Shown: in pieces, positions 1-64,000 of the stretch | How positions within the stretch are numbered: position 1 is the stretch's first letter | Layout: the number at the start of each line of letters is the position of its first letter | Assembly: GCA_016197225.1 (NCBI GenBank) | Contig: JACPWC010000031.1 | Location: 62,001 to 126,000, forward strand | From: Chloroflexota bacterium | GTDB taxonomy: Bacteria > Chloroflexota > Anaerolineae > Anaerolineales > VGOW01 | DNA: 64,000 nt | Direction: 5' to 3' | The notes under the pieces: model-generated | Database searches by the model: none | What the model was told of the DNA's origin: nothing | What the model saw: the letters and a program-made list of their open reading frames with translations, nothing else | Position numbers and translations under genes: made by a program

Positions 1-837
1 CGCCTTCAACAGGAAGCGCTTCGCCTGGTTGAACCCCGGCGCAAGAAATACGACGAGGCGGTTTCCACTGCCCGCGCGCTCACCGAGCGAATCGAGCCGC
101 TGATGCTGGCCGTTCAACGTGAGGAATTCGAGCAGGTCATCGAGCAGGCCGAGGCCCTCGAAAAACTATGGCAAAAGGCGGCGTCGGCCGACTGGGCCGG
201 CCTCGAAACCCTGATCGGCTACCGCTACGAGTGGGCCACTAAAGAAACCAATCATCCGCGCGAGCATCGCGACATGGCCGACAAGCAAAACAAGAATTTC
301 ATCCGCTGGAATGAGTGGGCGGCCAAAACAAACAAACACTTTAATGAGTTGCGCCGCGCCGAGAAAGCCCTGCTAAAGAAAGAACTGGCCGAATTGGTTC
401 AAGACAGCGAGTTGAAAGACCTGCTCAAACAGTGTGACGACGCCCTGAGCGCCCACCGCGTGCTGGAGAGCGTTCTAAGCGAGACGCCGCAGGCCGAACC
501 GTTGAGCCGGCGCGCTGAAGAGGCCCGCGAGAGTGTGTCGAAGGAGGCCTACATTGAGCAAGCCGATGACATCAATAGACGCATCCTGGAATTGAAGAAG
601 GCGGCGGGCGACCGGCAGAAAAAATTTAACGACGAGTTCAAAAAGTTGAATCAGGCATTGGCCGGCCTCAAAAATCCGCCACGGCCCGGTATTCTCAGCC
701 CCAATCGCTCGTCAACGCCGCCTTTGGGCAATATCCAGGTGGCGCGCACGCTCTATCAAATTTGCGCTGACCTGGACCCGCTCAACGATCAACTGCCCAG
801 AGTGAAGGATTATCTCGATACACTGCCGGGGAGTTAA
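1..837 (+). CDS. Coiled-coil protein of unknown function, 5' end outside window
   Basis: The frame is open from base 1, so the gene starts upstream; 278 residues are visible, ending in TAA. An internal ATG at 103 exists, but the codons before it read as the same charged helical protein, so it is not taken as the start. The visible part is rich in Glu, Lys, Ala and Leu with heptad-like spacing, consistent with long coiled coils, followed by a Pro/Ser-rich linker near visible residue 228 and a short helical tail. I do not recognise a family. The phosphoesterase gene follows after 9 bases, so the two are probably co-transcribed. A structural or scaffold role is possible but is only inference. 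Confidence 0.75.
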   Translation, partial: RLQQEALRLVEPRRKKYDEAVSTARALTERIEPLMLAVQREEFEQVIEQAEALEKLWQKAASADWAGLETLIGYRYEWATKETNHPREHRDMADKQNKNFIRWNEWAAKTNKHFNELRRAEKALLKKELAELVQDSELKDLLKQCDDALSAHRVLESVLSETPQAEPLSRRAEEARESVSKEAYIEQADDINRRILELKKAAGDRQKKFNDEFKKLNQALAGLKNPPRPGILSPNRSSTPPLGNIQVARTLYQICADLDPLNDQLPRVKDYLDTLPGS

Positions 838-846
838 GGGGGGGAA

Positions 847-1851
847 ATGCGATACGCCATCATCAGCGATGTTCACGCCAACCGTACTGCCTTGCGGGCG
901 GTGGAAGAAGCGGTACGCCAATTGCGGCGCGAGCTTATGAATGAAGAAATAACTTACTGGTTCCTGGGCGATCTGGTCGGCTATGGCCCGGCGGAAGAAG
1001 CCCTGGAGTGTATCCGCTGGCTGAGACGGGAAAGCGGCATCCCGTTTGATCCCGACACTAATCTGGGCGAGCGCTGGGTGCCGGGCAACCATGATGGATG
1101 GCTGGTTTCGCCCGGCGAACAGTTGCGCCCTGATGCCGTAGCCACCTTGCGCCGCCAGATTGATCTATTGCAACAGCCCGGTCACGAGGAGGACAGAGAG
1201 TGGTTTTTTCGGATCGTGCGGGCGGCCCTGCATCGCCAGCCGGCAGTAGATCAGCCAGATGTCTTGGGCGAGGAAACGCGTTCGCTGGTGATAGAGCCGC
1301 ACGCCGTACTCACGATGGCGTTTGTGCATGCCTCGGTGTTTCCGGCAACGCGGCGGATCACTTATTTATATCCATGGCGTCAGACGTTATTGGCCGAAGA
1401 TTTGCGCCAGTTGCGGATGCAATCGCCGGCGCCTATCTTGTGCTTGTTTCATGGGCACACCCACTTCCCGGTGTTTGCCCGGCTCGGCGAAGATGGGCAG
1501 ACGGTTGTGTTTCAGCCGATCAAGTACGGCCAACCGATCCGGCTGAACGAAGGATGCTATGCCATCAATCCCGGCAGTGTTGGCCAGCCCCGCGATGGCG
1601 ATACGCGGGCCGCTTTCGTAATTCTGGATACCGAGGCCGGCACGGTGGAGTTTCGCCGCGTTGAATACGATGTCCATGAAGTGGTGCACAAACTGAATCG
1701 CGAAAGCCAGCAAGCGCCCCACGAACACAGACAAGTCTACCAGCCATTGGTCGATCGCTTGCGGACGGCCAATGGCGGCGAGGAACTTCATAGTTATCGG
1801 GGCATTTATCGTTCCCCGGAGTGGGATTTAGAGGTCGTCAAACCGGCCTGA
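847..1851 (+). CDS. Calcineurin-like metallophosphoesterase
   Basis: 334 residues carrying the metal-binding signatures of the calcineurin-like phosphoesterase superfamily in order: D-x-H at 8-10 (ISDVHAN), GDLVGYG at 41-47, GNHD at 80-83 and GHTH near 203-206. Members use two metal ions to hydrolyse phosphomono- or diesters; the substrate here cannot be told from sequence. No signal peptide is seen, so it should act in the cytoplasm. The start has a purine-rich ribosome site (GGGGGG) just upstream. It sits 9 bases after the coiled-coil gene and 25 bases before the vWA gene. In accessory clusters such enzymes can be protein phosphatases or nucleotide hydrolases; which applies is open. Confidence 0.9.
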   Translation: MRYAIISDVHANRTALRAVEEAVRQLRRELMNEEITYWFLGDLVGYGPAEEALECIRWLRRESGIPFDPDTNLGERWVPGNHDGWLVSPGEQLRPDAVATLRRQIDLLQQPGHEEDREWFFRIVRAALHRQPAVDQPDVLGEETRSLVIEPHAVLTMAFVHASVFPATRRITYLYPWRQTLLAEDLRQLRMQSPAPILCLFHGHTHFPVFARLGEDGQTVVFQPIKYGQPIRLNEGCYAINPGSVGQPRDGDTRAAFVILDTEAGTVEFRRVEYDVHEVVHKLNRESQQAPHEHRQVYQPLVDRLRTANGGEELHSYRGIYRSPEWDLEVVKPA

Positions 1852-1876
1852 CATTTTGACACTAAAAGGGACATGC

Positions 1877-3262
1877 ATGAAACTCTCGCCGCGCAACCGG
1901 ATGCTCATTAGACTCATCAGCCTGTGGGTCTTGCTGGCCCACGCGCTTGGTCTGTCCGGTTCGTCTCCTGTTGCGCGTGCGCAAACTGAAACTTCAACGT
2001 CTTCACTCGACCTAGTGCTGTTAATTGACAGCTCTACTAGCATGCTCGACAGCGACCGGGCCGGCCTGCGCGTGGACGCTGCTGTTTTCCTGCTGGAATT
2101 CATACAGGAGGTCGCCGGGGTGCAGGGCCTTTCAGTTCGTTTTGCGGCGGCGAACTTTGGCGGTGAAAGCGTGACGGATGCGGTTGCGCTGCGCCCCCTG
2201 CAAGGAGATGCCGCCCAGAACGCCATTCGCCTGCGTGCTGACAGCGAGTCCACCCTGTTTGCGCCGGCGCTCAATTTCGCCATTGATCAACTGCAAGACA
2301 CCGGAGACTCGCAGAAGGTGGTGATCCTCTTCACCGACGGCCTGCCCGAAGGCGAAGCGGTGACTCAGGCAGGGGCTTACTTTACGACTGAAATGAGTCC
2401 GCGCCTCGACTCTTTGCAACAATCGGGGGCGCAGGTTTTTGTCGTGGCTCTGCGCAACGACAAGACTGTTCAAGTCGAAGATTTGTGGATCCAGGCCATT
2501 TCCGCCGCCCGCTATCGTGTCATTGATCAGAATACAGACCTGGTCGGCGCTTTCCGCGATTTGTTCGCCGGCATCCTCGGCCTGCGCCCGGGCGAAGCGC
2601 AGACAGCCGCGCCCGGCGCTTCGCAAACAATCAAGTTGGAGCCTTACCTGGAACAGGCGGTGATCTCGGTTTTCAAGAGCGGTCCGTCTGTTTCACTGCG
2701 CCTGATCGATCCTAATCAGACTGAAATCCCTCCAACACGTCGCACCGATCAGCATGAGATTTTCGCCCTGACCGCTCCACAAGGCGGAGAATGGAAGCTG
2801 GGTGCGACTGGCGGTGCTGCCACCATTTGGGTGGATCGCCGCCTGCCCACGCTTACCCTCGAAGGGCCAACCGAACCGCAAGCGCTCGGCCAACCGCTAA
2901 CGTTCACCGGCCGATTGCTCCGTCTTAACCAGTCAATCAGCAAATCGTCTCTTGAACTTAGCTTGTCTATTGCAGGGCCTGAGAATCAACTCTTTCCGGC
3001 TCTGGTCATGGATCGTTTTGCAGATCGTTACTCGGCGGAATTTACCGGGGCGCTGGCAGAGGGCGTTTACACCGTGACCCTTTCGGCCCGTAGCGGCGGC
3101 GAGCCGGTTCTGGCCGAGTCAAGTGCTTTGACCGTTGGCGTTTTTCTCGTGCCATCCATCCGGGGGTTTGAGATTGCCGGGGACACGGTCGTGGGTCAAA
3201 CCATTTGCGTGTGTATAAGCAATTTCAACGGGCACGAAGCCAGTCAGAGGATTATAGGCTGA
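1877..3262 (+). CDS. Secreted von Willebrand factor A protein, 3' end broken
   Basis: The start is placed at ATG 1877 (MKLSPRN), which has AAAAGGG upstream; a TTG at 1856 is in frame but has no ribosome site. Residues 1-40 are a signal peptide or membrane anchor. A vWA domain follows with a MIDAS motif DSSTS at 51-55 and a later FTDG motif, so metal-dependent protein binding is expected. After about residue 240 come beta-rich, Ig-like segments. The reading frame then ends abruptly inside the last one, with an atypical tail of about 15 residues. Related vWA proteins usually continue into a membrane helix or further domains. The sequence becomes AT-richer at the same place, so the gene looks truncated by a recombination junction near 3190-3260. 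Confidence 0.75.
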   Translation: MKLSPRNRMLIRLISLWVLLAHALGLSGSSPVARAQTETSTSSLDLVLLIDSSTSMLDSDRAGLRVDAAVFLLEFIQEVAGVQGLSVRFAAANFGGESVTDAVALRPLQGDAAQNAIRLRADSESTLFAPALNFAIDQLQDTGDSQKVVILFTDGLPEGEAVTQAGAYFTTEMSPRLDSLQQSGAQVFVVALRNDKTVQVEDLWIQAISAARYRVIDQNTDLVGAFRDLFAGILGLRPGEAQTAAPGASQTIKLEPYLEQAVISVFKSGPSVSLRLIDPNQTEIPPTRRTDQHEIFALTAPQGGEWKLGATGGAATIWVDRRLPTLTLEGPTEPQALGQPLTFTGRLLRLNQSISKSSLELSLSIAGPENQLFPALVMDRFADRYSAEFTGALAEGVYTVTLSARSGGEPVLAESSALTVGVFLVPSIRGFEIAGDTVVGQTICVCISNFNGHEASQRIIG

Positions 3263-3648
3263 AGTACGAAAGCGAACAGATAGAGCGAACCAAATTAGAA
3301 GGACTCAAAGCCATATTTGACGACGAAGCGCGGAAACAATTTGAAAAATACCGGCAAGCCAAAGACGAAATTCAAAAGGGGCTACAAGAGTCCAAAACTC
3401 CTGAAGAAATATCAAATCAAACAGATAGGTTGATTGAGTCTGCCGCGAAAGTCAGCGAACGGGTCGAAGAGACTCTAACGGCTGAGGTCGGGCAAACAAT
3501 CAAGGATGCATGCTTGGCTTTAAGAGAAAAGGATCTGCGCAAGACCTTATCAAGGAGATTTACGATGAGGTTTTGCTGTGGGGAAACAACATCGGGATTC
3601 TTGAACATCTATCAAAACATGACCACTATCCAATTTCGTCAATCATAG
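3205..3648 (+). CDS. Coiled-coil segment, likely broken 5' part of the next gene
   Basis: This frame opens after a stop at 3169-3171 and its only early starts are TTG 3205 or GTG 3211, neither with a ribosome site. Residues 5-100 are strongly helical and charged (for example RTKLEGLKAIFDDEARKQF), a convincing coiled coil, but from about 3510 on the translation loses protein-like character while the +3 frame becomes convincing. Together with the truncated vWA gene upstream this suggests a 5'-truncated reading frame that continues into the NTPase at 3510 by a frameshift, rather than an independent gene. An alternative is a genuine small gene overlapping the NTPase by 139 bases. Confidence 0.4.
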   Translation: MRVYKQFQRARSQSEDYRLKYESEQIERTKLEGLKAIFDDEARKQFEKYRQAKDEIQKGLQESKTPEEISNQTDRLIESAAKVSERVEETLTAEVGQTIKDACLALREKDLRKTLSRRFTMRFCCGETTSGFLNIYQNMTTIQFRQS

Positions 3649-5561
3649 AGATGGTAAGCGCCGCTTACCGCAACCCCGGCTTGGAGGCATACCAAAATGT
3701 TTATTTGGCAAGTGGCTGGCTCACGAATCTACCTGAAGAGCAGAACAGCTTGCGTAAAGTATACGAATTGCTGATTAACTTGGAGAAAGAAGCCAACGTC
3801 CGGGAAAAGGCTATTCAACTCATAGCCGAAACCTACAACAAACTTGACAAAGCGGCTATCCCTTCTAGTCTCAGGGTTCTCGTTGAAAAGGCTCATCAAT
3901 GTCTGGAGCAAAACACAAGCAAAGTCGAGGCGGTAGACGCGCTCCGGGCCGCTCTTCTTGAGGAAGATAAAGAGAATAATAGCACGCTTAACAATCTACC
4001 CGAGGCGAGCGCGCTCCTGGATTACTTCAAGCGACTTGAGAAACGTCAGGATGCAAAAATAACCAAACCACTCGAATTGGCAATTTCGACCAGATCCACA
4101 TTAGATATATCGTATAGCGATGAAAGAATCTCCGCCTCTGACGGAACCTATTCCTTGAGGTTATCAGTGCTCATCGAAAACAGGGATGACACATATGCGG
4201 CCAACGACTTGGTGATTCGGGACAACGGCCCTCTAATACCGCCCATTTTCAGGTTTGGTGGCAACGAAGAAAAGCGAGAGATAAAGTTGAGTGCTATCAA
4301 ACCTGGGGGAATGCTGGTTGGAAAGATCATTTACAAGTATGAAACAGATCAGGATCCAACCTGCCAACTTGTCACCAACTATGACTCGACTCCTCGGACT
4401 TTGATCGCGCCTGAGAAAACTATTGATGTGCCTTCTGAAAAATATCCTGTCCCCGAGCCCTATAAGTATGATTCGGTAGCCAAAAAGGTTAGCGAAGGTG
4501 GGGTCGTATTCCTGAAAGGCCCACCGTTTTCGGGGCGCACAAGAATTCTGGAAGCGATAAAGGAAGTCAAAGATGCACGAATTCACCGCTTGGGACGAAA
4601 AACCAGTCGTCAACACAGTGGCGATGAAGAGATCAAATCCTTACTGGGCTCAATACGGGATGCTAAGGGTCCAGGGGCAGTTTTAATCGACAATGCTGAG
4701 GTGTTGGAGGAAGAAGACGAGAATAACAAGGATGCTTTTATCTTGTATTTGTCGCGAGCAGTGCGAGAAGGGTGCATTGTCGTTATTGCGCAGGGCATCA
4801 ACGACACCTGGGATCGACCCATTAGAAACGCTCTGCCGGGCGCACTCGAGCGCGTGTCTTTCGAGTCAATATACGTTGGGCCTTGCAACGAAGGAGAGTG
4901 TCTTCAGTGGGTAGCTAAATATTTGCCCCGGGAAATGTCAACATTGGCGCGGAAATCAATGTGGCTCTTCTCCGGCGGCAGTCTTGGGGTGCTGGATGAA
5001 CTCTGCAGTGCCTTGAAGGACTCGCCCGAAAAAATATATACCGATCGTGTCAAAGATGTGCTGGTAGACGTAGCCCTTGAGTGTGGTCAAGCATGGTGTA
5101 ACGATGGTGTGCTTACGCCCATTGACCAACGGCTACTATCCGTGCTTGCAGGTGACGATTTTACCGACCAGAATAGTTGGACTACTGGCTTAAGTCGGCA
5201 GGATATTGCAGATAGCTCTCAATTCTCATTGGTTAATTCTCAGAGTTTGTGGCTAGAGGGTGGTTTATTGAACAAGCTTGCCTTGCAGTACCCGGATCAT
5301 TTTTCGCACACCGACAACACTCGCCATGAATACGTCCGAAAAATTACCGATCGACTGGAGCGACTTTGGCAACTAGGCGTATTTTGGTATGGAGAACAGT
5401 CGGAAAACAGGCAATACTCTACTAAGCCCAGGCGTGTATTTTGGCGGATGGGGTGGTTATATGTGTTCGCGCGTAGCATATATAAGATGCCGTTTGAGTC
5501 TGAGATTGAGGCGCGAAAATCCGGCGCTGGCAATACTAATGAGGTGGCTGATGAAATCTAA
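3510..5561 (+). CDS. STAND-like NTPase with beta-sandwich domain
   Basis: 683 residues from ATG 3510 (AAGGA lies 3 bases upstream; the true N-terminus may lie in the preceding frame). Residues 1-185 are helical; 185-305 form alternating beta strands like an Ig/CARDB-type sandwich; then a P-loop GPPFSGRT at 337-344 and a Walker B-like stretch LIDNAE near 392-397. The part after 480 is helical with a likely winged-helix region, as in STAND/NACHT-type signalling NTPases. No membrane segment is seen. It overlaps the protease gene by 11 bases (ATGAAATCTAA), implying translational coupling. It probably senses a signal and switches on the partner NTPase-protease, by analogy with STAND systems. Base use is AT-richer than the flanking housekeeping genes. 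Confidence 0.7.
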   Translation: MLGFKRKGSAQDLIKEIYDEVLLWGNNIGILEHLSKHDHYPISSIIEMVSAAYRNPGLEAYQNVYLASGWLTNLPEEQNSLRKVYELLINLEKEANVREKAIQLIAETYNKLDKAAIPSSLRVLVEKAHQCLEQNTSKVEAVDALRAALLEEDKENNSTLNNLPEASALLDYFKRLEKRQDAKITKPLELAISTRSTLDISYSDERISASDGTYSLRLSVLIENRDDTYAANDLVIRDNGPLIPPIFRFGGNEEKREIKLSAIKPGGMLVGKIIYKYETDQDPTCQLVTNYDSTPRTLIAPEKTIDVPSEKYPVPEPYKYDSVAKKVSEGGVVFLKGPPFSGRTRILEAIKEVKDARIHRLGRKTSRQHSGDEEIKSLLGSIRDAKGPGAVLIDNAEVLEEEDENNKDAFILYLSRAVREGCIVVIAQGINDTWDRPIRNALPGALERVSFESIYVGPCNEGECLQWVAKYLPREMSTLARKSMWLFSGGSLGVLDELCSALKDSPEKIYTDRVKDVLVDVALECGQAWCNDGVLTPIDQRLLSVLAGDDFTDQNSWTTGLSRQDIADSSQFSLVNSQSLWLEGGLLNKLALQYPDHFSHTDNTRHEYVRKITDRLERLWQLGVFWYGEQSENRQYSTKPRRVFWRMGWLYVFARSIYKMPFESEIEARKSGAGNTNEVADEI

Positions 5562-7242
5562 TATGTGGACGCTAAACGACTGCGAATGGGAATTTATCGG
5601 AGCACACAAAAATGGTTCGCGCTGTTCGCCAGTTGATGTTATTGTGGAGAAGCTGAAAAAGGATAACGACAAGACCCATTTTCACTTAATCGGATGCCCT
5701 TATATTGGCAAGTCATCTGTTGTCAGTTATGCTCTGACAAAAGTCAACCAAGAGAGCGGAACCGCTGGCCAGATAGGACTCACATGTGCTAAGAAGTGGT
5801 TGTTCTTTTACTTTGAAGAGCCTTCTGGGAAAGATGTCGACATTGTTGAAATTGCGAAGAGGAACCTTGTAGAATGGTGGTGTGACAATTTGGGCTCTGA
5901 AGAATACCAAAGCCTATGTAGCGACTTTGCTGCTAAGAATTGGGAGGGCGCGTTCGACTACAATAATCCTGGTTCTCCATGGTACCGATTTTTGATGAAT
6001 GCTCGCGAGCACAAACTGGTGTTTCTTTTCGAAATTAGTAATCAGAGCTCGTTTAACAATGTTATTAATCTTATCAATGGAACAAAGCTATTCAAAGAAA
6101 AGGTTAAGGATGGTACATGGCGGATTATTATCGAGACTCCCCTTGAGGTAAAGCTCAACCCAAGCGTTCTGCAAACCCGACAAATATCGATTGGCTTGCT
6201 TGATGAAGCAGAGGCCAGGGGTGTTGCTAATGTTGCTAGCACGCTTGTAAAAACTAAAGATGAGACTTCTCCCGACGATGCCACCAAGATCAAGATCGCG
6301 GAGGAGATTCTTAGATGGGCTGGATATCATCCCTATTTGTTGCGTTTAGTGTGCAAAGCTTTCAAGCGCTGGCCGTCGGAATACCACTTCATTGGTATAG
6401 AGGCCCAGTTGCTTAAATATGATGAAGAGCATAACGGGATACTCGGCGATATTGCAAAGAGGCTCGTTGATCAATGCCCAATCGGGACGAACTCTGAACT
6501 GATGCCTAGTGGAAAGACGGCAGAGGTTCTTAGGATATTTCCATCGTCTGAAAATGCTCAAAAGGCCTATATTCAAGCAAAACAAAAGCGAATGTTGGTT
6601 GCTGTGTATGATAAGGACAATAATCAAGAAGGAAATGGTCTCCTTATACACCGAGACGGCAAATGGTATGTCGCCACTTGCAAACATATTACTGACAAGA
6701 TTTTTGGGGCAGATGCGTCTCCGTCGAAAGACAAACTCATCAATATCAAATACAGATGGCCGCCTGATGAGATTGAGTACATTGACCTTGTTGCAGCTTT
6801 CGTCTATGTACACGCGGAGCATGACATTGCTATCCTGGCATGTACGGATCACAACATTTTTTCTGTGTTGCATGAGGATCTGTTGGCTAAAATACCCCGC
6901 ACAATTCTGACTTATGGAATGCCATTGGACATCAGATATCACTGGGAAACATTGTTTCACCACAATCAGGTCAAGTTTAAAGAGGGCGACGAAAATCTTA
7001 TCTATCAGAATGCAAACACGGATAATGGTTCCAGCGGGGCAGGTGTCTTCTGTGATGATGGGCTTGTTGGCATGCACTGGAGAGGCCCCGATCCGAGCAT
7101 GGGCCAAAAACCTGAGATTGCAACACCACCAGCCGAGAAAAACGCAATTGCTAAAATGGAAGGAGATGCACTTAGTGCGAAACTGATTTTGAAGCATCTT
7201 GATAAGCATCTTGATAAGCATCGTGCTACAGAAACTCGATAA
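5551..7242 (+). CDS. P-loop NTPase fused to trypsin-like serine protease
   Basis: Start ATG 5551 has GAGG 6 bases upstream and overlaps the preceding stop; 563 residues. The N-terminal half is a P-loop NTPase with GCPYIGKS at 48-55 and helical STAND-like sequence to about 340. The C-terminal domain (about 355-555) is a chymotrypsin-fold protease with a complete triad: His379 (ATCKH), Asp425 (EHDIAIL) and Ser495 (NGSSGAG, the GxSG motif). No signal peptide is present, so the protease should be cytoplasmic and probably held inactive until the NTPase part is triggered. The C-terminus ends in a short tandem KHLDKHLDKH encoded by 12-base repeats. Neighbouring NTPase and Trypco1-like genes support a conflict or programmed-death role, which is inference. 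Confidence 0.85.
   Translation: MKSNMWTLNDCEWEFIGAHKNGSRCSPVDVIVEKLKKDNDKTHFHLIGCPYIGKSSVVSYALTKVNQESGTAGQIGLTCAKKWLFFYFEEPSGKDVDIVEIAKRNLVEWWCDNLGSEEYQSLCSDFAAKNWEGAFDYNNPGSPWYRFLMNAREHKLVFLFEISNQSSFNNVINLINGTKLFKEKVKDGTWRIIIETPLEVKLNPSVLQTRQISIGLLDEAEARGVANVASTLVKTKDETSPDDATKIKIAEEILRWAGYHPYLLRLVCKAFKRWPSEYHFIGIEAQLLKYDEEHNGILGDIAKRLVDQCPIGTNSELMPSGKTAEVLRIFPSSENAQKAYIQAKQKRMLVAVYDKDNNQEGNGLLIHRDGKWYVATCKHITDKIFGADASPSKDKLINIKYRWPPDEIEYIDLVAAFVYVHAEHDIAILACTDHNIFSVLHEDLLAKIPRTILTYGMPLDIRYHWETLFHHNQVKFKEGDENLIYQNANTDNGSSGAGVFCDDGLVGMHWRGPDPSMGQKPEIATPPAEKNAIAKMEGDALSAKLILKHLDKHLDKHRATETR
7191..7221 (+). repeat. 12-base tandem repeat at 3' end of protease gene
   Basis: The unit AAGCATCTTGAT is present twice, followed by a partial third copy (AAGCATC). 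It is in frame and encodes KHLDKHLDKH near the C-terminus of the NTPase-protease. Slippage here would lengthen or shorten the tail by four residues without a frameshift. Confidence 0.85.
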
Positions 7243-7267
7243 AGCCAATTGTCTTACGGAGGTCGCT

Positions 7268-7621
7268 ATGCCTATGCTTGAATACAAATCAGGTGATGGA
7301 AATTCAATCTGGATTGAGGTGCCCCAACAGACATACTCTGTGCTTCAGTCGCGAAGCAATGAACCCCCGCCACCTCAACCACTAAAACCTGGTTTTTTAG
7401 ATGTAGTCAAAACCAACATCATCATTTTGCGCGAAAAAATTGATGAACTCGATCTGTTCCAGCGCCCTCGAGAAGTAGAGGTCGAGTTGAGTCTGAAATT
7501 CAATGCCGAAGCCGGAGTTTGGGGGCTGGCTGCGACCGGGGTGGAGTCGGGCTATGTTGTCAAGCTCAAGTGGGTTCATGAGGCCGAAAAACCGAAACTT
7601 GGTGACAAGCCAAAATCTTAG
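7268..7621 (+). CDS. Trypco1-like (trypsin-co-occurring domain) small protein
   Basis: ATG 7268 is preceded by GGAGG and gives 117 residues (MPMLEYKSGDGNSIWIEV); the longer frame from 7199 lacks a ribosome site and overlaps the protease gene. The protein is mostly beta: an N-terminal IWIEV strand, a Pro-rich linker, then a C-terminal segment VEVELSLKFNAEAGVWGL followed by a KLKWVHE strand. This matches my knowledge of Trypco1 (the CU044_2847-type family), small domains found beside trypsin-like peptidases in bacterial conflict loci. Its position 25 bases after a trypsin-like protease fits exactly. It may regulate, recruit or be cleaved by the protease; the biochemical role is not known to me. 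Confidence 0.75.
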   Translation: MPMLEYKSGDGNSIWIEVPQQTYSVLQSRSNEPPPPQPLKPGFLDVVKTNIIILREKIDELDLFQRPREVEVELSLKFNAEAGVWGLAATGVESGYVVKLKWVHEAEKPKLGDKPKS

Positions 7622-7627
7622 AGATTG

Positions 7628-8344
7628 ATGTTAGGCCTGCTTCTCCACCTGTTCATTGCCGGGCTAACCGCCTTAGGCTCAATCGTTGCCGGGCGTGGCA
7701 CCTCTTACAGAACCCGCCATGTCTTGGCGCATTTGCCTGGCATTTGGGGGGTAGTTGGGGCCTATTTGCTGCTTAGTTGGGTTGAACTGGCGCCGTGGGA
7801 GTTCCTCAACAGCGGTCTGCTCGACGGCTTGATGGGCGGATTGTTCGATGTCTTTCCGATTCTCTCCTTCATTATCAATAGCCGATGGATCGCATGGTTA
7901 GGGCCTGTCTTTAACACGCTGAGCCTGCTTGCCAACCTCAATGGTTTGCTGGCGGTGATGTTTGAACTCAATTTGGATTTTGCCCAACGTTTCATGCTGA
8001 TTTTGCCAGGGTTGGTTGCGCTCGCGTCACTCGTAGCGAGCATTACAGCGGCCTTCCTTCCGGTAGCATGGCGCAGCCGGCTTGGCTTCGCTCAAACCAT
8101 TTCTGCGGGCATGGCGCTGTTAGGGCTAATCTTCAATCTCAACGCCCTGGATGCTTGGGGCAGTCGTGGCCGGCTCGCCACCGGTCTGGTTGCTCTGCTC
8201 ACAAACGCCCAGGTTGGCATTGGCCCGTACTTCGCGATGTTAGGGTTGATTGGCTTGATGGTGTCTGGCCTCTGGCAAGCATCTCACTCGTCATCCGAAT
8301 CATCAGATGGTTCGGCAGGATTTAGCAGCGACTTATTTGAGTAA
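7628..8344 (+). CDS. Polytopic membrane protein of unknown function
   Basis: 238 residues from ATG 7628, 6 bases after the Trypco1-like gene, so almost certainly in the same operon. Hydropathy by eye gives about six membrane helices (for example LLLHLFIAGLTALGSIVAG at the N-terminus) with a Ser-rich cytoplasmic or external tail (SHSSSESSDGS). No family motif is recognised. Base use is somewhat GC-richer than the NTPase genes. As part of the island it could be the membrane target or effector of the protease system, or a separate passenger; nothing in the sequence decides this. Confidence 0.75.
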   Translation: MLGLLLHLFIAGLTALGSIVAGRGTSYRTRHVLAHLPGIWGVVGAYLLLSWVELAPWEFLNSGLLDGLMGGLFDVFPILSFIINSRWIAWLGPVFNTLSLLANLNGLLAVMFELNLDFAQRFMLILPGLVALASLVASITAAFLPVAWRSRLGFAQTISAGMALLGLIFNLNALDAWGSRGRLATGLVALLTNAQVGIGPYFAMLGLIGLMVSGLWQASHSSSESSDGSAGFSSDLFE

Positions 8345-8367
8345 TCATCGACTCTTCTCCAACCCAA

Positions 8368-9048
8368 ATGTCAGAGCCTGATTTTTCACCACCCCCCCGT
8401 TCAATTACACCTGGCCCAATCGAATTGGGATTGGCGGGCGTCAGCTTGCCGATCGTGATCGGCTTTCTAGGGCCGTGGGTTAGCCCACAATCCCCTACTT
8501 TTTATACAGAAAATCTCGGCTGGATGGATGGTTCGCTAGTGGCGCTGTTTCGGCCACTTTTAGAAGCACTGGGGTGTGTGACCGGCTGTAACTTCAGCAC
8601 GCTTATCAGCGCTTCGCCGTGGAGTGCTGTTGCCGCCGCACTGGCGCGCGGCGAGAGCCTGTTCGCCTGGCAATTCCTCATCGGGACGTTCCCTGTTACG
8701 CTGTGGTTATGGTCATTAGCTTTGTCTTATCCGTTGGCAGTGCTGCTGGTCCTGGTTCGGATAGTCATACACCGACACTCATTTGCCCGACTCTTGGATG
8801 CCTTCCTGGCTGGGGTATCGGGCGTCAGCCTGTTGCTCAGTATCTTTCAGTTCCACGCCCTCGACACTCTCGGATACTCCTCAGATTTTGTGTTGTGCCT
8901 GATTGCTACACTGGCAGGCAGTCATCAGGGTTGGGGGATAATGCTTGGATTTCTTGGACACTCAACTCTGGCAACTATAGCCATTATCGGCCTGGTGAGA
9001 GGAGGGCTTTCCCGCCAAAGCGGGATAGAAGCTCTTGACGAAATTTAA
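8368..9048 (+). CDS. Second polytopic membrane protein of unknown function
   Basis: 226 residues with a Pro-rich N-terminus (DFSPPPRSITPGP) and about five to six hydrophobic helices. It lies 23 bases after the previous membrane protein, has no strong ribosome site and is similar in size and style, so the pair may be distant paralogues or two subunits of one membrane complex. A conserved-looking Cys pair (CVTGC) sits in the loop around residues 71-75. I do not recognise a family. Confidence 0.7.
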   Translation: MSEPDFSPPPRSITPGPIELGLAGVSLPIVIGFLGPWVSPQSPTFYTENLGWMDGSLVALFRPLLEALGCVTGCNFSTLISASPWSAVAAALARGESLFAWQFLIGTFPVTLWLWSLALSYPLAVLLVLVRIVIHRHSFARLLDAFLAGVSGVSLLLSIFQFHALDTLGYSSDFVLCLIATLAGSHQGWGIMLGFLGHSTLATIAIIGLVRGGLSRQSGIEALDEI

Positions 9049-9143
9049 GCTTCAAGCCACCTCCCCTACGATCCCTTTCATTTCTTTGCAGTTGCTTTAT
9101 TACTTCTAAGTCATTTGTTGACGATATAACAGGATGATCCGTT

Positions 9144-10727
9144 ATGGCTCTCACTAAATTTATTGGGTTAGACCTTGGGAATACTTATGCCCGCCTGGCA
9201 TATACCTCTGGTATGGCAGGTATTCAGAAACCAGAGGACTTGACACCACCTCAATTGCAGGTTTTCGGGGTGCATTCTCGCACATATGTTGAATCGATCG
9301 CAAGAATAGACACTATGCCTCCGCAAACTGTGGATAGCGAGGAAGTTATTCGCTTAATAGAGGCCACGTCTGACATATTGCTCTGCGATCGCCCAATGTT
9401 AGGTGTTGAACAGCACGATTTGAATTCCCAACGGTCGATTACGGCAATTGGCGCAACGCTTGCGGAGCGCTTGCGAACACATTTTCGCGTCGTTGGTAAG
9501 CTTTCCAATGCATTCCAAATTTCGGCTGGAATTCCTGCAAACTGGCCAGCAAATAGCCAGGAAGCGCAATTGCTAGCAGCAAGTTTAAGCAGTGGATTCG
9601 GCCAAGTAATGCTTTATCCAGACGCGCTGGCAGCAGTCTTGTGTATGTTATACAAGGAAAATATACAATTATTAGATCAATCACAATCATGGCTTGTGAT
9701 GGATGTGGGTGGGGCAACTACACGCTTGACAATGGTGCATAAACCTCTTGGGGATGCCAACTTGGAAATTAAGAAATCGCTCTCATTAGTTTGGGGAGGC
9801 AATCACCTTGATGAACAACTTTATCGTGATTGGTGGCTTCCGGCTTATTGGAAAGATGCAAATGAACCTGATCCAAATCGCCGCAAGGCAATTTTATTGC
9901 TCCTAAAGGAGTTAAAAGAAAGCTTGTCAAAAACACGCAACACTGTACATTCTGACTTTCATCGTTTGGGCCTTGAAGAACCAATTCAATTGTCAACACA
10001 GATTTTTGAAGGCGTGTGTCGACCAGCTATTCAGGAGTTTTACGCTTTGCTTGAATCGAATCCGGTAATCGAGTTGGAGAAAGAACCTATTGAGCGCGTT
10101 GTTTTGATAGGTGGAAGCGCCCACTGGCCGTTTGTTTTGGAAGCTACTCAACAAAAATGGGGTCGCGATAAAGTTTTTCTCCCAGATCAACCCGATTTGG
10201 CCGTGGTCTTCGGCCTGTCTTTAGCCCAAAGTGGTTTTAAGCCGCCACTTACAAGGGTAAGCGAATCTGCCGTGAAAATTGAAAACACGACAGATATTGG
10301 CACAGTGCCTTCGAAAGAGGATGGTAAACCGCCACCTCTTTTGCCTCCCCCAGTTCCGCCAGAGACGTTAAGGCAAGATAGGCGCGCCAAAGCCAGGAAA
10401 ACAATCCGGCTTATGGTGCTTATCGGGGTTGGGGTTGCATTGGCACTGGTCTGGTTGCCTTTTGGGTCATGGCCATTTCTCATGGCAATTGAAGTTTATA
10501 TGATGCTTGAAATTGCGAAGAGCTATGGCTACAAATATACGGATGGTTTGATTATCCTACTTGTCATCGGGCTACTGGCCTTGTCTATTGGCCTTTCGAC
10601 CGCGCTTGCTCCTTTCACGGAGACGCTGTTTTGTTTGGTTAAACCGGTGATTGCCGGGCTTGTCATCTGGGGCATGGGTGAAGGCACCATTGCGATCCTT
10701 GATTGGGATTCAACCCGGCAACATTAA
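9144..10727 (+). CDS. Hsp70/actin-fold ATPase with C-terminal membrane domain
   Basis: 527 residues; ATG 9144 has AGGA 10 bases upstream. The ASKHA (Hsp70-actin-hexokinase) signatures are in order: phosphate 1 GLDLGNTYARLAY near 8-20, phosphate 2 VMDVGGATTR near 186, and the adenosine motif VLIGGSAHWP near 319. Unlike DnaK there is no beta-sandwich substrate domain. Instead a Pro-rich linker (PPPLLPPPVPPE) leads to three or four hydrophobic helices after residue 420, one carrying the motif YGYKYTDG, recalling DUF697-type membrane domains. The product is probably a membrane-anchored ATPase. It is followed 30 bases later by the HerA-like gene, so the two likely work together. Confidence 0.75.
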   Translation: MALTKFIGLDLGNTYARLAYTSGMAGIQKPEDLTPPQLQVFGVHSRTYVESIARIDTMPPQTVDSEEVIRLIEATSDILLCDRPMLGVEQHDLNSQRSITAIGATLAERLRTHFRVVGKLSNAFQISAGIPANWPANSQEAQLLAASLSSGFGQVMLYPDALAAVLCMLYKENIQLLDQSQSWLVMDVGGATTRLTMVHKPLGDANLEIKKSLSLVWGGNHLDEQLYRDWWLPAYWKDANEPDPNRRKAILLLLKELKESLSKTRNTVHSDFHRLGLEEPIQLSTQIFEGVCRPAIQEFYALLESNPVIELEKEPIERVVLIGGSAHWPFVLEATQQKWGRDKVFLPDQPDLAVVFGLSLAQSGFKPPLTRVSESAVKIENTTDIGTVPSKEDGKPPPLLPPPVPPETLRQDRRAKARKTIRLMVLIGVGVALALVWLPFGSWPFLMAIEVYMMLEIAKSYGYKYTDGLIILLVIGLLALSIGLSTALAPFTETLFCLVKPVIAGLVIWGMGEGTIAILDWDSTRQH

Positions 10728-10757
10728 ACCATGTCATTGGAAATAGGAGGCAGCACG

Positions 10758-13700
10758 ATGGCCGCAGATTCTGAAGAAACGACCTTCGCCCTTCAAACCT
10801 TAACCCCTGAAGCGGTTGATGAGCTTGTAAACCGGCGTTTACCGGCCTCCCTATTAGACACGCTGGAGCGGCGTTGGTACGAGAGCTTTGACATTCATAA
10901 ATATCAGATTCAGTCTACTACACCGGCAGCTTTGGAAGCAGAAACACGATTTTTGCAGATTTTTGAGGTTGCATATACTCAAGATGTAGCTCGTAGTTTC
11001 CACTTGGCAAACATGCAGAATGTTTTAAGTAGCCTGCGCGACGGGAGCCATTCGCTTGCTTATGTCGCTACAAGTAATGGGGAGCAGGTTAAACTGTTGA
11101 TGGGGGTACGGCGCTCTCGTCTGGATTCGATCACCCCAACAGACGAGTATATCAATGTTATGCACCGGGCTTTACGAAGCAATTATCCGGGGATTGTTTT
11201 GAGCCAGCAGGCGGACGAACAGTACCACGATGTCGATTTTGCCGATTATAAAGTGTGTATCCTTGACCCAATGCAAAAGAGTCATTACCTTGCTGCTATC
11301 ACTGGCATTCCGTCCTTGCGCCAACAGGAAAACTGGCAAGAAGCGTTTGGCCAAAGCATTGATCGGCTAGTAGATGCATTACGTGGGGAGGCCTATACAT
11401 TGCTGGTGTTGGCTGAGCCCATTTTGGAAGAGCGCGTGAATCACTTGATTAATCAGGCACGCTTAATTAGCGAACAAGTTCACGCACTTGTGCTTCAATC
11501 GCGTTCAATTTCCCGGAGCGAGACCGCGTCAAAACAAACCACTAGAGGGAAATCGGAACAATTTACTTTAGGGACTTCCCAGTTGATCTCAGCAATTTTG
11601 TCGGTGTCTGGAAGTGTCAGCAAATCTATATCCGACACGATTGGCTTCACGCGAGGCGTAAGCGCCTCGATAACGCAGGAAAGACTCGATAAAACGGCGC
11701 AGTTTTGCGAGCAGCTTTTAGAGCATTATATTAATCGACTGCAATCGGGACGAAGCTTGGGATTTTGGAACACGGGCGTCTTTCTGACAAGTGATGACCG
11801 AAATACGTTTTTGCGCGCTCAGTGGATTTCAAGAGCGCTTTTTTCTGGGCAGAACACTTATTTCGAACCTATTCGCATATTAAACTTAGAAAAGAATCTC
11901 GAAGTACGCAGAGCTCTCGGTAATTTGCGAATACCCGCCTTGAAAGCCATACCGGGCGAAAACCGTCAATCCATTGAACATCCGTTAGGCCAGGAATATC
12001 AAAGTCTGGGGACACCGCTAACTACCGACGAGTTATCAATACTGGTCAGTTTCCCAAACCGAGAAGTTCCAGGCTTGAAGTTGAAGCCAGTGGCAGATTT
12101 TAATCTCAATCCCCCCGCTATCAAGGGTACGGAGATTGGCTCATTGCTATATCGTGGAGAAAAGCTCCCATCACGGATCGCCATTTCTTCCAAAAGCTTG
12201 ACCCGGCACACATTCGTCACCGGCTTGACCGGCTCGGGGAAGACAAACACATGTCTGGCGTTGCTCGCAAATGGCCACCAAAGTCAACAACTGAAGTTCT
12301 TAGTTATCGATCCTGCCAAGACGGAATATCGCCTCTTATTGAACTCTCGAAGCCTTGGTAAAGATCTAGTGGTTTTCACGTTAAATGATGAATCGCTTGC
12401 ACCTTTTCGTCTCAATCCATTTGAGTTTGAACCAGATTTCCCGCTATTAACACATATAGACTTGTTGAAGGCGGTCTTCAATGCTGCGTTTCCAATGTAT
12501 GCCTCCATGCCTTATCTGCTGGAGGAAGCCATGTTGGCTGTTTACCAAGAGCGCGGGTGGAATATCACGGACTCGACCAATGATCGCTTCAAGCCAAACT
12601 CTGGCGAGGATCATCGCACCTATCTACCTAGACTGAGCGATTTGCGCGACAAGATTGATGAGGTCGTCAAAGGTAAGGGCTATGACGAGCGCATAGCTCG
12701 TGATCTTACAGCAGCGCTCAAGGCTCGCATTGGCAGTCTGTGTCAGGGCACCAAGGGTCTGATGTTGGACACTCAACGCTCGACACCGTTTCAGGCGCTG
12801 CTTGATCGCCCGGTCGTGCTAGAGTTGCGCCGAGTTGGAGACGACGACGAGAAGGCTTTTCTGATGGCGTTGCTATTTATTCGGCTATACGAAGCTTGTC
12901 AGACCCGAAAGATTAGCAACGATCTATGCCATGTGACCCTTATTGAAGAAGCGCACCGGCTTCTCCGGAACGTACCTATTTTAGTCTCATCCGAAATTGC
13001 CAACACCCGGGGCAAAGCGGTGGAAATGTTCGCTGATATGATGGCTGAGATGCGCGCTTACGGGGAAGGGTTTATCATAGTAGATCAGGTACCAAACAAA
13101 CTGGTCCCAGATGTGATTAAGGGATCTAATTTGAAGTTTGTACACCGTCTCTTAGCTGATGATGATCGACGTGCTGTTGGCAACGCCATGGGATTGACGT
13201 CGGCCCAAATTGAACATTTGTCCCGCCTCACCTTAGGTCAGGCGGTTGTACATAGCGAAGAACTAGGTGAGGCGTGTCTCGTTAAAATCGATTCAGTCGA
13301 GGAGCAGCTTATGAATCAACCATCAGGATCAGATCCACATGATAAATCGCACAAGACTGAGGACTTGCTTAGGCAGCACGCCAAAGATTTCGAAGATCAA
13401 CAGCCGCAGCCGAATGCCACCTCAAAACTGATAGCGTCAGAGCCGGAAGAACATAGACTGGAGAGCCGTTCAACGTCAGTCCCGGCCGTGTCGTCTTCGT
13501 TCGGGCCTGGCCATCTCCCATTTCCGTACTGTGTTGGTTGCCTTCCGCTTTGGAAAACAGGGCGTTGTTTATATGGCAAGCAGATCAATGCTTTGCGTTC
13601 TGCCAAAGCATGGCGAGAAAAATTCGAGGCACCAATGATCCAAGTCCTTGAAACCAGCGATGACCCTAATGATCTATGGTTACGCCTCGGCCAACTCGGA

Positions 13701-13880
13701 ACACAGTTAATCATCAACAACGAAATTCCTCTAGGTGAAGGTCAAGCCGAGGATGTAGTCTACTGTAACTTAGTCCACATAACAGTGGCCATTGGACATC
13801 ATCCCGCCGCACGATGGCGTCAGCGACTGGGCAACTACGTCAACATGCTTAGCAGTTTCCACCGGTCGTATCCTGAATGA
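10758..13880 (+). CDS. HerA/VirB4-type ATPase (DUF87-like)
   Basis: The start is set at ATG 10758, preceded by AGGAGG at 10745-10750; an upstream ATG at 10731 has no such site. 1040 residues. Residues 1-450 form an unrecognised helical region. The ATPase core carries Walker A GLTGSGKT at 489-496, a VIDPAK segment and Walker B VTLIEEAH near 726-733, typical of HerA/FtsK-clade hexameric translocases. The last 170 residues include a Cys cluster (YCVGC then C after 8 residues) and no known domain. HerA-type pumps move DNA or protein and commonly pair with nucleases or other effectors in defence loci. No nuclease is recognisable next door, so the effector may be in the N-terminal region or in the two following genes. 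Confidence 0.85.
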   Translation: MAADSEETTFALQTLTPEAVDELVNRRLPASLLDTLERRWYESFDIHKYQIQSTTPAALEAETRFLQIFEVAYTQDVARSFHLANMQNVLSSLRDGSHSLAYVATSNGEQVKLLMGVRRSRLDSITPTDEYINVMHRALRSNYPGIVLSQQADEQYHDVDFADYKVCILDPMQKSHYLAAITGIPSLRQQENWQEAFGQSIDRLVDALRGEAYTLLVLAEPILEERVNHLINQARLISEQVHALVLQSRSISRSETASKQTTRGKSEQFTLGTSQLISAILSVSGSVSKSISDTIGFTRGVSASITQERLDKTAQFCEQLLEHYINRLQSGRSLGFWNTGVFLTSDDRNTFLRAQWISRALFSGQNTYFEPIRILNLEKNLEVRRALGNLRIPALKAIPGENRQSIEHPLGQEYQSLGTPLTTDELSILVSFPNREVPGLKLKPVADFNLNPPAIKGTEIGSLLYRGEKLPSRIAISSKSLTRHTFVTGLTGSGKTNTCLALLANGHQSQQLKFLVIDPAKTEYRLLLNSRSLGKDLVVFTLNDESLAPFRLNPFEFEPDFPLLTHIDLLKAVFNAAFPMYASMPYLLEEAMLAVYQERGWNITDSTNDRFKPNSGEDHRTYLPRLSDLRDKIDEVVKGKGYDERIARDLTAALKARIGSLCQGTKGLMLDTQRSTPFQALLDRPVVLELRRVGDDDEKAFLMALLFIRLYEACQTRKISNDLCHVTLIEEAHRLLRNVPILVSSEIANTRGKAVEMFADMMAEMRAYGEGFIIVDQVPNKLVPDVIKGSNLKFVHRLLADDDRRAVGNAMGLTSAQIEHLSRLTLGQAVVHSEELGEACLVKIDSVEEQLMNQPSGSDPHDKSHKTEDLLRQHAKDFEDQQPQPNATSKLIASEPEEHRLESRSTSVPAVSSSFGPGHLPFPYCVGCLPLWKTGRCLYGKQINALRSAKAWREKFEAPMIQVLETSDDPNDLWLRLGQLGTQLIINNEIPLGEGQAEDVVYCNLVHITVAIGHHPAARWRQRLGNYVNMLSSFHRSYPE

Positions 13881-13898
13881 TGACTGGAGTGATTTGTC

Positions 13899-14648
13899 AT
13901 GGAAATGGATTTTGCTGCCTTTGATGCTGGATTCGATGCCGGGGATTTTTACGTCGGCGATGTGTATGATGTTGGCTACGACACGGGCCTAGACAACGGT
14001 TTCGACACAGATATCGATTATGATGCCGATTTGCTATCCTATAAGTGGGACATTGATGATGGGCAGTATGATGTGGGTGATTACGATGTTGGTGACGTAA
14101 ACATAGCTGACTATGACGTCGACCGGGGGGATGGCTCCGTTGGTGGCTATGGTAGCTTGACAGACCAAGTTGTTGTTGACGACTCAAAAGAGTCGGAATG
14201 GGAGAAAATTGATGTTGATGAGGTGCGGGATATGCTAGGCCGAGATAGTCTGTGGGAAGAAACGCCTTTTAATCGCGGTCGCGACTTTGAGGAACTTGAG
14301 GAGGCAAACATTGGAGGAAACTTCCCTACCATCGATGACATCGACTCTGATACTGGGACAGCTACGAGTCTCAAGACACTGGATGTTACCGCTGAAACAT
14401 ACGAAGATACCGGTAAAATGGAAAGCAAAGTGGAGTCATATATCGATGATCTGAGCGACTTTGATGACACTATTTGGCACCAGAATGGAGAGGAAATCGC
14501 TGTGTCACGTGACGACATTGACCAGCTTGCGCTAGTGTTAGGCATACCGGCAGGCAAGGCTTCAAACGAGCAAGTCGAGTCGCTGCTGAAACTTGAAGAA
14601 TATGCATCGAGCAAAGGTGTTCAACTTGTTATTAAGGAGATCCCGTAG
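13899..14648 (+). CDS. Asp/Gly/Tyr-rich acidic protein
   Basis: 249 residues, 18 bases after the HerA-like gene. The first 85 residues are extremely acidic and repetitive, with degenerate units such as YDVGD and FDAGD, few hydrophobic residues other than Val and Tyr, and no signal peptide. The middle is acidic and disordered-looking; the last 50 residues (for example DDIDQLALVLGIPAG) look like a folded helical domain. I know no family. The charge resembles DNA-mimic or calcium-binding proteins, but no canonical EF-hand or RTX nonapeptide is present. The gene is embedded in the island operon and could be an inhibitor, sensor or substrate of the HerA ATPase. Confidence 0.75.
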   Translation: MEMDFAAFDAGFDAGDFYVGDVYDVGYDTGLDNGFDTDIDYDADLLSYKWDIDDGQYDVGDYDVGDVNIADYDVDRGDGSVGGYGSLTDQVVVDDSKESEWEKIDVDEVRDMLGRDSLWEETPFNRGRDFEELEEANIGGNFPTIDDIDSDTGTATSLKTLDVTAETYEDTGKMESKVESYIDDLSDFDDTIWHQNGEEIAVSRDDIDQLALVLGIPAGKASNEQVESLLKLEEYASSKGVQLVIKEIP

Positions 14649-14649
14649 A

Positions 14650-15102
14650 ATGACAATATCTCGCCCTCGCATCGCTCACCATATTCAAGTTTACCAAGTG
14701 GATGAGCAATATTATGTGACTGGCATGATCCAGCTTTCGAATCTAAGTTGGAAGAGCATGGCTCCCGTTGAGCAAGTATCGAAGAGTGACCTTAAAAGTT
14801 TTGAGAAAGCTATTGAGGTGGCGCGAATGAGGAGTCGGCCCCTGGTTAAAGATTCGCCCGATCACGAATCGAATAGACTCTGGGACGGTAATGGTGGGAT
14901 GGTCTGGAAAAACACATCAAAACTATGGTCGATTCGTTGGTATATCGATGGAACCGTATTGATAGCGCCGTACAGTAAGATGCGGCCTCTTGACGATCCT
15001 GAACTGGCGGACGGTTCCGGTTGGCGTCGAAACCGTGATGCAGAGGAAGTGTTGGGGCCTCCGGTAACCACATCTGCTATTGTTCAAAGATTGATGGAGT
15101 GA
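14650..15102 (+). CDS. Hypothetical protein, last gene of island operon
   Basis: ATG 14650 follows AAGGAG and directly abuts the preceding stop; 150 residues (an upstream in-frame start at 14593 would overlap the acidic gene). The sequence is basic to neutral with many Trp and Arg (WKSMAPVEQV, GSGWRRNRDAEE), probably mixed alpha/beta, with no membrane segment or known motif. The tight spacing places it in the same transcript as the HerA-like gene. A toxin, adaptor or DNA-binding role is possible, but nothing in the sequence shows it. Confidence 0.65.
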   Translation: MTISRPRIAHHIQVYQVDEQYYVTGMIQLSNLSWKSMAPVEQVSKSDLKSFEKAIEVARMRSRPLVKDSPDHESNRLWDGNGGMVWKNTSKLWSIRWYIDGTVLIAPYSKMRPLDDPELADGSGWRRNRDAEEVLGPPVTTSAIVQRLME

Positions 15103-15124
15103 ATAATTGTTGCTTTAGACAAAG

Positions 15125-15283
15125 GTGAGCAAGAAGCCGCGACAAGCTCGGTATCTCTTGTTTTGTTCAGCACGAGGTTATGGAAAACTGGAATGGAATC
15201 AATCCATTCGCCGACGACTTTATCCTGGAGACTTGGGCATAAGTAAACAACTTACTTTAAGACAAACATCATTTCGTCCTTGA
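15125..15283 (+). CDS. Possible 52-residue basic peptide
   Basis: A GTG at 15125 with AAAGG immediately upstream opens a 52-codon frame rich in Arg and Lys (SKKPRQARYLLFCSARGYG). The spacing to the ribosome site is too short and the composition is not clearly protein-like. Its stop overlaps the -35 box of the next promoter. Kept only as a low-confidence candidate that fills the gap between the island and radA. Confidence 0.2.
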   Translation: MSKKPRQARYLLFCSARGYGKLEWNQSIRRRLYPGDLGISKQLTLRQTSFRP

Positions 15284-15307
15284 CTTCCTCTCGGAAAATG
15301 TTATAAC
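15280..15307 (+). promoter_or_regulatory. Sigma-70-type promoter of the radA leader
   Basis: TTGACT at 15280-15285 and TATAAC at 15302-15307 are separated by 16 bases, close to the housekeeping consensus. Transcription should begin near 15314, leaving a leader of about 235 bases before radA. Confidence 0.7.
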
Positions 15308-15313
15308 AGGCGC

Positions 15314-15460
15314 ACTGGAAATGTAAAATTACATCAACGATGTTGGCTTAGCACAAGGGTTCATTTATCGCGGGGATTGTTCAACACCCGTCGGGTCCGC
15401 TTCGCGTAAAAGAATTCGTTTGTGCCTCTAAGCCGACATCTACAACTGTCGGCTTTGGCG
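15314..15460 (+). ncRNA. Structured 5' leader RNA of radA with competing helices
   Basis: Just after the promoter is a perfect hairpin ATGTAA-AA-TTACAT (15321-15334). Then 15339-15356 (GATGTTGGCTTAGCACAA) pairs over 18 bases, with one G-T pair and a 3-base bulge, to 15420-15440. The enclosed 63 bases fold further: CGCG 15369-15372 with 15403-15406 and an apical ACCC-GTC-GGGT at 15386-15396. The 3' strand of the long helix (AAGCCGACA, 15430-15438) can instead pair with TGTCGGCTT at 15447-15455, giving a 9-bp hairpin followed by a weak U stretch. Two exclusive folds are the layout of an attenuator or riboswitch. I cannot match it to a named RNA class. Confidence 0.5.
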
Positions 15461-15548
15461 TTTAGCTGACACCCCTCTCTTCACCACTTCCACCCTCAAT
15501 TGCAATCTCTGCCATTCTGCGCTTTAATCGCGTTGGAAAGGTTGTGCT

Positions 15549-16964
15549 ATGCCAAAAACCAAAACCCAATGGATCTGCCAGAATTGTGGCCGGACAACGC
15601 TGCGCGAGATGGGCAAGTGCCCTCAATGCGGCGAGTTCAACACAATGGTTGAGACGATCGTGGCCGAGCCGGCCAAAGGGGCCGACCGCCGGCCGCTGGG
15701 CGTGGCCGCCTCACGCCCGCTCAAGCTCTCAGAAATCGAGGGAGATGCCGAGGCCCGGCTTCCTCTGCCTATGGACGAATTCGCCAGGGTGCTGGGCGGC
15801 GGCATCGTGCCCGGCTCGGTGGTGCTGGTGGGCGGCGACCCGGGAATTGGCAAAAGCACTTTGCTCTTGCAAGTGGCGACCATCATGGCTGAGATCGCCG
15901 GGCCGGTGTTGTATGTTTCAGGCGAAGAGTCGGCGCGGCAGATTAAGATGCGGGCTTTGCGATTGGCGCAAAGCAGTGACAGCCAAAAGACGGCGGCCCT
16001 TTCTGAGAATCTATACCTGGTCACCGAGACCAACGTTGACCTCATCCTCTCCCACGTGGAGGCGGTCAACCCGAAGTTGTTGATCGTGGACTCGATCCAG
16101 ACGACTTACACAGGCGAGATCGGTTCGGCGGCGGGATCGGTGAGCCAGGTGCGCGAGTGCGCCATGCGCCTGACCAGTTCGGCCAAAGGCAACGGCTATG
16201 CCGTCTTCCTGATCGGCCACGTGACGAAGGAAGGGACGATTGCCGGGCCGCGCGTGCTGGAGCACATCGTGGACACGGTGCTGTATCTCGAAGGCGATCG
16301 GTATCAGTCATATCGCCTGCTTCGCGGGGTGAAGAATCGTTTTGGGCCTACGTCCGAAGTTGGCGTGTTTGAGATGCGGGGCAATGGCATGGTGGAAGTG
16401 TTGAATCCGTCCGAGGCGTTTTTGGCCGAACGGATGGTGAACGCGCCCGGTTCGGCCATTGCCGTGACGATGGAGGGGACGCGGCCTTTGCTGGTGGAAG
16501 TGCAGGCCCTCACCAGCCCGACGGCGTTTGGCAACCCGCGCCGCACGCCCAACGGCGTGGATTTCAACCGCCTCCTGCTCATCACCGCCGTGCTTGCCCG
16601 GCGTATTGGCCTCAAGTTATTCGACCAGGATGTGTTTGTGAACGTGATTGGCGGGTTGCAAGTGGAAGAGCCGGCGGTTGATCTGGCCGTGGCCATGGCG
16701 ATTGCCTCGTCGGTGCGCGACTTGCCTGTTCCGGCAGACCTGGCTCTGGTGGGTGAAATTGGCCTGTCGGGGGAATTGCGGGCGGTGGGGCAACTCACGG
16801 CCCGATTAAAAGAGGCGGCCAAACTTGGGTTCCGCCGGGCCATCATCCCCAAAACCGTGCGCCGGGGCGAGCCGTTTCCGGACGGGATCGAAATCATTCA
16901 AGCCCGTTCGGCCCACGAAGCCATTGATGTTGCGCTTGGCCGGCCAAAGCGGAATGATGATTAA
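15549..16964 (+). CDS. radA: DNA repair protein RadA/Sms
   Basis: 471 residues, full length for RadA. The N-terminal zinc ribbon has CxxC pairs at about 10-13 and 24-27 (CQNCG, CPQCG). A RecA-like ATPase with Walker A GDPGIGKS near 96-103 follows, then the RadA-specific KNRFG motif near 262-266 and a C-terminal Lon-protease-like domain with VGEIGLSGELRAV. RadA is a cytoplasmic DnaB-type helicase that promotes branch migration in recombination repair. Start ATG 15549 has GAAAGG upstream. It is preceded by the structured leader and is clearly GC-richer than the island before it. Confidence 0.97.
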   Translation: MPKTKTQWICQNCGRTTLREMGKCPQCGEFNTMVETIVAEPAKGADRRPLGVAASRPLKLSEIEGDAEARLPLPMDEFARVLGGGIVPGSVVLVGGDPGIGKSTLLLQVATIMAEIAGPVLYVSGEESARQIKMRALRLAQSSDSQKTAALSENLYLVTETNVDLILSHVEAVNPKLLIVDSIQTTYTGEIGSAAGSVSQVRECAMRLTSSAKGNGYAVFLIGHVTKEGTIAGPRVLEHIVDTVLYLEGDRYQSYRLLRGVKNRFGPTSEVGVFEMRGNGMVEVLNPSEAFLAERMVNAPGSAIAVTMEGTRPLLVEVQALTSPTAFGNPRRTPNGVDFNRLLLITAVLARRIGLKLFDQDVFVNVIGGLQVEEPAVDLAVAMAIASSVRDLPVPADLALVGEIGLSGELRAVGQLTARLKEAAKLGFRRAIIPKTVRRGEPFPDGIEIIQARSAHEAIDVALGRPKRNDD

Positions 16965-16985
16965 GTACGTGCAAGGCCAAAAATT

Positions 16986-17014
16986 TTGACTTTTGTTGGG
17001 CGGTATGTTAAGAT
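16986..17014 (+). promoter_or_regulatory. Sigma-70-type promoter upstream of PIN/TRAM gene
   Basis: TTGACT at 16986-16991 and TAAGAT at 17009-17014, 17 bases apart, 22 bases after the radA stop. The predicted start is near 17021, 180 bases before the next ATG. Confidence 0.6.
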
Positions 17015-17020
17015 TAGCCC

Positions 17021-17182
17021 ACAGACAGCAGTTTCATTTATTTTTATTATTCCTCTGCCTGTCTACCTGGCCTTGTTTTGTGTTGATTGTGTAGTTTGTA
17101 GAACTTTATTTTCTTCTTTGCACGTCAAAACAAAACTTTTCATCTTGGGTGAGACCCTCAGGCCGGGTACTCACCTTTTTGT
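17021..17182 (+). ncRNA. Promoter-to-terminator transcript: small RNA or attenuated leader
   Basis: Between the promoter and the PIN/TRAM start is a non-coding, pyrimidine-rich segment of about 160 bases. AGACAG-CAG (17023-17031) pairs with CTG-C-CTGTCT (17055-17064), and the segment ends in a strong intrinsic terminator at 17148-17180. The whole could be a free small RNA or a leader whose read-through is regulated. Confidence 0.45.
17148..17180 (+). terminator. Intrinsic terminator 20 bases before the PIN/TRAM start codon
   Basis: GGTGAG-ACCC (17148-17157) pairs with GGGT-a-CTCACC (17165-17175), ten pairs with one bulge, followed by TTTTT. It lies after a promoter and before the ribosome site AGGCGGG, so it would stop most transcripts short of the gene unless anti-terminated. 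Confidence 0.75.
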
Positions 17183-17201
17183 TTGTTAGGCGGGATTCAT
17201 C

Positions 17202-18266
17202 ATGAGCGTCGAATTTGTTTTCAGAATTATTGGAATGTTTGCTCTGGGCATCGGCGGCGGCTTTCTCGGCTTTTCGGTGGCCGAATTTTTTGGCTTGTCG
17301 CGCGACTTCTGGGCAGTGGTGTTCGCCGCAGTGGGAGCGTTAACCGGGCTGGTGGCGACTCCCTATCTGACCACCCGCCCGGCTCGCTGGCTGCGCAACC
17401 AGATCGGGTTGTTGCCGACACGAGTGCTGGTGGCCGGGATGGCCGGGTTGATTGTGGGCCTGGGCGTTGCGGCGCTGGTGTCGGTGCCGCTCTCTTTGCT
17501 TCCCGCGCCTCTGGGCCGCGTTTTGCCTTTTGTGGCCGTGCTGTTGTTTAGCTGGTTGAGCATTTCAGTTTTTGTGATGCGCCAGCACGACATCTTTACC
17601 CTCTTCCGTGACCGCCTGCCAGCCCAACACAACGAAGAAGACGCCGCCGGCGGAACACCCTCCGCAGGGGCGGCCAGCATTTTGCTCGACACCAGCGTGA
17701 TCATTGACGGGCGCATCGCCGACGTGAGCCAGACCGGCTTCATCTCCGCCCCGATGCTGGTGCCGCGCTTCATTCTCAATGAGCTTCAGCACATCGCCGA
17801 TTCGTCGGACGTGTTGCGCCGCAATCGCGGGCGGCGCGGGCTGGACATCCTCAACCGCCTGCAAAAAGAATCAGTCGTGCCGGTGCGCATCACCGACATG
17901 AACGTGGAAGGTGTACGCGAAGCCGACGACAAGCTGGTCATCCTGGCCAAGCAACTCCACAGCGCCATCCTCACCACCGATTACAATCTCAACAAAGTCG
18001 CCGGCATCCAGGGCGTCACCGTCCTCAACATCAACGACCTGGCCAACGCCGTCAAAGCCGTCGTCCTGCCCGGCGAAAGTATGACGGTGAAAGTGATTCA
18101 GGAAGGCAAAGAGCAGGGGCAGGGCGTGGGCTACCTGGATGACGGCACGATGGTGGTGGTGGAAGACGGTCGCCGCCTCATGAACCAGAATGTAGACCTC
18201 ATCGTCACCAAAGTCTTGCAAACCGCCGCCGGGCGGATGATTTTTGCCAAGCCGGATCGTTCGTAA
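17202..18266 (+). CDS. Membrane PIN/TRAM-domain protein (YacL family)
   Basis: 354 residues: four membrane helices within 1-125, a PIN-like nuclease domain from about 162 (LLDTSVIIDGRIADV, then Asp-rich motifs including EADDKL and LTTDYNL), and a C-terminal TRAM domain from about 285 (GESMTVKVIQEGKEQGQGVGYLDDG is the RNA-binding barrel region). This order is that of Bacillus YacL and relatives, membrane-tethered predicted RNases. In many bacteria the gene neighbours radA or the isoprenoid ispD/ispF genes; here it lies between radA and cysS. ATG 17202 is preceded by AGGCGGG. Its upstream terminator suggests attenuation. Confidence 0.92.
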   Translation: MSVEFVFRIIGMFALGIGGGFLGFSVAEFFGLSRDFWAVVFAAVGALTGLVATPYLTTRPARWLRNQIGLLPTRVLVAGMAGLIVGLGVAALVSVPLSLLPAPLGRVLPFVAVLLFSWLSISVFVMRQHDIFTLFRDRLPAQHNEEDAAGGTPSAGAASILLDTSVIIDGRIADVSQTGFISAPMLVPRFILNELQHIADSSDVLRRNRGRRGLDILNRLQKESVVPVRITDMNVEGVREADDKLVILAKQLHSAILTTDYNLNKVAGIQGVTVLNINDLANAVKAVVLPGESMTVKVIQEGKEQGQGVGYLDDGTMVVVEDGRRLMNQNVDLIVTKVLQTAAGRMIFAKPDRS

Positions 18267-18329
18267 TAACCAATTACCAATAACCAATTTTGTGTAATTG
18301 GTAATTGGTAATTGGTTATTAGTTATTGT
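18264..18329. repeat. Dispersed inverted repeat (CCAATTACCAATAACC type)
   Basis: Left arm 18264-18288 is made of AATAACCAATTACC words; right arm 18296-18323 is its reverse complement with one extra unit. The repeat begins with the stop codon of the PIN/TRAM gene and ends just before the cysS start. Related words occur at 31506 and 36373. It forms a long AT-rich hairpin. Confidence 0.85.
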
Positions 18330-18330
18330 T

Positions 18331-19779
18331 ATGCCTCTTATCATCTACAACACCCTCACTCGCAAAAAAGAAGAATTCAAACCGCTGGTCGAAGGCCGGG
18401 TGCGTATGTATGTCTGCGGCCCGACGGTGTACGACTATTCGCACATCGGCCACGCCAAAACCTACGTGGCCTTCGACACGGTTGTGCGCTACCTGCGCTG
18501 GCGCGGCTTCAACGTCCGCTACGTGCAAAACATCACCGACGTCGGCCACCTGCTCGACAGCGGCGAAGACCGCATCCTCAAAGGCGCGGCCCGCGAGCGC
18601 GTGGAGCCGATGGAAATTGTGGAGAAGTACGCCCGCGCCTACTTTGAAGACATGGACGCCCTCGGCGTCCAGCGCCCCGACATCTCGCCCCGCGCCAGCG
18701 CCCACGTGCCGGAGCAGATCGAGATGATCAAGACCCTCATCGAAAAGGGCAACGCCTACGAAGCGGACGGCTCGGTGTACTTCGACGTCTCGTCGTTCAA
18801 GGACTACGGCAAACTCTCCGGGCGCAAAGTGGAAGAATTGGAAGAAGGCACGCGCGAGCAGGTGCGAAGCGACAAGCGCCACCCCGAAGATTTTGCCCTC
18901 TGGAAGAAAGCCGCGCCCGAACATATTTTGCGCTGGGCCAGCCCCTGGGGCTGGGGCTTCCCCGGCTGGCACATCGAATGCTCGGCCATGTCGGCCAAGT
19001 ACCTCGGCGAAACGTTCGACATTCACGGCGGCGGCGTGGACAACATCTTTCCGCACAACGAATGTGAAGTAGCCCAGAGCGAAGCCGCCAACGGCCAGCC
19101 CTTTGCCAACTACTGGATGCTCACCGGCTCACTCACCGTCGAAGGCGTGAAGATGAGCAAGAGCCTGGGCAACTTCGTCACCGTCAAGGACATCCTCAAA
19201 AAATACCGCCCCGAGGCCGTGCGCTTCTTCATCCTCACCGGCCACTATCGCGGGCCGATTGATTTTTCGGACGAGGCCCTGGAAGCGGCCAGCAAAGGCT
19301 GGGAGCGACTCGCGGCCCCGGCGCTGACGGCGCGACAACGACTCCGCGCCCCCGGCCTTGCCGGTGAAACCGACTCTGGGGTGGAGGCCGCCATTGCCGA
19401 CGCCCGCGCCGCTTTCGTCACCGCGATGGACGACGACTTCAACACCGCCGCCGCCCTGGCCGGGCTGTTCGAGTTCAACAAGATCGTCAACACCCTGCTC
19501 AACGCCGACACATCCCCTGCGCGCGGATCGCTCGAAGCCATTGACGCCTTCTATCGCGAAGTTGGCGGGCAGGTGCTGGGCGTCATTCCAGAGGCGGCTT
19601 CATCTTCCAGCGACGCCAACGCTGAGCGCGAAGCCGGCCTCATCCAGTTTCTCATCGAACTTCGGGCCGAAGCCCGCAAGCGCAAAGACTTTGCCACGGG
19701 CGACGCCATTCGCAAACGCCTGGCCGAGTTGGGCGTGACGCTTGAAGATGGCAAAGATGGAACAACCTGGAAAATCTAA
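18331..19779 (+). CDS. cysS: Cysteine--tRNA ligase
   Basis: 482 residues from ATG 18331 ([16 protein letters not shown]); the longer frame from 18298 is encoded by the repeat and is rejected. Class I synthetase motifs are complete: [15 protein letters not shown] with HIGH at 37-40 and KMSKS at 274-278, plus zinc ligands in GWHIECSAM and a PHNE motif. It charges tRNA-Cys with cysteine in the cytoplasm. The 3' part is the usual helical anticodon-binding domain ending in [12 protein letters not shown]. It is GC-rich, like its housekeeping neighbours. Confidence 0.97.
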
Positions 19780-19850
19780 ATCCCAAACCCCAAGACCAAA
19801 ATTCAAAACGTTGATGTTGGGATTTTGGAAATTGGGATTTGGGATTTTCC
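19776..19850. repeat. Dispersed inverted repeat (AAATCCCAAA type)
   Basis: AAATCCCAAA (19778-19787) is matched by TTTGGGATTT (19838-19847), with several further TTGGGATTT words between. It overlaps the cysS stop and fills the space to the next start codon. The sequence style is that of non-coding dispersed repeats, not of a T-tract terminator. Confidence 0.75.
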
Positions 19851-20639
19851 ATGAGTGAGTTTCTCTACCGCCGCAACGTCGTCCTCGAAACCCTGCGCGC
19901 CGGGCGGCGCGACCTGCGACGACTATTCGTCGCCGACGATGCCGACCAGGACTCTCTGCGCGAAGTGCTGGCCGAAGCCAAAAAGCGCAACCTCAAAACG
20001 GATCGCAAGCCCCGCAAAGACCTGAACGTTATCAGCCACGGCGACAACCACCAGGGCGTCGCCCTCGAAGTCGGCCCTTATCCTTACGCCGACTTCGACG
20101 AGGTGTTGGCCCGCGCCGAGTCGGCAGGCGAGCAACCGCTGTTGCTGTTGCTCGATCAGGTGCAAGACCCGGCCAACGTAGGCCGCCTGCTTCGCACTGC
20201 CGAAGCCTGCGGCGTGCATGGCGTGCTGATGCCCGACAAAGGTAGCGGCGAGATCACGCCCGCCGTCGTCACCGCCTCGATGGGCGCGAGTGAACACATG
20301 CTGGTGACTCGCGTGGGCAATCTGGCGCGCACGATTGATTTGCTCAAGAAGTCGGACGTTTGGATCGCCGGCCTCGACCTGGCGCCCGATTCGCAAACGC
20401 TGGGGCAGGTTGACCTCAACCGGGCGCTGGCGATTGTGGTGGGCAACGAAGGCAGCGGCCTGCGGCGGCTGGTGCGCGAGAAGTGCGATTTGCTCATTCG
20501 CCTGCCTATGCGCGGTCACGTTCAATCCCTCAACGCCGCCGTCGCCGGTTCCATTGTGCTTTACGCCGCCTGGCAAGCGAGAGGGTTTGTGAGTGAAAAG
20601 TCGGGGTCACCGGCTGGAACTGATTCGACGGCACGGTGA
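19851..20639 (+). CDS. rlmB: TrmH/SpoU-family RNA 2'-O-methyltransferase (RlmB-like)
   Basis: 262 residues from ATG 19851; the 12-base extension upstream is repeat-encoded. It has an N-terminal RNA-binding domain (1-90) followed by a SPOUT domain with the three family motifs: LLLDQVQDPANVGRLLRTAEA, IVVGNEGSGLR and RLPMRGHVQSLNAAVAG. Members methylate ribose in 23S rRNA or tRNA using SAM through a trefoil knot. The exact target (G2251 in the case of E. coli RlmB) is not proved by sequence. Position after cysS is common for this gene in bacteria. The symbol is a family-level assignment. Confidence 0.88.
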   Translation: MSEFLYRRNVVLETLRAGRRDLRRLFVADDADQDSLREVLAEAKKRNLKTDRKPRKDLNVISHGDNHQGVALEVGPYPYADFDEVLARAESAGEQPLLLLLDQVQDPANVGRLLRTAEACGVHGVLMPDKGSGEITPAVVTASMGASEHMLVTRVGNLARTIDLLKKSDVWIAGLDLAPDSQTLGQVDLNRALAIVVGNEGSGLRRLVREKCDLLIRLPMRGHVQSLNAAVAGSIVLYAAWQARGFVSEKSGSPAGTDSTAR

Positions 20640-20818
20640 AGTTTTCTGAGGTCAAGCAGTTCGACATCGCTCAACTGACCACCGCCAGCCGCCCCTACAA
20701 AACCTTCCAGCTTTTCGCTCTCCTCAAAAACGATACCCGCATCACCCTGGCCGTTGATCCCAAAGAAGCCGAAATCCGCCGCGCTCTGAGACTCGCCAGA
20801 GAGCATCTCCACAACTGA
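20636..20818 (+). CDS. Small hypothetical protein translationally coupled to rlmB
   Basis: A GTG at 20636 overlaps the rlmB stop (GTGA), giving 60 residues. The translation (KFSEVKQFDIAQLTTASRP, ending in ALRLAREHLHN) is protein-like, with a short beta pattern and a C-terminal amphipathic helix. It has no known motif. Overlap suggests re-initiation after rlmB. No terminator is seen in the 190 bases that follow. Confidence 0.5.
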   Translation: MKFSEVKQFDIAQLTTASRPYKTFQLFALLKNDTRITLAVDPKEAEIRRALRLAREHLHN

Positions 20819-21010
20819 GTCGGCCAAAACCTGGAATAAGGCCATGTGGTCGTGGACGAGAGTCGATCACGGCTTCTTTACGACTCCCTGAAGAATGTCA
20901 CAGGATGGACGGTACATCTGGCACTACGACCTTTAACCTGAATCGGTAGAATGGCGGCTATTCAAATAGAAATTACCCACTTCGATTCACTTTCAAAGGA
21001 GAGACCTTCA

Positions 21011-22039
21011 ATGCAATTCGACAATCTTTCACGCCGCAATTTTCTCAAAGTCGCCGGACTGGCCGGGGCCGCCGCCGGTATTTCGGCTTGCGCCGGCTCG
21101 GCGCCCGTGCCGCCCACCGCCACCAATGTTACGGCGCACGTGGAAAGCACCCAGTCTCAGGGCGAGACCGCCGAGGAGATGGACAATAAACACAAGGAAC
21201 GGGTTGATGTTTTCCTGGCCGGCATCGGCAAAGACCCCAGCTTCTGGGGCGCGAAGCTGCCGTTCACCGAAGTGGACGGCTTCAAAGTTTTTGAAGTGAC
21301 ATGCAAAGATGTAAAGTGGGAGATCGAACCGGGCAAGAGCATTGATGCTATGGCTTACAATGGCATCGTCCCCGGCCCGGAGATTCGCATCACCGAGGGC
21401 GACAAAGTGCGAGTGGTGGTGAAGAATGAGATGGTGCAAAGCACGGCTATTCACTTTCACGGCGTGCTGGTTCCCAATTCAATGGATGGCGTGCCTTTCG
21501 TCACTCAGCCGCCGATCAAAAATGGCGAGACGTTTACCTACGAGTTCACCGCCCGCAACCCCGGCTCGCACATGTATCACTCGCACCACAACGCCGCCGA
21601 GCAGGTGACCAAAGGCTTGATAGCGCCGTTTATCATCGAGCCGAAAGACAGGAGCGCCGATCCGGACTATGACGCCGAGTATACGATGGTACTCAACGAC
21701 ACCGGCATTGGCCTGACTATTAACGGCAAGTCGTTCCCTTACACCCAGCCCATCGTCGCCAAACTGGGTGACAGGATTCGAATTCGCTACATGAACGAAG
21801 GCCTGCTCATCCATCCAATGCACTTGCACGGTCTGCCACAGCAGGTGTTTTCCAAGGATGGCTGGAATTTGGCTAATCCTTACATGTGCGACACGCTCAA
21901 CGTCGCGCCCGGCGAACGCTATGATGTGCTCGTAGATTGCACCGAAGCAGGCGCGTGGGCCTTCCACTGCCACATCCTCACTCATGCCGAGTCGGCGGCA
22001 GGCATGTTTGGCATGGTGACGGCGCTGGTAGTGCAGTAA
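21011..22039 (+). CDS. Small two-domain multicopper oxidase, Tat-exported
   Basis: ATG 21011 has AAAGGAG upstream; 342 residues. A Tat signal (SRRNFLKVAGLAG) and Ala/Gly stretch with Cys suggest export, possibly as a lipoprotein. Two cupredoxin domains contain all four His-x-His copper motifs: HFHG, HSHH, HPMHLHG and HCHILTHAESAAGM. The last one supplies the type 1 copper site. Three-domain laccases are about 500 residues, so this size fits small laccases that work as trimers with active sites between subunits. Likely role: oxidation of phenolics, metals or nitrite-type substrates outside the cell; the substrate is not decided. An SCO-type copper chaperone is encoded nearby. Confidence 0.9.
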   Translation: MQFDNLSRRNFLKVAGLAGAAAGISACAGSAPVPPTATNVTAHVESTQSQGETAEEMDNKHKERVDVFLAGIGKDPSFWGAKLPFTEVDGFKVFEVTCKDVKWEIEPGKSIDAMAYNGIVPGPEIRITEGDKVRVVVKNEMVQSTAIHFHGVLVPNSMDGVPFVTQPPIKNGETFTYEFTARNPGSHMYHSHHNAAEQVTKGLIAPFIIEPKDRSADPDYDAEYTMVLNDTGIGLTINGKSFPYTQPIVAKLGDRIRIRYMNEGLLIHPMHLHGLPQQVFSKDGWNLANPYMCDTLNVAPGERYDVLVDCTEAGAWAFHCHILTHAESAAGMFGMVTALVVQ

Positions 22040-22058
22040 CCGGCGCAAATCCCGACGT

Positions 22059-22112
22059 ATTACGTGTTGCGTATTTCGTAAACTTCTTCAACGGAATACG
22101 CAATATGTTTAT
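22059..22112. repeat. Dispersed inverted repeat (TTGCGTATT / AATACGCAA type)
   Basis: TTGCGTATTTCGT is matched by ACGGAATACGCAA 11 bases later (one G-T pair), making a 13-bp hairpin between the oxidase stop and the M23 start. The same words recur in a larger cluster at 63483-63545. Confidence 0.8.
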
Positions 22113-22129
22113 GGTATATTCCGGCGCGT

Positions 22130-23605
22130 ATGCGTTTGCTCGCGCCGGTTTTGATTCTTGCCTTGTTGCTGATCTCGTGCAACGGAGGGGCCGCAACGCC
22201 GCCGGCGGCAACCCTGCCCCCGCCGCCGACTCAGGCTCTGCCCACCGAACACGCCCCCCAACCGTTGGCCGCCACCCCGTTGCCGACTCGCGTCCGCTGG
22301 CAGTTTGGCGAGGTGTTGCCTTACACCGTCCAGCCGGGCGACACATTGATCGCCCTGGCCGCGCACTTCAACACCTCGCCCGAAGCCGTTCAACAACTCA
22401 ACCCCGATTTTGATTTTGCAACTTACGGCACGCTACCGCCCGGCCAGGCCCTGACTCTGCCCGCTTATTATGCGCCGCTGATCGGCACGCCCTATCACCT
22501 CATCCCCGACAGCGAGTTGGTAGCAAGCGCGAGCCAGAAACATTTCTCGGCTAAAGCAACCATTTTGGAGTACAACGGCTTCCTCAGCCGCTACTCGGAA
22601 TATGCCGAAGAGGAGACGCGGCCCAGTTGGGAGATCGTCGAGCGCGTGGCGCGCGATTATTCAATCAGCCCGCGCCTGTTGCTGGCCCTCGTCGAGTATC
22701 GCTCCGGCGCGCTCACTCAGCCGGGGGTGTCCGATTTCACTTATCCACTCGGACATCGCGACCCTTTGCAGACCGGTTTGCACAAGCAGTTGGTGTGGGC
22801 GGCAGAGCAGTTGACCCGCGGCTACTATGGCTGGCGGAGCGGCGAACGGGTGGAAGTGAGCCTGGCTGACGGGCACGTAGAGCGCCTCGACTTTTGGCAG
22901 AACGCGGGCACGGCGGCCCTGCACACGCTCTTCGGGGCGTTGATGGACTCGGAAGAATTTACAGTGGCGGTTTCCCCGGACGGATTTGGCGCGGCCTATC
23001 ACAAGTTATTCGGCGATCCATTCATGAATGAAATCACCATCATCCCCGCCAACCTGCAACAGCCCGACCTGGCCCTGCCGTTTTTGGTTGGCAAAATTTG
23101 GAGTTACACCGGCGGGCCACACCCGGTTTGGGGTGACAACACACCCTGGGGCGCGCTGGACTTTGCCCCGCCGGCGGTAACGGGCGGGTGCGGTTACTCG
23201 ACGGAGTGGGTGACGGCGGTGGGCGACGGCCTGATCACGCGCAGCAGCGAGTCGGCGGTGGTGCTGGACTTGGACGGCGATGGCGACGACCGCACCGGCT
23301 GGGTGATGTTTTATTACCACATGGGAAGCGACGACCTGGCGGCAGCCGGGTCGGTGGTGAAGACCGGCGATATGCTAGGTCACCCGTCGTGTGAAGGGGG
23401 CCGGGCCACCGGCACGCACGTCCACGTGGCCCGGCGCTACAACGGCGAGTGGATGCCGGTGGATGGCCCGATGCCGTTTGTGTTGAGCGGCTGGATGGCC
23501 CACGTAGCTGACGAACCTTACAAAGGCACGCTCACTTACGACTTCCCGGCCTTGAAGATCGAAGCCTGCACTTGCGTGACGGCGAACAATTCGCTGTCGC
23601 GTTAG
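22130..23605 (+). CDS. LysM and M23-like peptidase lipoprotein
   Basis: 491 residues. The start MRLLAPVLILALLLISC is a lipoprotein signal with the lipobox ISC, followed by a Pro/Thr-rich linker. A LysM peptidoglycan-binding domain covers about 63-112 (YTVQPGDTLIALAAHFN). The middle is a helical region, and the C-terminal third is an M23/lysostaphin-type fold with GALDFAPP and GTHVHVARRYNGEWM. The first zinc His of classical M23 enzymes (HxxxD) appears replaced in the DFAPP motif, so activity is uncertain. It probably acts on, or binds, the cell wall at the outer face of the membrane. Confidence 0.85.
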   Translation: MRLLAPVLILALLLISCNGGAATPPAATLPPPPTQALPTEHAPQPLAATPLPTRVRWQFGEVLPYTVQPGDTLIALAAHFNTSPEAVQQLNPDFDFATYGTLPPGQALTLPAYYAPLIGTPYHLIPDSELVASASQKHFSAKATILEYNGFLSRYSEYAEEETRPSWEIVERVARDYSISPRLLLALVEYRSGALTQPGVSDFTYPLGHRDPLQTGLHKQLVWAAEQLTRGYYGWRSGERVEVSLADGHVERLDFWQNAGTAALHTLFGALMDSEEFTVAVSPDGFGAAYHKLFGDPFMNEITIIPANLQQPDLALPFLVGKIWSYTGGPHPVWGDNTPWGALDFAPPAVTGGCGYSTEWVTAVGDGLITRSSESAVVLDLDGDGDDRTGWVMFYYHMGSDDLAAAGSVVKTGDMLGHPSCEGGRATGTHVHVARRYNGEWMPVDGPMPFVLSGWMAHVADEPYKGTLTYDFPALKIEACTCVTANNSLSR

Positions 23606-23643
23606 AAAAAGAAACCCTGCCACCAGAAATCTCGCAATGAGTT

Positions 23644-24270
23644 TCATTCATCCTTCTGTGAACTGCGAGAGATCAAGTAATTGAGATCGCTGACAATCTC
23701 CTGTGAACGAACGCCAAAAGGAAAGGTGAGCCGCAGGCGGAACTGAGGATCGATCAAGTACACGTAAGCCGAGTGGCTCACCAGATAACCAGCCGCTGAA
23801 ACCGATATTTTCTTTTCGTATTTAACGCCGTAGGCTTGCGCCGCCGCCGCCACCTCGTCCGGCGAGCCGGTCAGCCCGATGAAGTCGGCTCCAAAATGGG
23901 CTACGTAACGTTTCAAAATGTCGGCGCTGTCGCGCTCCGGGTCCAGCGTCACAAAAACCACTCGCACCTGTTCGGCCTGGGCCGGGCTGAGCGCCTCCTT
24001 CACCTGCCGCAAATTCGCCAGCGTGGCCGGGCACACATCCGGGCAGGAGGTATAACCGTAAGACAGCAGAATCCATTGGCCGCGTAAATCGTCGAGCGAA
24101 AAAATTTGCCCGTCGCCGTTGGTGAGGGTGAAATTAGCGGCGACGGCAGGCGGGCTGGCGGCCACACCAGAAAACGTGTGAGCATTTTTCAGCGTCAGCC
24201 AGGCGGCGGCGCCGCCAACCGCGACCAGCAGAACGAGGCCGGCAATGATGATCCACTTGCTTAGCCTCAT
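23644..24270 (-). CDS. SCO1/SenC-family copper chaperone
   Basis: ATG at 24270 (MRLSKWIIIAGLVLL) has AGGAG just upstream; the ORF continues 21 codons further without a ribosome site. 208 residues: one N-terminal membrane anchor, then a thioredoxin-like fold with copper-binding SCPDVC and the distal His in VSHSAYVYLID. SCO proteins deliver copper to cytochrome oxidase CuA or protect against oxidants at the outer membrane face. The multicopper oxidase gene 1.6 kb away is a plausible client. It faces the LysM/M23 gene, with no clear terminator between them. Confidence 0.92.
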   Translation of the reverse strand: MRLSKWIIIAGLVLLVAVGGAAAWLTLKNAHTFSGVAASPPAVAANFTLTNGDGQIFSLDDLRGQWILLSYGYTSCPDVCPATLANLRQVKEALSPAQAEQVRVVFVTLDPERDSADILKRYVAHFGADFIGLTGSPDEVAAAAQAYGVKYEKKISVSAAGYLVSHSAYVYLIDPQFRLRLTFPFGVRSQEIVSDLNYLISRSSQKDE

Positions 24271-24440
24271 AAGATGCTCCTGCCTGGATAAATTTGGAGT
24301 TGTGATCAAAAAGTCGGTATGCTTCATAAGCAAAGTAATCTCTATCCGGTCGGAATACTCCCAAACTTTATCCGATGAGACCGAGACTGCTCAGTGATGG
24401 AAATCATGTTTTGCTGGTGACAAATCACTGGCCCAAATAA

Positions 24441-24473
24441 AAAAGCCTCTCACCAGTCTGGTGAGAGGCTTTT
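24441..24473 (-). terminator. Bidirectional intrinsic terminator after the EamA gene
   Basis: Perfect 15-base arms (AAAAGCCTCTCACCA and its complement) around a 3-base loop. On the minus strand the stem is followed by TTTTTTATTT, so it ends the leftward Lrp-EamA operon 15 bases after its stop. Confidence 0.92.
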
Positions 24474-24488
24474 GATGGAAACCCCGGC

Positions 24489-25397
24489 TCAATCGGCGGC
24501 CGGGGCAACCGCCACTTGTTTGACGAACAGCTTCATATTCAGAACGACGATGCCCCCGGCCACCAAAAGCGTGCCGGCGATCAGCCGCCAGTCGGCCACT
24601 TCTTTGAGAAAGACGATACCAAGAATCACGCCGATGACGGGAAAAACGTAGGTGACCACCGAAGCCCGGGTCGGCCCCCAGGCGTTGATCAAATAGAAGA
24701 ATAGCAAGTAAGCCACGCACGAGCCTAAAACGCCCAGCCAGGCCACGGCGAGCCAGGTGAGCGGCAGGGCCGGGAATCGCAGTGGCGACTCGGCGACTGG
24801 GGTGACGATCCACAACATCACGTCGGCGATGAGCAGGATCATGGTGGACTGAACCACCGGCGGCTGGCCCCGGAGATATTTGCGCGAGAAGGTGATGGCG
24901 GTGGCGTAGCAAATCGAGGCGGCGATCACGGCCAGTTGTCCGAAAAGATTGCCGTGAATCCCTTGCGGCCCGATGTCCCGGCTTACCAGCACTACCACGC
25001 CGATGAAGCCGATGACCAGGCCGGCGATGCGGGCCGGGGTGATCTTTTCGTCGCCCAACCAGAAATGGGCGATGACGATGGTGAACAGCGGCACGGTTCC
25101 GTTGAGAATGGAAGCCAGCCCCGAGTCAATTTTGGTTTCGCCCCACGAGATGAGGACGAAAGGAACGGCGGTGTTGAAAACGCCCATGAACAGGAAGGCC
25201 AGCAGAACGCGGCGGTCACGTGGAAATGATTGTCGTTGCAAGCTCAACACGACGATTAGACCGAGAAGGCCGAAGAGCAGGCGCAGGGCAACAAGCATGA
25301 ACGGCCCAATCTCATACACGGCTACTTTTATCCATAAAAACGATGAGCCCCAGATGAGGCCCAGCAGGGCGAAGGCGATCCATTCCTTGAGTTTCAT
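24489..25397 (-). CDS. EamA/DMT-superfamily transporter
   Basis: 302 residues with ten membrane helices arranged as two EamA repeats; the opening FALLGLIWGSSFLWIKVAV is typical. Members export amino acids or other small metabolites across the inner membrane. The start ATG overlaps the stop of the Lrp/AsnC gene by four bases (ATGA), so the regulator and exporter are coupled. This pairing is common for amino-acid exporters under feedback control by the amino acid. The substrate is not visible. Confidence 0.92.
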   Translation of the reverse strand: MKLKEWIAFALLGLIWGSSFLWIKVAVYEIGPFMLVALRLLFGLLGLIVVLSLQRQSFPRDRRVLLAFLFMGVFNTAVPFVLISWGETKIDSGLASILNGTVPLFTIVIAHFWLGDEKITPARIAGLVIGFIGVVVLVSRDIGPQGIHGNLFGQLAVIAASICYATAITFSRKYLRGQPPVVQSTMILLIADVMLWIVTPVAESPLRFPALPLTWLAVAWLGVLGSCVAYLLFFYLINAWGPTRASVVTYVFPVIGVILGIVFLKEVADWRLIAGTLLVAGGIVVLNMKLFVKQVAVAPAAD

Positions 25398-25912
25398 TTA
25401 CCGTTCCTTTGTTTGCGAGTTGTCGTTTCAGGCTTGGCTTCTGCCGGCGCGCCCAGCACGTTGAGCGCCCCGTCTTCTTTGATGGCGGCCAGGGCGATCA
25501 TGGTCACACTGCGCGTCACCGTCAGGCGCGAGCGAATGCGGTTGAGCAAGGCGTGCAAGTCGCCTGGGTCGCCCACCCTGGTTTTGAGGATGAAGCAGTC
25601 TTCGCCGGCTACGTTGTACAACTCCAGCACGTCGGGGTCGTCGCTGACGGCTTCGATGCCGGGGCCGTATTTTTCATCAGTGGCGGCCGTGAGTCGAATG
25701 AAGGCCGTCATTGTTTTGCCAAGGGCGGCCGGATCGACGCGGACGGTGTAGCCGCCGATCACGCCTCGCTGTTCGAGTTTGCGGACGCGCTCGAACACCG
25801 AGGGCGCGGTGAGGCCCACTTCGGCGGCGATGGCGGCGTTGGTCATGCGCGCATCGCGCTGGAGCAAATCCAATATTTTACGATCGGTGTCGTCCAGTGC
25901 AACAGTTGGCAT
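25394..25912 (-). CDS. Lrp/AsnC-family transcriptional regulator
   Basis: 172 residues: winged helix-turn-helix at about 5-60 (DDTDRKILDLLQRDARMTN, EVGLTAPSVFERVRKLEQRG) and an RAM/AsnC ligand-binding domain to about 150 (NVAGEDCFILKTRVGD). Members bind amino acids and form octamers. It is the middle gene of a three-gene leftward operon and overlaps the exporter start. The promoter upstream of the operon contains a perfect GACAAAT-N5-ATTTGTC dyad, a likely autoregulatory site. Confidence 0.94.
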   Translation of the reverse strand: MPTVALDDTDRKILDLLQRDARMTNAAIAAEVGLTAPSVFERVRKLEQRGVIGGYTVRVDPAALGKTMTAFIRLTAATDEKYGPGIEAVSDDPDVLELYNVAGEDCFILKTRVGDPGDLHALLNRIRSRLTVTRSVTMIALAAIKEDGALNVLGAPAEAKPETTTRKQRNGK

Positions 25913-25913
25913 A

Positions 25914-26060
25914 TTAGCGAAACAGCAGGCATAGCAGGAAAGCGATCACCGGGATGGCGAGCCAAATCAGTTCGCCAAATGGCGTGCCGCTGTAGGCCGC
26001 TAGAACAGGCCGTTGAGTATAAGGATGGTCGTTGAATTTAGGATAACGTGAGACGTTCAT
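25914..26060 (-). CDS. 48-residue single-span membrane protein
   Basis: A short frame from ATG 26060 to TAA 25914, one base from the regulator's start. The N-terminus is polar (MNVSRYPKFNDHPYTQ) and the C-terminus is a membrane helix (LIWLAIPVIAFLLCLLF). AAAGG lies about 11 bases upstream. It sits exactly between the promoter and the regulator, so it is the first gene of the operon. I know no family; it may be a small accessory of the EamA exporter. Confidence 0.65.
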   Translation of the reverse strand: MNVSRYPKFNDHPYTQRPVLAAYSGTPFGELIWLAIPVIAFLLCLLFR

Positions 26061-26107
26061 TGTAAACTTGCCTTTCTTTGATAAACCCCTGCCAGCTTCA
26101 GCCTGTT

Positions 26108-26135
26108 ATTTTAAGACAAATTCCACATTTGTCAA
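26108..26135 (-). promoter_or_regulatory. Promoter with dyad operator of the Lrp-EamA operon
   Basis: On the minus strand TTGACA (26135-26130), a 16-base spacer and TAAAAT (26113-26108) form a near-consensus promoter. A perfect inverted repeat GACAAAT-TCCAC-ATTTGTC (plus-strand 26115-26133) covers the spacer and part of the -35 box, as expected for repression by the encoded Lrp/AsnC protein. Confidence 0.8.
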
Positions 26136-26187
26136 TTTATAATTAGTGCTATCGTGATTTTCCCTAAGAATCTTCGTCTTTTTAACC

Positions 26188-26224
26188 GAAACACCCTTCT
26201 GGGCGATTCCCGGAAGGGTGTTTC
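26188..26224 (-). terminator. Hairpin terminator after the adenosine-specific kinase gene
   Basis: GAAACACCCTT (26188-26198) pairs with AAGGGTGTTTC (26214-26224) around an inner GGG/CCC stem. It lies 23 bases after the stop of the leftward gene. The following T run is weak on the minus strand (GGTTAAAAA), so efficiency is uncertain. Confidence 0.65.
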
Positions 26225-26246
26225 CTTGCAGGAGTTCATTGCAGGG

Positions 26247-26732
26247 CTATGACTTGTAGCCGATCTGCCGCAGGAAGCCTTTGCGCCAGGCAATGTCCTC
26301 GTCGCCTTCAATGCCTTTGGGCGAGAACCCGTCCACCACGCCGAGAATGCCCCGGCCTTGATCGGTTTTGGCGATGACGACCTCCACCGGGTTGGCCGTC
26401 GCGCAGAAAACGCCGCATATCTCAGGCACGGCCTTGATCGTGTTCAGGACGTTGATCGGGTAAAAGCCATCGCCCAGAAAAATGATGAAGCTGTGTCCGG
26501 CGCCCACAGTTTGGGCGTTCCGGCGAGCCAGTTCGATCATCGCCTCGTCCGTCCCCGTCCAGCGAATCAAACACTTGCCCGAGGCTTCACAGAACGCCAG
26601 CCCGAATTTGATCCCCGGCACGGCGTTAACCAGCGCCTCGTGAATGTCCTCGACGGTTTTGATGAAGTGCGACTGGCCGAGGATGAAGTTGATGGTTTCC
26701 GGTTTTTCGATCTTGACAGTTGAGAGTTCCAT
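26247..26732 (-). CDS. Adenosine-specific kinase family protein (DUF355)
   Basis: ATG 26732 has AAGGAGG 8 bases upstream; 161 residues, matching the usual compact size. The sequence (IEKPETINFILGQSHFIKT, CEASGKCLIRWTG, GVFCATANPVEVVIA, GRGILGVVDG) is the conserved pattern of the archaeal/bacterial DUF355 family annotated as adenosine-specific kinase from one archaeal structure. The true reaction in bacteria is not established. It is transcribed away from npdG, with palindromic sites in the shared spacer. Confidence 0.85.
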   Translation of the reverse strand: MELSTVKIEKPETINFILGQSHFIKTVEDIHEALVNAVPGIKFGLAFCEASGKCLIRWTGTDEAMIELARRNAQTVGAGHSFIIFLGDGFYPINVLNTIKAVPEICGVFCATANPVEVVIAKTDQGRGILGVVDGFSPKGIEGDEDIAWRKGFLRQIGYKS

Positions 26733-26763
26733 GGGTGTGCCTCCTTGTGATAGACCCAAGTAT

Positions 26764-26801
26764 ATTCGACTTGTTGTTTGGCAGTGACACAATTGTCGAA
26801 T
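26764..26801. promoter_or_regulatory. Dyad ATTCGAC-N24-GTCGAAT in divergent spacer
   Basis: Two perfectly inverted 7-base arms, 31 bases centre to centre (about three helix turns), lie 32-69 bases upstream of the adenosine-specific kinase start and next to a minus-strand TATAAT (26810-26805). A second dyad TTGTGCAATTGTACAA sits at 26885-26900. They may be operators for one or both divergent genes. Confidence 0.4.
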
Positions 26802-27001
26802 TTGATTATAGAATCAGGCAGTAAATTGCCCGAAAGCGCGTCTTCGGCGTAAACCAAAGAAGCGTTTTTGTTTGACGGGCTAAGTTGTGCAATTGTACAA
26901 TGTCCCTGCCCAGGAGTTGTGGTTTAAGACAAGCGCGAGATGTTGTCCTTGGGTAAATTGCTTTATGATAGGGACAGGCAATCCCTCACAGGAGACACAC
27001 A

Positions 27002-27655
27002 TTGACGACAATCGCTATCCTCGGTGGCACCGGCCACGAAGGCTTTGGGCTTGGAGCGCGCTGGGCCAGAGCCGGGCACACCATCATCATCGGCTCGCGC
27101 GCGGCGGAGAAGGCCGAGGCCGCGGCCAATGAACTCAACGCGCAACTCGGCGCGAACAGCGTTCGCGGCCTTGAAAACCCGGCGGCGGCTCAGGCGGCGG
27201 AGATTGTGGTGATCGCCGTCCCGTACTCGGCCCACGCTCCCACCCTCGAAAGCGTGCGCGAGGCCGTGCAGGGTAAAATCTTTGTGGATGTGACCGTGCC
27301 CCTCGTCCCGCCCAAAGTGTCACGGGTGCAAATGCCTGCCGCTGGGTCGGCCAGCCAGGAAGCGCAGAACTTGCTTGGTCCCAATGTCAAAGTGGTGACA
27401 GCTTTCCAGAGCATCTCTGCCGAACATCTCAAAGACCCTGACCGCGCAATTGATTGCGATGTGCTGGTGTGCGGCGATGATAAAGAGGCGAAGGCAGTGG
27501 TGATCGGGTTGGCCGCCGATGCCGGAATGAAGGCCTGGGACGCCGGGCCGCTCGCCAACGCCGTGGTGGTCGAGGGCCTCACTTCAGTCCTCATCGGCCT
27601 TAATCAGAAACACAAAGTCAAATCGTCGGGCATCAAAATCACCGGCATCAACTAA
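27002..27655 (+). CDS. npdG: NADPH-dependent F420 reductase
   Basis: TTG 27002 is the start, with AGGAG 7 bases upstream; 217 residues. The Rossmann motif ILGGTGHEG at 6-14, GSRAAEKA for NADP phosphate recognition, and [10 protein letters not shown] and [12 protein letters not shown] are those of NpdG/Fno. It transfers hydride between NADPH and coenzyme F420 in the cytoplasm. The next gene is an F420-dependent oxidoreductase, so the two form a redox pair. Confidence 0.92.
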
Positions 27656-27672
27656 TCCTACAGGAGGCAGGC

Positions 27673-28664
<992 letters not shown>

Positions 28665-28668
<4 letters not shown>

Positions 28669-29525
28669 TGCAAACTTTGGCGGCGGCCCCGCTGGTGCTC
28701 ATTCGCGGCGGCGGCGACCTCGCTACCGGCATCGCCCACCGCCTGCGCCGCGCCGGGCTGGCCGTGCTCGTCACCGAACTGCCTCAGCCGCTCACCGTGC
28801 GCCGGGCGGTCGCGTTTGCCGAGGCGGTTTACGAAGGCGAGATCGAGGTTGAAGGGATCACGGCCAGGCGCGCACCTGATCTTCAAGCGGCGCTGATCTG
28901 CATCAACGTCGGGGAAGTCGCCGTGCTGGTGGATGACGTTGGCCTGTCCCTCCCCCGCCTTCAGCCGCCCATCGTCGTGGATGCTCGCATGGCGAAACAA
29001 CCGCTCGACACGCGCCTGACCGACGCGCCGCTCGTCATTGGCATCGGGCCGGGCTTTGTCGCCGGAGAAAATTGCCACGCGGTGGTGGAGACTAATCGTG
29101 GCCACAACCTGGGCCGCGTCTACTGGCAGGGTTGCGCCGAAACCGACACCGGCCAGCCCGAAGCCGTGCAAGGCTTTACCGGTCAGCGTGTGCTACGCGC
29201 TCCGAGTGATGGCCTGTTCATCGGTCACGCTCGCATCGGCGACAAAATCAAAGCCGGTGAGGCGCTGGCAAGCGTCGCCGGCCAACCGATCATCACCACC
29301 TTCGACGGCGTCTTGCGCGGGATTTTACACGACGGCATCCCCGTCACCGCCGGGATGAAAGTGGGCGACCTTGACCCGCGTGGCCGCCCTGACTACTGTT
29401 TCACCATCTCCGACAAAGCCCGGGCCGTGGGCGGCGGAGTCTTGGAAGCAATCCTGGCCGGGGTGGACAAAAGGCGGCCTCAACCTGGAAATTCAACAAC
29501 AAACTCTCAAGGAGTATCAGCATGA
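28665..29525 (+). CDS. yqeB: YqeB, selenium-dependent molybdenum hydroxylase maturation
   Basis: 286 residues beginning with [20 protein letters not shown], a conserved Gly-rich start of the YqeB/EF2563 family. Later motifs are [23 protein letters not shown] and [11 protein letters not shown]. The family is found with selD and labile-selenium molybdenum hydroxylases and is thought to act in their maturation; no detailed reaction is known to me. It overlaps the LLM gene and the ygeY start by four bases each. Confidence 0.9.
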
Positions 29526-30733
29526 CAACCAAAGTTACGCCCGAAACCGTCAAACAAATTCAATCCCGCGTCGCCGAGCAACGCGAGACCCTCATCAAAT
29601 TCATGCGCGAGATTTGCGCCATCCCCTCGATGGACTCGCAGATCGGGCCGGTGGGCGAGCGCATTCAGGCCGAAATGAAGAAGCTTGGCTACGACGAGGT
29701 GCGCTTCGACAAGATGGGCAACACGGTCGGGCGCATTGGCAATGGGCCGAAGAAGATTGTGTTCGACTCGCACATTGACACCGTCGGCATCGGCGACCGC
29801 TCGGCCTGGCAATGGGATCCGTTTGAGGGCAAAGTGGAAGATGGGGTTTTGTACGCGCGCGGCGCTTGCGACGAGAAGGGTAGCACGCCGGGCATGGTTT
29901 ATGGTTTGGCTATTGCCCGCGATCTCGGTTTGCTAGACGGCTGGACGGCGTACTATTTTGGCAACATGGAAGAGTGGTGCGATGGCATTGCTCCCAACAC
30001 CTTCGCCGAAGTGGATCCTAAAGTGCGCCCCGACTTTGTGGTGATTGGCGAGCCGACGCGGATGCAGGTCTATCGCGGCCACAAAGGACGGGTGGAGATC
30101 AAGGTCGTGTCCAAAGGCAAGAGCGCCCACGCGGCCAGCAACCATTTGGGGGACAACGCTATCTACAAACTGCTCCCACTGCTCGCCGGCATCCGTGACC
30201 TGGAGCCGCAATTAGGCGACCACGAATTTCTCGGCCACGGCAAAATCACTGTGAGCGACATGCAGGTGAAGACCCCCAGCATCAACGCTGTGCCCGACGA
30301 AGCCACCGTTTTCATTGACCGCCGCCTGACGTTTGGCGAGGACAAGAATGCCGCCATTGAGCAAGTGCGTTCGCTCATCCCGCCCGAACATCGCAGTTCA
30401 ATCACCGTTGAGGAGATGTTCTACCAAAACCCGTCGTACACCGGCTTCGTCTTCCCGGTGGACAAATACTTTCCGGCCTGGGCTTACGAGGACTCGCACC
30501 CGCTGGTGCAAGCCGGGCAGGCGGCGCGCAAACTCATCGGGTTGGCCGAGGCGCTGAGCGGCAAGTGGAGTTTTAGCACCAATGGCATTTACTGGGCAGG
30601 CAAGGCCAGGATCGCATCCATTGGTTTCGGGCCGGGCGACGAAGTGACGGCCCACACCGTGAACGACTCGGTGTCGCTGGACGACATGGTGAAGGCGACC
30701 GAGTTCTACGCGGTTCTGCCGGGGTTGCTGTAA
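29522..30733 (+). CDS. ygeY: YgeY-type M20 metallohydrolase
   Basis: 403 residues. M20 features: SHIDTVG with the first zinc His, ARGACDEKG, MEEWCDG with catalytic Glu, and the lid domain beginning VYRGHKGRVEIKV. Its length and neighbours match YgeY, the selenium-metabolism-linked hydrolase found with the xdh/ygf genes in E. coli. It probably opens a purine or ureide breakdown product in the cytoplasm. ATG 29522 overlaps the yqeB stop; AAGGAG lies upstream. Confidence 0.9.
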   Translation: MTTKVTPETVKQIQSRVAEQRETLIKFMREICAIPSMDSQIGPVGERIQAEMKKLGYDEVRFDKMGNTVGRIGNGPKKIVFDSHIDTVGIGDRSAWQWDPFEGKVEDGVLYARGACDEKGSTPGMVYGLAIARDLGLLDGWTAYYFGNMEEWCDGIAPNTFAEVDPKVRPDFVVIGEPTRMQVYRGHKGRVEIKVVSKGKSAHAASNHLGDNAIYKLLPLLAGIRDLEPQLGDHEFLGHGKITVSDMQVKTPSINAVPDEATVFIDRRLTFGEDKNAAIEQVRSLIPPEHRSSITVEEMFYQNPSYTGFVFPVDKYFPAWAYEDSHPLVQAGQAARKLIGLAEALSGKWSFSTNGIYWAGKARIASIGFGPGDEVTAHTVNDSVSLDDMVKATEFYAVLPGLL

Positions 30734-30742
30734 AGGTGTCCT

Positions 30743-31516
30743 ATGCCCATTCGCGAGTATCAACGCCCCAAAGATTTGCCCGCCGCCCAGGCCGCCCTGC
30801 GCCAGCCAGGGGCAACACCGCTGATGTTTGGGCCGCGTCTGCCCGACGATCCGTTTGCGGGCCTGGATACGGTGGTAGACGTGAGCCGGTTGGAACTCAA
30901 CTATATTCGCGCGAGCGATGCGGCGATTCGAATCGGAGCCGCCACGCCACTGCAAGCGATTGTCGAGTCGCCGGAAGTGCAAGGTGAAGCGCATGGCCTG
31001 CTGGCCGAAGCCGCCCGGTTGGTTGCGCCCCTCACGCTTCGCAACCTGGCGACGATTGGCGGGGCTTCGCAGGCAAAAGACGGCCCGCCCGAAGTGAAGC
31101 TGGCCTTGCTGGTGTTGGATGCAACCCGCGCGCCCGGTGATCCTCTAGCCGAAATTGTTCTGCCGCGCTCGCCGCAACCAAGCCCGGGCGCGGCCCTGGC
31201 GCGAGTGGCCCGCTCGCCGCGTGACGAGGCCATTGTGGCCGCCGCCGCGAAGTTGTCCGTTGAGAGCGGCCTGTGTCGAAACGTGAGGCTGGCTGTCGCC
31301 GGAGATTCTGCCCAACCCCTGCGTGTGACAAGCGCCGAAATTTTGTTGGAAGGCCAGCCGTGGAGTGAAGATAAACTGCGCGCCGTCGTGGAGCGCGTGT
31401 TAGCCGAAGCGCAACCTGTCGGCGATTATCGCGGTAGCGCCGAGTATCGAAAAGAAATGGCCGGTGTGCTGGCTCGCCGCGTACTGGCTGAAGCCCGGGA
31501 ACGCGCCAATAACTAA
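30743..31516 (+). CDS. FAD-binding subunit of molybdenum hydroxylase
   Basis: 257 residues, the size of YgfM/XdhB-type subunits. It has the FAD-binding 5 fold with TLRNLATIGGASQ (FAD pyrophosphate binding) and a CO-dehydrogenase flavoprotein C-terminal domain. It passes electrons from the FeS subunit to NAD or another acceptor. It lies 9 bases after ygeY and 39 before the fused large subunit. The last codons (RANN) come from a dispersed repeat. Confidence 0.9.
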   Translation: MPIREYQRPKDLPAAQAALRQPGATPLMFGPRLPDDPFAGLDTVVDVSRLELNYIRASDAAIRIGAATPLQAIVESPEVQGEAHGLLAEAARLVAPLTLRNLATIGGASQAKDGPPEVKLALLVLDATRAPGDPLAEIVLPRSPQPSPGAALARVARSPRDEAIVAAAAKLSVESGLCRNVRLAVAGDSAQPLRVTSAEILLEGQPWSEDKLRAVVERVLAEAQPVGDYRGSAEYRKEMAGVLARRVLAEARERANN

Positions 31517-31535
31517 TAACCAATAACCAATTACT
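31506..31535. repeat. Dispersed CCAATAACTAATAACC repeat at the end of the FAD subunit
   Basis: The same AT-rich words as at 18264 (CCAATAAC, CCAATTAC) overlap the last codons and stop of the FAD-subunit gene. Here only one arm is present. Confidence 0.7.
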
Positions 31536-31555
31536 GCTGTCAGCGACAGACACTC

Positions 31556-34489
31556 ATGAACATTCAATTCACCCTCAACGGGCAATCCAAAACATTCTCC
31601 TGCGCGCCGGGCGAGACGCTCATGTCGCTCTTGCGGCGCTCCGGCATGTGGAGCGTCAAGCACGGCTGTGAGACCGGCGAGTGCGGCGCGTGTTCGGTGT
31701 TGATTGACGGCAAGTTGACGCCGACTTGTGTGATGCTGGCCGCGCAAGCCGACGGTCACTCCATCGTTGCCAACGAGTCGCTCAACATCGGCCCAAGCCT
31801 GCATCCGATCCATCAGGCGTTTGCCGAGACGGGCGCGATCCAGTGCGGCTACTGCACCCCGGCGATGGCTCTGGCCGCGAAGCAATTGCTGGAGAAGGAG
31901 CCGAGGCCCACCGAAGCGCAAGTGCGCGACGCCTTGAGCGGCGTGCTCTGCCGTTGCACTGGCTACGTGAAACCGGTGGAAGCGATTCTGCGGGTGGCGG
32001 CGGTTCTGCGCGGCGAGGCGGTTCCACCCATTGATGGCGGCCACGCCATTCCCATCGAGTCGCTCTTCGGCGCGTCCATGCGCCCATTTGAAGAGCCGCC
32101 TTCCCCGGCAACCGGCGGCGGCGTTCAGACTCAATCGCGCCTCATCACCTTCCCCACCGTTGACACCAAGCCCACCACCGAAGTCGTCGGTCGCCCCGAA
32201 ACCAAAGTGGACGCGGTCAAACTGGCGAAGGGCAAACCCGTTTTTGCCGACGACGTTGATCTGCCGGGAATGTTGCACGCGGCCATGCTCACCAGCCCGC
32301 ACGCTCACGCCCGCATCAAACACATTGACGCCAGCAAAGCCAGAGTCTTGCCCGGCGTTCATGCCGTGCTCACTTATCAGGATGTGCCGCGCGTGATCTA
32401 CGCCTCGGGTGGACAGACCTGGCCCAACCCCAAGCCCTGGGATCAGGTGTCGCTCGACTCGAAAGTGCGGCACGTGGGCGACCGAGTGGCCGTCGTGGCG
32501 GCGGAGTCGCCGGAGATTGCCAAAGAAGCGGTGAAGCTAATCGAAGTTGAGTACGAAGTTCTGCCTTCAGCCTTCACGCCCGACGAGGCGATGAAACCCG
32601 GCGCGCCGATCATCCACGACGAGCCGGACGCGGTGGGCATCAACGACGCCGGCCGCAACATCGCCGCCACGATTCACACGACGATTGGCGACATTGACAA
32701 AGGCTTGGCCGAGTCCGATCACGTCTTCGAGCGAACGTATCACGTCCACCAAGTTCAGCAGGCGCACATTGAGCCGCACATCGTAGTCACTTACTGGGAC
32801 GAAGACGAGCGGCTGGTGATTCGCACCAGCACTCAGGTTCCGTTTCATGTGCGGCGCATGGTAGCCCCTCTGCTCGGCCTGCCCGTCAAGCGCATTCGCG
32901 TCATCAAGCCCCGCATCGGCGGCGGCTTCGGCGGCAAGCAGGAAATGCTCATCGAAGACCTGTGCGCCCACCTGACCATTGCCACTAGCCGCCCGGTGCG
33001 TTTTGAATATACCCGCGAACAGGAGTTCACCAGCGCCCGCTCGCGCCACCCGCAAACCATCACTTACCGCGCTGGGGTGAAGAAGGACGGCACGCTCAAT
33101 GCGCTTCACATGCATATTGTGGAGAACACGGGCGCGTACGGCACGCACGGCCTCACCGTGTGCAGTGTGGCCGGCATGAGAGGCCTCGCCACTTACAAGA
33201 GTCCGCACATGTTGCTCGAGGCCGAGATCGTCTACACGAACATCCCCACACCCGGCGCGTTTCGCGGCTACGGCGCGCCGCAAGGCCTCTTCGCCCTCGA
33301 ATGTTTGATGGAAGAGATTGCGCTGGAGATGGGCCTCGACCCGGTTGAGTTCCGCTTGAAGAACGCGGTGAAGGTGGGCGACCCGGTGGCAATCACCGGC
33401 GCGGTGGGCGAAGGCGATCACGAGGCCGCGGCTCAGATCGTGCAGACCTGCGCCCTGCCCGAATGTGTGGAGCAAGGGGCCGCCGCCATTGCCTGGGATC
33501 GTAAACTCGATCCTGCATCTGCCTGGCGTGTCGATCCGAAACGGCCTCACATCCGGCGCGGGCTGGGCATGGCCGTCGCTATGCACGGCACAGCCATCGC
33601 CGGACTCGACATGGGCGCGGCCAGCATCAAGATGAACGACGATGGCAGTTTCAACGTCCTGGTCGGGGCCACCGACCTGGGCACCGGCTCGGACACGGTG
33701 CTGGCCCAGATCGCCGCCGAGACTCTCGGCGTGCCGTTGAACGACGTCGTCATCTACTCATCCGACACCGACTTCACCCCGTTTGACACCGGCGCTTACG
33801 CTTCCAGCACCACCTACATTTCCGGCGGCGCAGTGAAGAAAGCCGCCGAGAAAGTGCGCGCCCAAATTTTCGAGCGCGCCGCCAAAATGCTCAAGACTTC
33901 GCTCGAAGGCATGTCGCTCAAAGGCCGCTCGGTCTTTGCGCCCAACGGCGAAAGCGTGACGTTGGAAGCTGTGGCCCTCAACAGCCTGCACACCGAAGAC
34001 CAGCAACAGATCATGGCCACCGCTTCGCACATGTCGCCGCACTCGCCGCCGCCCTTCGCTGCCCAATACGCCGAAGTGGAAGTGGACACCCAGACCGGTC
34101 AGGTGACGGTGACTAAACTGGTGATGGCCGTTGACTGCGGCACAGCCATCAATCCGCAAACGTCCATCGGCCAGATCGAAGGCGGGCAGGTGCAGGCTCT
34201 CGGTTACGCCGTCTCTGAAGAAATGGCCTACGACGAAAACGGGCGCTCGCTCGCCACGCGCTTCGGCGACTACCACATCTTTGCCGCCGACGAAGTGCCC
34301 GAAGTGCAAGCCATCCTTGTGCCAACTTACGAGCCGAGCGGCCCGTTCGGCGCGAAAGCCGTGGCCGAGATTCCGATGGACGGCGTCGCGCCCGCCGTCG
34401 CCAATGCCGTGTTCGACGCCGTCGGCGTCCGCATCCGCGATCTGCCGCTCACGCCGGAAAAGGTGTGGAAGGCGATGAAGGCACAGTAA
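31556..34489 (+). CDS. Fused FeS/molybdopterin subunit of xanthine dehydrogenase-type enzyme
   Basis: 977 residues with the YgfN (XdhD) order: 2Fe-2S domain 1-80 (CETGECGACSVL), second 2Fe-2S helical domain with CGYCTP and LCRCTGY to about 160, then the molybdopterin part from about 220. Key Mo-site motifs are GGGFGGKQE near 456, AFRGYGAPQ near 567 and the catalytic-Glu region FGAKAVAEIP near 932-941. AFRG is of the purine-hydroxylase type, not the CO dehydrogenase type. With yqeB and ygeY next door it is probably a selenium-dependent purine or N-heterocycle hydroxylase. SelD and YqeC are not in this window. Confidence 0.93.
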   Translation: MNIQFTLNGQSKTFSCAPGETLMSLLRRSGMWSVKHGCETGECGACSVLIDGKLTPTCVMLAAQADGHSIVANESLNIGPSLHPIHQAFAETGAIQCGYCTPAMALAAKQLLEKEPRPTEAQVRDALSGVLCRCTGYVKPVEAILRVAAVLRGEAVPPIDGGHAIPIESLFGASMRPFEEPPSPATGGGVQTQSRLITFPTVDTKPTTEVVGRPETKVDAVKLAKGKPVFADDVDLPGMLHAAMLTSPHAHARIKHIDASKARVLPGVHAVLTYQDVPRVIYASGGQTWPNPKPWDQVSLDSKVRHVGDRVAVVAAESPEIAKEAVKLIEVEYEVLPSAFTPDEAMKPGAPIIHDEPDAVGINDAGRNIAATIHTTIGDIDKGLAESDHVFERTYHVHQVQQAHIEPHIVVTYWDEDERLVIRTSTQVPFHVRRMVAPLLGLPVKRIRVIKPRIGGGFGGKQEMLIEDLCAHLTIATSRPVRFEYTREQEFTSARSRHPQTITYRAGVKKDGTLNALHMHIVENTGAYGTHGLTVCSVAGMRGLATYKSPHMLLEAEIVYTNIPTPGAFRGYGAPQGLFALECLMEEIALEMGLDPVEFRLKNAVKVGDPVAITGAVGEGDHEAAAQIVQTCALPECVEQGAAAIAWDRKLDPASAWRVDPKRPHIRRGLGMAVAMHGTAIAGLDMGAASIKMNDDGSFNVLVGATDLGTGSDTVLAQIAAETLGVPLNDVVIYSSDTDFTPFDTGAYASSTTYISGGAVKKAAEKVRAQIFERAAKMLKTSLEGMSLKGRSVFAPNGESVTLEAVALNSLHTEDQQQIMATASHMSPHSPPPFAAQYAEVEVDTQTGQVTVTKLVMAVDCGTAINPQTSIGQIEGGQVQALGYAVSEEMAYDENGRSLATRFGDYHIFAADEVPEVQAILVPTYEPSGPFGAKAVAEIPMDGVAPAVANAVFDAVGVRIRDLPLTPEKVWKAMKAQ

Positions 34490-34496
34490 TCGTCGT

Positions 34497-34547
34497 GAGA
34501 GCGGCCTGTAGCCGCGATACTCAATGTCGCGTGTACAGCGCGCTCCC
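34497..34547. repeat. GC-rich dispersed hairpin between hydroxylase and serC
   Basis: GAGAGCGGCCTGTAGCCGCGA pairs imperfectly with the segment ending GTACAGCGCGCTCCC, and CGCG words close the apex. It looks like a mobile or repeated palindromic unit and may also act as a terminator. Confidence 0.65.
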
Positions 34548-34564
34548 ACCCAACAGAGGATCAA

Positions 34565-35668
34565 ATGACAACATCAAAACACGTTCATAACTTCAACGCC
34601 GGCCCGGCGGTTCTGCCGCGCCCGGTGCTCGAAAAGGCTCAGGCCGAACTGCTCGACTATAACGGTTGCGGCCTTTCGGTGATGGAGATGAGTCACCGCT
34701 CGGCGGAATTTGAAGGGCTGATCAAGCAGGCCGAAGCTGATCTGCGGACTCTCCTCGGCCTGCCCTCAAATTACAAGGTGATGTTTTTACAGGGCGGGGC
34801 GACTCTGCAATTCGCCATGTTGCCCATGAACCTCCGCCCCGCCGGAGCCTCCGCCGATTACGTGGTCAGCGGAGTGTGGGGCAAGACGGCCCACAAAGAA
34901 GCCGACAAGCTCGGCCCGACTCGCCTGGCCGCCTCGACCGAGAAGACAGGCTTTGATCGTTTGCCCGCCCTCTCTGATCTCGACCTTGATCCCAAAGCCG
35001 CTTACTTGCACATCACCGCCAACGAAACGATTCACGGCAACGAGTGGCCGGACGGCGTGCAACCGGCTCCGTCCGACGGCGTGCCGCTGGTGTGCGATAT
35101 GTCGTCCGACTTTTTGAGCAGGCCAGTGGACGTATCCAAATACGCGCTGATTTACGCGGGCGCGCAAAAGAACGCCGGCCCGGCGGGAACAACCGTCGTC
35201 ATCATTCGCGACGACCTGCTGGCCCGCGTGCCGCCGAAGATGCCGGTCATGCTCGACTACAAAGTGCTGGCCGAGTCTGGCTCACTGCACAACACACCGC
35301 CCTCGTTCGCCATTTACATCGTCGGCCTGGTGTTCCGTTGGCTGTTGGATCTCGGCGGCCTGACCGAGATCGCCAAACGTAACGAAGCGAAGGCCAACCT
35401 AGTCTATCAGGTCATTGATCGCAGTGGCGGTTTCTATCGGGGCCACGCCCAGCCGGAGAGCCGATCCAAGATGAATATCCCTTTTCGCCTGCCCTCCGAA
35501 GAGTTGGAAAAGCAATTCGTGAAGGAGTCGGAGAAGCAGGGCCTGATCGGACTCAAGGGCCACCGCTCGGTGGGCGGCTTGCGCGCTTCGCTCTACAACG
35601 CCCTGCCGCACGAGTCAGCGGAAGTGCTGGCCCAGTTCATGATTGAGTTCCAGCGCGCGAATGGATAA
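34565..35668 (+). CDS. serC: Phosphoserine aminotransferase
   Basis: 367 residues. It opens HNFNAGPAVLPRPVLEKAQAEL, the SerC hallmark, has the phosphate-binding QGGAT motif near 76 and the PLP lysine in AGAQKNAGPAG near 202, and ends GLIGLKGHRSVGGLRASLYNAL. It converts 3-phosphohydroxypyruvate and glutamate to phosphoserine in serine synthesis. ATG 34565 has AGAGGA upstream. It overlaps thrC by 8 bases. Confidence 0.96.
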   Translation: MTTSKHVHNFNAGPAVLPRPVLEKAQAELLDYNGCGLSVMEMSHRSAEFEGLIKQAEADLRTLLGLPSNYKVMFLQGGATLQFAMLPMNLRPAGASADYVVSGVWGKTAHKEADKLGPTRLAASTEKTGFDRLPALSDLDLDPKAAYLHITANETIHGNEWPDGVQPAPSDGVPLVCDMSSDFLSRPVDVSKYALIYAGAQKNAGPAGTTVVIIRDDLLARVPPKMPVMLDYKVLAESGSLHNTPPSFAIYIVGLVFRWLLDLGGLTEIAKRNEAKANLVYQVIDRSGGFYRGHAQPESRSKMNIPFRLPSEELEKQFVKESEKQGLIGLKGHRSVGGLRASLYNALPHESAEVLAQFMIEFQRANG

Positions 35669-36962
35669 AGCTGTGAGCAATTTTTTAGGCTACCGCTGTT
35701 CGTTGTGCGGCGCGGAGTACGCGCCCGATGCCGTTCAATACGTTTGCCCTAAACACGGCGACACAGGCAACCTCGACGTTGTCTTAGATTATGCCGCAAT
35801 CAACCGCGCGGCCTCGCCCGACTCGATCTCAGCCTCGCCCGACTTTTCCATTTGGCGCTATCTGCCTCTTTTGCCAGTATCATTTCCGTTCCCTTCGTTA
35901 ACTCCGTTGTCCGCTGTTGGCTGGACGCCACTTTATCGCGCCGACCGCCTCGCCGCCGATCTCAATTTGCGAAACGTGTTTGTGAAGGACGATGGCCGCA
36001 ACCCGACCGCCTCGTTCAAAGATCGCGCCTCGGCGGTGGTGGTCGCGCGAGGGCGCGAGATCAAGGCTGAGGTGATCGCGGCGGCTTCCACCGGCAACGC
36101 GGGCGCGGCTCTGGCCGGGATGGCCGCCGCTGTCGCCCAACCCGTCGTCATCCTGGCCCCCGAAACCGCGCCGCCGGCAAAAGTCGCACAGTTGTTGATG
36201 TTTGGAGCGCGGGTGGTTTTGGTGAAGGGCAACTACGACCAGGCGTTTGACCTGACGCTGGAGGCCTCGCGCGAGTTCGGCTGGTATTGCCGCAACACCG
36301 GCTACAACCCGTTCACGGCTGAGGGCAAGAAGACGGCGGCGTTTGAGATGTGCGAGCAGTTCACGCAAATCTCCAATAACCAATTACCAATAACCAAATG
36401 GCTTGCCCCCGATCGCGTCTTCGTCTCAGTCGGCGATGGCAATATCATCTCCGGCATTCACAAGGGCTTCAAGGATTTGCTGGCCCTCGGCTGGATTGAT
36501 AAGATGCCAAAGTTGATGGGTGTGCAGGCCGAAGGCTCGGCGGCGTGCGCCAACGCCTGGGCGGCGGACACCGAAACCATCACGCCTGTGTCAGCCAACA
36601 CCCTCGCCGACAGCATTTCGGTGGACTTGCCGCGCGACGGCGTGCGGGCGGTGCGGGCCGTGCGCGACACCAGCGGCGAATATGTCGTCGTCAGCGACGA
36701 GGAAATTTTGGCGGCGATGCGCGACCTGGCGCGCGGGGCGGCGGTCTTCGCCGAGCCGGCCGGGGCCACGGCTTATGCCGGCCTGGTCAAAGCGGCGCGG
36801 AGTGGCCTGGTGAAAGCGGACGAAACGATTCTAGTGATGAACACCGGCAACGGTTTGAAGGACGTGAAGTCGGCGATGCGGGCGGCGGGCGAGGCGGTGC
36901 GCATTGAGCCGGAGTTGTCGGCGTTGAAGGCGCATTTTCAGAATAGACCTTATCGGAAATAA
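35661..36962 (+). CDS. thrC: Threonine synthase with repeat-encoded insertion
   Basis: 434 residues from ATG 35661, overlapping the serC stop. An N-terminal Cys ribbon (CSLCG, CPKHG) precedes the PLP fold with the lysine in PTASFKDRA near 119 and the phosphate loop STGNAGAAL. It makes threonine from O-phosphohomoserine. Unusually, residues around 240-247 (SNNQLPIT) are encoded by the dispersed CCAATAACCAATTACC repeat, inserted in frame in the large domain between VCEQFTQI-like sequence and LAPDRVFVSVGDGN. The catalytic parts are intact, so the gene is probably functional. Confidence 0.92.
   Translation: MDKAVSNFLGYRCSLCGAEYAPDAVQYVCPKHGDTGNLDVVLDYAAINRAASPDSISASPDFSIWRYLPLLPVSFPFPSLTPLSAVGWTPLYRADRLAADLNLRNVFVKDDGRNPTASFKDRASAVVVARGREIKAEVIAAASTGNAGAALAGMAAAVAQPVVILAPETAPPAKVAQLLMFGARVVLVKGNYDQAFDLTLEASREFGWYCRNTGYNPFTAEGKKTAAFEMCEQFTQISNNQLPITKWLAPDRVFVSVGDGNIISGIHKGFKDLLALGWIDKMPKLMGVQAEGSAACANAWAADTETITPVSANTLADSISVDLPRDGVRAVRAVRDTSGEYVVVSDEEILAAMRDLARGAAVFAEPAGATAYAGLVKAARSGLVKADETILVMNTGNGLKDVKSAMRAAGEAVRIEPELSALKAHFQNRPYRK
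36373..36398. repeat. Dispersed repeat inside thrC
   Basis: The words CCAATAACC, AATTACC and AATAACC match the left arm of the repeat at 18264. It is in frame and encodes NNQLPIT. Confidence 0.85.
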
Positions 36963-36971
36963 GCTCATAGC

Positions 36972-37012
36972 CCGCGTCCTCGCGGGCGGCCAACCGCGAG
37001 GACGCGGTTGGA
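36972..37012. repeat. GC-rich palindromic repeat after thrC
   Basis: CCGCGTCCTCGCGG and its exact complement (36994-37007) flank an 8-base loop. The right arm can also self-pair (CCAACCGCG with CGCGGTTGG). Repeat-like, without a T tract. Confidence 0.8.
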
Positions 37013-37063
37013 TAAGGTTTAATCGCTAAATCGAAATCAACCGAGCAGCACCAACCCAAAAAA

Positions 37064-37096
37064 GGCCCGGCTTCATGCACGAAGCCGGGCCTCTTC
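37064..37096. terminator. Bidirectional terminator between convergent genes
   Basis: GGCCCGGCTTC and GAAGCCGGGCC around ATGCAC, with AAAAAA before and TCTTCTTTTT after. It separates rightward thrC from the leftward glycan operon. Confidence 0.92.
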
Positions 37097-37105
37097 TTTT
37101 TGTGA

Positions 37106-37831
37106 TTACGGCTTGGGCGTGTTTGACGGTGACGAGCCGCCGTTGCCGTTGCCGCCCCCTCCGCCTCCATTTCCACCACCTCCTCCGCCTCCATCTTCAG
37201 GTTTCGGCGTGCGTGTCGGTTCGGGCGTGTTGGACGAATTGGGCGTTTTCGTCGGCTCTTCAGTGCGAGTCGGCTCAGGCGTATTGGACGGCTGAGGCGT
37301 TTTGGTCGGCTCGAAGGTGTTGGTGGGTTGCGGCGTGTTCGAGGGCGACGAGCCGGAGTCTTGGCCAGGCTCTGGCGTGCGAGTCGGTTCAACCGTGTTG
37401 GACGGCGACGGCCCGCTGGACTCAGATGTGTTGGTGGGAACGGCAGGCGGCTCGGTGGGTTGGGCCGTGTTGGATGGCGACGGCCCGGCGTTGTCGCCGC
37501 TCCCGTTGTTGCTCTGAGACGAGCCGTTGCCTGACGACGAAGATTGAATAGAGTTGGAAGTGGTGGCCTGAGCTTCAACGGTGGCGGCGTTTTCGGTGGA
37601 TACCGTTTGCAGTTGCAGTTCGATCTGCGCGCGCGTGTCGGGATCGGTTGTCAGAGAGAGTTGAAGTTCGAGCGCAGGCTGGCGGAGCGAGTAGAGAACA
37701 TCGCCGGGCTTGCTGGCAACCGCCGCATTCGTGATCGTCGAGAGCAGAATGAACAGGCTGATGAGCGTGACAGCCAGCGCCGGCAGGGCCAGGACGGGAA
37801 GCGCAATTTTGCGCGCTAAACGGTTGAACAT
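37106..37831 (-). CDS. Membrane-anchored TP-rich protein (DUF5667-like N-terminus)
   Basis: 241 residues. An N-terminal membrane helix (LPVLALPALAVTLISLFIL) is followed by KPGDVLYSLRQPALELQLSLTTD, which resembles the DUF5667 pattern. The rest is low complexity: repeated SPSNT, PEPTRTPEP and PTKTP units, then a Gly-rich stretch. Such tails are extracellular stalks or glycosylation sites in Chloroflexota and Actinobacteria. It is the last gene of the leftward operon, 21 bases after the TPR gene. Confidence 0.75.
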   Translation of the reverse strand: MFNRLARKIALPVLALPALAVTLISLFILLSTITNAAVASKPGDVLYSLRQPALELQLSLTTDPDTRAQIELQLQTVSTENAATVEAQATTSNSIQSSSSGNGSSQSNNGSGDNAGPSPSNTAQPTEPPAVPTNTSESSGPSPSNTVEPTRTPEPGQDSGSSPSNTPQPTNTFEPTKTPQPSNTPEPTRTEEPTKTPNSSNTPEPTRTPKPEDGGGGGGGNGGGGGGNGNGGSSPSNTPKP

Positions 37832-37852
37832 TGAAAACGATTCCTTTTTGAT

Positions 37853-38686
37853 TCAGGGTTGAAGTTGTTGTAGTTGCTGGCCGGCTTGCGTTGCCCAGGT
37901 CGAGTCGGGCGCAAGGCTGAGCACCAGCCTGAATTCCTGCCGCGCCTTCTCGGCCTCGGCCTGGTAAGCGTAAACCACGCCCAGGTTGTAGTGCGCGGGC
38001 GCGTGGTCGGGGGCCAGGGCCACCGCCTTCTCAAGCGCCAATTCCGCCTTAGCCAGCTCTCCTGCGTTCGCATAAGCCACGCCCAAATTAAGTTGCGCCG
38101 TCGAAGAGGCGGGCGCAAGCATCACCGCCTGCTCGTAAGGCGTCAACGCCTCAACAAACTTGCCCTGATCCTGATACAAGTTGCCAAGCCCGATGTAAGC
38201 CTGAGCCAGGTTCGGGTCGGCCTCCAGCGCCGTTTGATATGCGGCCTCGGCTTTGGCCCATTCATTCAGCGCATGGTAGAGGGCGGCCAGGTTGTAATGC
38301 GCCTCGGCCAGCGCCGGATCAAAAGCGATGGCGGTTTGATATTCGGCAATCGCTTCATCCTGTCGCCCAAGTTGGGTCAGGGTGAGGCCCAGGCTGTTGT
38401 GCCAGTTGGCCTGGTTGGGGGCCTGCGCCAGCGCCGCGCGAAAACGCGCTTCGGCCAGAAGATAATCCCCCGCGTCGTAAGCGACCAATCCGTCCAGGTA
38501 GATTTGAGCCGGATCGGGCGTCTCGGTTGGAAGTTGTGTTGGAGACGGGGTGACGACTAATGGCGTGCCAGCCACAATGCGCGACGGGTCAACCGTCGCC
38601 AGGGTGTAGAACGTCATCGCGCTCACCCCCAGCGGCAGGGCCAGCATCGCCAGGAATCCCAGCGCCAGCCAGCGATTGACGATCAT
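37853..38686 (-). CDS. TPR-repeat protein with membrane anchor
   Basis: 277 residues: one N-terminal membrane helix, a Thr/Pro linker, then about six tetratricopeptide repeats from residue 60 (for example AHYNLAALYHALNEWAKAEAAYQ, with the A/G-Y-A positions). TPRs mediate protein contacts. The start overlaps the ABC exporter stop by four bases (ATGA), which suggests a role in the same export or assembly process, but no enzymatic motif is present. Confidence 0.88.
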   Translation of the reverse strand: MIVNRWLALGFLAMLALPLGVSAMTFYTLATVDPSRIVAGTPLVVTPSPTQLPTETPDPAQIYLDGLVAYDAGDYLLAEARFRAALAQAPNQANWHNSLGLTLTQLGRQDEAIAEYQTAIAFDPALAEAHYNLAALYHALNEWAKAEAAYQTALEADPNLAQAYIGLGNLYQDQGKFVEALTPYEQAVMLAPASSTAQLNLGVAYANAGELAKAELALEKAVALAPDHAPAHYNLGVVYAYQAEAEKARQEFRLVLSLAPDSTWATQAGQQLQQLQP

Positions 38687-40536
38687 CGGGCCACACCTTC
38701 CAACACCGGCATGGCCACATCGGCGCCGCGTTGCAACTGCACCAGCCGGGCGTAATGCCCGCCGAGCCGGATGAGGTCGGCGTGGCGGCCCTTCTCCACG
38801 ATACGGCCCTGCTCAAGCACCACGATGAGGTCGGCGTCGCGAATGGTAGACAGGCGATGGGCGATGATGAAGGTCGTGCGGCCCTGCATCAGGCGCTCCA
38901 GCGCGCTCATCACCAGTTCTTCCGATTCAGCGTCGAGGGCCGCCGTCGGCTCGTCGAGGATCAAAATGGGGGCGTTGCGCAACAAGGCGCGAGCGATGGC
39001 GATCCGTTGCCGCTGGCCGCCAGACAGCGTTGCGCCGCGCTCGCCGATGAGGGTCTCGTAACCTTTGGGCAGGCGGCGGATGAATTCGTCGGCGTTGGCG
39101 GCGCGGGCGGCGGCCAGAATATCGGCCTCGCTGGCGCCGGGGCGGCCATAGCCAATGTTGTCGCGGAGGGTGGTGGCGAACAGGACCGACTCCTGCGGCA
39201 CGAGGGCAAACTGTCGTTGCAGGTCTTCTAATTTGATGTCACGCACGTTGACGCCGTCAATCAGAATCTGGCCCGCGCTCACGTCATAGAAGCGGATGAG
39301 GAGATTGGTGATGGTGGACTTGCCCGCGCCGGTCGCGCCGATCAGCGCCACCACCTGTCCGGCATCCACCCGCAAATCAAAATCTTGAAGGGTGGGCCGG
39401 TCTGGCGCGCTGGCGTAGGCAAACGTCACGTGGTCAAACGTCACCTGGCCTCTGGCCCGGCGCAGAGAGCGGGCGTTTGGCGACTGACGGATGCCAACAT
39501 CGGCGTCCAACAACTCCGAGAGTCGATCCGCGCCGACGGCGGCCTTCTGCAACTCTCCGGCCAGCGAGCCGAACTTCTTCAGCGGCTTGTAGATCGAACT
39601 GAGGTACGACAGGAAGAGCAACAACTCGCCGACGCTGAGCTGGCCGATCAGAATTTGCGAGACGCCATACCAGATCACCGCCGCCGTGCCCGCCGCCTGA
39701 ATGAAATCAATCACCGGACTGAACGAGGCCGTCCAACGGATGGACTGCAACCCGGCGCGGACGCGCTCTTTGCCGTGCGCCTCAAAACGGGCCTGCTCGT
39801 AAGATTCGCGCCCAAAGGCCTTCACCACCCGAATCGCTTCCATGGTTTCCAGCGCCAGGTTTGTCATCTGTCCTTCGTAGTTTCGGGCCGTCCGGGCGCT
39901 TTCGCGAATGTTGCGGCGGAAAGTGAGGAACAGGAAGAACAACAGCGGCACGTAAGCCAGAATGATGATCGAGAAGCGCCAGTTGATAAACAACATCACG
40001 CTGGCAAAGCCCAGGAACGTCACGGCGTTGACCAGCAATTCGCCCAGGCTTCCCACCAGAGCCACCATCACTTTGCTCGAATCGTCCGTCAAGCGTTTGA
40101 CCACGTCGCCCATCCGGCTCTGATCGTAAAATTCGAGCGGCAGTCTTTGGACGTGGCTGAAGACGTCGGAGCGCAGGCGGAAGGTGGCTTTCTCTTGAAT
40201 CGTGCCGTTCATGTACTCGAAGGCGAAAGCGGCCAGGCCCTGCAAAACGGTGAGGCCCAATAGGACAATGCCAAGCACGGCGGTCAGCACCCGTTGATCG
40301 TTTCCAATGAAGAGGGTGATGGCGTCTTTCAACGGGCCGGTGAATAATGTGCCGCCGAGGACGTTGTCTACGATGAGTTTGACAGGCCAGGGGGCGAGGG
40401 TGTCCAGCACGGCCACCACCAGAATCAAGCCCAGCGAAACAAGAAGCAGGTTGCTGTACGACTTCAGGTAGTGCAGGTAGCGGGTATCAACGCCGATCAG
40501 CGGAATGTAGCGCCTGCGGGTTTCCTTGAGGTTCAT
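38683..40536 (-). CDS. ABC exporter, fused permease and ATPase
   Basis: 617 residues from ATG 40536 (MNLKETRRRYIPL), chosen because GGAGG lies 4 bases upstream; ATG 40551 is an alternative. Six membrane helices in 1-330 belong to the type 1 exporter fold. The ATPase has Walker A GATGAGKST near 398, signature LSGGQRQRIA near 503 and Walker B ILILDEPTAALD near 522. It works as a homodimer in the inner membrane, as in MsbA-like lipid or polysaccharide exporters. The position behind glycosyltransferases suggests export of a lipid-linked glycan. Confidence 0.94.
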   Translation of the reverse strand: MNLKETRRRYIPLIGVDTRYLHYLKSYSNLLLVSLGLILVVAVLDTLAPWPVKLIVDNVLGGTLFTGPLKDAITLFIGNDQRVLTAVLGIVLLGLTVLQGLAAFAFEYMNGTIQEKATFRLRSDVFSHVQRLPLEFYDQSRMGDVVKRLTDDSSKVMVALVGSLGELLVNAVTFLGFASVMLFINWRFSIIILAYVPLLFFLFLTFRRNIRESARTARNYEGQMTNLALETMEAIRVVKAFGRESYEQARFEAHGKERVRAGLQSIRWTASFSPVIDFIQAAGTAAVIWYGVSQILIGQLSVGELLLFLSYLSSIYKPLKKFGSLAGELQKAAVGADRLSELLDADVGIRQSPNARSLRRARGQVTFDHVTFAYASAPDRPTLQDFDLRVDAGQVVALIGATGAGKSTITNLLIRFYDVSAGQILIDGVNVRDIKLEDLQRQFALVPQESVLFATTLRDNIGYGRPGASEADILAAARAANADEFIRRLPKGYETLIGERGATLSGGQRQRIAIARALLRNAPILILDEPTAALDAESEELVMSALERLMQGRTTFIIAHRLSTIRDADLIVVLEQGRIVEKGRHADLIRLGGHYARLVQLQRGADVAMPVLEGVAR

Positions 40537-42776
40537 GCGACCTCCAGACATTGCTGGGTGCGGTGGAGAAGCGGCTCAAAGTGGCGGCTCCAGTTGGGGC
40601 GGGCGGCGACCACCTTCATCAGACGGAAGAACGTGGCGGCTTCGTAAAAGGCCATTCTCTGTAAAAAGGCTTCGTCCACAAAACGGTGGCTGGCGTAAGT
40701 TTCCAGGAACAGGCCGGCCTCGCGGGAGAACGCATCGAGGTCGTTCAACTGGTCGAGGCCCATGAGGAACAGGTGGGCCAGAAAGTTCGCCGCATCAATA
40801 GCCGGGTCGCCGAGGGCCAGCAGGTCGAAATCAATCAGAGTCAGGCGCGGGCCGTCGAATAAAACCTGGCTGTAGTAGAAGTCGCGATGAACGGGTGTGA
40901 TTGTTTCCGGCGCGGGCAGTTGCGCGGCCCAATCCCGGAGTGCGTCGCGCAAACTCATCACGCTTGCCTCAGATTGAGGGCGGACTTTCAGCAAGGCGGC
41001 GGCGAAGAGGGACAGATTTTCCACTTCGTTCGTCAGAAGATACCGGCTCAACGGCTCTTCGCCGGCGCAGGCGGTTGCCAACCCGGACTCATGCAATTTG
41101 GCGATGCCCTGCGCGCTTCGCCGGACGTGCATTCGAATGTCGTCCGTTTTGCGGGCCAGCGCATTGAGGGTGGTTCCGCTCGCCCGTTCCTGCAACAACA
41201 TTCGCATTTCGGGGATGTAAGCCAGCGGTTGCGAAACGTGAATCCCGTCTGCCGCCGCCGGCCCAAAGCATCCCTGCCACAAACGCTGTTGCAGACGAAA
41301 GAGGCGCAGGCCGCGTTCGTCTTTGAAAACTTTGCCGATCACGTTTTGGCCGCCGGCCAGTTGGTAGGCCAGCACACAGCGCCGCCCCGGCTTGTATTTG
41401 AGCACTTCGATGGCCTCGACGACGACCGGCGGCGACAGGTGTTGTGAGAGAAGCGGCGCGGCCAGGTCGGCGCGCGAGGCGCAATAGAGACGCTGGCGGA
41501 GTTTGTGATCGAAGATCGGAAGTGGGACGGGCCGGGGTTCAGCCGCCGGTGTGGATTGGGTGGCGGCTGAACCGTCAACCCAGGCCACCACTGCGCCGGC
41601 GTTTTTATCCCAGGTGTGATATTCGAGAATGTGAGTCGCCGCCTTCCAGCCGATCTCTTTGGCGCGAGCCGGGTTGGCCGTCAGGGCGAGAATGGAATTT
41701 GCCAGCGAGTCGGCGTTGCCCGGCGAATAAAGGCCGCCGGTCTCGCCGTCTCTGATCAACTCGGCCACCTGCCCGATGTCGGCGGCCACCGTCGGCGCGC
41801 CGCAAGCCAGGTATTCGAAAACTTTGAGCGGCGAGAAGTAGAAGTCGGCTAGCGGTGGATGCGGCGAGACGGCCACGTCCATGGCTGCGATGTGAGCCGG
41901 GACCTGATCGTGAGCGATGGGGCCGGTGAGGGTGACGGCCTGATCCAGGCCGAGCAGGCTGATGGCCGACCTAAGCGACTCGGGCATGTCGCCCACCAGC
42001 AGAAGGTGAAAGCGCGAGTCGGCGGCGAGCAGTTGAACAAAGGCCGCGAGCAGAGTGTCCAGGTCGTGCCAGGGCCGGGGCCGCCCGACGAAGCCGATGA
42101 CAATTTGATCTTTCAATCCGTAGCTGGCGCGGATTTGCTGGCCGGACACGCCGGGATGAAAGTGAGCGATGTCTACCGCGTTGGGCAGGACGTGAACGCG
42201 CTCCGGCGGTGCGCCTTGCTTGAGAACGTAATCGCGCAAGTTGTCTGAAACGACACTGATGGCGCTGGCCCTTGTCAATTGTTCACTTTCGATCCGGGCC
42301 GCCGTTTCAGCGTCGGCCAGAGCGCGATAACGCGAGGCTTCGAGGCGCAGGGGCGCGTTGACTTCGAGAACCAGCGGCAGGCCGGTTTCACGGCTGAGGC
42401 GCGCGCCGGCATTGCTCCACAGAGAATAACGCTCGTAGATGAAATCGAATGCGCCCGACTCAATTTGCCCTCGCGCCGCTTCAGCCAAAACGCCGGCGTA
42501 CCCCTGGGCTTGCGCTTCGCGAGCGTTCAGTTCGCGAGCGTTCAATTCGTCCGCCGTTTCGGGCAGCGGCACGACGACGATGTTGGCCGACGGCGAAGGG
42601 CCGTCTGCCGGGCCGGGGTTGGGCGCCATCAACGTCACCGAGTGCCCGGCGCGGTTGAAGGCCTCGGCCAGCGCCCGCACGTGAATGGCGGCGCCTTTGT
42701 GTCCACGAACGGGGATGCCCCGATCAGCACAGAGGTAAAGGATATTCATCGGTTTCTGGTTGCCGGGAGTCATCAT
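40533..42776 (-). CDS. GT4 glycosyltransferase fused to APH-fold kinase
   Basis: ATG 42776 overlaps the stop of the preceding gene (ATGA) with GGAG upstream; 747 residues. Residues 1-385 are a GT-B fold GT4 enzyme (NILYLCADRGIPVRGHKGAAIHVR, with an EY donor motif VFEYLACGAPTVA). From about 440 there is an aminoglycoside-phosphotransferase/choline-kinase fold with catalytic HRDFYYSQ near 629 and metal-binding LIDFD. The product probably transfers a sugar and also phosphorylates a sugar or lipid. The fusion is unusual and its substrate unknown. Confidence 0.85.
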   Translation of the reverse strand: MMTPGNQKPMNILYLCADRGIPVRGHKGAAIHVRALAEAFNRAGHSVTLMAPNPGPADGPSPSANIVVVPLPETADELNARELNAREAQAQGYAGVLAEAARGQIESGAFDFIYERYSLWSNAGARLSRETGLPLVLEVNAPLRLEASRYRALADAETAARIESEQLTRASAISVVSDNLRDYVLKQGAPPERVHVLPNAVDIAHFHPGVSGQQIRASYGLKDQIVIGFVGRPRPWHDLDTLLAAFVQLLAADSRFHLLLVGDMPESLRSAISLLGLDQAVTLTGPIAHDQVPAHIAAMDVAVSPHPPLADFYFSPLKVFEYLACGAPTVAADIGQVAELIRDGETGGLYSPGNADSLANSILALTANPARAKEIGWKAATHILEYHTWDKNAGAVVAWVDGSAATQSTPAAEPRPVPLPIFDHKLRQRLYCASRADLAAPLLSQHLSPPVVVEAIEVLKYKPGRRCVLAYQLAGGQNVIGKVFKDERGLRLFRLQQRLWQGCFGPAAADGIHVSQPLAYIPEMRMLLQERASGTTLNALARKTDDIRMHVRRSAQGIAKLHESGLATACAGEEPLSRYLLTNEVENLSLFAAALLKVRPQSEASVMSLRDALRDWAAQLPAPETITPVHRDFYYSQVLFDGPRLTLIDFDLLALGDPAIDAANFLAHLFLMGLDQLNDLDAFSREAGLFLETYASHRFVDEAFLQRMAFYEAATFFRLMKVVAARPNWSRHFEPLLHRTQQCLEVA

Positions 42777-44071
42777 GCCTGCTCCAAACATTCGGTCGCT
42801 TCCTGCAGCAACAGCCAGGTCAGCGAGTCCGGCCCGGCCAATGCTTCAACGTGGGGCGCGTGCCGGAACGTTCGCATTGCCATACGGACCAGAGCCAGGC
42901 TCTGCATCAGGCGGACGCGCACTTCTAATTCGTTATCCAATTCGGGGGAACGCGCCTGATACTCAGCCAGAAATTCATCTGCGAGATCGCTTAAGAAGGC
43001 TTGACCGGTCGCCGCCGCCGTCCGGCGCAGGTCGGCCATGAAGTTGCCCACGTCAATCGCCGGGTCGCCGAAGCCGGCCCGGTCAAAGTCCACCACGCCC
43101 AGCCGGTCGCCGTCGAGCAGAAGTTGAGCGGTCTTGTAGTCGCCGTGCAGAAACACGCTGGGCGCTGAATCAAGCCGAACGAGGCGCGCCTTGATCTGCT
43201 CACGCAGGGCGTCAACTTGCCCGGCGAGTTCGGGCGCTACGAGATGCAGTTGGCCGGCCCGCTGGCCGTGACGTTCCCAGTCGGAGTCCAATGATCGCCA
43301 TGACTCGCAGTGGACTTGAAGACGATGGATTTTAGACAAAGCCTCAGCCGCCAACCGGATGGCGGCCCGGCTCTGTTCCATTCCCGTTTGCTCCAGCGCC
43401 CGATCCATTGACACGCCGGGGAGCCATTCCATGAGAAGCAGTTCACCGACGACAGCGAGCGGTTTGGGGGTGAGGAGGCCGCGAATTGTTCCCTGCAAAT
43501 GAACGTCTTTCATCACCTGTCGCACGCTCTCAACCAGCGGCCCCGGCGTGTAAAGCTTGCCCAGCATTTTGGTTGAACCGACGCGATAACGAAGGATGCT
43601 CCGCCGGTGAGCGTAGTAAGCCAGCACTTTAATTTCAGGGCGGCGATTTGAGTCGCCGAACACTTGCGCCATTTCTCGTGGATCGAGGGCGCGTGCCAGG
43701 AACGGGAGTTTCCAGTCGGACGGAAAAAACTCGACCAGGCACGATGGCTCAGGCAGAAATACTGCCGAGCCGCAACGAGCCTGGTAGTGTTGGGCGAATA
43801 CTTCCTGAAGTTTGGCGCGTTGGCCGAAGGTGACGACACAACGAGCGGCCTGTTCCAGGTCGCTCTCGAACTCAAGCCGGTAGACGGCGAAGCACTCTTT
43901 GCCAGGCGAGTAAGTGACCCGCTCGAGGCGCGCCTCAGTCACTTGTCGCGAGTCGTTCAGGGCGGGCAGAACCGTCTCGTTGAAGAATCCGGCCATCTCG
44001 TCGGGCCGCCAGGCCATTTCGAGGTGGCGCAATTTTGGGTCGGGGCGCAGGGCGCTCTCTACAAGTAGCAT
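42773..44071 (-). CDS. APH/choline-kinase-fold phosphotransferase
   Basis: Start ATG 44071 (MLLVESALRPDP) with GGAG upstream; the longer frame to 44332 overlaps the GT4 gene and has an Arg/Cys-rich, non-protein-like N-terminus. 432 residues with HGDYKTAQ (catalytic Asp, near 306) and VVDFDRAGFGDPAIDVGNF (metal-binding). It should phosphorylate a hydroxyl, probably of a sugar or glycolipid intermediate. It is likely a paralogue of the kinase half of the following GT4-kinase gene. Confidence 0.85.
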   Translation of the reverse strand: MLLVESALRPDPKLRHLEMAWRPDEMAGFFNETVLPALNDSRQVTEARLERVTYSPGKECFAVYRLEFESDLEQAARCVVTFGQRAKLQEVFAQHYQARCGSAVFLPEPSCLVEFFPSDWKLPFLARALDPREMAQVFGDSNRRPEIKVLAYYAHRRSILRYRVGSTKMLGKLYTPGPLVESVRQVMKDVHLQGTIRGLLTPKPLAVVGELLLMEWLPGVSMDRALEQTGMEQSRAAIRLAAEALSKIHRLQVHCESWRSLDSDWERHGQRAGQLHLVAPELAGQVDALREQIKARLVRLDSAPSVFLHGDYKTAQLLLDGDRLGVVDFDRAGFGDPAIDVGNFMADLRRTAAATGQAFLSDLADEFLAEYQARSPELDNELEVRVRLMQSLALVRMAMRTFRHAPHVEALAGPDSLTWLLLQEATECLEQA

Positions 44072-44084
44072 GGCGCGCTCCGAA

Positions 44085-45359
44085 TCAGTGGGCGGCCTGA
44101 AATTGCGCGTACGCAACCGGCGTGTGGAACGCTTGGGTCGAAGTTGACCCGGCCAGCCAGTAATGAAGCACGGCCACGTTCTGGCGCACGTCGAACTCGC
44201 GCTCAACCTTGCGCCGCGCCGCCGCCGAAAACCGCTCGCGCAAGGCCGGGCTGACGAGCAAACGGTCCAGGGCGCGTGCCAGCGCCGCCGGGTTGTTTTG
44301 CGGCGTGAGCAGGCCGTCAACATTGTCGTCAATGATCTCCGGCACGCCGGTCACGTCGGTGGAGATGACGGGCAGGCCGGCGGCCATGGCTTCGAGCAGA
44401 ACGGTGGGCAGGCCGTCGCGGTTGCCGTCCTGGCCGACGATGCACGGGAGGGCGAACACGGTCGCCCGACGGTAGGCGGCCAGCACTTCGTCCTGTGGCC
44501 GCGCCCCGACCAGTTTCACTTGAGATGACAAACCGAGTTCGGCGATCAACTTCCTGAGTTTTCCTTCGAGCGAGCCGTTGCCGATGATCTCGCACCGGAA
44601 TGACGAGCCGTGTTCGGCCAGCAGGGCGCAGGCGCGGATCAAATCTTCCCAGCCTTTCTTTTCGATGAGGCGGCCCACCCCTAGAATCAGGTTGGGTTCG
44701 CGCGGTGTGGCCGGGTTGGGGCGGAACATTTCCAGATCAATGCCGTTGAAGAGGCGGCGAATGTCGCCAACGCCTTCGGGCGTCAGGTCTTGCAGGTAGA
44801 GGCGGTTGAACTCGCTGACGGTGACGACGAAGCGGGCGGCTCCGATCTTTTGGCGAAGGGAGTCGATGTTAACATCGCGATGATAAATGTCTTTGGCGTG
44901 AGCAGTGAAGCTGTAGGGCGTGCCAATAAGATCGTGGACGAGGCCGGCGACGCGAGTTGCGCTGGTGGCGAAGTGGGCGTGAACGGCGTCTACCGGGTGG
45001 CGGAGCAGGTGGTCGGCGATGAAGCCGGCTTTGAGAAAGTATTTGAGGCGGGCTTCAAAGTCATCGTCTCTGGCCGTGAGAACGTTGCTCAACACACGCA
45101 GATAGCGCGAGCGATCCGCTTTGAAGAGGGCGCGATGGGCGGGCAGAAACTTTTCGGCCTCGGCCAGCGGAAACTCTGGCGTGTAGATGACCTGCGCCTG
45201 CACCCGGGCCAGGCTGGCATGAAAGCGTCCGTCGTTGGGCCGGTGGAGCGAATAGATGCGGACGTTCAGGCCCTGGCGCTCCAACTCCAGAATTTCGTTG
45301 ACGACGAAGGTCTCCGAAAAGCGCGGATACATCTTGACGAGATAGGCAATGGTCGTCAT
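44085..45359 (-). CDS. GT4-family glycosyltransferase
   Basis: 424 residues in a GT-B fold. It starts IAYLVKMYPRFSETFVVNEI, a pattern of GT4 enzymes in polysaccharide clusters (colanic-acid WcaL-like), has the nucleotide-sugar site GVGRLIEKKGWEDLI and donor-binding EAMAAGLPVISTDVTGVPEII. It adds a sugar to a lipid-linked or exported acceptor in the cytoplasm. It overlaps the upstream gene by four bases and lies 13 bases before the kinase. Confidence 0.93.
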   Translation of the reverse strand: MTTIAYLVKMYPRFSETFVVNEILELERQGLNVRIYSLHRPNDGRFHASLARVQAQVIYTPEFPLAEAEKFLPAHRALFKADRSRYLRVLSNVLTARDDDFEARLKYFLKAGFIADHLLRHPVDAVHAHFATSATRVAGLVHDLIGTPYSFTAHAKDIYHRDVNIDSLRQKIGAARFVVTVSEFNRLYLQDLTPEGVGDIRRLFNGIDLEMFRPNPATPREPNLILGVGRLIEKKGWEDLIRACALLAEHGSSFRCEIIGNGSLEGKLRKLIAELGLSSQVKLVGARPQDEVLAAYRRATVFALPCIVGQDGNRDGLPTVLLEAMAAGLPVISTDVTGVPEIIDDNVDGLLTPQNNPAALARALDRLLVSPALRERFSAAARRKVEREFDVRQNVAVLHYWLAGSTSTQAFHTPVAYAQFQAAH

Positions 45360-46600
45360 GCGGCAACTCTTTCAAAGAAGGCTTCGGCATTGACGGTTTG
45401 CCGGGTGTGGCTGGGAAGCGAAGGCGGGGCAACCAAGTCGGTGATGGCCCGGCCCACGCGCGAGAGGCCGTTCATGTCCAGCATCCGGGCGGGGCGCGGC
45501 TCGGCCAGGGCCGACTCGATCTCGGCGGCCAGCCGTTCGGGCGAGAGTTGCTCGGGCATCAACATGCGGGCCAGGCCGCGCGCGGCCAGCCGTTCGGCGC
45601 GCAAAAGTTGTTCGGTGCGCGGGCGGGTGCGCGGAACAAGAAGCGAACGCGCGCCCAGGGTGAGAACTTCGCAAACGGTGTTGTAGCCGGCCATGCTGAT
45701 CACCAGATCAGCCGCCGCCAGATAACTGCCGAGATCGGGCGTGAACTCGACGATAGTCAGGTGGTTGGCGCGAGCGGACTGGCGCAGAAGTTTGCGCTTG
45801 CTGTGAGGCATGAGCGGGCCGGTGACGATCAGGCTATGAAACGGCGCGCCGCCGGGCCAGTTGCCGAGCATTTCCAAATATGCCTGGATGATTTCGTAAC
45901 CATCGCCGCCGCCGCCAACGGTGACCACGACGAAGGGGTTGTCGCCAATGCCCAACTCGCGGCGGACGACTTCGGGACTGCGTTTGGCGTCGGCGCGGCC
46001 CAGGTAGCCGCATTCGATCAACTTGGCCTCGGCGCTGGCCGACATGCCATAAACCTCAACCGGATCAAAAATGTTGCGTTCGCCGTAGAGCAAAATGTGA
46101 TCGTAGACTTCGTCGTGGAGTTGCGGCACGCCCGACGCTTCCCATTCGGCGCGGGTGGCGCCGGCGTCGTCTTCGATGTCGCGCATGCCCAGCACCAGTT
46201 TTGTTTCCGGCGACCAGGTTTTGAGATAACGCAGGGCCGGGAGCATTTCGCCCTGCACGCCGGCGGGGGACTTGTCCACCAGCACCAGGTCGGGCTTGAA
46301 AGCGGTGACGGCCTGATGAATCATTTGAGTGCGCCAGGCCATGGTTTCGTTGAGCGTCAACGGCAGAGCGCGCGACTGATACTTGCCGCTGGAGCGTTTG
46401 CTGAGGGCGGGTAACTTGATCATGTCCAGCCGGGGCGGCAGACCAAATGCGCCGGCCACCATCGAGCCGGTGATGAGCAACTGGCTGGCTTTCGGCAAAT
46501 CGGCGGCCACTTGCCCGGCAATGGCTAAACTACGGCGCAGGTGGCCGAGGCCGTAGGTGTCGTGCGAGTACAACATGATACGAGCTTTATGAGAAGACAT
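45356..46600 (-). CDS. GT28/MurG-like glycosyltransferase
   Basis: 414 residues. RIMLYSHDTYGLGHLRRSLAI is the Gly/His-rich N-terminal loop of GT-B enzymes, and DLVISMAGYNTVCEVLTLG with RPRTEQLLRAERL is the UDP-sugar C-terminal motif of the GT28 type. First gene of the leftward glycan operon. A possible operator (TTGTTAC-N6-GTAACAA at 46700-46719) is 100 bases upstream. The sugar and acceptor are unknown. Confidence 0.88.
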   Translation of the reverse strand: MSSHKARIMLYSHDTYGLGHLRRSLAIAGQVAADLPKASQLLITGSMVAGAFGLPPRLDMIKLPALSKRSSGKYQSRALPLTLNETMAWRTQMIHQAVTAFKPDLVLVDKSPAGVQGEMLPALRYLKTWSPETKLVLGMRDIEDDAGATRAEWEASGVPQLHDEVYDHILLYGERNIFDPVEVYGMSASAEAKLIECGYLGRADAKRSPEVVRRELGIGDNPFVVVTVGGGGDGYEIIQAYLEMLGNWPGGAPFHSLIVTGPLMPHSKRKLLRQSARANHLTIVEFTPDLGSYLAAADLVISMAGYNTVCEVLTLGARSLLVPRTRPRTEQLLRAERLAARGLARMLMPEQLSPERLAAEIESALAEPRPARMLDMNGLSRVGRAITDLVAPPSLPSHTRQTVNAEAFFERVAA

Positions 46601-47007
46601 AAATGTTATCCAAACAGTTTTAGATTGTAATCGGCAAGTGGTTATCTAATAGTCGCTTAACAAATACGGAAGTTATGGCGTTTTGGATATATGTTGGTTT
46701 TGTTACAGAGAAGTAACAATAACCGTAGCGTGTTGCTAAACGCCTGCGACAGATGATTGACCATGTTTAAGAATGCTTAAACCCATCATGAAAAATACCA
46801 GCCAGTTGATCGAAAAGTGCTGGTCATTAATTTTGGGCAATGCGTTTTGCTCTATGGCGAGAGTTGGTTTAAATGACAAGAGACGTGTGGGAGTCACGTC
46901 TCTTGTCTACAACGGGGGAACCAGAGGACTGGGGATTGTTGAAAGATACAATGAACGGTTTGGTTAGTAGGTTTTCTTGTTCATTTTCTAATTTCCTTTG
47001 GCGATTG
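46601..47007. other. Spacer of 407 bases with a series of inverted repeats
   Basis: No convincing coding frame. Features seen: TTGTTAC-N6-GTAACAA (46700-46719), GTTTAAG-aatg-CTTAAAC (46765-46782), a possible rightward promoter TTGATC-N16-TAATTT (46806-46833), a perfect 13-bp stem (46875-46907), then small hairpins CCAG/CTGG (46921-46932) and ATTGT/ACAAT (46935-46952). The region lies between the start of the glycan operon and the end of the subtilase gene. A structured RNA is possible. Confidence 0.4.
46875..46907. repeat. Perfect 13-bp hairpin downstream of subtilase
   Basis: GACAAGAGACGTG and its exact complement with loop TGGGAGT. No T tract follows on either strand, so it is an inverted repeat or RNA stem and not a classical terminator. 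Confidence 0.85.
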
Positions 47008-48321
47008 TTACTGGACGCAACTAAGGCCCATCAGGCCACGGTTGGAAGCGGGCAAGGGGTTAGTGAAGAGGCGTTCGAGGCTGGCCCCGATGTCGGCCTG
47101 GCCCTGGCCCAGCTGTCCGTCGAATTGTGGATTGAGCTTATCCAAAGAATGGGCGACGCCACCCATCAACAGGGCAATCTCGCGCACATTGAGGCCCGGC
47201 GCGGCGCTGTGAATGAGGGCGGCCTGCCCGGCCACAAACGGCGCCGCCATTGAAGTGCCGCTCCACCAGGCGTAACCATCTTTCGGGAATGTGCTGTAGA
47301 TCGATTCTCCCGGCGCGGCAAAATCAACGCCCCCGCTAAAATTTGCAAAGTCGGATTTTATAGAGCCTGGGCCGACAGCCGTCACCGAAAGCGCGCATTC
47401 ATTGGCGGCGGGGTATTGGGGCTCCTTGCTGTTCAAGTTGCCGGCGGCGGCCACCACCACCACGCCGTTGCGAGTGGCTGTTCGAATTACTTCCTTCAAC
47501 ATATCCGATTTTGATGGCGTGCCCAGGCTGAGGTTGATCACATTGGCGCCGTTGTGAATGGCGTACATGATCGCTTCGGCAACCGTGAAGACATCGCCGT
47601 TGCCGTCCGTATCCAGCACGCGCAACGGCATAATCTGCGCCTCGGGCGCAACCAGGTGAACAATGCCCGCTACGTGCGTGCCGTGCCCGGCGGCTTCATC
47701 GGCCACGCCATCGCCATCGCCGTCCAGGCCGCTGAAAACGTCGTCGGGCACATCATCGCCGTCAATAAAATCGTGGCGAGCGGCAGTGAAGCTGGCGGCC
47801 AGCGCCGGGTGATCGAGTTGCGCGCCGGTATCAATGACGGCGACCACAACGCCTGCGCCCCGGCTGATGACCTGTGCCTGCGCCAGGCCAAGCAGGTCGG
47901 CGGCATATTGACTGGAGTAAGGCGCGGCGTCCATGCCGCCCCAGCGCGAGATGCCGCGCGGGTCGGCTTCCGGCGCCTGGCCGAGAAAGTTCAGTTCGAC
48001 AAACGACAATCTCAGATCAAGCTCTATTGTCTCTGCTAATATCTGAGCGTCTTTGCCGGGCGGCGTTTGTAATAGATAGATGCCGTCAGCGGGAGCGAGT
48101 GATTTGAGAGTTGTGGTTTGGTAAGTGGCGTTGATGTCGTCAACAGTAGCGCCGGCAAGTGGATTAAGTTTGATGACGATTTCACCTGCTCTAAAACCGC
48201 CGCCCTCGGCGGCAACGACGCCCACCGGGCTGGCATGAACAAGGCCAAGCATTAAGGCAACAAAAATTGCGCTTCGTGACGCGACATTGATCAGATGCCG
48301 CATAATTGTTTGGGTTTTCAT
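47008..48321 (-). CDS. Secreted S8 subtilisin-like protease
   Basis: 437 residues with a signal peptide (FVALMLGLVHASPVGVVAAEG), a short pro-domain with KLNPLAG and LLQTPPG, and an S8 catalytic domain holding Asp in VIDTGAQLDH near 163, His in GHGTHVAG near 213 and Ser in SGTSMAAPF near 355. An Asp-rich insert DGDGDGVADEA before the His motif recalls calcium loops. ATG 48321 has GGGGAG upstream. It lies 219 bases after the CHAT gene, on the same strand; those bases hold no gene. Confidence 0.95.
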   Translation of the reverse strand: MKTQTIMRHLINVASRSAIFVALMLGLVHASPVGVVAAEGGGFRAGEIVIKLNPLAGATVDDINATYQTTTLKSLAPADGIYLLQTPPGKDAQILAETIELDLRLSFVELNFLGQAPEADPRGISRWGGMDAAPYSSQYAADLLGLAQAQVISRGAGVVVAVIDTGAQLDHPALAASFTAARHDFIDGDDVPDDVFSGLDGDGDGVADEAAGHGTHVAGIVHLVAPEAQIMPLRVLDTDGNGDVFTVAEAIMYAIHNGANVINLSLGTPSKSDMLKEVIRTATRNGVVVVAAAGNLNSKEPQYPAANECALSVTAVGPGSIKSDFANFSGGVDFAAPGESIYSTFPKDGYAWWSGTSMAAPFVAGQAALIHSAAPGLNVREIALLMGGVAHSLDKLNPQFDGQLGQGQADIGASLERLFTNPLPASNRGLMGLSCVQ

Positions 48322-48540
48322 TCAAACAGACTCCCCGCTGATTGATTTATGTTGCAACTTACTAAAATGTCGGCAATGCCCCCAAAAAGTTACGGTTCAG
48401 ACAGAATTTGCCTGAATAATTGCTTCCGGCTAAAGCGTCAGCCAGAACAATTTTTCTGCTGTTACTTCACCTCTTTCAATAGATATGCCTACATTTGAGC
48501 CGAAAAATACGTGGCAACCGCCGATTTGCAGGGGAGGCTT

Positions 48541-51429
48541 TTAGCGTTGCCCCACCAGAACAAATGGCGCCCAATAATAGGGGTGAGGGTGGACGGCTTT
48601 AAGGGAAAGTTGCGCGGCCCGCAGGGCCGCCGCCCGGCCTGTGCCACGCTTCAGTTGTTCGTACCAGTTCCCCATCAGAGTCATGGTGGTTTCGTCCTGC
48701 ACCAGCCACAGGCTAACGACCAGGGTTGAAGCGCCGGCGCCCAGGAACGCCCGCGTCAGGCCAATAATCTCGTCGCCGGCCATCACCTGGCTTCGCCCCG
48801 ACTCGCAGGCGCTCAACGTCACCAGCGCGCCGCTGAGTTCAAACTGCATGGCGTCAACGGCCATCAGCCAGCCATCGTGCAACCGTAACGAGGAAAACAT
48901 AGGGTTGTCGGCGCGAAAGAGACCATGACACGCCAGGTGCAGGACGCTGCACCCTGAGGCTTCGGCCTGAAGAGCGGCAAGTGTGGCCTCCGTCTCGCGA
49001 GTGCGAACCGTAACGCCGTCAAGGTGCTGGGCAACGGCTTTGGCTTCTGCCGCCGCCGCCGGGATCAGCGAGTCGGCTACCCCGAACACCAATGCTTTGC
49101 GGGCAGGCGGCGCAGTTCGTTTCTGGCATAGCGCCCACACCGTCAGGCTTGGCGCGTACGAGATTTCGAATCGGTCAATCAGGTATTGCTTGCCGTCGAA
49201 CAGAGCATGGAAGGGCACCTGGTGCAAAATGCCGTGAGGCACGACGACGAGTTTGGGCGGCGAGGCGGTTTCACCGGTCGAGCCGGCCCAGATCGTTTCC
49301 AGCGGCGCGATCAGTTCATCATAAAGCGCGGCCAGCACACGTTGGGTTGATTGCTCAAGCTGGGGCATATGCCGGGCCACAAAGCCCGGCCCGGCCCGGA
49401 AGCGTTCCCACTGCATCGCCAGCTTTTGCGCCAGCTTTTGCGCCGAACTGGCCAGGCCGAGGCGGCGCGCAACCTTGAGCTTGCCGCGAATGCCAACGAA
49501 AGCCAGAACTTCATCGCCGCAAATGTAGTAGGTGACCAAAATCGCGTCCGACGGAAGTTGTTGTTGCAACGCCTCAGGCGTGAGCGGGCCATCGAACTGC
49601 CCGGCTGGCGCGGGCGCGGCGGCGGTCACTTGCAGGCGCAGACGGCTGATCTCCTGCTCCAGCTTGACGGCGCGTCCGTAAAGTTCGGAGAGCGCGGCTT
49701 TGCCCTGACCGCTTAACAATTCGTTATAGACTGACTCTAGCCCGGCTTGCTTCAACTGAAGTTGAGCCGCCAGTTCGGGATCGGTGGGGATGGCCGCCCT
49801 GGCGTCCACCACGCCGGTGAGCAAGTCCACCAGCGCCCGCGACTTGGCGCGCTCGGCTACGGCAAAGGCCTGCCAGGTGTTTTCTTCGCCGCCGCGAGCC
49901 AGATGGAGTTGCACCAGGTCTTCGTAAGCGGCGGTCTTGTCGCGCACAAAAGAAGTGCGCGCCATTTCCTGCGAGAGGATGCCGCGCAATTGCTCGATCT
50001 CGTCCACTGCCGTCTGCAAAACTTTTTGCGCTTCCTGATCCTGGTTGAGCAGTAAATGCAGGTGGCCGAGCCGCTGGTTGAGGCGCGCTCGCAAGTGTGG
50101 CAGGGCCAGGCGGTCGGACAGTTTTCTGGCTTCGCGCAAGTGCGCCTGAGCATTGCCGGTGTTGGGCAGGAGCAGGTCGGCAATGCGAATGTGAGCATAC
50201 ACTTGTTGCACCGGCCAATCGTCGCCGGAGACGAGAGTCAACGCCCGGCGAGCCGTCGTCAGCGCCGCGCCGCGGTCGCCGCGCGCGGCCAGCAAAGAGG
50301 CCTGCTCCAGCAACACGCTCGAAAGCAGGGGCGTGTTGTCAGCGGCAGAAAACAGGCTCTCGGCCTGAGCCAAAATTTGCCCGGCTACTTCAAACTGCGA
50401 CTGGGCAATGAGGGCCGACCCCATGCCCCACAAGGCCCGCGCCCGGTCGTGGGTCATGCCGGCGGCCTGCAACAAACCGTCGGCTTCGCGATAAGCGGCC
50501 AAAGCCTCGGCGTACAAGTTGAGGGCCAGGTAAGCGTCGGCCATGTCGAGCAGGAGGACGTGCTTGTCGGCCAGCGCCTCCAGCGGCGCAAGCAGGCGGC
50601 GGGCGCGCTCAAAGGCCTCGAGGCCGCGCGTGTAGTTGCCCAACAAAAGATGAGCGTCGCCGATGTTGATCTGGGTTTGAGCGTGGAACAGGGCCAGGTC
50701 GGCTTCGGCAAAGATGGAAGCCGCCGCCTCGAAGGCGGCCAGCGCCTCGCGTCCCCGGCCCAGACTCAAAAGCACAATGCCCCGGTTGTTGCTAATGTCG
50801 CCGATTCGGTCGCTCATGTCGAGCGCGAGAAAGATCGCCTCGGCGGCGGCATAGGCGGCCAGCGCCTCGTCGTAGCGGCCCATTTGCTCGTAACACCGGC
50901 CCGTGTTCTGGTAAGCAGTTGCGGCCACCAGGCCGCGCTCCGGCGAAGCTTTGGCGGCCTCAGGTTGGCTGGCGGCTTCAAGGTTATCCAGAATCACTTT
51001 GCCAGCGTCGAGGGCTTCTTGATAGCGGCCTAACTCCTGAAGCACGTGAATGAGGCCGAGATTGGTGCGCAAGGCATCCAGCTCCTGCCCCAGCGCCTTG
51101 TAACCTTCGCGGGCGGCGGCGATCAGGTCAAGGGCGGCGTCGTATTCGGCGTTGATGGCGTGGGTTTGGGCGCGAATGTAGGTGGCGCGAGGAATGACGT
51201 TTGGGGCGTGGATGATTTGGGCGGCCTCGGCGCCGAGGTCGGCCAGCCGCCGCGCCTTGCCGGGGTCGCTTCCGGCGAGATAGGCGGCCTCATCCAACAA
51301 CTTCAATAGACCGCCGGCGTCCAACAAGTTCGCCGAACGCAAAAAGGCCGACTGTTGTTCCACAGTCGGCTGGGCGAGTAGACTCTCTATGATCTGCGGG
51401 CTTATGTCCGAGTCATCATCATCAGGCAT
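48541..51429 (-). CDS. TPR-CHAT caspase-like protease
   Basis: 962 residues: acidic start, about ten TPR-like helix pairs through residue 560, then a CHAT (caspase HetF-associated with TPRs) domain. The catalytic dyad is visible as His in LHLACHG near 833 and Cys in LSACESG near 873. CHAT enzymes are clan CD cysteine proteases; well-known relatives are separase and the CHAT subunit Csx29. It starts 2 bases after the anti-sigma-like gene, so the two are coupled. There is no CRISPR array in the window. Its likely substrate may be the neighbouring anti-sigma protein. Confidence 0.93.
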   Translation of the reverse strand: MPDDDDSDISPQIIESLLAQPTVEQQSAFLRSANLLDAGGLLKLLDEAAYLAGSDPGKARRLADLGAEAAQIIHAPNVIPRATYIRAQTHAINAEYDAALDLIAAAREGYKALGQELDALRTNLGLIHVLQELGRYQEALDAGKVILDNLEAASQPEAAKASPERGLVAATAYQNTGRCYEQMGRYDEALAAYAAAEAIFLALDMSDRIGDISNNRGIVLLSLGRGREALAAFEAAASIFAEADLALFHAQTQINIGDAHLLLGNYTRGLEAFERARRLLAPLEALADKHVLLLDMADAYLALNLYAEALAAYREADGLLQAAGMTHDRARALWGMGSALIAQSQFEVAGQILAQAESLFSAADNTPLLSSVLLEQASLLAARGDRGAALTTARRALTLVSGDDWPVQQVYAHIRIADLLLPNTGNAQAHLREARKLSDRLALPHLRARLNQRLGHLHLLLNQDQEAQKVLQTAVDEIEQLRGILSQEMARTSFVRDKTAAYEDLVQLHLARGGEENTWQAFAVAERAKSRALVDLLTGVVDARAAIPTDPELAAQLQLKQAGLESVYNELLSGQGKAALSELYGRAVKLEQEISRLRLQVTAAAPAPAGQFDGPLTPEALQQQLPSDAILVTYYICGDEVLAFVGIRGKLKVARRLGLASSAQKLAQKLAMQWERFRAGPGFVARHMPQLEQSTQRVLAALYDELIAPLETIWAGSTGETASPPKLVVVPHGILHQVPFHALFDGKQYLIDRFEISYAPSLTVWALCQKRTAPPARKALVFGVADSLIPAAAAEAKAVAQHLDGVTVRTRETEATLAALQAEASGCSVLHLACHGLFRADNPMFSSLRLHDGWLMAVDAMQFELSGALVTLSACESGRSQVMAGDEIIGLTRAFLGAGASTLVVSLWLVQDETTMTLMGNWYEQLKRGTGRAAALRAAQLSLKAVHPHPYYWAPFVLVGQR

Positions 51430-51431
51430 TG

Positions 51432-52061
51432 CTACAAATTGAGTTCGACCGGCGCGATCAGAATTTCGGCCTGCTCGGCGCTTAAGACAATTTCGTATAC
51501 GCCGGGCGGGATGGCCTCGAAGGCAAACTCGCCTAGTTCGTCGGTGGTGGTCAGGCCAAACTCGGCGGCCTCACGCAGGAGTTGAACGCTGAAGTTGCCG
51601 CTGGCGGCCTGCTTGCCGGGGAAAACCTGGCCGGTGATGTCGAGATGCTTGTCGTAGAGGCGAGGCTGGACATTTAGAGCAATGTCGGCGATCTCGGTTG
51701 AATAGATGAGTTGCCGTTGCGAGCCTTGAGCGCCGGCGGAGCGCAAACCGGTGGCGGCAAATTGCGCTTCGCTGTCGAGGGTGAGTGAGGCAATTAGGCG
51801 CTGGAAGAAGCTAGGCCCGCGTTGTTCACGCGCCAGGGTTTCAAAGCGCCGAATGAGTTCGGCCCTCACTTCGGGCGGCGGGGCGGCCAGGGCGGTGGCG
51901 GCGCTGGCTGTGGCAAAGGCTCGTAACCAGTTCAGGTCCGCCTGGGTGGCTTCGTCGGCGGTTGCCACTTGCCTGGCAACGGTGGCGGCTTCCTCTTCAG
52001 AAAGGCGGCCATCCACCCAGTCTACCAGGCGCTCAAAGTTAAGGGCATCGGAATTTGGCAT
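51432..52061 (-). CDS. Anti-sigma-like protein with carboxypeptidase-regulatory-like domain
   Basis: ATG 52061 (MPNSDALNFERL) has GGAG upstream; ATG 52088 is the alternative. 209 residues: an N-terminal part with the anti-sigma pattern LVDWVDGRLSEEEAATVARQV, a variable linker, and a C-terminal beta domain (GQVFPGKQAASGNFSVQLL, FEAIPPGVYEIVL) like carboxypeptidase regulatory or CarbopepD_reg domains. No membrane segment is visible. Between the sigma gene and the CHAT protease, it probably binds the sigma factor. Confidence 0.75.
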   Translation of the reverse strand: MPNSDALNFERLVDWVDGRLSEEEAATVARQVATADEATQADLNWLRAFATASAATALAAPPPEVRAELIRRFETLAREQRGPSFFQRLIASLTLDSEAQFAATGLRSAGAQGSQRQLIYSTEIADIALNVQPRLYDKHLDITGQVFPGKQAASGNFSVQLLREAAEFGLTTTDELGEFAFEAIPPGVYEIVLSAEQAEILIAPVELNL

Positions 52062-52160
52062 GTTGTCTCCGGCAAAGGTGTCAGTCATTTGGTGTAGTCA
52101 GTGATAAATGCCCATTCCCAGGCTGGAAAATACACCCAGATGCCGCCGCCTCAAGGTGGG

Positions 52161-52733
52161 TTACGACTCCTGTAGAACCTGCTTCAGCCGTTCCAGGCAC
52201 CGGGCGCGGGTGGGGCCGACACTGCCGACCGGAATGCCCAGGCGGCTGGCGATTTCGGCGTACGAAGGCTCCTGCGAGTCGAAGTAGAGGGCCAGCAGAA
52301 TCATCCGGCAACGCTCGTTGAGCTGGGTTAATCCCTGATCCACCCATTGCGTCATTTCCCACCGGTCAATTGGATCGTTGCCGGGCTTGCCCAGCGCCGA
52401 GACCGTTTCGACAAAATCATCGTCGTCGGTGGTAACTTCTCGGTTAGCCCGCCGGAACAAGCGCCAGGTGTGCCGCCGGGCCACCGTGGTGAGCCACGCG
52501 CCGAGATGGCTGTCTTCGCGCAAATCATTTAGCCGTTGCATGAGGATGGTGAACGTAAGTTGAGTCACGTCGGCGGCGTCTTCGCGGCTGAAGCCATAAT
52601 GAAGTGGAACGGAAAATACCAGGCGCTCATATTTTTGCAGGACGCGCTCCCAGGCCCCAACATTGCCTTTGCGACAAGCCAGGATCAGTTCCCGATCCGA
52701 GTCGGTTAGAGTGTCAGAAGAATTCTCGATCAC
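52161..52733 (-). CDS. ECF-type RNA polymerase sigma factor
   Basis: 190 residues with sigma region 2 (RLVFSVPLHYGFSREDAADVTQ, FTILMQRLNDL) and region 4 helix-turn-helix (PSYAEIASRLGIPVGSVGPTRARCLERL). ECF factors direct polymerase to stress or envelope promoters. It is followed by the anti-sigma-like and CHAT genes on the same strand. No matching ECF promoter could be identified confidently upstream. Confidence 0.93.
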   Translation of the reverse strand: MIENSSDTLTDSDRELILACRKGNVGAWERVLQKYERLVFSVPLHYGFSREDAADVTQLTFTILMQRLNDLREDSHLGAWLTTVARRHTWRLFRRANREVTTDDDDFVETVSALGKPGNDPIDRWEMTQWVDQGLTQLNERCRMILLALYFDSQEPSYAEIASRLGIPVGSVGPTRARCLERLKQVLQES

Positions 52734-52839
52734 GTGTTTGGGTAGCCAGGCCTTTCACCTGGGCGGCTGGCGGTTCATTGTAACGGCTAATTGAAGGCTG
52801 TCAAATCAAAGCGTAAAGGAAGGAACGAAGCGGCGGCTA

Positions 52840-52857
52840 CCCTTTTGACCAAAAGGG
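52840..52857. repeat. CCCTTTTG-AC-CAAAAGGG inverted repeat
   Basis: Exact 8-base arms in the divergent spacer between the sigma factor and the secreted protein at 52983. It could be an operator or a dispersed repeat. Confidence 0.7.
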
Positions 52858-52982
52858 GCCAAAAGAAGCGCCGGCTGTTTTTATCAACCTCTAATTGGTT
52901 CTAAACACTTTCTGTATACGCCTCAAGTATTCTGCAACCAACAAAACGCGCCGGCGCAATCCGGCAATTTACGGAGGTAAAC

Positions 52983-53516
52983 ATGTTGAAGTTCATTCGG
53001 AATGTAGGGGTTATAACGCTGGTGGCTGTGTTGACGGTGGTGGGCATTGGCGCTCTGGCAAATACTCTGCCGGCGGCGGCATCACAAACCCAACAGGATA
53101 CAACAGTTGATCACGGCGGGCGTGGCTTGTGCGGGCAGGCGGGCTTGGAGGCCGCCGCCAAGACATTGGGCCTGACGGCGGATGAGTTGACCACCCAGTT
53201 GTGGGCCGGCGAGAGCCTGGCCAACCTGGCAGACAAAGCCGGCGTTAAGTTGCAGGATGTTCAGGACGCCGTCACCGCCGCTTGCCAGGAGGCAACACGC
53301 AGCTCGATTGAGCAAGCCGTGACCGATGGCACGCTGACTCGCGACCATGCCGATTGGTTGTTGGAGGGCCTTGAGAAAGGTTACTGGGGCGGCGACGGTG
53401 GCTTTGGGTTTGGCCCGCGCGGCGGTGGTTTCGGCGGACGGGGCGGCTTCGGCCAACACCCGTTCAACCACACGATTCCGCCGACCAGCACGCCCACCAG
53501 CGGTAGTGGCGCCTGA
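52983..53516 (+). CDS. Secreted helical protein with Gly-rich tail
   Basis: 177 residues; ATG 52983 has GGAGG. Signal peptide (VGVITLVAVLTVVGIGALANTLPAAA), then a helical domain with the repeated theme LGLTADELTTQLWAGESLANLADKAGV and TLTRDHADWLLEGL. This motif is seen in small extracellular Actinobacteria/Chloroflexota proteins of unknown function (YckD/DUF2680-like). The last 45 residues are Gly/Phe-rich and end in a Thr/Pro tail. A perfect palindrome follows the stop. Confidence 0.8.
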   Translation: MLKFIRNVGVITLVAVLTVVGIGALANTLPAAASQTQQDTTVDHGGRGLCGQAGLEAAAKTLGLTADELTTQLWAGESLANLADKAGVKLQDVQDAVTAACQEATRSSIEQAVTDGTLTRDHADWLLEGLEKGYWGGDGGFGFGPRGGGFGGRGGFGQHPFNHTIPPTSTPTSGSGA

Positions 53517-53522
53517 TCTCCC

Positions 53523-53555
53523 AGACTTCCGAAGTCTTGAAGACTTCGGAAGTCT
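53523..53555. terminator. 33-base perfect palindrome after the secreted-protein gene
   Basis: Arms AGACTTCCGAAGTCTT and its complement with a 1-base loop; each arm is itself nearly palindromic (AGACTTC-C-GAAGTCT). Only a short T-rich tail (AGTTTG) follows. It is a dispersed palindromic repeat that may also stop transcription. Confidence 0.7.
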
Positions 53556-53632
53556 AGTTTGCTCTAGAAGAACGAGCGTTGCCAAACAGAGGCAACTTCG
53601 CACTTTAACAACCTGTCTCAAGTCGCGTCGCG

Positions 53633-54661
53633 CTACGATGTTGCCCACAAAGTCGGCATGCCGCCAGTGTGCAAGAAAACGGCGTGTTCGCCCGGCTTCC
53701 ATCGCCCCTGCCCGCTTCGCGCTAAATCCACCAACCCCGCCATCGCCTTCGACGAGTAGACCGGATCGAGCACCAGCCCTTCCTGCCTCGCCACAAGCCG
53801 CATCGCGTCTTGCGATTCTGGCGTGGGGCGGGCGTAAGCTTGGCCGACGTAAGTTCGCTCGATCATCGGCACATCGGCGGCAGTGAACTTGCGCGACTGG
53901 CCGAGCAGGGCGCAAATCTCTGAAGCAAGTGAGGCAATGGACGCCGGGAAGGCCCGCCACAACTTGCCCACGTCAATGCCGAGCACGTTGTGTTTGCTAC
54001 CTGCCAAGTGAAACCCGGCCATCAGCCCGGCCAGTGTTCCACCTGTGCCAACCGCAGTGACAATTGTGGCCTGCTCGACGCCACGCTCGCGCAACTGCTC
54101 TTCGATTTCCATCGCCGCCAGCACGTAGCCCAAACAGCCAACGGGGGTGTGGCCGCCGACGGGCATGAAGTAGAGTCGCTTGTCCCACAGAGACGGCGTC
54201 ACCTGCGCCACCCAGCGCACCAACCGCACCGACTGCTCCAACGTCATCGAAGGCTCGTCGCTTTGGCCGAAGGGGATGAAGTGTAGATGCGCGTCCATCA
54301 ACTCGTTCAACAACAAATTGCCTTCCAGCTTTTTGGGACGGGAGGCGAAATAGAAGCAGTGCGGTTCGAGGCCGAGCGCCCGCGCCCCGGCGGTCATCTG
54401 CCGGGCGAAGTTGGATTGCAGTCCGCCAAACGTAGCCACGGCAGTTGCCTGGTGCGCTTGAGCTTCGCCAAACAAAAATTCCAGCTTGCGAGTCTTGTTG
54501 CCGCCCATCGCCGGGCCAACAGCATCGTCGCGCTTCACCCACAGAGTCGACCCGCCCAGCGTTTGAGTTAAGTGGGGCAGTGGCTCTAGCGGCGTGGGGA
54601 AATGGCCGAGGCGGGCACGGGGGAAAGAAGAGAGGCGGGAAGTGAATGCTGGTGGAGTCAC
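53633..54661 (-). CDS. PLP-dependent ACC deaminase/D-cysteine desulfhydrase family
   Basis: The domain starts at LGHFPTPLEPLPHL; GTG 54661 is the best in-frame start, but no ribosome site is visible, and farther upstream the frame is repeat-derived. About 342 residues, with the PLP lysine in AMGGNKTRKLEFL, the substrate loop TFGGLQSNFARQ and GTGGTLAGL. The family splits ACC to alpha-ketobutyrate and ammonia or D-cysteine to pyruvate, ammonia and sulfide; sequence alone does not separate these. Downstream is the palindrome at 53523. Confidence 0.88.
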   Translation of the reverse strand: MTPPAFTSRLSSFPRARLGHFPTPLEPLPHLTQTLGGSTLWVKRDDAVGPAMGGNKTRKLEFLFGEAQAHQATAVATFGGLQSNFARQMTAGARALGLEPHCFYFASRPKKLEGNLLLNELMDAHLHFIPFGQSDEPSMTLEQSVRLVRWVAQVTPSLWDKRLYFMPVGGHTPVGCLGYVLAAMEIEEQLRERGVEQATIVTAVGTGGTLAGLMAGFHLAGSKHNVLGIDVGKLWRAFPASIASLASEICALLGQSRKFTAADVPMIERTYVGQAYARPTPESQDAMRLVARQEGLVLDPVYSSKAMAGLVDLARSGQGRWKPGEHAVFLHTGGMPTLWATS

Positions 54662-54667
54662 GCAAAA

Positions 54668-54740
54668 CGACAAGCGACAGGCACAGCCCGCGAAAAGCGT
54701 GCGAGCGTCAAACGACAAACGATAAGCGTCAAACGTCAAA
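54668..54740. repeat. Degenerate tandem repeat of CAAACG/CGTCAAAC words
   Basis: Words such as GACAAGCGACA, GTCAAACGACAAACG and GCGTCAAACGTCAAA fill the space between the deaminase and DUF1361 genes. Similar words lie inside the glucosidase at 61782. Confidence 0.7.
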
Positions 54741-54742
54741 AG

Positions 54743-55429
54743 CTACTCTTGGATATGCTCGCGGTGTTGAATGGATGTGAACGTCCAGTAGCAGGCAAAC
54801 AAGAGCGTGGCGAACACAAATGCGAAGCCAAAGGTGCGAACGTGATCGAAGGGATTGAGAACGCGATCAATCACATCAGCCAGCACGCTGTATGGATTGA
54901 AGAACAAGTCCCAACTGTTCCAGCGCAGGAAGCGGCCCATGTAAACGCCGAGGCCGCCCAGCCCCAGCGCCCCAAGCGCGAACAGCCAGCCGAGGATGCG
55001 GCCCAGGTGCGCTTGCGCCAACGTTTGCATATTGCTGAGTGAAGCAATTGCCAGCAAGCAACCCGTCCAGGCGAAGGTTGCCAGCATAGTCAGATCGTAC
55101 CAGAACGAAACCGGCGGGCGCACGGCCAGATGCACAAAGTCGGTGACGAGGTAGGGCGCGTTGGGGAAGAAGATGAACCAGATCGCGCCGGGCAGGAGCA
55201 AGGCCCACCAGCGTTGGGGCGCGTTGCGGTGCAGGTGCGCCGCCCACAAACTGCACAGGTAAGGTATCCAGGCCAGGAATAGATTCCAGATCAGGAAGCG
55301 GTAAGTCCAACTGTGGCTCAGGTAAACGCGCCCGGCAAACAGGCCAAAGGCCAGCCCGCTCGACAGCAACATCGGGTAAAGCAGTTGATTGGCAAAGAAG
55401 CGATGGGTTCGATATAGAGTCTCAAACAT
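54743..55429 (-). CDS. DUF1361-family membrane protein
   Basis: 228 residues from ATG 55429 (MFETLYRTHR); the longer frame to 55510 is encoded by a GCGGCT-AGCCGC hairpin region. Six or seven membrane helices and the signature RFLIWNLFLAWIPY plus FPNAPYLVTDFVHL are of DUF1361. Function unknown. It lies 77 bases after the M28 gene. Confidence 0.88.
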   Translation of the reverse strand: MFETLYRTHRFFANQLLYPMLLSSGLAFGLFAGRVYLSHSWTYRFLIWNLFLAWIPYLCSLWAAHLHRNAPQRWWALLLPGAIWFIFFPNAPYLVTDFVHLAVRPPVSFWYDLTMLATFAWTGCLLAIASLSNMQTLAQAHLGRILGWLFALGALGLGGLGVYMGRFLRWNSWDLFFNPYSVLADVIDRVLNPFDHVRTFGFAFVFATLLFACYWTFTSIQHREHIQE

Positions 55430-55432
55430 AGC

Positions 55433-55447
55433 GCGGCTTCCAGCCGC
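55433..55447. repeat. GCGGCT-TCC-AGCCGC hairpin before DUF1361
   Basis: Exact 6-base arms immediately upstream of the DUF1361 start codon; it would hide the ribosome-binding region in the mRNA. Confidence 0.6.
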
Positions 55448-55506
55448 AACCAAAAACGATCCACGAGGCGCAAGGATAAAGCCAAACCCGGAAATTTGCT
55501 TGACGG

Positions 55507-56694
55507 TCAAGCGATGATTTCCCGCGCCACCCCCGATTTTGCCAGCTTCTCAGCAACTTCTAATGCCACTTGCCCCGCTTGGGCGAAGCCTCTCACATTC
55601 AACTTATCTGCCGTATCGCCAGCCGTGTGAACAGAGAGCGACGCCTTGCCAAGCGTGACCAGCGTAACCGCGTCGAAGCCGTGTTGAGCAAACGGAATGT
55701 GATCGAACAACACGCCGACCCAGGCGAATCGACTCAGGGGCGACCGCCGCTCGTTTCCAATTTGCGTGATGAGGCCGGCCAACCGTCCGATACGATTGCG
55801 CGAGTCGGCGTAATACAGTTTGCCAGCCACGCCTACGCCGTCGAAGTTGAGCACGAACAGACCGCCGCCTTCAGCCTGCTGGCGCAAAACAGATTCGTTG
55901 CGCCTCACAAAAGCCGCCGCGCCCATCACCGCCATTTCTTCGGCGCTCGTAATCAAGACAATCACGTTCAAGCCTTGATGCTCGGCCAGACACTCGGCCA
56001 GGTGCAGAACCAACCCGGCTCCCGAAGCGTTGTCAATCGCGCCAGGCGACTCGTTGCCCGAATCGGGGACGAGGAAGACGAGGGGCAAGCCGACGACGAT
56101 CACGGCCATGCCAACGATGGCCGCCGTTGCCTCTAGCCCCAACAGAGTCAGGGCGGCAAAGGCCACGCCGCCGCCGAGGACGACGACGAACATCATCATG
56201 CGAACCAGGAGCGGGACGCGCTGGCTCTTCGAGTCATAGTGAGCGACGAGATACAAGCTGGGCAAAGAAGAGTCGCTTGGGCGCGTGGCGAGAATGTTAG
56301 AAGCCGCCGCCCAGCCAGAGGCGGCTGAACCGGAGTCGGGCCTGACCGAGACGGCTTCCACCAGGCGATTGAGCCGCTCAAAGAGCAAAGCCAGTCCCAG
56401 AATCATAATCGCCGCCCAGGGCGCGAGCCTGCTATTCCAAATCGCAAGCGCGATCAACAACAGGCTGAGTCCGACTTCGACGGCAATGGCGGTGTTGACG
56501 CCGGTAGTGAAGCTGAAGGGTTGAAGCTCGGCCTGATAGCCAAAGCTTTGCAGGCGGGCGACAAGTTCACGAGCGACGACGTCCTCTTCGCCGGAGCCAA
56601 CGCGGCGCGGGCGGGCCATCTGGCTGGCGTAACGCAGAGCAGTTTCGGGGTTGAATCTCACTGATCTCTTTTTTGTTTTTTTATCTGCGTTCAT
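55507..56694 (-). CDS. M28-family zinc aminopeptidase with membrane helices
   Basis: 395 residues. N-terminal cap RPRRVGSGEEDVVARELVARL, two hydrophobic helices around 80-105 and three around 163-210. The zinc ligands of M28 are visible: His and Asp in VAHYDS, Asp in GAIDNASGAG, Glu pair in SAEEMAVMGA, Asp in NFDGVG and His in VHTAGDTADKL. It is probably a membrane-bound aminopeptidase. The first dozen residues, including the ATG, come from the dispersed ATCTGCGTTCATCAGCG repeat, so the start is uncertain. Confidence 0.88.
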   Translation of the reverse strand: MNADKKTKKRSVRFNPETALRYASQMARPRRVGSGEEDVVARELVARLQSFGYQAELQPFSFTTGVNTAIAVEVGLSLLLIALAIWNSRLAPWAAIMILGLALLFERLNRLVEAVSVRPDSGSAASGWAAASNILATRPSDSSLPSLYLVAHYDSKSQRVPLLVRMMMFVVVLGGGVAFAALTLLGLEATAAIVGMAVIVVGLPLVFLVPDSGNESPGAIDNASGAGLVLHLAECLAEHQGLNVIVLITSAEEMAVMGAAAFVRRNESVLRQQAEGGGLFVLNFDGVGVAGKLYYADSRNRIGRLAGLITQIGNERRSPLSRFAWVGVLFDHIPFAQHGFDAVTLVTLGKASLSVHTAGDTADKLNVRGFAQAGQVALEVAEKLAKSGVAREIIA

Positions 56695-56712
56695 CAGCGT
56701 TTATCCGCGTCC
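56683..56712. repeat. Dispersed ATCTGCGTTCATCAGCG repeat at the M28 start
   Basis: The words ATCTGCGTTCATCAGCG and TTTATCCGCGTCC overlap the predicted M28 start. The style is that of short dispersed repeats elsewhere in the window. Confidence 0.5.
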
Positions 56713-56794
56713 TAATTTCTTGGCCTGTGCGGTTACCTTTGCAGTTTAATAGGTGTATCATACTCCTGTAAGACGATTTCTCAAGGAGGCCGCC

Positions 56795-57997
56795 ATGCCG
56801 ACTTCAATCAATATCCCGCCTGTCGAGTTCGAGGCCCGCGCCGCCAGACTGCTTGAGCACGTTCAGGCGCAGGGTTTGAGTGGCGTGGTTCTGTTTGACA
56901 GCCACTACATTTTATATTTCACCGGCTTCGCCTTCATTCCTACCGAGCGCCCGATTGCCTTTGTGATGAACGCCAAAGGCGAGAAGGCCATGTTCGTGCC
57001 GCGACTCGAACTGGAACACGCCAAAGCCAGGACCGGCTTCGAGCGCGTGGATCACTACGTCGAGTATCCGCACGAACCGCACCCGATGGAAACCTTTCGC
57101 AGGGTGCTGATCGAAATGCGAGTGCTGGGGCGGAGCAAGATCGGGGCGGTGGGAGTTGATCACGACGGCTACCCCTGGATTTTCGGGTATCGCGGCCCGT
57201 CGTTGAGCGAGTTGGGCGGCGACAATGTCGTGCATCTCAACGCCTTCATCGAAGACCTGATGATGGTCAAGAGCAAAGCTGAAATTGCATTGATCCGCGA
57301 GAGTGTGAAGTGGGGACATTTGGCGCATCGCCTTTTACAGAAGTATACGAAGGCCGGCGCGACCGAAACCGAAGTGAGCCTGCGCGCCAGCCACGAGGCC
57401 ACGCTGGCGATGCTGGACACGATTGGGCCGTTATATCGCGCCCAGAGCATGTACGGCGACGGCCCCTCGGCGGGTTATCGCGGCCAGATCGGGCGCAACG
57501 CCGCCATTCCGCACGCGCTGGCCAATAACATCATCTTTCAGGAAGGCGATGTGCTGGTGACGGGCGCCGGCGCGCCGATGTGGGGCTACAACTCGGAGTT
57601 GGAGCGGACGATGATCGTGGGCCAGCCGAGTAACGATCAGCGGCAGATGTTTGACTACATGAAGCAGGCGCAGGAGACGGCGTTTGCGGCCATGTTGCCC
57701 GGCGCGAAATGCTCGGACGTGGACAGGGCGGTGCGAAAGTTTTATGAAGAGAACGACCTGATGAAGTTCTGGAAGCATCATTCCGGCCACGCCATCGGGT
57801 TGCGTTATCACGAAGGGCCGTTTTTGGATGTGGGCGATCACACCGAGTTGAAGCCGGGGATGGTCTTTACGGTGGAGCCGGGTCTGTACGCGCCCGAACT
57901 GGGGGGCTTCCGCCACTCAGACACGGTGCTGATTGCTGAAGACGGGCTGGAAATTATGACCTACTACCCGCGCGATCTGGAAAGCTTGATCATTTAA
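56795..57997 (+). CDS. M24-family Xaa-Pro peptidase-like protein
   Basis: ATG 56795 has AAGGAGG; 400 residues. A creatinase N-terminal domain (1-150) precedes a pita-bread domain with HHSGHAIGLRYHEGP and GMVFTVEPGLY. The metal-binding positions differ from classical aminopeptidase P: YNSELERT has Glu where Asp is usual, the first Asp (VTGAGA) is missing, and GGFRHSDTV lacks the last Glu. It may be a non-metal or altered-metal hydrolase of the creatinase type. Substrate unknown. Confidence 0.85.
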   Translation: MPTSINIPPVEFEARAARLLEHVQAQGLSGVVLFDSHYILYFTGFAFIPTERPIAFVMNAKGEKAMFVPRLELEHAKARTGFERVDHYVEYPHEPHPMETFRRVLIEMRVLGRSKIGAVGVDHDGYPWIFGYRGPSLSELGGDNVVHLNAFIEDLMMVKSKAEIALIRESVKWGHLAHRLLQKYTKAGATETEVSLRASHEATLAMLDTIGPLYRAQSMYGDGPSAGYRGQIGRNAAIPHALANNIIFQEGDVLVTGAGAPMWGYNSELERTMIVGQPSNDQRQMFDYMKQAQETAFAAMLPGAKCSDVDRAVRKFYEENDLMKFWKHHSGHAIGLRYHEGPFLDVGDHTELKPGMVFTVEPGLYAPELGGFRHSDTVLIAEDGLEIMTYYPRDLESLII

Positions 57998-58320
57998 AAC
58001 AAGCCGCCGCCGCGATCAAACAATTGCCGTCAGCGGCACTCCTGGCCTTTTTCTCTGGCATCGCCGCGTTAATAGCGGGCGTTCTCCTCACCACGCTTGA
58101 AGTCTGAGTCTCCACCGGGCCATCGAATACGAAATCAGTCGCGTTTCGGCGTTGGGCAAATGGAATTTTCTCAACACCGTAACACTTTCAGCTTATCCAA
58201 GACTGTATTTCAAGCGCCTCATTTGAATCGTAAGGCTCTACCAGATTTAACGAGAAACCCAATCGTAAGCAAAAATTCAAACGTAAGACCTTCGTTATTA
58301 TTTTCGAGGAGACTACAACC
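57998..58320. other. Spacer of 323 bases with remnant membrane peptide
   Basis: Bases 58003-58107 are open in the +1 frame and encode a hydrophobic peptide (AALLAFFSGIAALIAGVLL) that stops at 58107 but has no start with a ribosome site. It is probably a remnant of a membrane gene. The remaining bases show no gene, only the GAGGAG of the next start. Confidence 0.4.
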
Positions 58321-59505
58321 ATGTCACACACAAACCTCACTGTTTACGGCGCTGTCTGGTGCGAAGACTGCAAGCGGGCCAAGAAGTTCCTCGGCGAGCA
58401 ACGAGTCCACTACAACTGGGTGGACATCGAACAAAACGCCGACGGCCTGGCCCTGGTCGAGCGCGTGAACAAGGGCAAGCGCATCATCCCCACCATCGTC
58501 TTTGACGACGGCGGCGCCCTGGTCGAGCCAAGCAACGCCGACCTGGCCGCCAAGCTTGGCCTGCAAACCCGGGCCCGGATGGCTTATTACGACTTGATCT
58601 GCGTTGGCGGCGGCCCGGCCAGCCTGACGGCGGCGCTTTATGCCGCCCGCGAAGGCCTGGAGGTGCTGGTCATCGAGAAGAGCGGCCTGGGCGGCCAGGC
58701 CGGAGTCACCGAGCGGCTCGAAAACTTCCCCGGCTTCCCCGACGGCATCGGCGGCGCTGACTTTGCCGACCGGCTCACCCGGCAGGCCCGGCGTTTCAAT
58801 GTGGAGTTGCTACAGGCGCAGGAAGTCGTCGAGATTCGTGAGGAAGAAGAATCTGTCTACGTGAAGACGGCCGACGGCAACGAGTACGGGACTAAAGCAG
58901 TTCTTGTCGCCACCGGCTCCACCTACCGCCGCCTGGGCGCGCCCGGCGAAGAGGATTTGATCGGGGCCGGCATCCACTTTTGCGCCACCTGCGACGGGCC
59001 GTTTTACAGAGGCAAGCACATCGTCGTCGTCGGCGGCGGGAACAGCGCCGGCGAAGAGAGTCTGTTCCTGACGCGCTTCGCCGACAAGGTGACGATCCTG
59101 GTACGCGGCGAAGAGATGACGGCCAGCAAGGTGGTGATTGACAAGGTCAAAGAGAATCCGAAGATTGACCTGCGGCACAACACTGAAGTTGTGGAGTTTC
59201 ATGGCGAGAATGGCAAGTTGAGCGCCGTCACCATCAAGAACGCCAAGACCGGTGCAACCGAGAAGCTGACGCCCGCCGGGGCCTTTATCTTCATCGGCCT
59301 CAAGCCCAACACCGGCTGGCTTCCCTCCGGCATCAAACGCGACATGTATGGCTTCATCGAGACGAATGCGATGCTGGAGACGACGATGAAGGGCGTGTTC
59401 GCCGCCGGCGACTCGCGCAAGGGCAGCACCAAGCAGGCGGCCAGCGCCGTCGGCGAGGGCGCAACAGCGGCCTTGATGGTCCGCGAATACCTCAAAGGTG
59501 TCTAG
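58321..59505 (+). CDS. trxB: Glutaredoxin-like domain fused to thioredoxin reductase
   Basis: 394 residues; GAGGAG precedes ATG 58321. Residues 1-80 are a glutaredoxin-like fold with WCEDCK (Cys14, Cys17) and a TIVFDDG strand. From about 88 a thioredoxin reductase follows: FAD motif GGGPAS, redox site CATC at 221-224, NADPH motif VVGGGNSAGEES and GVFAAGD. The enzyme moves electrons from NADPH via FAD and the CATC disulfide. The fused domain may be its built-in acceptor. Cytoplasmic. Confidence 0.94.
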   Translation: MSHTNLTVYGAVWCEDCKRAKKFLGEQRVHYNWVDIEQNADGLALVERVNKGKRIIPTIVFDDGGALVEPSNADLAAKLGLQTRARMAYYDLICVGGGPASLTAALYAAREGLEVLVIEKSGLGGQAGVTERLENFPGFPDGIGGADFADRLTRQARRFNVELLQAQEVVEIREEEESVYVKTADGNEYGTKAVLVATGSTYRRLGAPGEEDLIGAGIHFCATCDGPFYRGKHIVVVGGGNSAGEESLFLTRFADKVTILVRGEEMTASKVVIDKVKENPKIDLRHNTEVVEFHGENGKLSAVTIKNAKTGATEKLTPAGAFIFIGLKPNTGWLPSGIKRDMYGFIETNAMLETTMKGVFAAGDSRKGSTKQAASAVGEGATAALMVREYLKGV

Positions 59506-59509
59506 TACC

Positions 59510-59548
59510 GCCGAGGGTCGGCGCCGGCCCAACGTTTGGCATTTTTTT
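59510..59548 (+). terminator. Possible terminator after trxB
   Basis: GCCGA-GGG-TCGGC, then CCAA-CGT-TTGG directly before seven T residues. Stems are short, so termination is moderate at best. Confidence 0.5.
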
Positions 59549-59591
59549 GACGCAAAAAAAATCACAAAAAGAAACTAGGAGATTACCCCAA

Positions 59592-60617
59592 ATGACAACC
59601 TTATTTAGAACGGCAAAGCGATTTGCAGTGTTGATGATCGCTTTAGCCCTCAGCCTCACCTTAATTGCCCCGTTGGCCGTTTCCGCCGATTCCGGCGGGC
59701 GCACGCTCTTCATCAAGAGCGCGGTCGAAAACCCCGGCGACACCGTCACCCTCCCGCTCTACCGGGGAACCAGCCACGGCCAGACCGTGTGGTACATCGT
59801 GCTTGATGCTTCAGATGGCAGTGCGGCCAAGTCTTTTGGCGTGAACCGTTCACAAAAGCTGAACAACGCCAAAGGCACCGCCGCAGTGCAAAAAGTTAGC
59901 GTCGTGAACGGCGTGATTGACTTCCCGGCGACGGTGGATTTCAGCCCGGTGCGAAACGTGGTGCCCGGCCCGACCGGCTTTCCGCCCAACGCGGCTGACC
60001 CGGGCGCGATTGGCGAGACCGGTTACAGCCCGTTGATTGAATTGCCCAATGGCACGATTCTGAATGCGCCTCATATTGCCAACTGGAGTGGCCAGGCCGA
60101 CAAGATTGTTGCGCTCGACACGGCCAACGGCAAGGTTATCTATCAGGAGACGAACGGCTTTTCGGGTGGCAAGGCTGTCAAGTACGTCTCTACCGATGCC
60201 TCTAACCCGGCGGTCGCCGCGCTGGAAAACGTGACCTTCGCTCCGGCACTGGCCGCGGCCCCCTTCGCCGGCGGCGATGGAACCGACTCGGCTCGCGCCA
60301 CCCTGGTCGCTTTTGTCAACGGCCAGACCGGCGCGAACAACCCGCAACGCCAGGGCTTGAACTCGGCTCTGCTCGATGGGCTTGATCCGTTGAACGTGTT
60401 GGCCTGGAGTCCGAATCAGGGCCGCTACAGCCCGCTGTGGGACGTGCATCCCGCCGCCTGGACGGATGCCGCCATCGCCAGCGGCCAGAACCTGCGCCAG
60501 GACGACTTTGGCGATATTCGGAATCTGGTCGAGCACGGGTTGATCACCGGCCCCGGCGGCGCTCCCTTTGGCCCGGCGGATTTCGTAGTGAACTGCCCCA
60601 TTGTCAGCTCCGATTAG
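59592..60617 (+). CDS. Secreted protein of unknown function
   Basis: Start ATG 59592 with AGGAG about 12 bases upstream; 341 residues. A signal peptide (AVLMIALALSLTLIAPLAVSA) leads to a beta-rich mature protein. Distinct features are PGDTVTLPLYRGTSHGQTVWYI, GGDGTDSARATLVAFVNGQTG and near the end DVHPAAWTDAAIASG and FVVNCPIV with one Cys. I do not recognise a family. It is a single gene between two hairpin terminators. Confidence 0.8.
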   Translation: MTTLFRTAKRFAVLMIALALSLTLIAPLAVSADSGGRTLFIKSAVENPGDTVTLPLYRGTSHGQTVWYIVLDASDGSAAKSFGVNRSQKLNNAKGTAAVQKVSVVNGVIDFPATVDFSPVRNVVPGPTGFPPNAADPGAIGETGYSPLIELPNGTILNAPHIANWSGQADKIVALDTANGKVIYQETNGFSGGKAVKYVSTDASNPAVAALENVTFAPALAAAPFAGGDGTDSARATLVAFVNGQTGANNPQRQGLNSALLDGLDPLNVLAWSPNQGRYSPLWDVHPAAWTDAAIASGQNLRQDDFGDIRNLVEHGLITGPGGAPFGPADFVVNCPIVSSD

Positions 60618-60716
60618 CAATCTGCCAACTTTGAATCGCATCGTTGTAGTCTAGCCCTTGTGGGCGACGGGCGCGCACAAGGCGCTGGACGACGCAGGAA
60701 TTTTGCGAGATGCAAG

Positions 60717-60756
60717 TAGAGACGCCGCACTTCATGTTATAGTGTCGGCGTCTCTA
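60717..60756. terminator. Hairpin after secreted protein gene
   Basis: TAGAGACGCCG-CACT pairs with AGTG-T-CGGCGTCTCTA, 15 pairs with one bulge, followed by TTTATAG. It lies 100 bases past the stop and 57 before the glucosidase start. Confidence 0.65.
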
Positions 60757-60812
60757 TTTATAGCGCGGGCTTGTAACTGCTCGCCGCTTGTTCCTTTGTC
60801 GCCGGGAGGGAA

Positions 60813-63482
<2,670 letters not shown>

Positions 63483-63545
63483 CGCGTATTGCGTATTTCG
63501 TATTCCGTGAATACGCCCTACGCAATACGCACTACGTAATACGCT
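63483..63545. repeat. Cluster of TATTGCGTA / TACGCAATA words
   Basis: Between the glucosidase and the next start are multiple inverted copies of GTATTGCGTA, CGTATTTCG and TACGCAATACG, related to the repeat at 22059. No T tract. Confidence 0.75.
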
Positions 63546-64000
63546 ATGCTCGACTTCGGGCGCGACGTTTGCGGTGACTTATCAACGGCGGCCAGAAAAG
63601 AGTGGCTGGTGACCAACGGCCTCGGCGGCTTTGCTTCGGGAACAGTGGGCGGAGTGCTGACCAGGCGGTATCACGGACTCTTGATCGCCGCCATCAACCC
63701 GCCCCTGGGCCGGACCCTGCTCGTCGCCAAACTCGATGAGGCCGCCTCTTACGGGGGAAACGATTACCCGCTCTTCGCCAATCGCTGGGCAGGCGACGTT
63801 GTCAACCCTGAAGGTCATCGCAACCTCGAGCGCTTCCACCTCGAAGGCACGACTCCGGTTTGGACGTTTGCGCTGGCCGATGCTCTGCTCGAAAAGCGAA
63901 TCTGGATGGAGCAAGGCGCGAACACCACTTACATTCAATATCGTTTACGCCGGGCCGGCGGGCCGCTGACTCTCGCCGCTAAAGTCCTGGTCAACTATCG
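63546..64000 (+). CDS. Glycogen debranching enzyme, N-terminal part
   Basis: ATG 63546 opens a frame that continues past the window end (151 codons). The visible sequence (KEWLVTNGLGGFASGTVGG, TRRYHGLLIAA, then LLVAKLDE) is the N-terminal beta-sandwich domain of bacterial/archaeal-type glycogen debranching enzymes. The catalytic barrel lies outside the window. It follows the glucosidase after 63 bases of repeat and probably shares its transcript. Confidence 0.9.
   Translation, partial: MLDFGRDVCGDLSTAARKEWLVTNGLGGFASGTVGGVLTRRYHGLLIAAINPPLGRTLLVAKLDEAASYGGNDYPLFANRWAGDVVNPEGHRNLERFHLEGTTPVWTFALADALLEKRIWMEQGANTTYIQYRLRRAGGPLTLAAKVLVNY

Follow-up and report, generated by a model that had tools for sequence, protein, structure and literature searches.

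Gene organization of the locus

The analyzed window, a stretch of 64,000 nt from a Chloroflexota bacterium to whose positions all coordinates refer, carries on its forward strand three adjacent genes of the same direction, encoding in 5' to 3' order NTP1, NTP2-trypsin, and a Trypco1 protein (Table 1). The first two share a stretch of 11 bp, NTP1 ending at 5561 and NTP2-trypsin beginning at 5551, which bears out the overlap described in an initial reading of the letters (the sequence-only reading). The start assigned to NTP1 in that reading, 3486, is merely the first codon past a stop, the start codon being the ATG at 3510. NTP2-trypsin reads 563 aa from its ATG, with a GAGG six bases 5' of it, and shows at its end an in-frame direct repeat, HLDKHLDKH (window 7190-7235). 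Trypco1 begins 26 bp past the stop of NTP2-trypsin, thus being the direct neighbor of the trypsin gene; its start is likely the ATG at 7268 following GGAGG and not the TTG at 7199. Neither a signal peptide nor a hydrophobic signal or transmembrane (TM) segment was found in NTP1, NTP2, or Trypco1, so that the earlier description of a trypsin protein devoid of a signal peptide stands and extends to TM segments. Promoter and terminator scans gave signals at or below shuffle expectation.

Table 1. Features of the trio and its neighbors, given as positions in the window.
Feature	Position	Strand	Basis and remarks
Secreted vWA protein with an apparent truncation at the left block edge (~3208)	1856..3262	+	PF00092, composition
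Coiled-coil ORF without early ATG, overlapping the NTP1 start	3205..3648	+	GC3 0.44 vs 0.63 before 3208
NTP1, 683 aa	3510..5561	+	ORF; aa 1-180 helical, ~190-290 beta-rich and Ig-like, AAA/STAND-like region
NTP1 P-loop-like motif GPPFSGRT (Arg for Lys), aa 337-344	4518..4541	+	Motif scan
NTP2-trypsin, 563 aa	5551..7242	+	P-loop NTPase-like N-terminal region, trypsin-like peptidase C-terminal
NTP2 Walker A GCPYIGKS, aa 48-55	5692..5715	+	Motif scan
Trypsin_2-like domain, NTP2 aa 361-506	6631..7068	+	PF13365 below cut-off, alignment, shuffle control
Catalytic codon His379 (NTP2)	6685-6687	+	
Catalytic codon Asp425 (NTP2)	6823-6825	+	
Catalytic codon Ser495 (NTP2)	7033-7035	+	
Trypco1 protein, 117 aa	7268..7621	+	PF19493, alignment; Shine-Dalgarno GGAGG 7258-7262
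TM1, multi-pass membrane protein	7628..8344	+	ORF, TM prediction; candidate substrate/effector
TM2, multi-pass membrane protein	8368..9048	+	ORF, TM prediction; candidate substrate/effector
Hsp70-like ATPase, three C-terminal TM segments	9144..10727	+	PF00012; neighboring Hsp70-HerA module
HerA/FtsK-type ATPase	10731..13880	+	PF01935; neighboring module
Nuclease, CDI-toxin EC869-like REase domain	13899..14648	+	PF21111, E 5.1e-15; candidate pro-effector

Trypsin-like domain and NTPase regions

The C-terminal part of NTP2-trypsin matched PF13365 with an E-value of 1.4e-4 and 23.1 bits in the protein scan, remaining below the curated cut-off of 27.6, which was not reached in a six-frame search either (26.5 bits). 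With a profile built from 27 Chloroflexota trypsin domains, NTP2 scored 26.6 bits vs 9.3 bits for the top of 2000 shuffled sequences, H379, D425, and S495 aligning in order on the catalytic columns of the profile and the serine being embedded in a GxSG-like context (GSSGAG). Profile alignment and shuffle control thereby confirm the trypsin-like domain with these three catalytic residues that the sequence-only reading had put forward. That the domain might turn out to be a secreted housekeeping protease, the case named there as refuting, did not prove true, the HtrA-like trypsins of this genome being separate genes.

The Walker A motif of NTP2, GCPYIGKS, is preceded by a hydrophobic strand; in the shuffle control, GxxxxGK[ST] occurred in 1.8% and together with a preceding strand in 0.3% of cases. 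The motif of NTP1 lies in a classical AAA-like setting but contains Arg in place of the Walker A Lys, and its P-loop is therefore probably degenerate. Two working P-loop NTPases, as proposed, are not supported, the motif being intact in NTP2 alone. No NTPase family matched either protein in Pfam, NCBIfam, PADLOC, or PHROGs, and no STAND, NACHT, or nSTAND family did so in the first three. Likewise, hhalign comparison of both NTPases with STAND profiles from neighboring Trypco1-trypsin proteins remained at or near shuffle level. NTP2 aa 248-279 (GYHPYLLRLVC stretch) locally and weakly resembles a protein that has nSTAND1/ATPase_2 matches, which is suggestive only. As family scans and profile comparisons gave no significant match, the STAND-like character of the NTPases can be considered a lead only, and the membership as originally stated is not supported. 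The Ig-like stretch of NTP1 is plausible by eye, as the sequence-only reading had seen it, but matched no profile. In sum, the profile search proposed there placed Trypco1 above its cut-off, whereas the trypsin domain fell below and the NTPases were left without a family. Paralogy of NTP1 and NTP2 was not detectable. PDB sequence searches returned noise only, and single-sequence AF2 models (mean pLDDT 35-36) were too poor to be used for a fold search.

Trypco1 and its relatives in Chloroflexota

The small protein, noted earlier as resembling Trypco1, is a true member of this family, matching PF19493 with an E-value of 4.3e-10 and 40.5 bits (curated cut-off 24.6) and aligning with 15 relatives in a 16-sequence alignment. 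Trypco1 is present in 32 of 400 Chloroflexota genomes, and a second copy in the same genome (contig C2) adjoins an N-terminal trypsin-TPR protein. The neighborhoods of 36 Chloroflexota Trypco1 genes were inspected, 18 of which have a trypsin ORF no more than 600 bp away. All 18 place trypsin at the N-terminus of its protein, and in all 16 loci with both genes on one strand the trypsin gene follows Trypco1 directly on the 3' side; several loci are close relatives, so that fewer cases are independent. Fusion partners of these trypsins comprise nSTAND1-WD40, NACHT, TPR, NACHT-/nSTAND1-FGE, SAVED, TIR, and kinase, trypsin-STAND fusions 3' of Trypco1 being recurrent in the phylum. This set of domains corresponds to the toolkit named by Kaur 2020, where Trypco1 and trypsin neighbors count among the established components of predicted conflict systems (PMC7159879). 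The statement that Trypco domains and STAND-trypsin fusions occur in predicted conflict loci is hence borne out by the literature as well as by the Chloroflexota loci.

The trio in the window reverses both features, with the trypsin domain at the C-terminus and Trypco1 3' of the trypsin gene. In both arrangements, Trypco1 adjoins the gene part encoding the trypsin domain. Because both positions are reversed, yet this adjacency is retained, the comparison suggests that the partner of Trypco1 is the protease domain itself. In the literature covered, Trypco1 is known from neighborhood alone; the reversed trio represents a small system for testing its partnership with the protease.

Distribution of the NTPases

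Homologues of NTP2 were absent from 400 Chloroflexota genomes, 201 genomes of the same order yielding only matches with E > 0.01 that were judged as chance, and NTP1 had none in 301 Chloroflexota genomes. Consequently, the neighborhood survey of NTPase homologues in this phylum, as proposed by the sequence-only reading, found no homologue of either protein. Scans for both NTPases in GTDB contigs (peptide patterns) and plasmids (tblastn), as well as for NTP2 in viral contigs and phages (the latter by tblastn), revealed nothing real. As the pattern-based collection scans demand exact 8-residue matches, their negative outcome argues only weakly against distant relatives outside Chloroflexota. Weak matches to NTP2 aa 189-298 were dropped, being arginyl-tRNA synthetase-like on reading the sequences. 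Among the genomes searched, the trio is seen in a single one.

Comparison with known systems

The closest likeness is provided by the Trypco1-trypsin modules (Kaur 2020, PMC7159879; loci L092, L098, L100, L102, L105, and L106), in which Trypco1 also stands beside a cytoplasmic trypsin, often NTPase-fused as in NTP2. They differ by an N-terminal trypsin and a Trypco1 gene located 5', where the window has a C-terminal trypsin and Trypco1 3'. Furthermore, the window adds another NTPase, which is degenerate and contains an Ig-like stretch, and neither NTPase significantly matched a known STAND family.

In the experimentally studied CARD-NLR/LypABC system, the Walker motifs are degenerate in the trypsin-bearing ATPase, which acts jointly with an intact NLR-like ATPase, and the trypsin domain is essential (PMC13236601). 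The trio shares the paired ATPases, one trypsin-fused and one with degenerate Walker motifs, but in the window it is the trypsin-bearing ATPase that has the intact Walker A motif and its partner that is degenerate. In addition, trypsin is on the opposite side of the ATPase, and the window has Trypco1 and no LypC-like second protease. No CARD matched NTP2, whose NTPase region starts at its very N-terminus (P-loop at aa 48); judged by sequence alone, a CARD may lie within the helical N-terminus of NTP1.

AVAST type 1 and nuclease-protease Hachiman likewise have a trypsin fused to a defense enzyme and a nuclease gene nearby, and it was shown experimentally that the trypsin domain (HamA-fused in Hachiman) activates a pro-nuclease (PMC12799240). 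In contrast, the window has NTP1 and no MBL-fold nuclease directly upstream, its trypsin is C-terminal (aa 361-506), and its nuclease is REase-like and ~6.7 kb downstream. The GAP1-N2 tubulin/HSP70 systems of Kaur 2020 resemble the surrounding cluster, in which genes for tubulin-like, extracellular vWA, kinase, and Hsp70 proteins occur, the tubulin and HSP70 themes being non-overlapping in those systems (PMC7159879). GAP1 and GTPase genes gave no match among the cluster proteins scanned, a result that very divergent versions could escape, and the MoxR/AAA_5 component of the VMAP/iSTAND MoxR-vWA ternary system had none among the cluster proteins either. As a defining feature of each was looked for and not found, the trio is not a VMAP/iSTAND, CARD-NLR, or GAP1-N2 system nor an AVAST/Hachiman pair. 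Its arrangement, the reverse of that in known relatives, is unusual for a type of system that was already predicted in 2020.

Surrounding cluster and a possible insertion site

The trio sits inside a ~33-kb one-strand cluster beside radA. It is preceded by an upstream vWA gene, two tubulin-like genes, a kinase, coiled-coils, a phosphoesterase, and a second vWA gene, and followed by two membrane proteins (TM1 being distantly similar to TM2), an Hsp70-like ATPase, a HerA-type ATPase, and a REase-like nuclease, whose N-terminus is strongly acidic and D/G/Y-rich. The left part (C31 ~42.8 kb to window 3262; L138, L008, L041) includes a TM coiled coil and a 1503-aa coiled coil, and an ORF 5' of the cluster (L138:4863-5729) was recognized by eye as an IS3-family-like transposase. 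Next to radA lies a gene for a PIN-TRAM domain protein whose N-terminus includes a membrane region (window 17202-18266).

The GC3 of the trio (0.45-0.51) is foreign to that of core genes (0.75-0.80). As it also differs from the left (MPE/vWA, 0.63-0.66) and right (TM1/TM2, 0.56-0.63) neighbors, the trio represents a block in a mosaic, Hsp70, HerA, and nuclease ranging from 0.43 to 0.50. At ~3210, overall GC drops from 58% to 45%, where the vWA gene abruptly ends. The coiled-coil ORF at this edge has probably been left over from the 3' part of a disrupted gene; the broken vWA gene itself may reflect a real truncation or an assembly error, both of which fit. Repeats marking an integration site were not evident at the block edges. 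Two congeners match this genome in radA and to the right of it, whereas nothing is shared on its left, so that the site beside radA is variable; the region left of radA (window 15546) is a candidate insertion hotspot. The reversed architecture, the distinct composition of the block, the truncated vWA gene, the large cluster, and the nuclease as a candidate substrate all go beyond the sequence-only reading.

In the order, Hsp70 and HerA recur as a pair of their own, and neither Trypco1 nor a relative of NTP1 or NTP2 was present in the ~20 HerA loci inspected. G484, a genome from another family, hosts relatives of the tubulin-kinase pair and of the Hsp70-HerA pair on different contigs, the former pair being found in G468 too.

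A predicted ATP-gated protease switch

Taken together, there is in our judgment an even chance that the trio was acquired horizontally and encodes an ATP-gated protease switch acting in the cytoplasm, in line with the general type that Trypco1-trypsin conflict systems are predicted to represent. An infection cue would trigger the nucleotide-dependent assembly of NTP1 and NTP2. In this assembly NTP1, with its degenerate Walker A motif, helical N-terminus, and Ig-like stretch, would most likely be the non-hydrolysing partner of NTP2, acting as sensor or adaptor, while NTP2 would be the assembling ATPase bringing its own trypsin domains together and thereby activating them. The trypsin domains would then cleave a partner protein, leading to the cell being stopped or killed (abortive defense), with the REase-like nuclease, TM1, and TM2 as first cleavage candidates. 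Trypco1 would serve as a regulator bound to the protease or as a presenter, holding or offering either the protease or its substrate. We infer the NTP1-NTP2 partnership, the trigger, the substrate, and the outcome, and this applies likewise to the roles of sensor and executioner assigned by the sequence-only reading.

Of the features directly seen (gene order, an intact and a degenerate Walker A motif, foreign composition, the gene overlap, the triad, Trypco1 membership, and the absent export signal), the last four support the switch. It gains further support from the repeated adjacency of Chloroflexota Trypco1 to trypsin fusions, from the location of a low-GC block at a variable site by radA, and from CARD-NLR/LypABC and AVAST/Hachiman as experimental precedents for NTPase-controlled trypsins. 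Against it counts that a conserved NTP1-NTP2 association cannot be shown from a trio present in one genome, that family scans and profile comparisons gave no significant sign of a STAND identity, and that no recognized sensor domain or experimentally known effector was found beside the trio. Moreover, TM1, TM2, and the nuclease may not be substrates, because their composition differs or because they belong to a neighboring module.

We consider it unlikely that the trio is a regulatory protease remodeling the surrounding tubulin/kinase/vWA/Hsp70/HerA membrane apparatus and not a stand-alone defense. The genes from the upstream vWA (C31 ~42.8 kb) through the nuclease do lie on one strand with short gaps, and the presence of both tubulin-kinase and Hsp70-HerA relatives in G484 suggests one larger system, but the GC3 of the trio departs from that of MPE/vWA and TM1/TM2, and the inspected HerA loci have neither Trypco1 nor NTP1/NTP2 relatives. 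A decaying insertion appears less likely still; in this reading, what is left of a conflict module disrupted the vWA gene and now loses its function. The broken vWA gene, its ORF stopping abruptly at the composition change and being followed by the out-of-frame coiled-coil ORF, and the degenerate NTP1 P-loop (Lys to Arg) also fit decay, as does the divergent trypsin; yet the frames of NTP1, NTP2, and Trypco1 are long and intact, Shine-Dalgarno-like sites precede NTP2 and Trypco1, and the catalytic triad is complete. It appears very unlikely that the trypsin domain binds peptides without cleaving them, given its retained His, Asp, and Ser and GSSGAG context, despite its divergent sequence, its C-terminal position, and the report that nearly all effector-position trypsins fused to the VMAP vWA component are inactive (Kaur 2020, PMC7159879).

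The protease switch can be extended to a bolder joint reading, to which we assign little probability. Here, a pseudo-ATPase with an Ig-like sensor would control a hitherto unseen NTPase family with a C-terminal protease, Trypco1 would follow the protease domain whatever the gene order, and the module would be swappable cargo in the vWA gene of a tubulin-Hsp70-HerA membrane system, firing the nuclease or membrane proteins of the latter. If true, this would be a new type of two-ATPase protease switch. Already in its simpler form, the trio is a further candidate for the expanding group of bacterial protease switches whose logic resembles that of animal inflammasomes, the claim on Trypco1 and the switch being drawn from the sequence of a single genome.

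Small proteins at other HerA loci

The small gene 3' of HerA in other loci was not detectably of the same family as the nuclease in the window. Small proteins encoded next to HerA (L111 G484:C535, L122 G401:C98, and L126 G438:C23) share an N-terminal tag, L[ST]PxGxAAIQG. The enzymatic domains behind this tag differ by eye, being C39/AvrRpt2-like peptidase, SprT-like, ParB-like, and REase-like, and the proteins could form a polymorphic set of effectors that share one leader directed to the HerA ATPase.

Follow-up and report, generated by a model that had tools for sequence, protein, structure and literature searches.

What brings the gene of an ECF sigma factor into one row with the genes of an anti-sigma-like protein, a TPR-CHAT protease and a subtilase, and could the protease be the device that sets the sigma factor free? 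The question is raised by a locus in the window, the stretch of 64,000 nt of Chloroflexota DNA that was analysed in this work. CHAT proteases are common, and few have a known substrate; the array described here points to a protein that a CHAT probably cuts, to the probable place of the cut and to sigma-dependent transcription as an easy readout. The initial annotation of the DNA had described the locus as a four-gene array, and all four open reading frames are indeed found on the minus strand, preceded by a promoter-like site:

52777..52804, minus strand: sigma70-type promoter-like site, TTGACA-16-TACAAT, 11 of 12 consensus matches, about 44 bases upstream of the sigma GTG
52161..52733, minus strand: gene of the ECF sigma factor with regions 2 and 4; 190 aa, GTG start
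51432..52088, minus strand: gene of the soluble anti-sigma-like protein; 218 aa if read from the first ATG (52088) and 209 aa if read from 52061, the likelier start
48541..51429, minus strand: TPR-CHAT protease gene, 962 aa; CHAT 1e-61, TPR_12 4.8e-21 (Pfam)
48547..49344, minus strand: CHAT domain, residues 696-961; His835 (48925-48927), Cys875 (48805-48807)
47008..48321, minus strand: S8 subtilase gene, predicted exported, with prodomain, 437 aa; Peptidase_S8 2.7e-42

The Genes of the Array

By the coordinates of the reading frames, the order of transcription is sigma, anti-sigma-like, TPR-CHAT and S8. The anti-sigma-like and CHAT genes are separated by 2 bases (51430-51431), just as had been annotated, and the CHAT and S8 genes by 219 bases. 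The gap of 99 bases that had been placed between the sigma and anti-sigma-like genes holds if the latter starts at Met10 (base 52061); counted from the first ATG (52088), it is 72 bases. Met10, the position at which the Rubrobacteraceae homologue begins, is the likelier start. The promoter-like site occupies the position expected of an operon promoter and, by its match to the consensus, is a candidate for that role. Such a near-consensus, housekeeping-type promoter would give the operon a basal level of expression, which is what a switch armed in advance would require. Divergent from the sigma gene, on the plus strand of the window (52983-53516), lies the gene of a small exported Gly-rich protein.

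The domain matches identify the first gene product as an ECF sigma factor, with regions 2 and 4 of the sigma70-ECF superfamily. It matches Sigma70_r2 (1.4e-9) and Sigma70_r4_2 (1.1e-6) of Pfam, both above the cut-off, and the NCBIfam model TIGR02937 at 77.2 bits against a cut-off of 42.9. The third gene product is, by its CHAT domain and His-Cys dyad, a CHAT protease, and several TPR models of Pfam match it besides the CHAT domain. The dyad, which had been noticed at the outset, consists of His835 (in HLACHG) and Cys875 (in SACES); it is intact here and invariant across the alignment of array CHATs. This invariance speaks against the idea that the CHAT protein is a non-cutting scaffold, the TPRs of which bind the anti-sigma protein in a partner switch. 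TPR repeats are present in the protein, and TPR domains bind proteins, but with both dyad residues kept we consider a purely binding role very improbable.

The fourth gene encodes an S8 subtilase that looks exported, in keeping with the secreted protease annotated on the same strand: the motifs VIDTG, GHGTH and GTSMA are all intact, a hydrophobic segment is found at the N-terminus, and the prodomain is of the fervidolysin type (1.7e-4, Pfam). A reading of the array as an anti-phage defence system was tried and set aside, as PADLOC gave no match for the sigma, anti-sigma-like and CHAT proteins and matched the S8 protein to subtilase models only.

The Middle Protein as a Probable Anti-Sigma Factor

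The second gene product, referred to here as the middle protein, is central to the question. Its AlphaFold2 model contains helices at residues 18-25, 31-42, 46-64 and 72-89, a loop modelled with little confidence at 111-120 and a beta-sandwich at 125-216, which correspond to three features of the gene:

51822..52037, minus strand: predicted four-helix anti-sigma domain, residues 18-89; zinc-binding cysteines absent in the window copy
51729..51758, minus strand: inter-domain loop, residues 111-120, mean pLDDT 63 (AlphaFold2); candidate cleavage site
51441..51716, minus strand: CarboxypepD_reg-type beta-sandwich, not a peptidase, residues 125-216; PF13620 3.4e-5, below the cut-off

Profile comparisons make it very probable that the middle protein is a soluble anti-sigma factor. 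A profile of the whole family matches RsiW and DdvA in the PDB, and a profile of the N-terminal domain, compared with all PDB sequences, matches DdvA (8.5e-8), RsiW (1.8e-6), 3hug_B (1.2e-4) and ChrR (3.9e-4). With 3hug_B, which we take to be the anti-sigma factor RslA, all four of these matches are anti-sigma factors. Fold searches with the model of the whole protein returned generic beta-sandwiches only, and the N-terminal domain was therefore modelled alone. When this isolated helical domain was compared by Foldseek with the PDB (350,542 chains), RskA ranked first, with ChrR and RsiW among the next, and chains of these three proteins made up 7 of the 16 rows, no single match being significant. 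The fold ranking agrees with the profile matches, and the two together place the N-terminal domain, as far as sequence and predicted fold can tell, in the anti-sigma domain superfamily. The anti-sigma-like nature first given to the second gene is supported, for a protein that is predicted to be soluble.

The zinc motif HxxxCxxC is kept in several relatives (L026, L027, L032, L039 and others), and one relative reaches 36.4 bits with the zf-HC2 model (cut-off 22.2) and also matches the RsrA and ChrR models. By sequence comparison, the motif is absent from the window copy and from its Rubrobacter and actinobacterial kin, which places the window protein outside the zinc type (zf-HC2). Shortened forms are found as well. 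In five CHAT arrays (L028, L030, L035, L044 and L065), the middle homologue keeps just the last helix and the linker, without the zinc-type part, and in most Geodermatophilaceae loci (L166-L176) it is a protein of about 150 aa that lacks the zinc-type anti-sigma part and keeps the linker arginine. The predicted four-helix anti-sigma domain is what the window protein shares with ChrR, RsiW and RskA. It differs from them in being soluble, with the CarboxypepD_reg-type sandwich at the place where they have a second domain or a membrane part, and in lacking the zinc cysteines.

A Conserved Unit across Several Phyla

When the anti-sigma-like protein was used as the query against 301 genomes of the same phylum, it turned up in 11 of them. 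The complete order of sigma, anti-sigma-like, CHAT and S8 genes is present in L024, L025, L027, L028 and L032; the other loci end at contig edges or miss one gene, and in L026 and L033 the sigma and anti-sigma genes are found without a CHAT gene nearby. In a broader scan, the CHAT alignment was run against one genome per species, 84,980 species in all, and the best 80 loci were kept. An anti-sigma-like gene lies within about 2.2 kb in 16 of the 17 top-scoring CHATs by profile rank, and among ranks 29-80 of these 80 loci in only one, the Chloroflexota locus L068, which has an array of the second type described below. Relatives with CHAT genes but without these neighbours, which the initial annotation had named as evidence against its reading, are therefore not the rule among close relatives; distant CHATs are almost never paired, and the pairing belongs to a part of the CHAT family rather than to CHATs in general. 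The tree of the CHAT domain gives a similar picture: the label “has anti-sigma-like gene” requires 6 changes, compared to 29 when shuffled, and none of 500 shuffles was as low, on a quick tree in which many forks are weak and some of the rows labelled “none” are short contigs.

The full set of four genes is found together in at least four phyla, namely Chloroflexota, Actinomycetota (Rubrobacter and Modestobacter), Acidobacteriota (several) and Planctomycetota (one planctomycete, L056). Rubrivivax (L065) and Meiothermus (L047) have the anti-sigma-like, CHAT and S8 genes, and the profile recognised no sigma gene in the stretch examined. The order in Acidobacteriota is often sigma, CHAT, anti-sigma-like and S8, so the association of the genes survives rearrangement. 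Distances calculated pairwise for each of the four proteins over 19 arrays, compared without a species control, are correlated with one another (r 0.76-0.86). Around the relatives, only these four families were found to recur so widely on the coding strand, generic transporters apart, and the array is therefore no accidental grouping of genes. These observations support the view that the CHAT, anti-sigma and sigma genes form a conserved unit across several phyla.

Relation to ECF54, Craspase and DdvA

It should be pointed out that the gene neighbourhood itself is not new, a point missed by the initial annotation. According to PMC8999054, which cites Casas-Pastor et al. 2021, the sigma factors of group ECF54 have a carboxypeptidase, a subtilase and a CHAT protein as their neighbours, the model member is from Geodermatophilus amargosae, and their activity was proposed to be controlled by proteolysis, with no anti-sigma factor taking part. 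The window array has the same carboxypeptidase(-regulatory), subtilase and CHAT neighbours, and the family of the model member, the Geodermatophilaceae, carries the array, with that of Modestobacter among the nearest to the window's. On this synteny and kinship, rather than on a group profile, the window sigma factor can be called ECF54-like. What is added here is the spread of the array to other phyla.

The difference concerns the anti-sigma factor. ECF54 was described without one, while the partner in the window has an anti-sigma domain by sequence. In the ECF54-type array, an anti-sigma factor seems to be present in disguise: the one Pfam match of the middle protein is a weak one to the CarboxypepD_reg sandwich, presumably the source of the label “carboxypeptidase” in the literature, and the cysteines missing from the window copy and its actinobacterial kin could explain why the factor went unrecognised. 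An anti-sigma factor in the array would correct the idea, as published in that source, of ECF54 acting without one. The same considerations bear on the proposal made there for this neighbourhood, which in the present terms would have the CHAT protein degrade or clip the sigma factor itself and in this way hold it inactive, a true anti-sigma factor being absent. Having been published for the very same set of genes, it deserves a hearing; the “carboxypeptidase”, however, is a CarboxypepD_reg sandwich joined to a predicted anti-sigma domain, and a subtilase with an export signal would be unable to reach a cytoplasmic sigma factor. We consider it quite unlikely for the window array.

A closer functional parallel may be found in type III-E CRISPR, where the TPR-CHAT protease Csx29 cuts Csx30, a protein that binds and inhibits an ECF-like sigma factor (PMC10028731). 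By analogy, the window array would share with this Craspase system (Csx29-Csx30-CASP-sigma) the TPR-CHAT protease, the ECF-like sigma factor and an inhibitor with a sigma-binding N-terminal part. Unlike Craspase, the window has no CRISPR array: neither repeated 24-mers nor an Rfam CRISPR match was found in its 64,000 nt. The window CHAT scores 68.9 bits with the profile of full-length Csx29, against a cut-off of 300, and matches over the CHAT domain only. A CRISPR link of the array was rejected on the lack of repeats and of an Rfam match, and the Cas7-11 and CRISPR neighbours of Csx29 were not found in the window. The source genome does have two RAMP-family genes of type III-like CRISPR on contig C75 (L177 and L178; frames of 544 and 283 aa), a contig other than that of the array. 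The CRISPR-independent version of the Craspase switch that had been put forward for this locus is supported in part, by the soluble anti-sigma-like partner and by the conservation of the unit in several phyla; the cut itself and the sensing of a signal by the TPRs would be its putative steps.

The third comparison is with Myxococcus xanthus, in which DdvA was shown genetically to be the cognate anti-sigma factor of DdvS, and DdvS is active once DdvA is inactivated (PMC4374960). Where the two align, the sequence of the DdvA entry 8rlz is the same as that at the N-terminal end of 8rot_B, a “CHAT domain-containing protein” of 991 aa, which in turn matches the profile of the array CHATs at 837-973 (E 0.0011). 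Thus, an anti-sigma domain and a CHAT share one chain elsewhere, and these matches suggest that DdvA forms the N-terminal part of a CHAT protein, in which nature has fused the two. The DdvS-DdvA pair resembles the window array in having an ECF sigma factor and a zinc-type anti-sigma domain that matches the window's and is joined to a CHAT protein; it differs in that the two are in one chain, while the window has two genes. Our search, limited to open papers, found no report of cleavage of DdvA by its own CHAT.

A Candidate Cut Site and a Proposed Protease-Controlled Switch

If the CHAT protease does cut the middle protein, the inter-domain loop is where we would look. Gly114 and Arg116, in a Gly-x-Arg motif at bases 51741-51749, are identical in 31 of 31 aligned homologues and are the sole residues of the linker so conserved. 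Judged by eye, the arginine is also present in the short middle proteins of the five Geodermatophilaceae loci that were read. Of the four residues invariant across the whole middle protein, two sit in this loop. Being conserved yet outside the folded core, the loop looks like a protease recognition site, and on its sequence and modelled position we put it forward as the candidate site of a CHAT cut. The conservation could instead serve folding or binding rather than cutting.

The same loop helps to weigh the opposite role for CHAT, that of an output. Here the anti-sigma protein would sense a ligand through its sandwich and change its conformation, in a ChrR-like manner, and the sigma factor would then transcribe CHAT and the subtilase as stress or death effectors. 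The second domain is indeed a beta-sandwich, a fold often used in ligand binding; the sigma and anti-sigma pairs of L026 and L033 do without CHAT, and the subtilase looks exported. An output, however, would hardly be expected to place half of the invariant residues of the anti-sigma protein in its inter-domain loop, to sit between the sigma and anti-sigma genes as the Acidobacteriota CHAT does, or to be united with the anti-sigma domain in one chain as in DdvA. We regard such an arrangement as unlikely, if worth keeping in mind.

In the reading that we prefer, the array is a sigma switch that works in the cytoplasm under the control of a protease. Expression from the housekeeping-type promoter would supply the ECF sigma factor, which would be kept inactive by the soluble anti-sigma protein, composed of the four-helix domain and the beta-sandwich. 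The TPR part of the CHAT protein would perceive a signal or a partner, and the caspase-like CHAT domain would cut the anti-sigma protein, most likely at the invariant Gly-x-Arg loop. The cut would free or destabilise the anti-sigma domain and release the sigma factor, which would then transcribe its targets, plausibly including the exported subtilase. The DdvA-CHAT fusion and the Csx29-Csx30-sigma precedent, taken together, make release of the ECF sigma factor through CHAT cleavage of the anti-sigma protein the best explanation of the array, and one that we hold to be somewhat more probable than not. The fuller claim is a widespread, CRISPR-independent counterpart of Csx29-Csx30-sigma, in which a TPR-CHAT protease cuts a sandwich-type anti-sigma factor at the arginine of Gly-x-Arg and frees an ECF sigma factor; we make it tentatively, as falling somewhat short of an even chance. 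If it is true, the CRISPR-linked sigma switch of Craspase is a single instance of a more general route from caspases to transcription.

A promoter motif shared with the subtilase, which the initial annotation had suggested looking for, did not rise above shuffled controls in two underpowered comparisons. In a gapped-word search of the regions that precede 30 sigma genes, the top count was 6 versus 5 in the shuffles, and the upstream regions of sigma and subtilase genes had no more in common than the shuffles (15 versus 18.0). Besides this negative outcome, the middle proteins that lack the zinc-type part, the loci L026 and L033 with their sigma and anti-sigma pairs but no CHAT, and the lack of significance of each single fold match count against the preferred reading.

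Kinship of the Array and Neighbouring Observations

The closest array to that of the window, for all four proteins, is from an uncultured Rubrobacteraceae, with identities of 60% for sigma, 50% for the anti-sigma-like protein, 56% for CHAT and 51% for S8. Two Rubrobacter arrays come next and then one from Modestobacter, a member of the Geodermatophilaceae whose sigma factor is 48% identical to the window's; arrays of the window's own phylum are at about 30-40%. Since the Actinomycetota arrays are closer than those of its own phylum, transfer of the whole array between the window lineage and Actinomycetota would be the simplest reading.

The source genome has a second, divergent array on contig C66 (L005, 5426-11613), with sigma-like (TIGR02937, 1e-6), anti-sigma-like, CHAT and S8 genes, the anti-sigma-like protein having two HxxxCxxC motifs. 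In fifteen genomes of the same phylum (L132-L146), an anti-sigma-like gene of this second type lies directly beside CHAT, and the four sequences that were read over their whole length have two HxxxCxxC motifs; no sigma gene was recognised in the short stretch examined. The second array and these pairs suggest that the pairing of anti-sigma-like and CHAT genes is broader than the window's branch.

Elsewhere in the window, on the plus strand at 847-13880, genes for a phosphoesterase, a vWA protein, NTPases, an Hsp70-like protein and a HerA-like ATPase are clustered, and one of the NTPases seemingly carries a trypsin-like part. Judged by eye only, this cluster looks like a conflict system.
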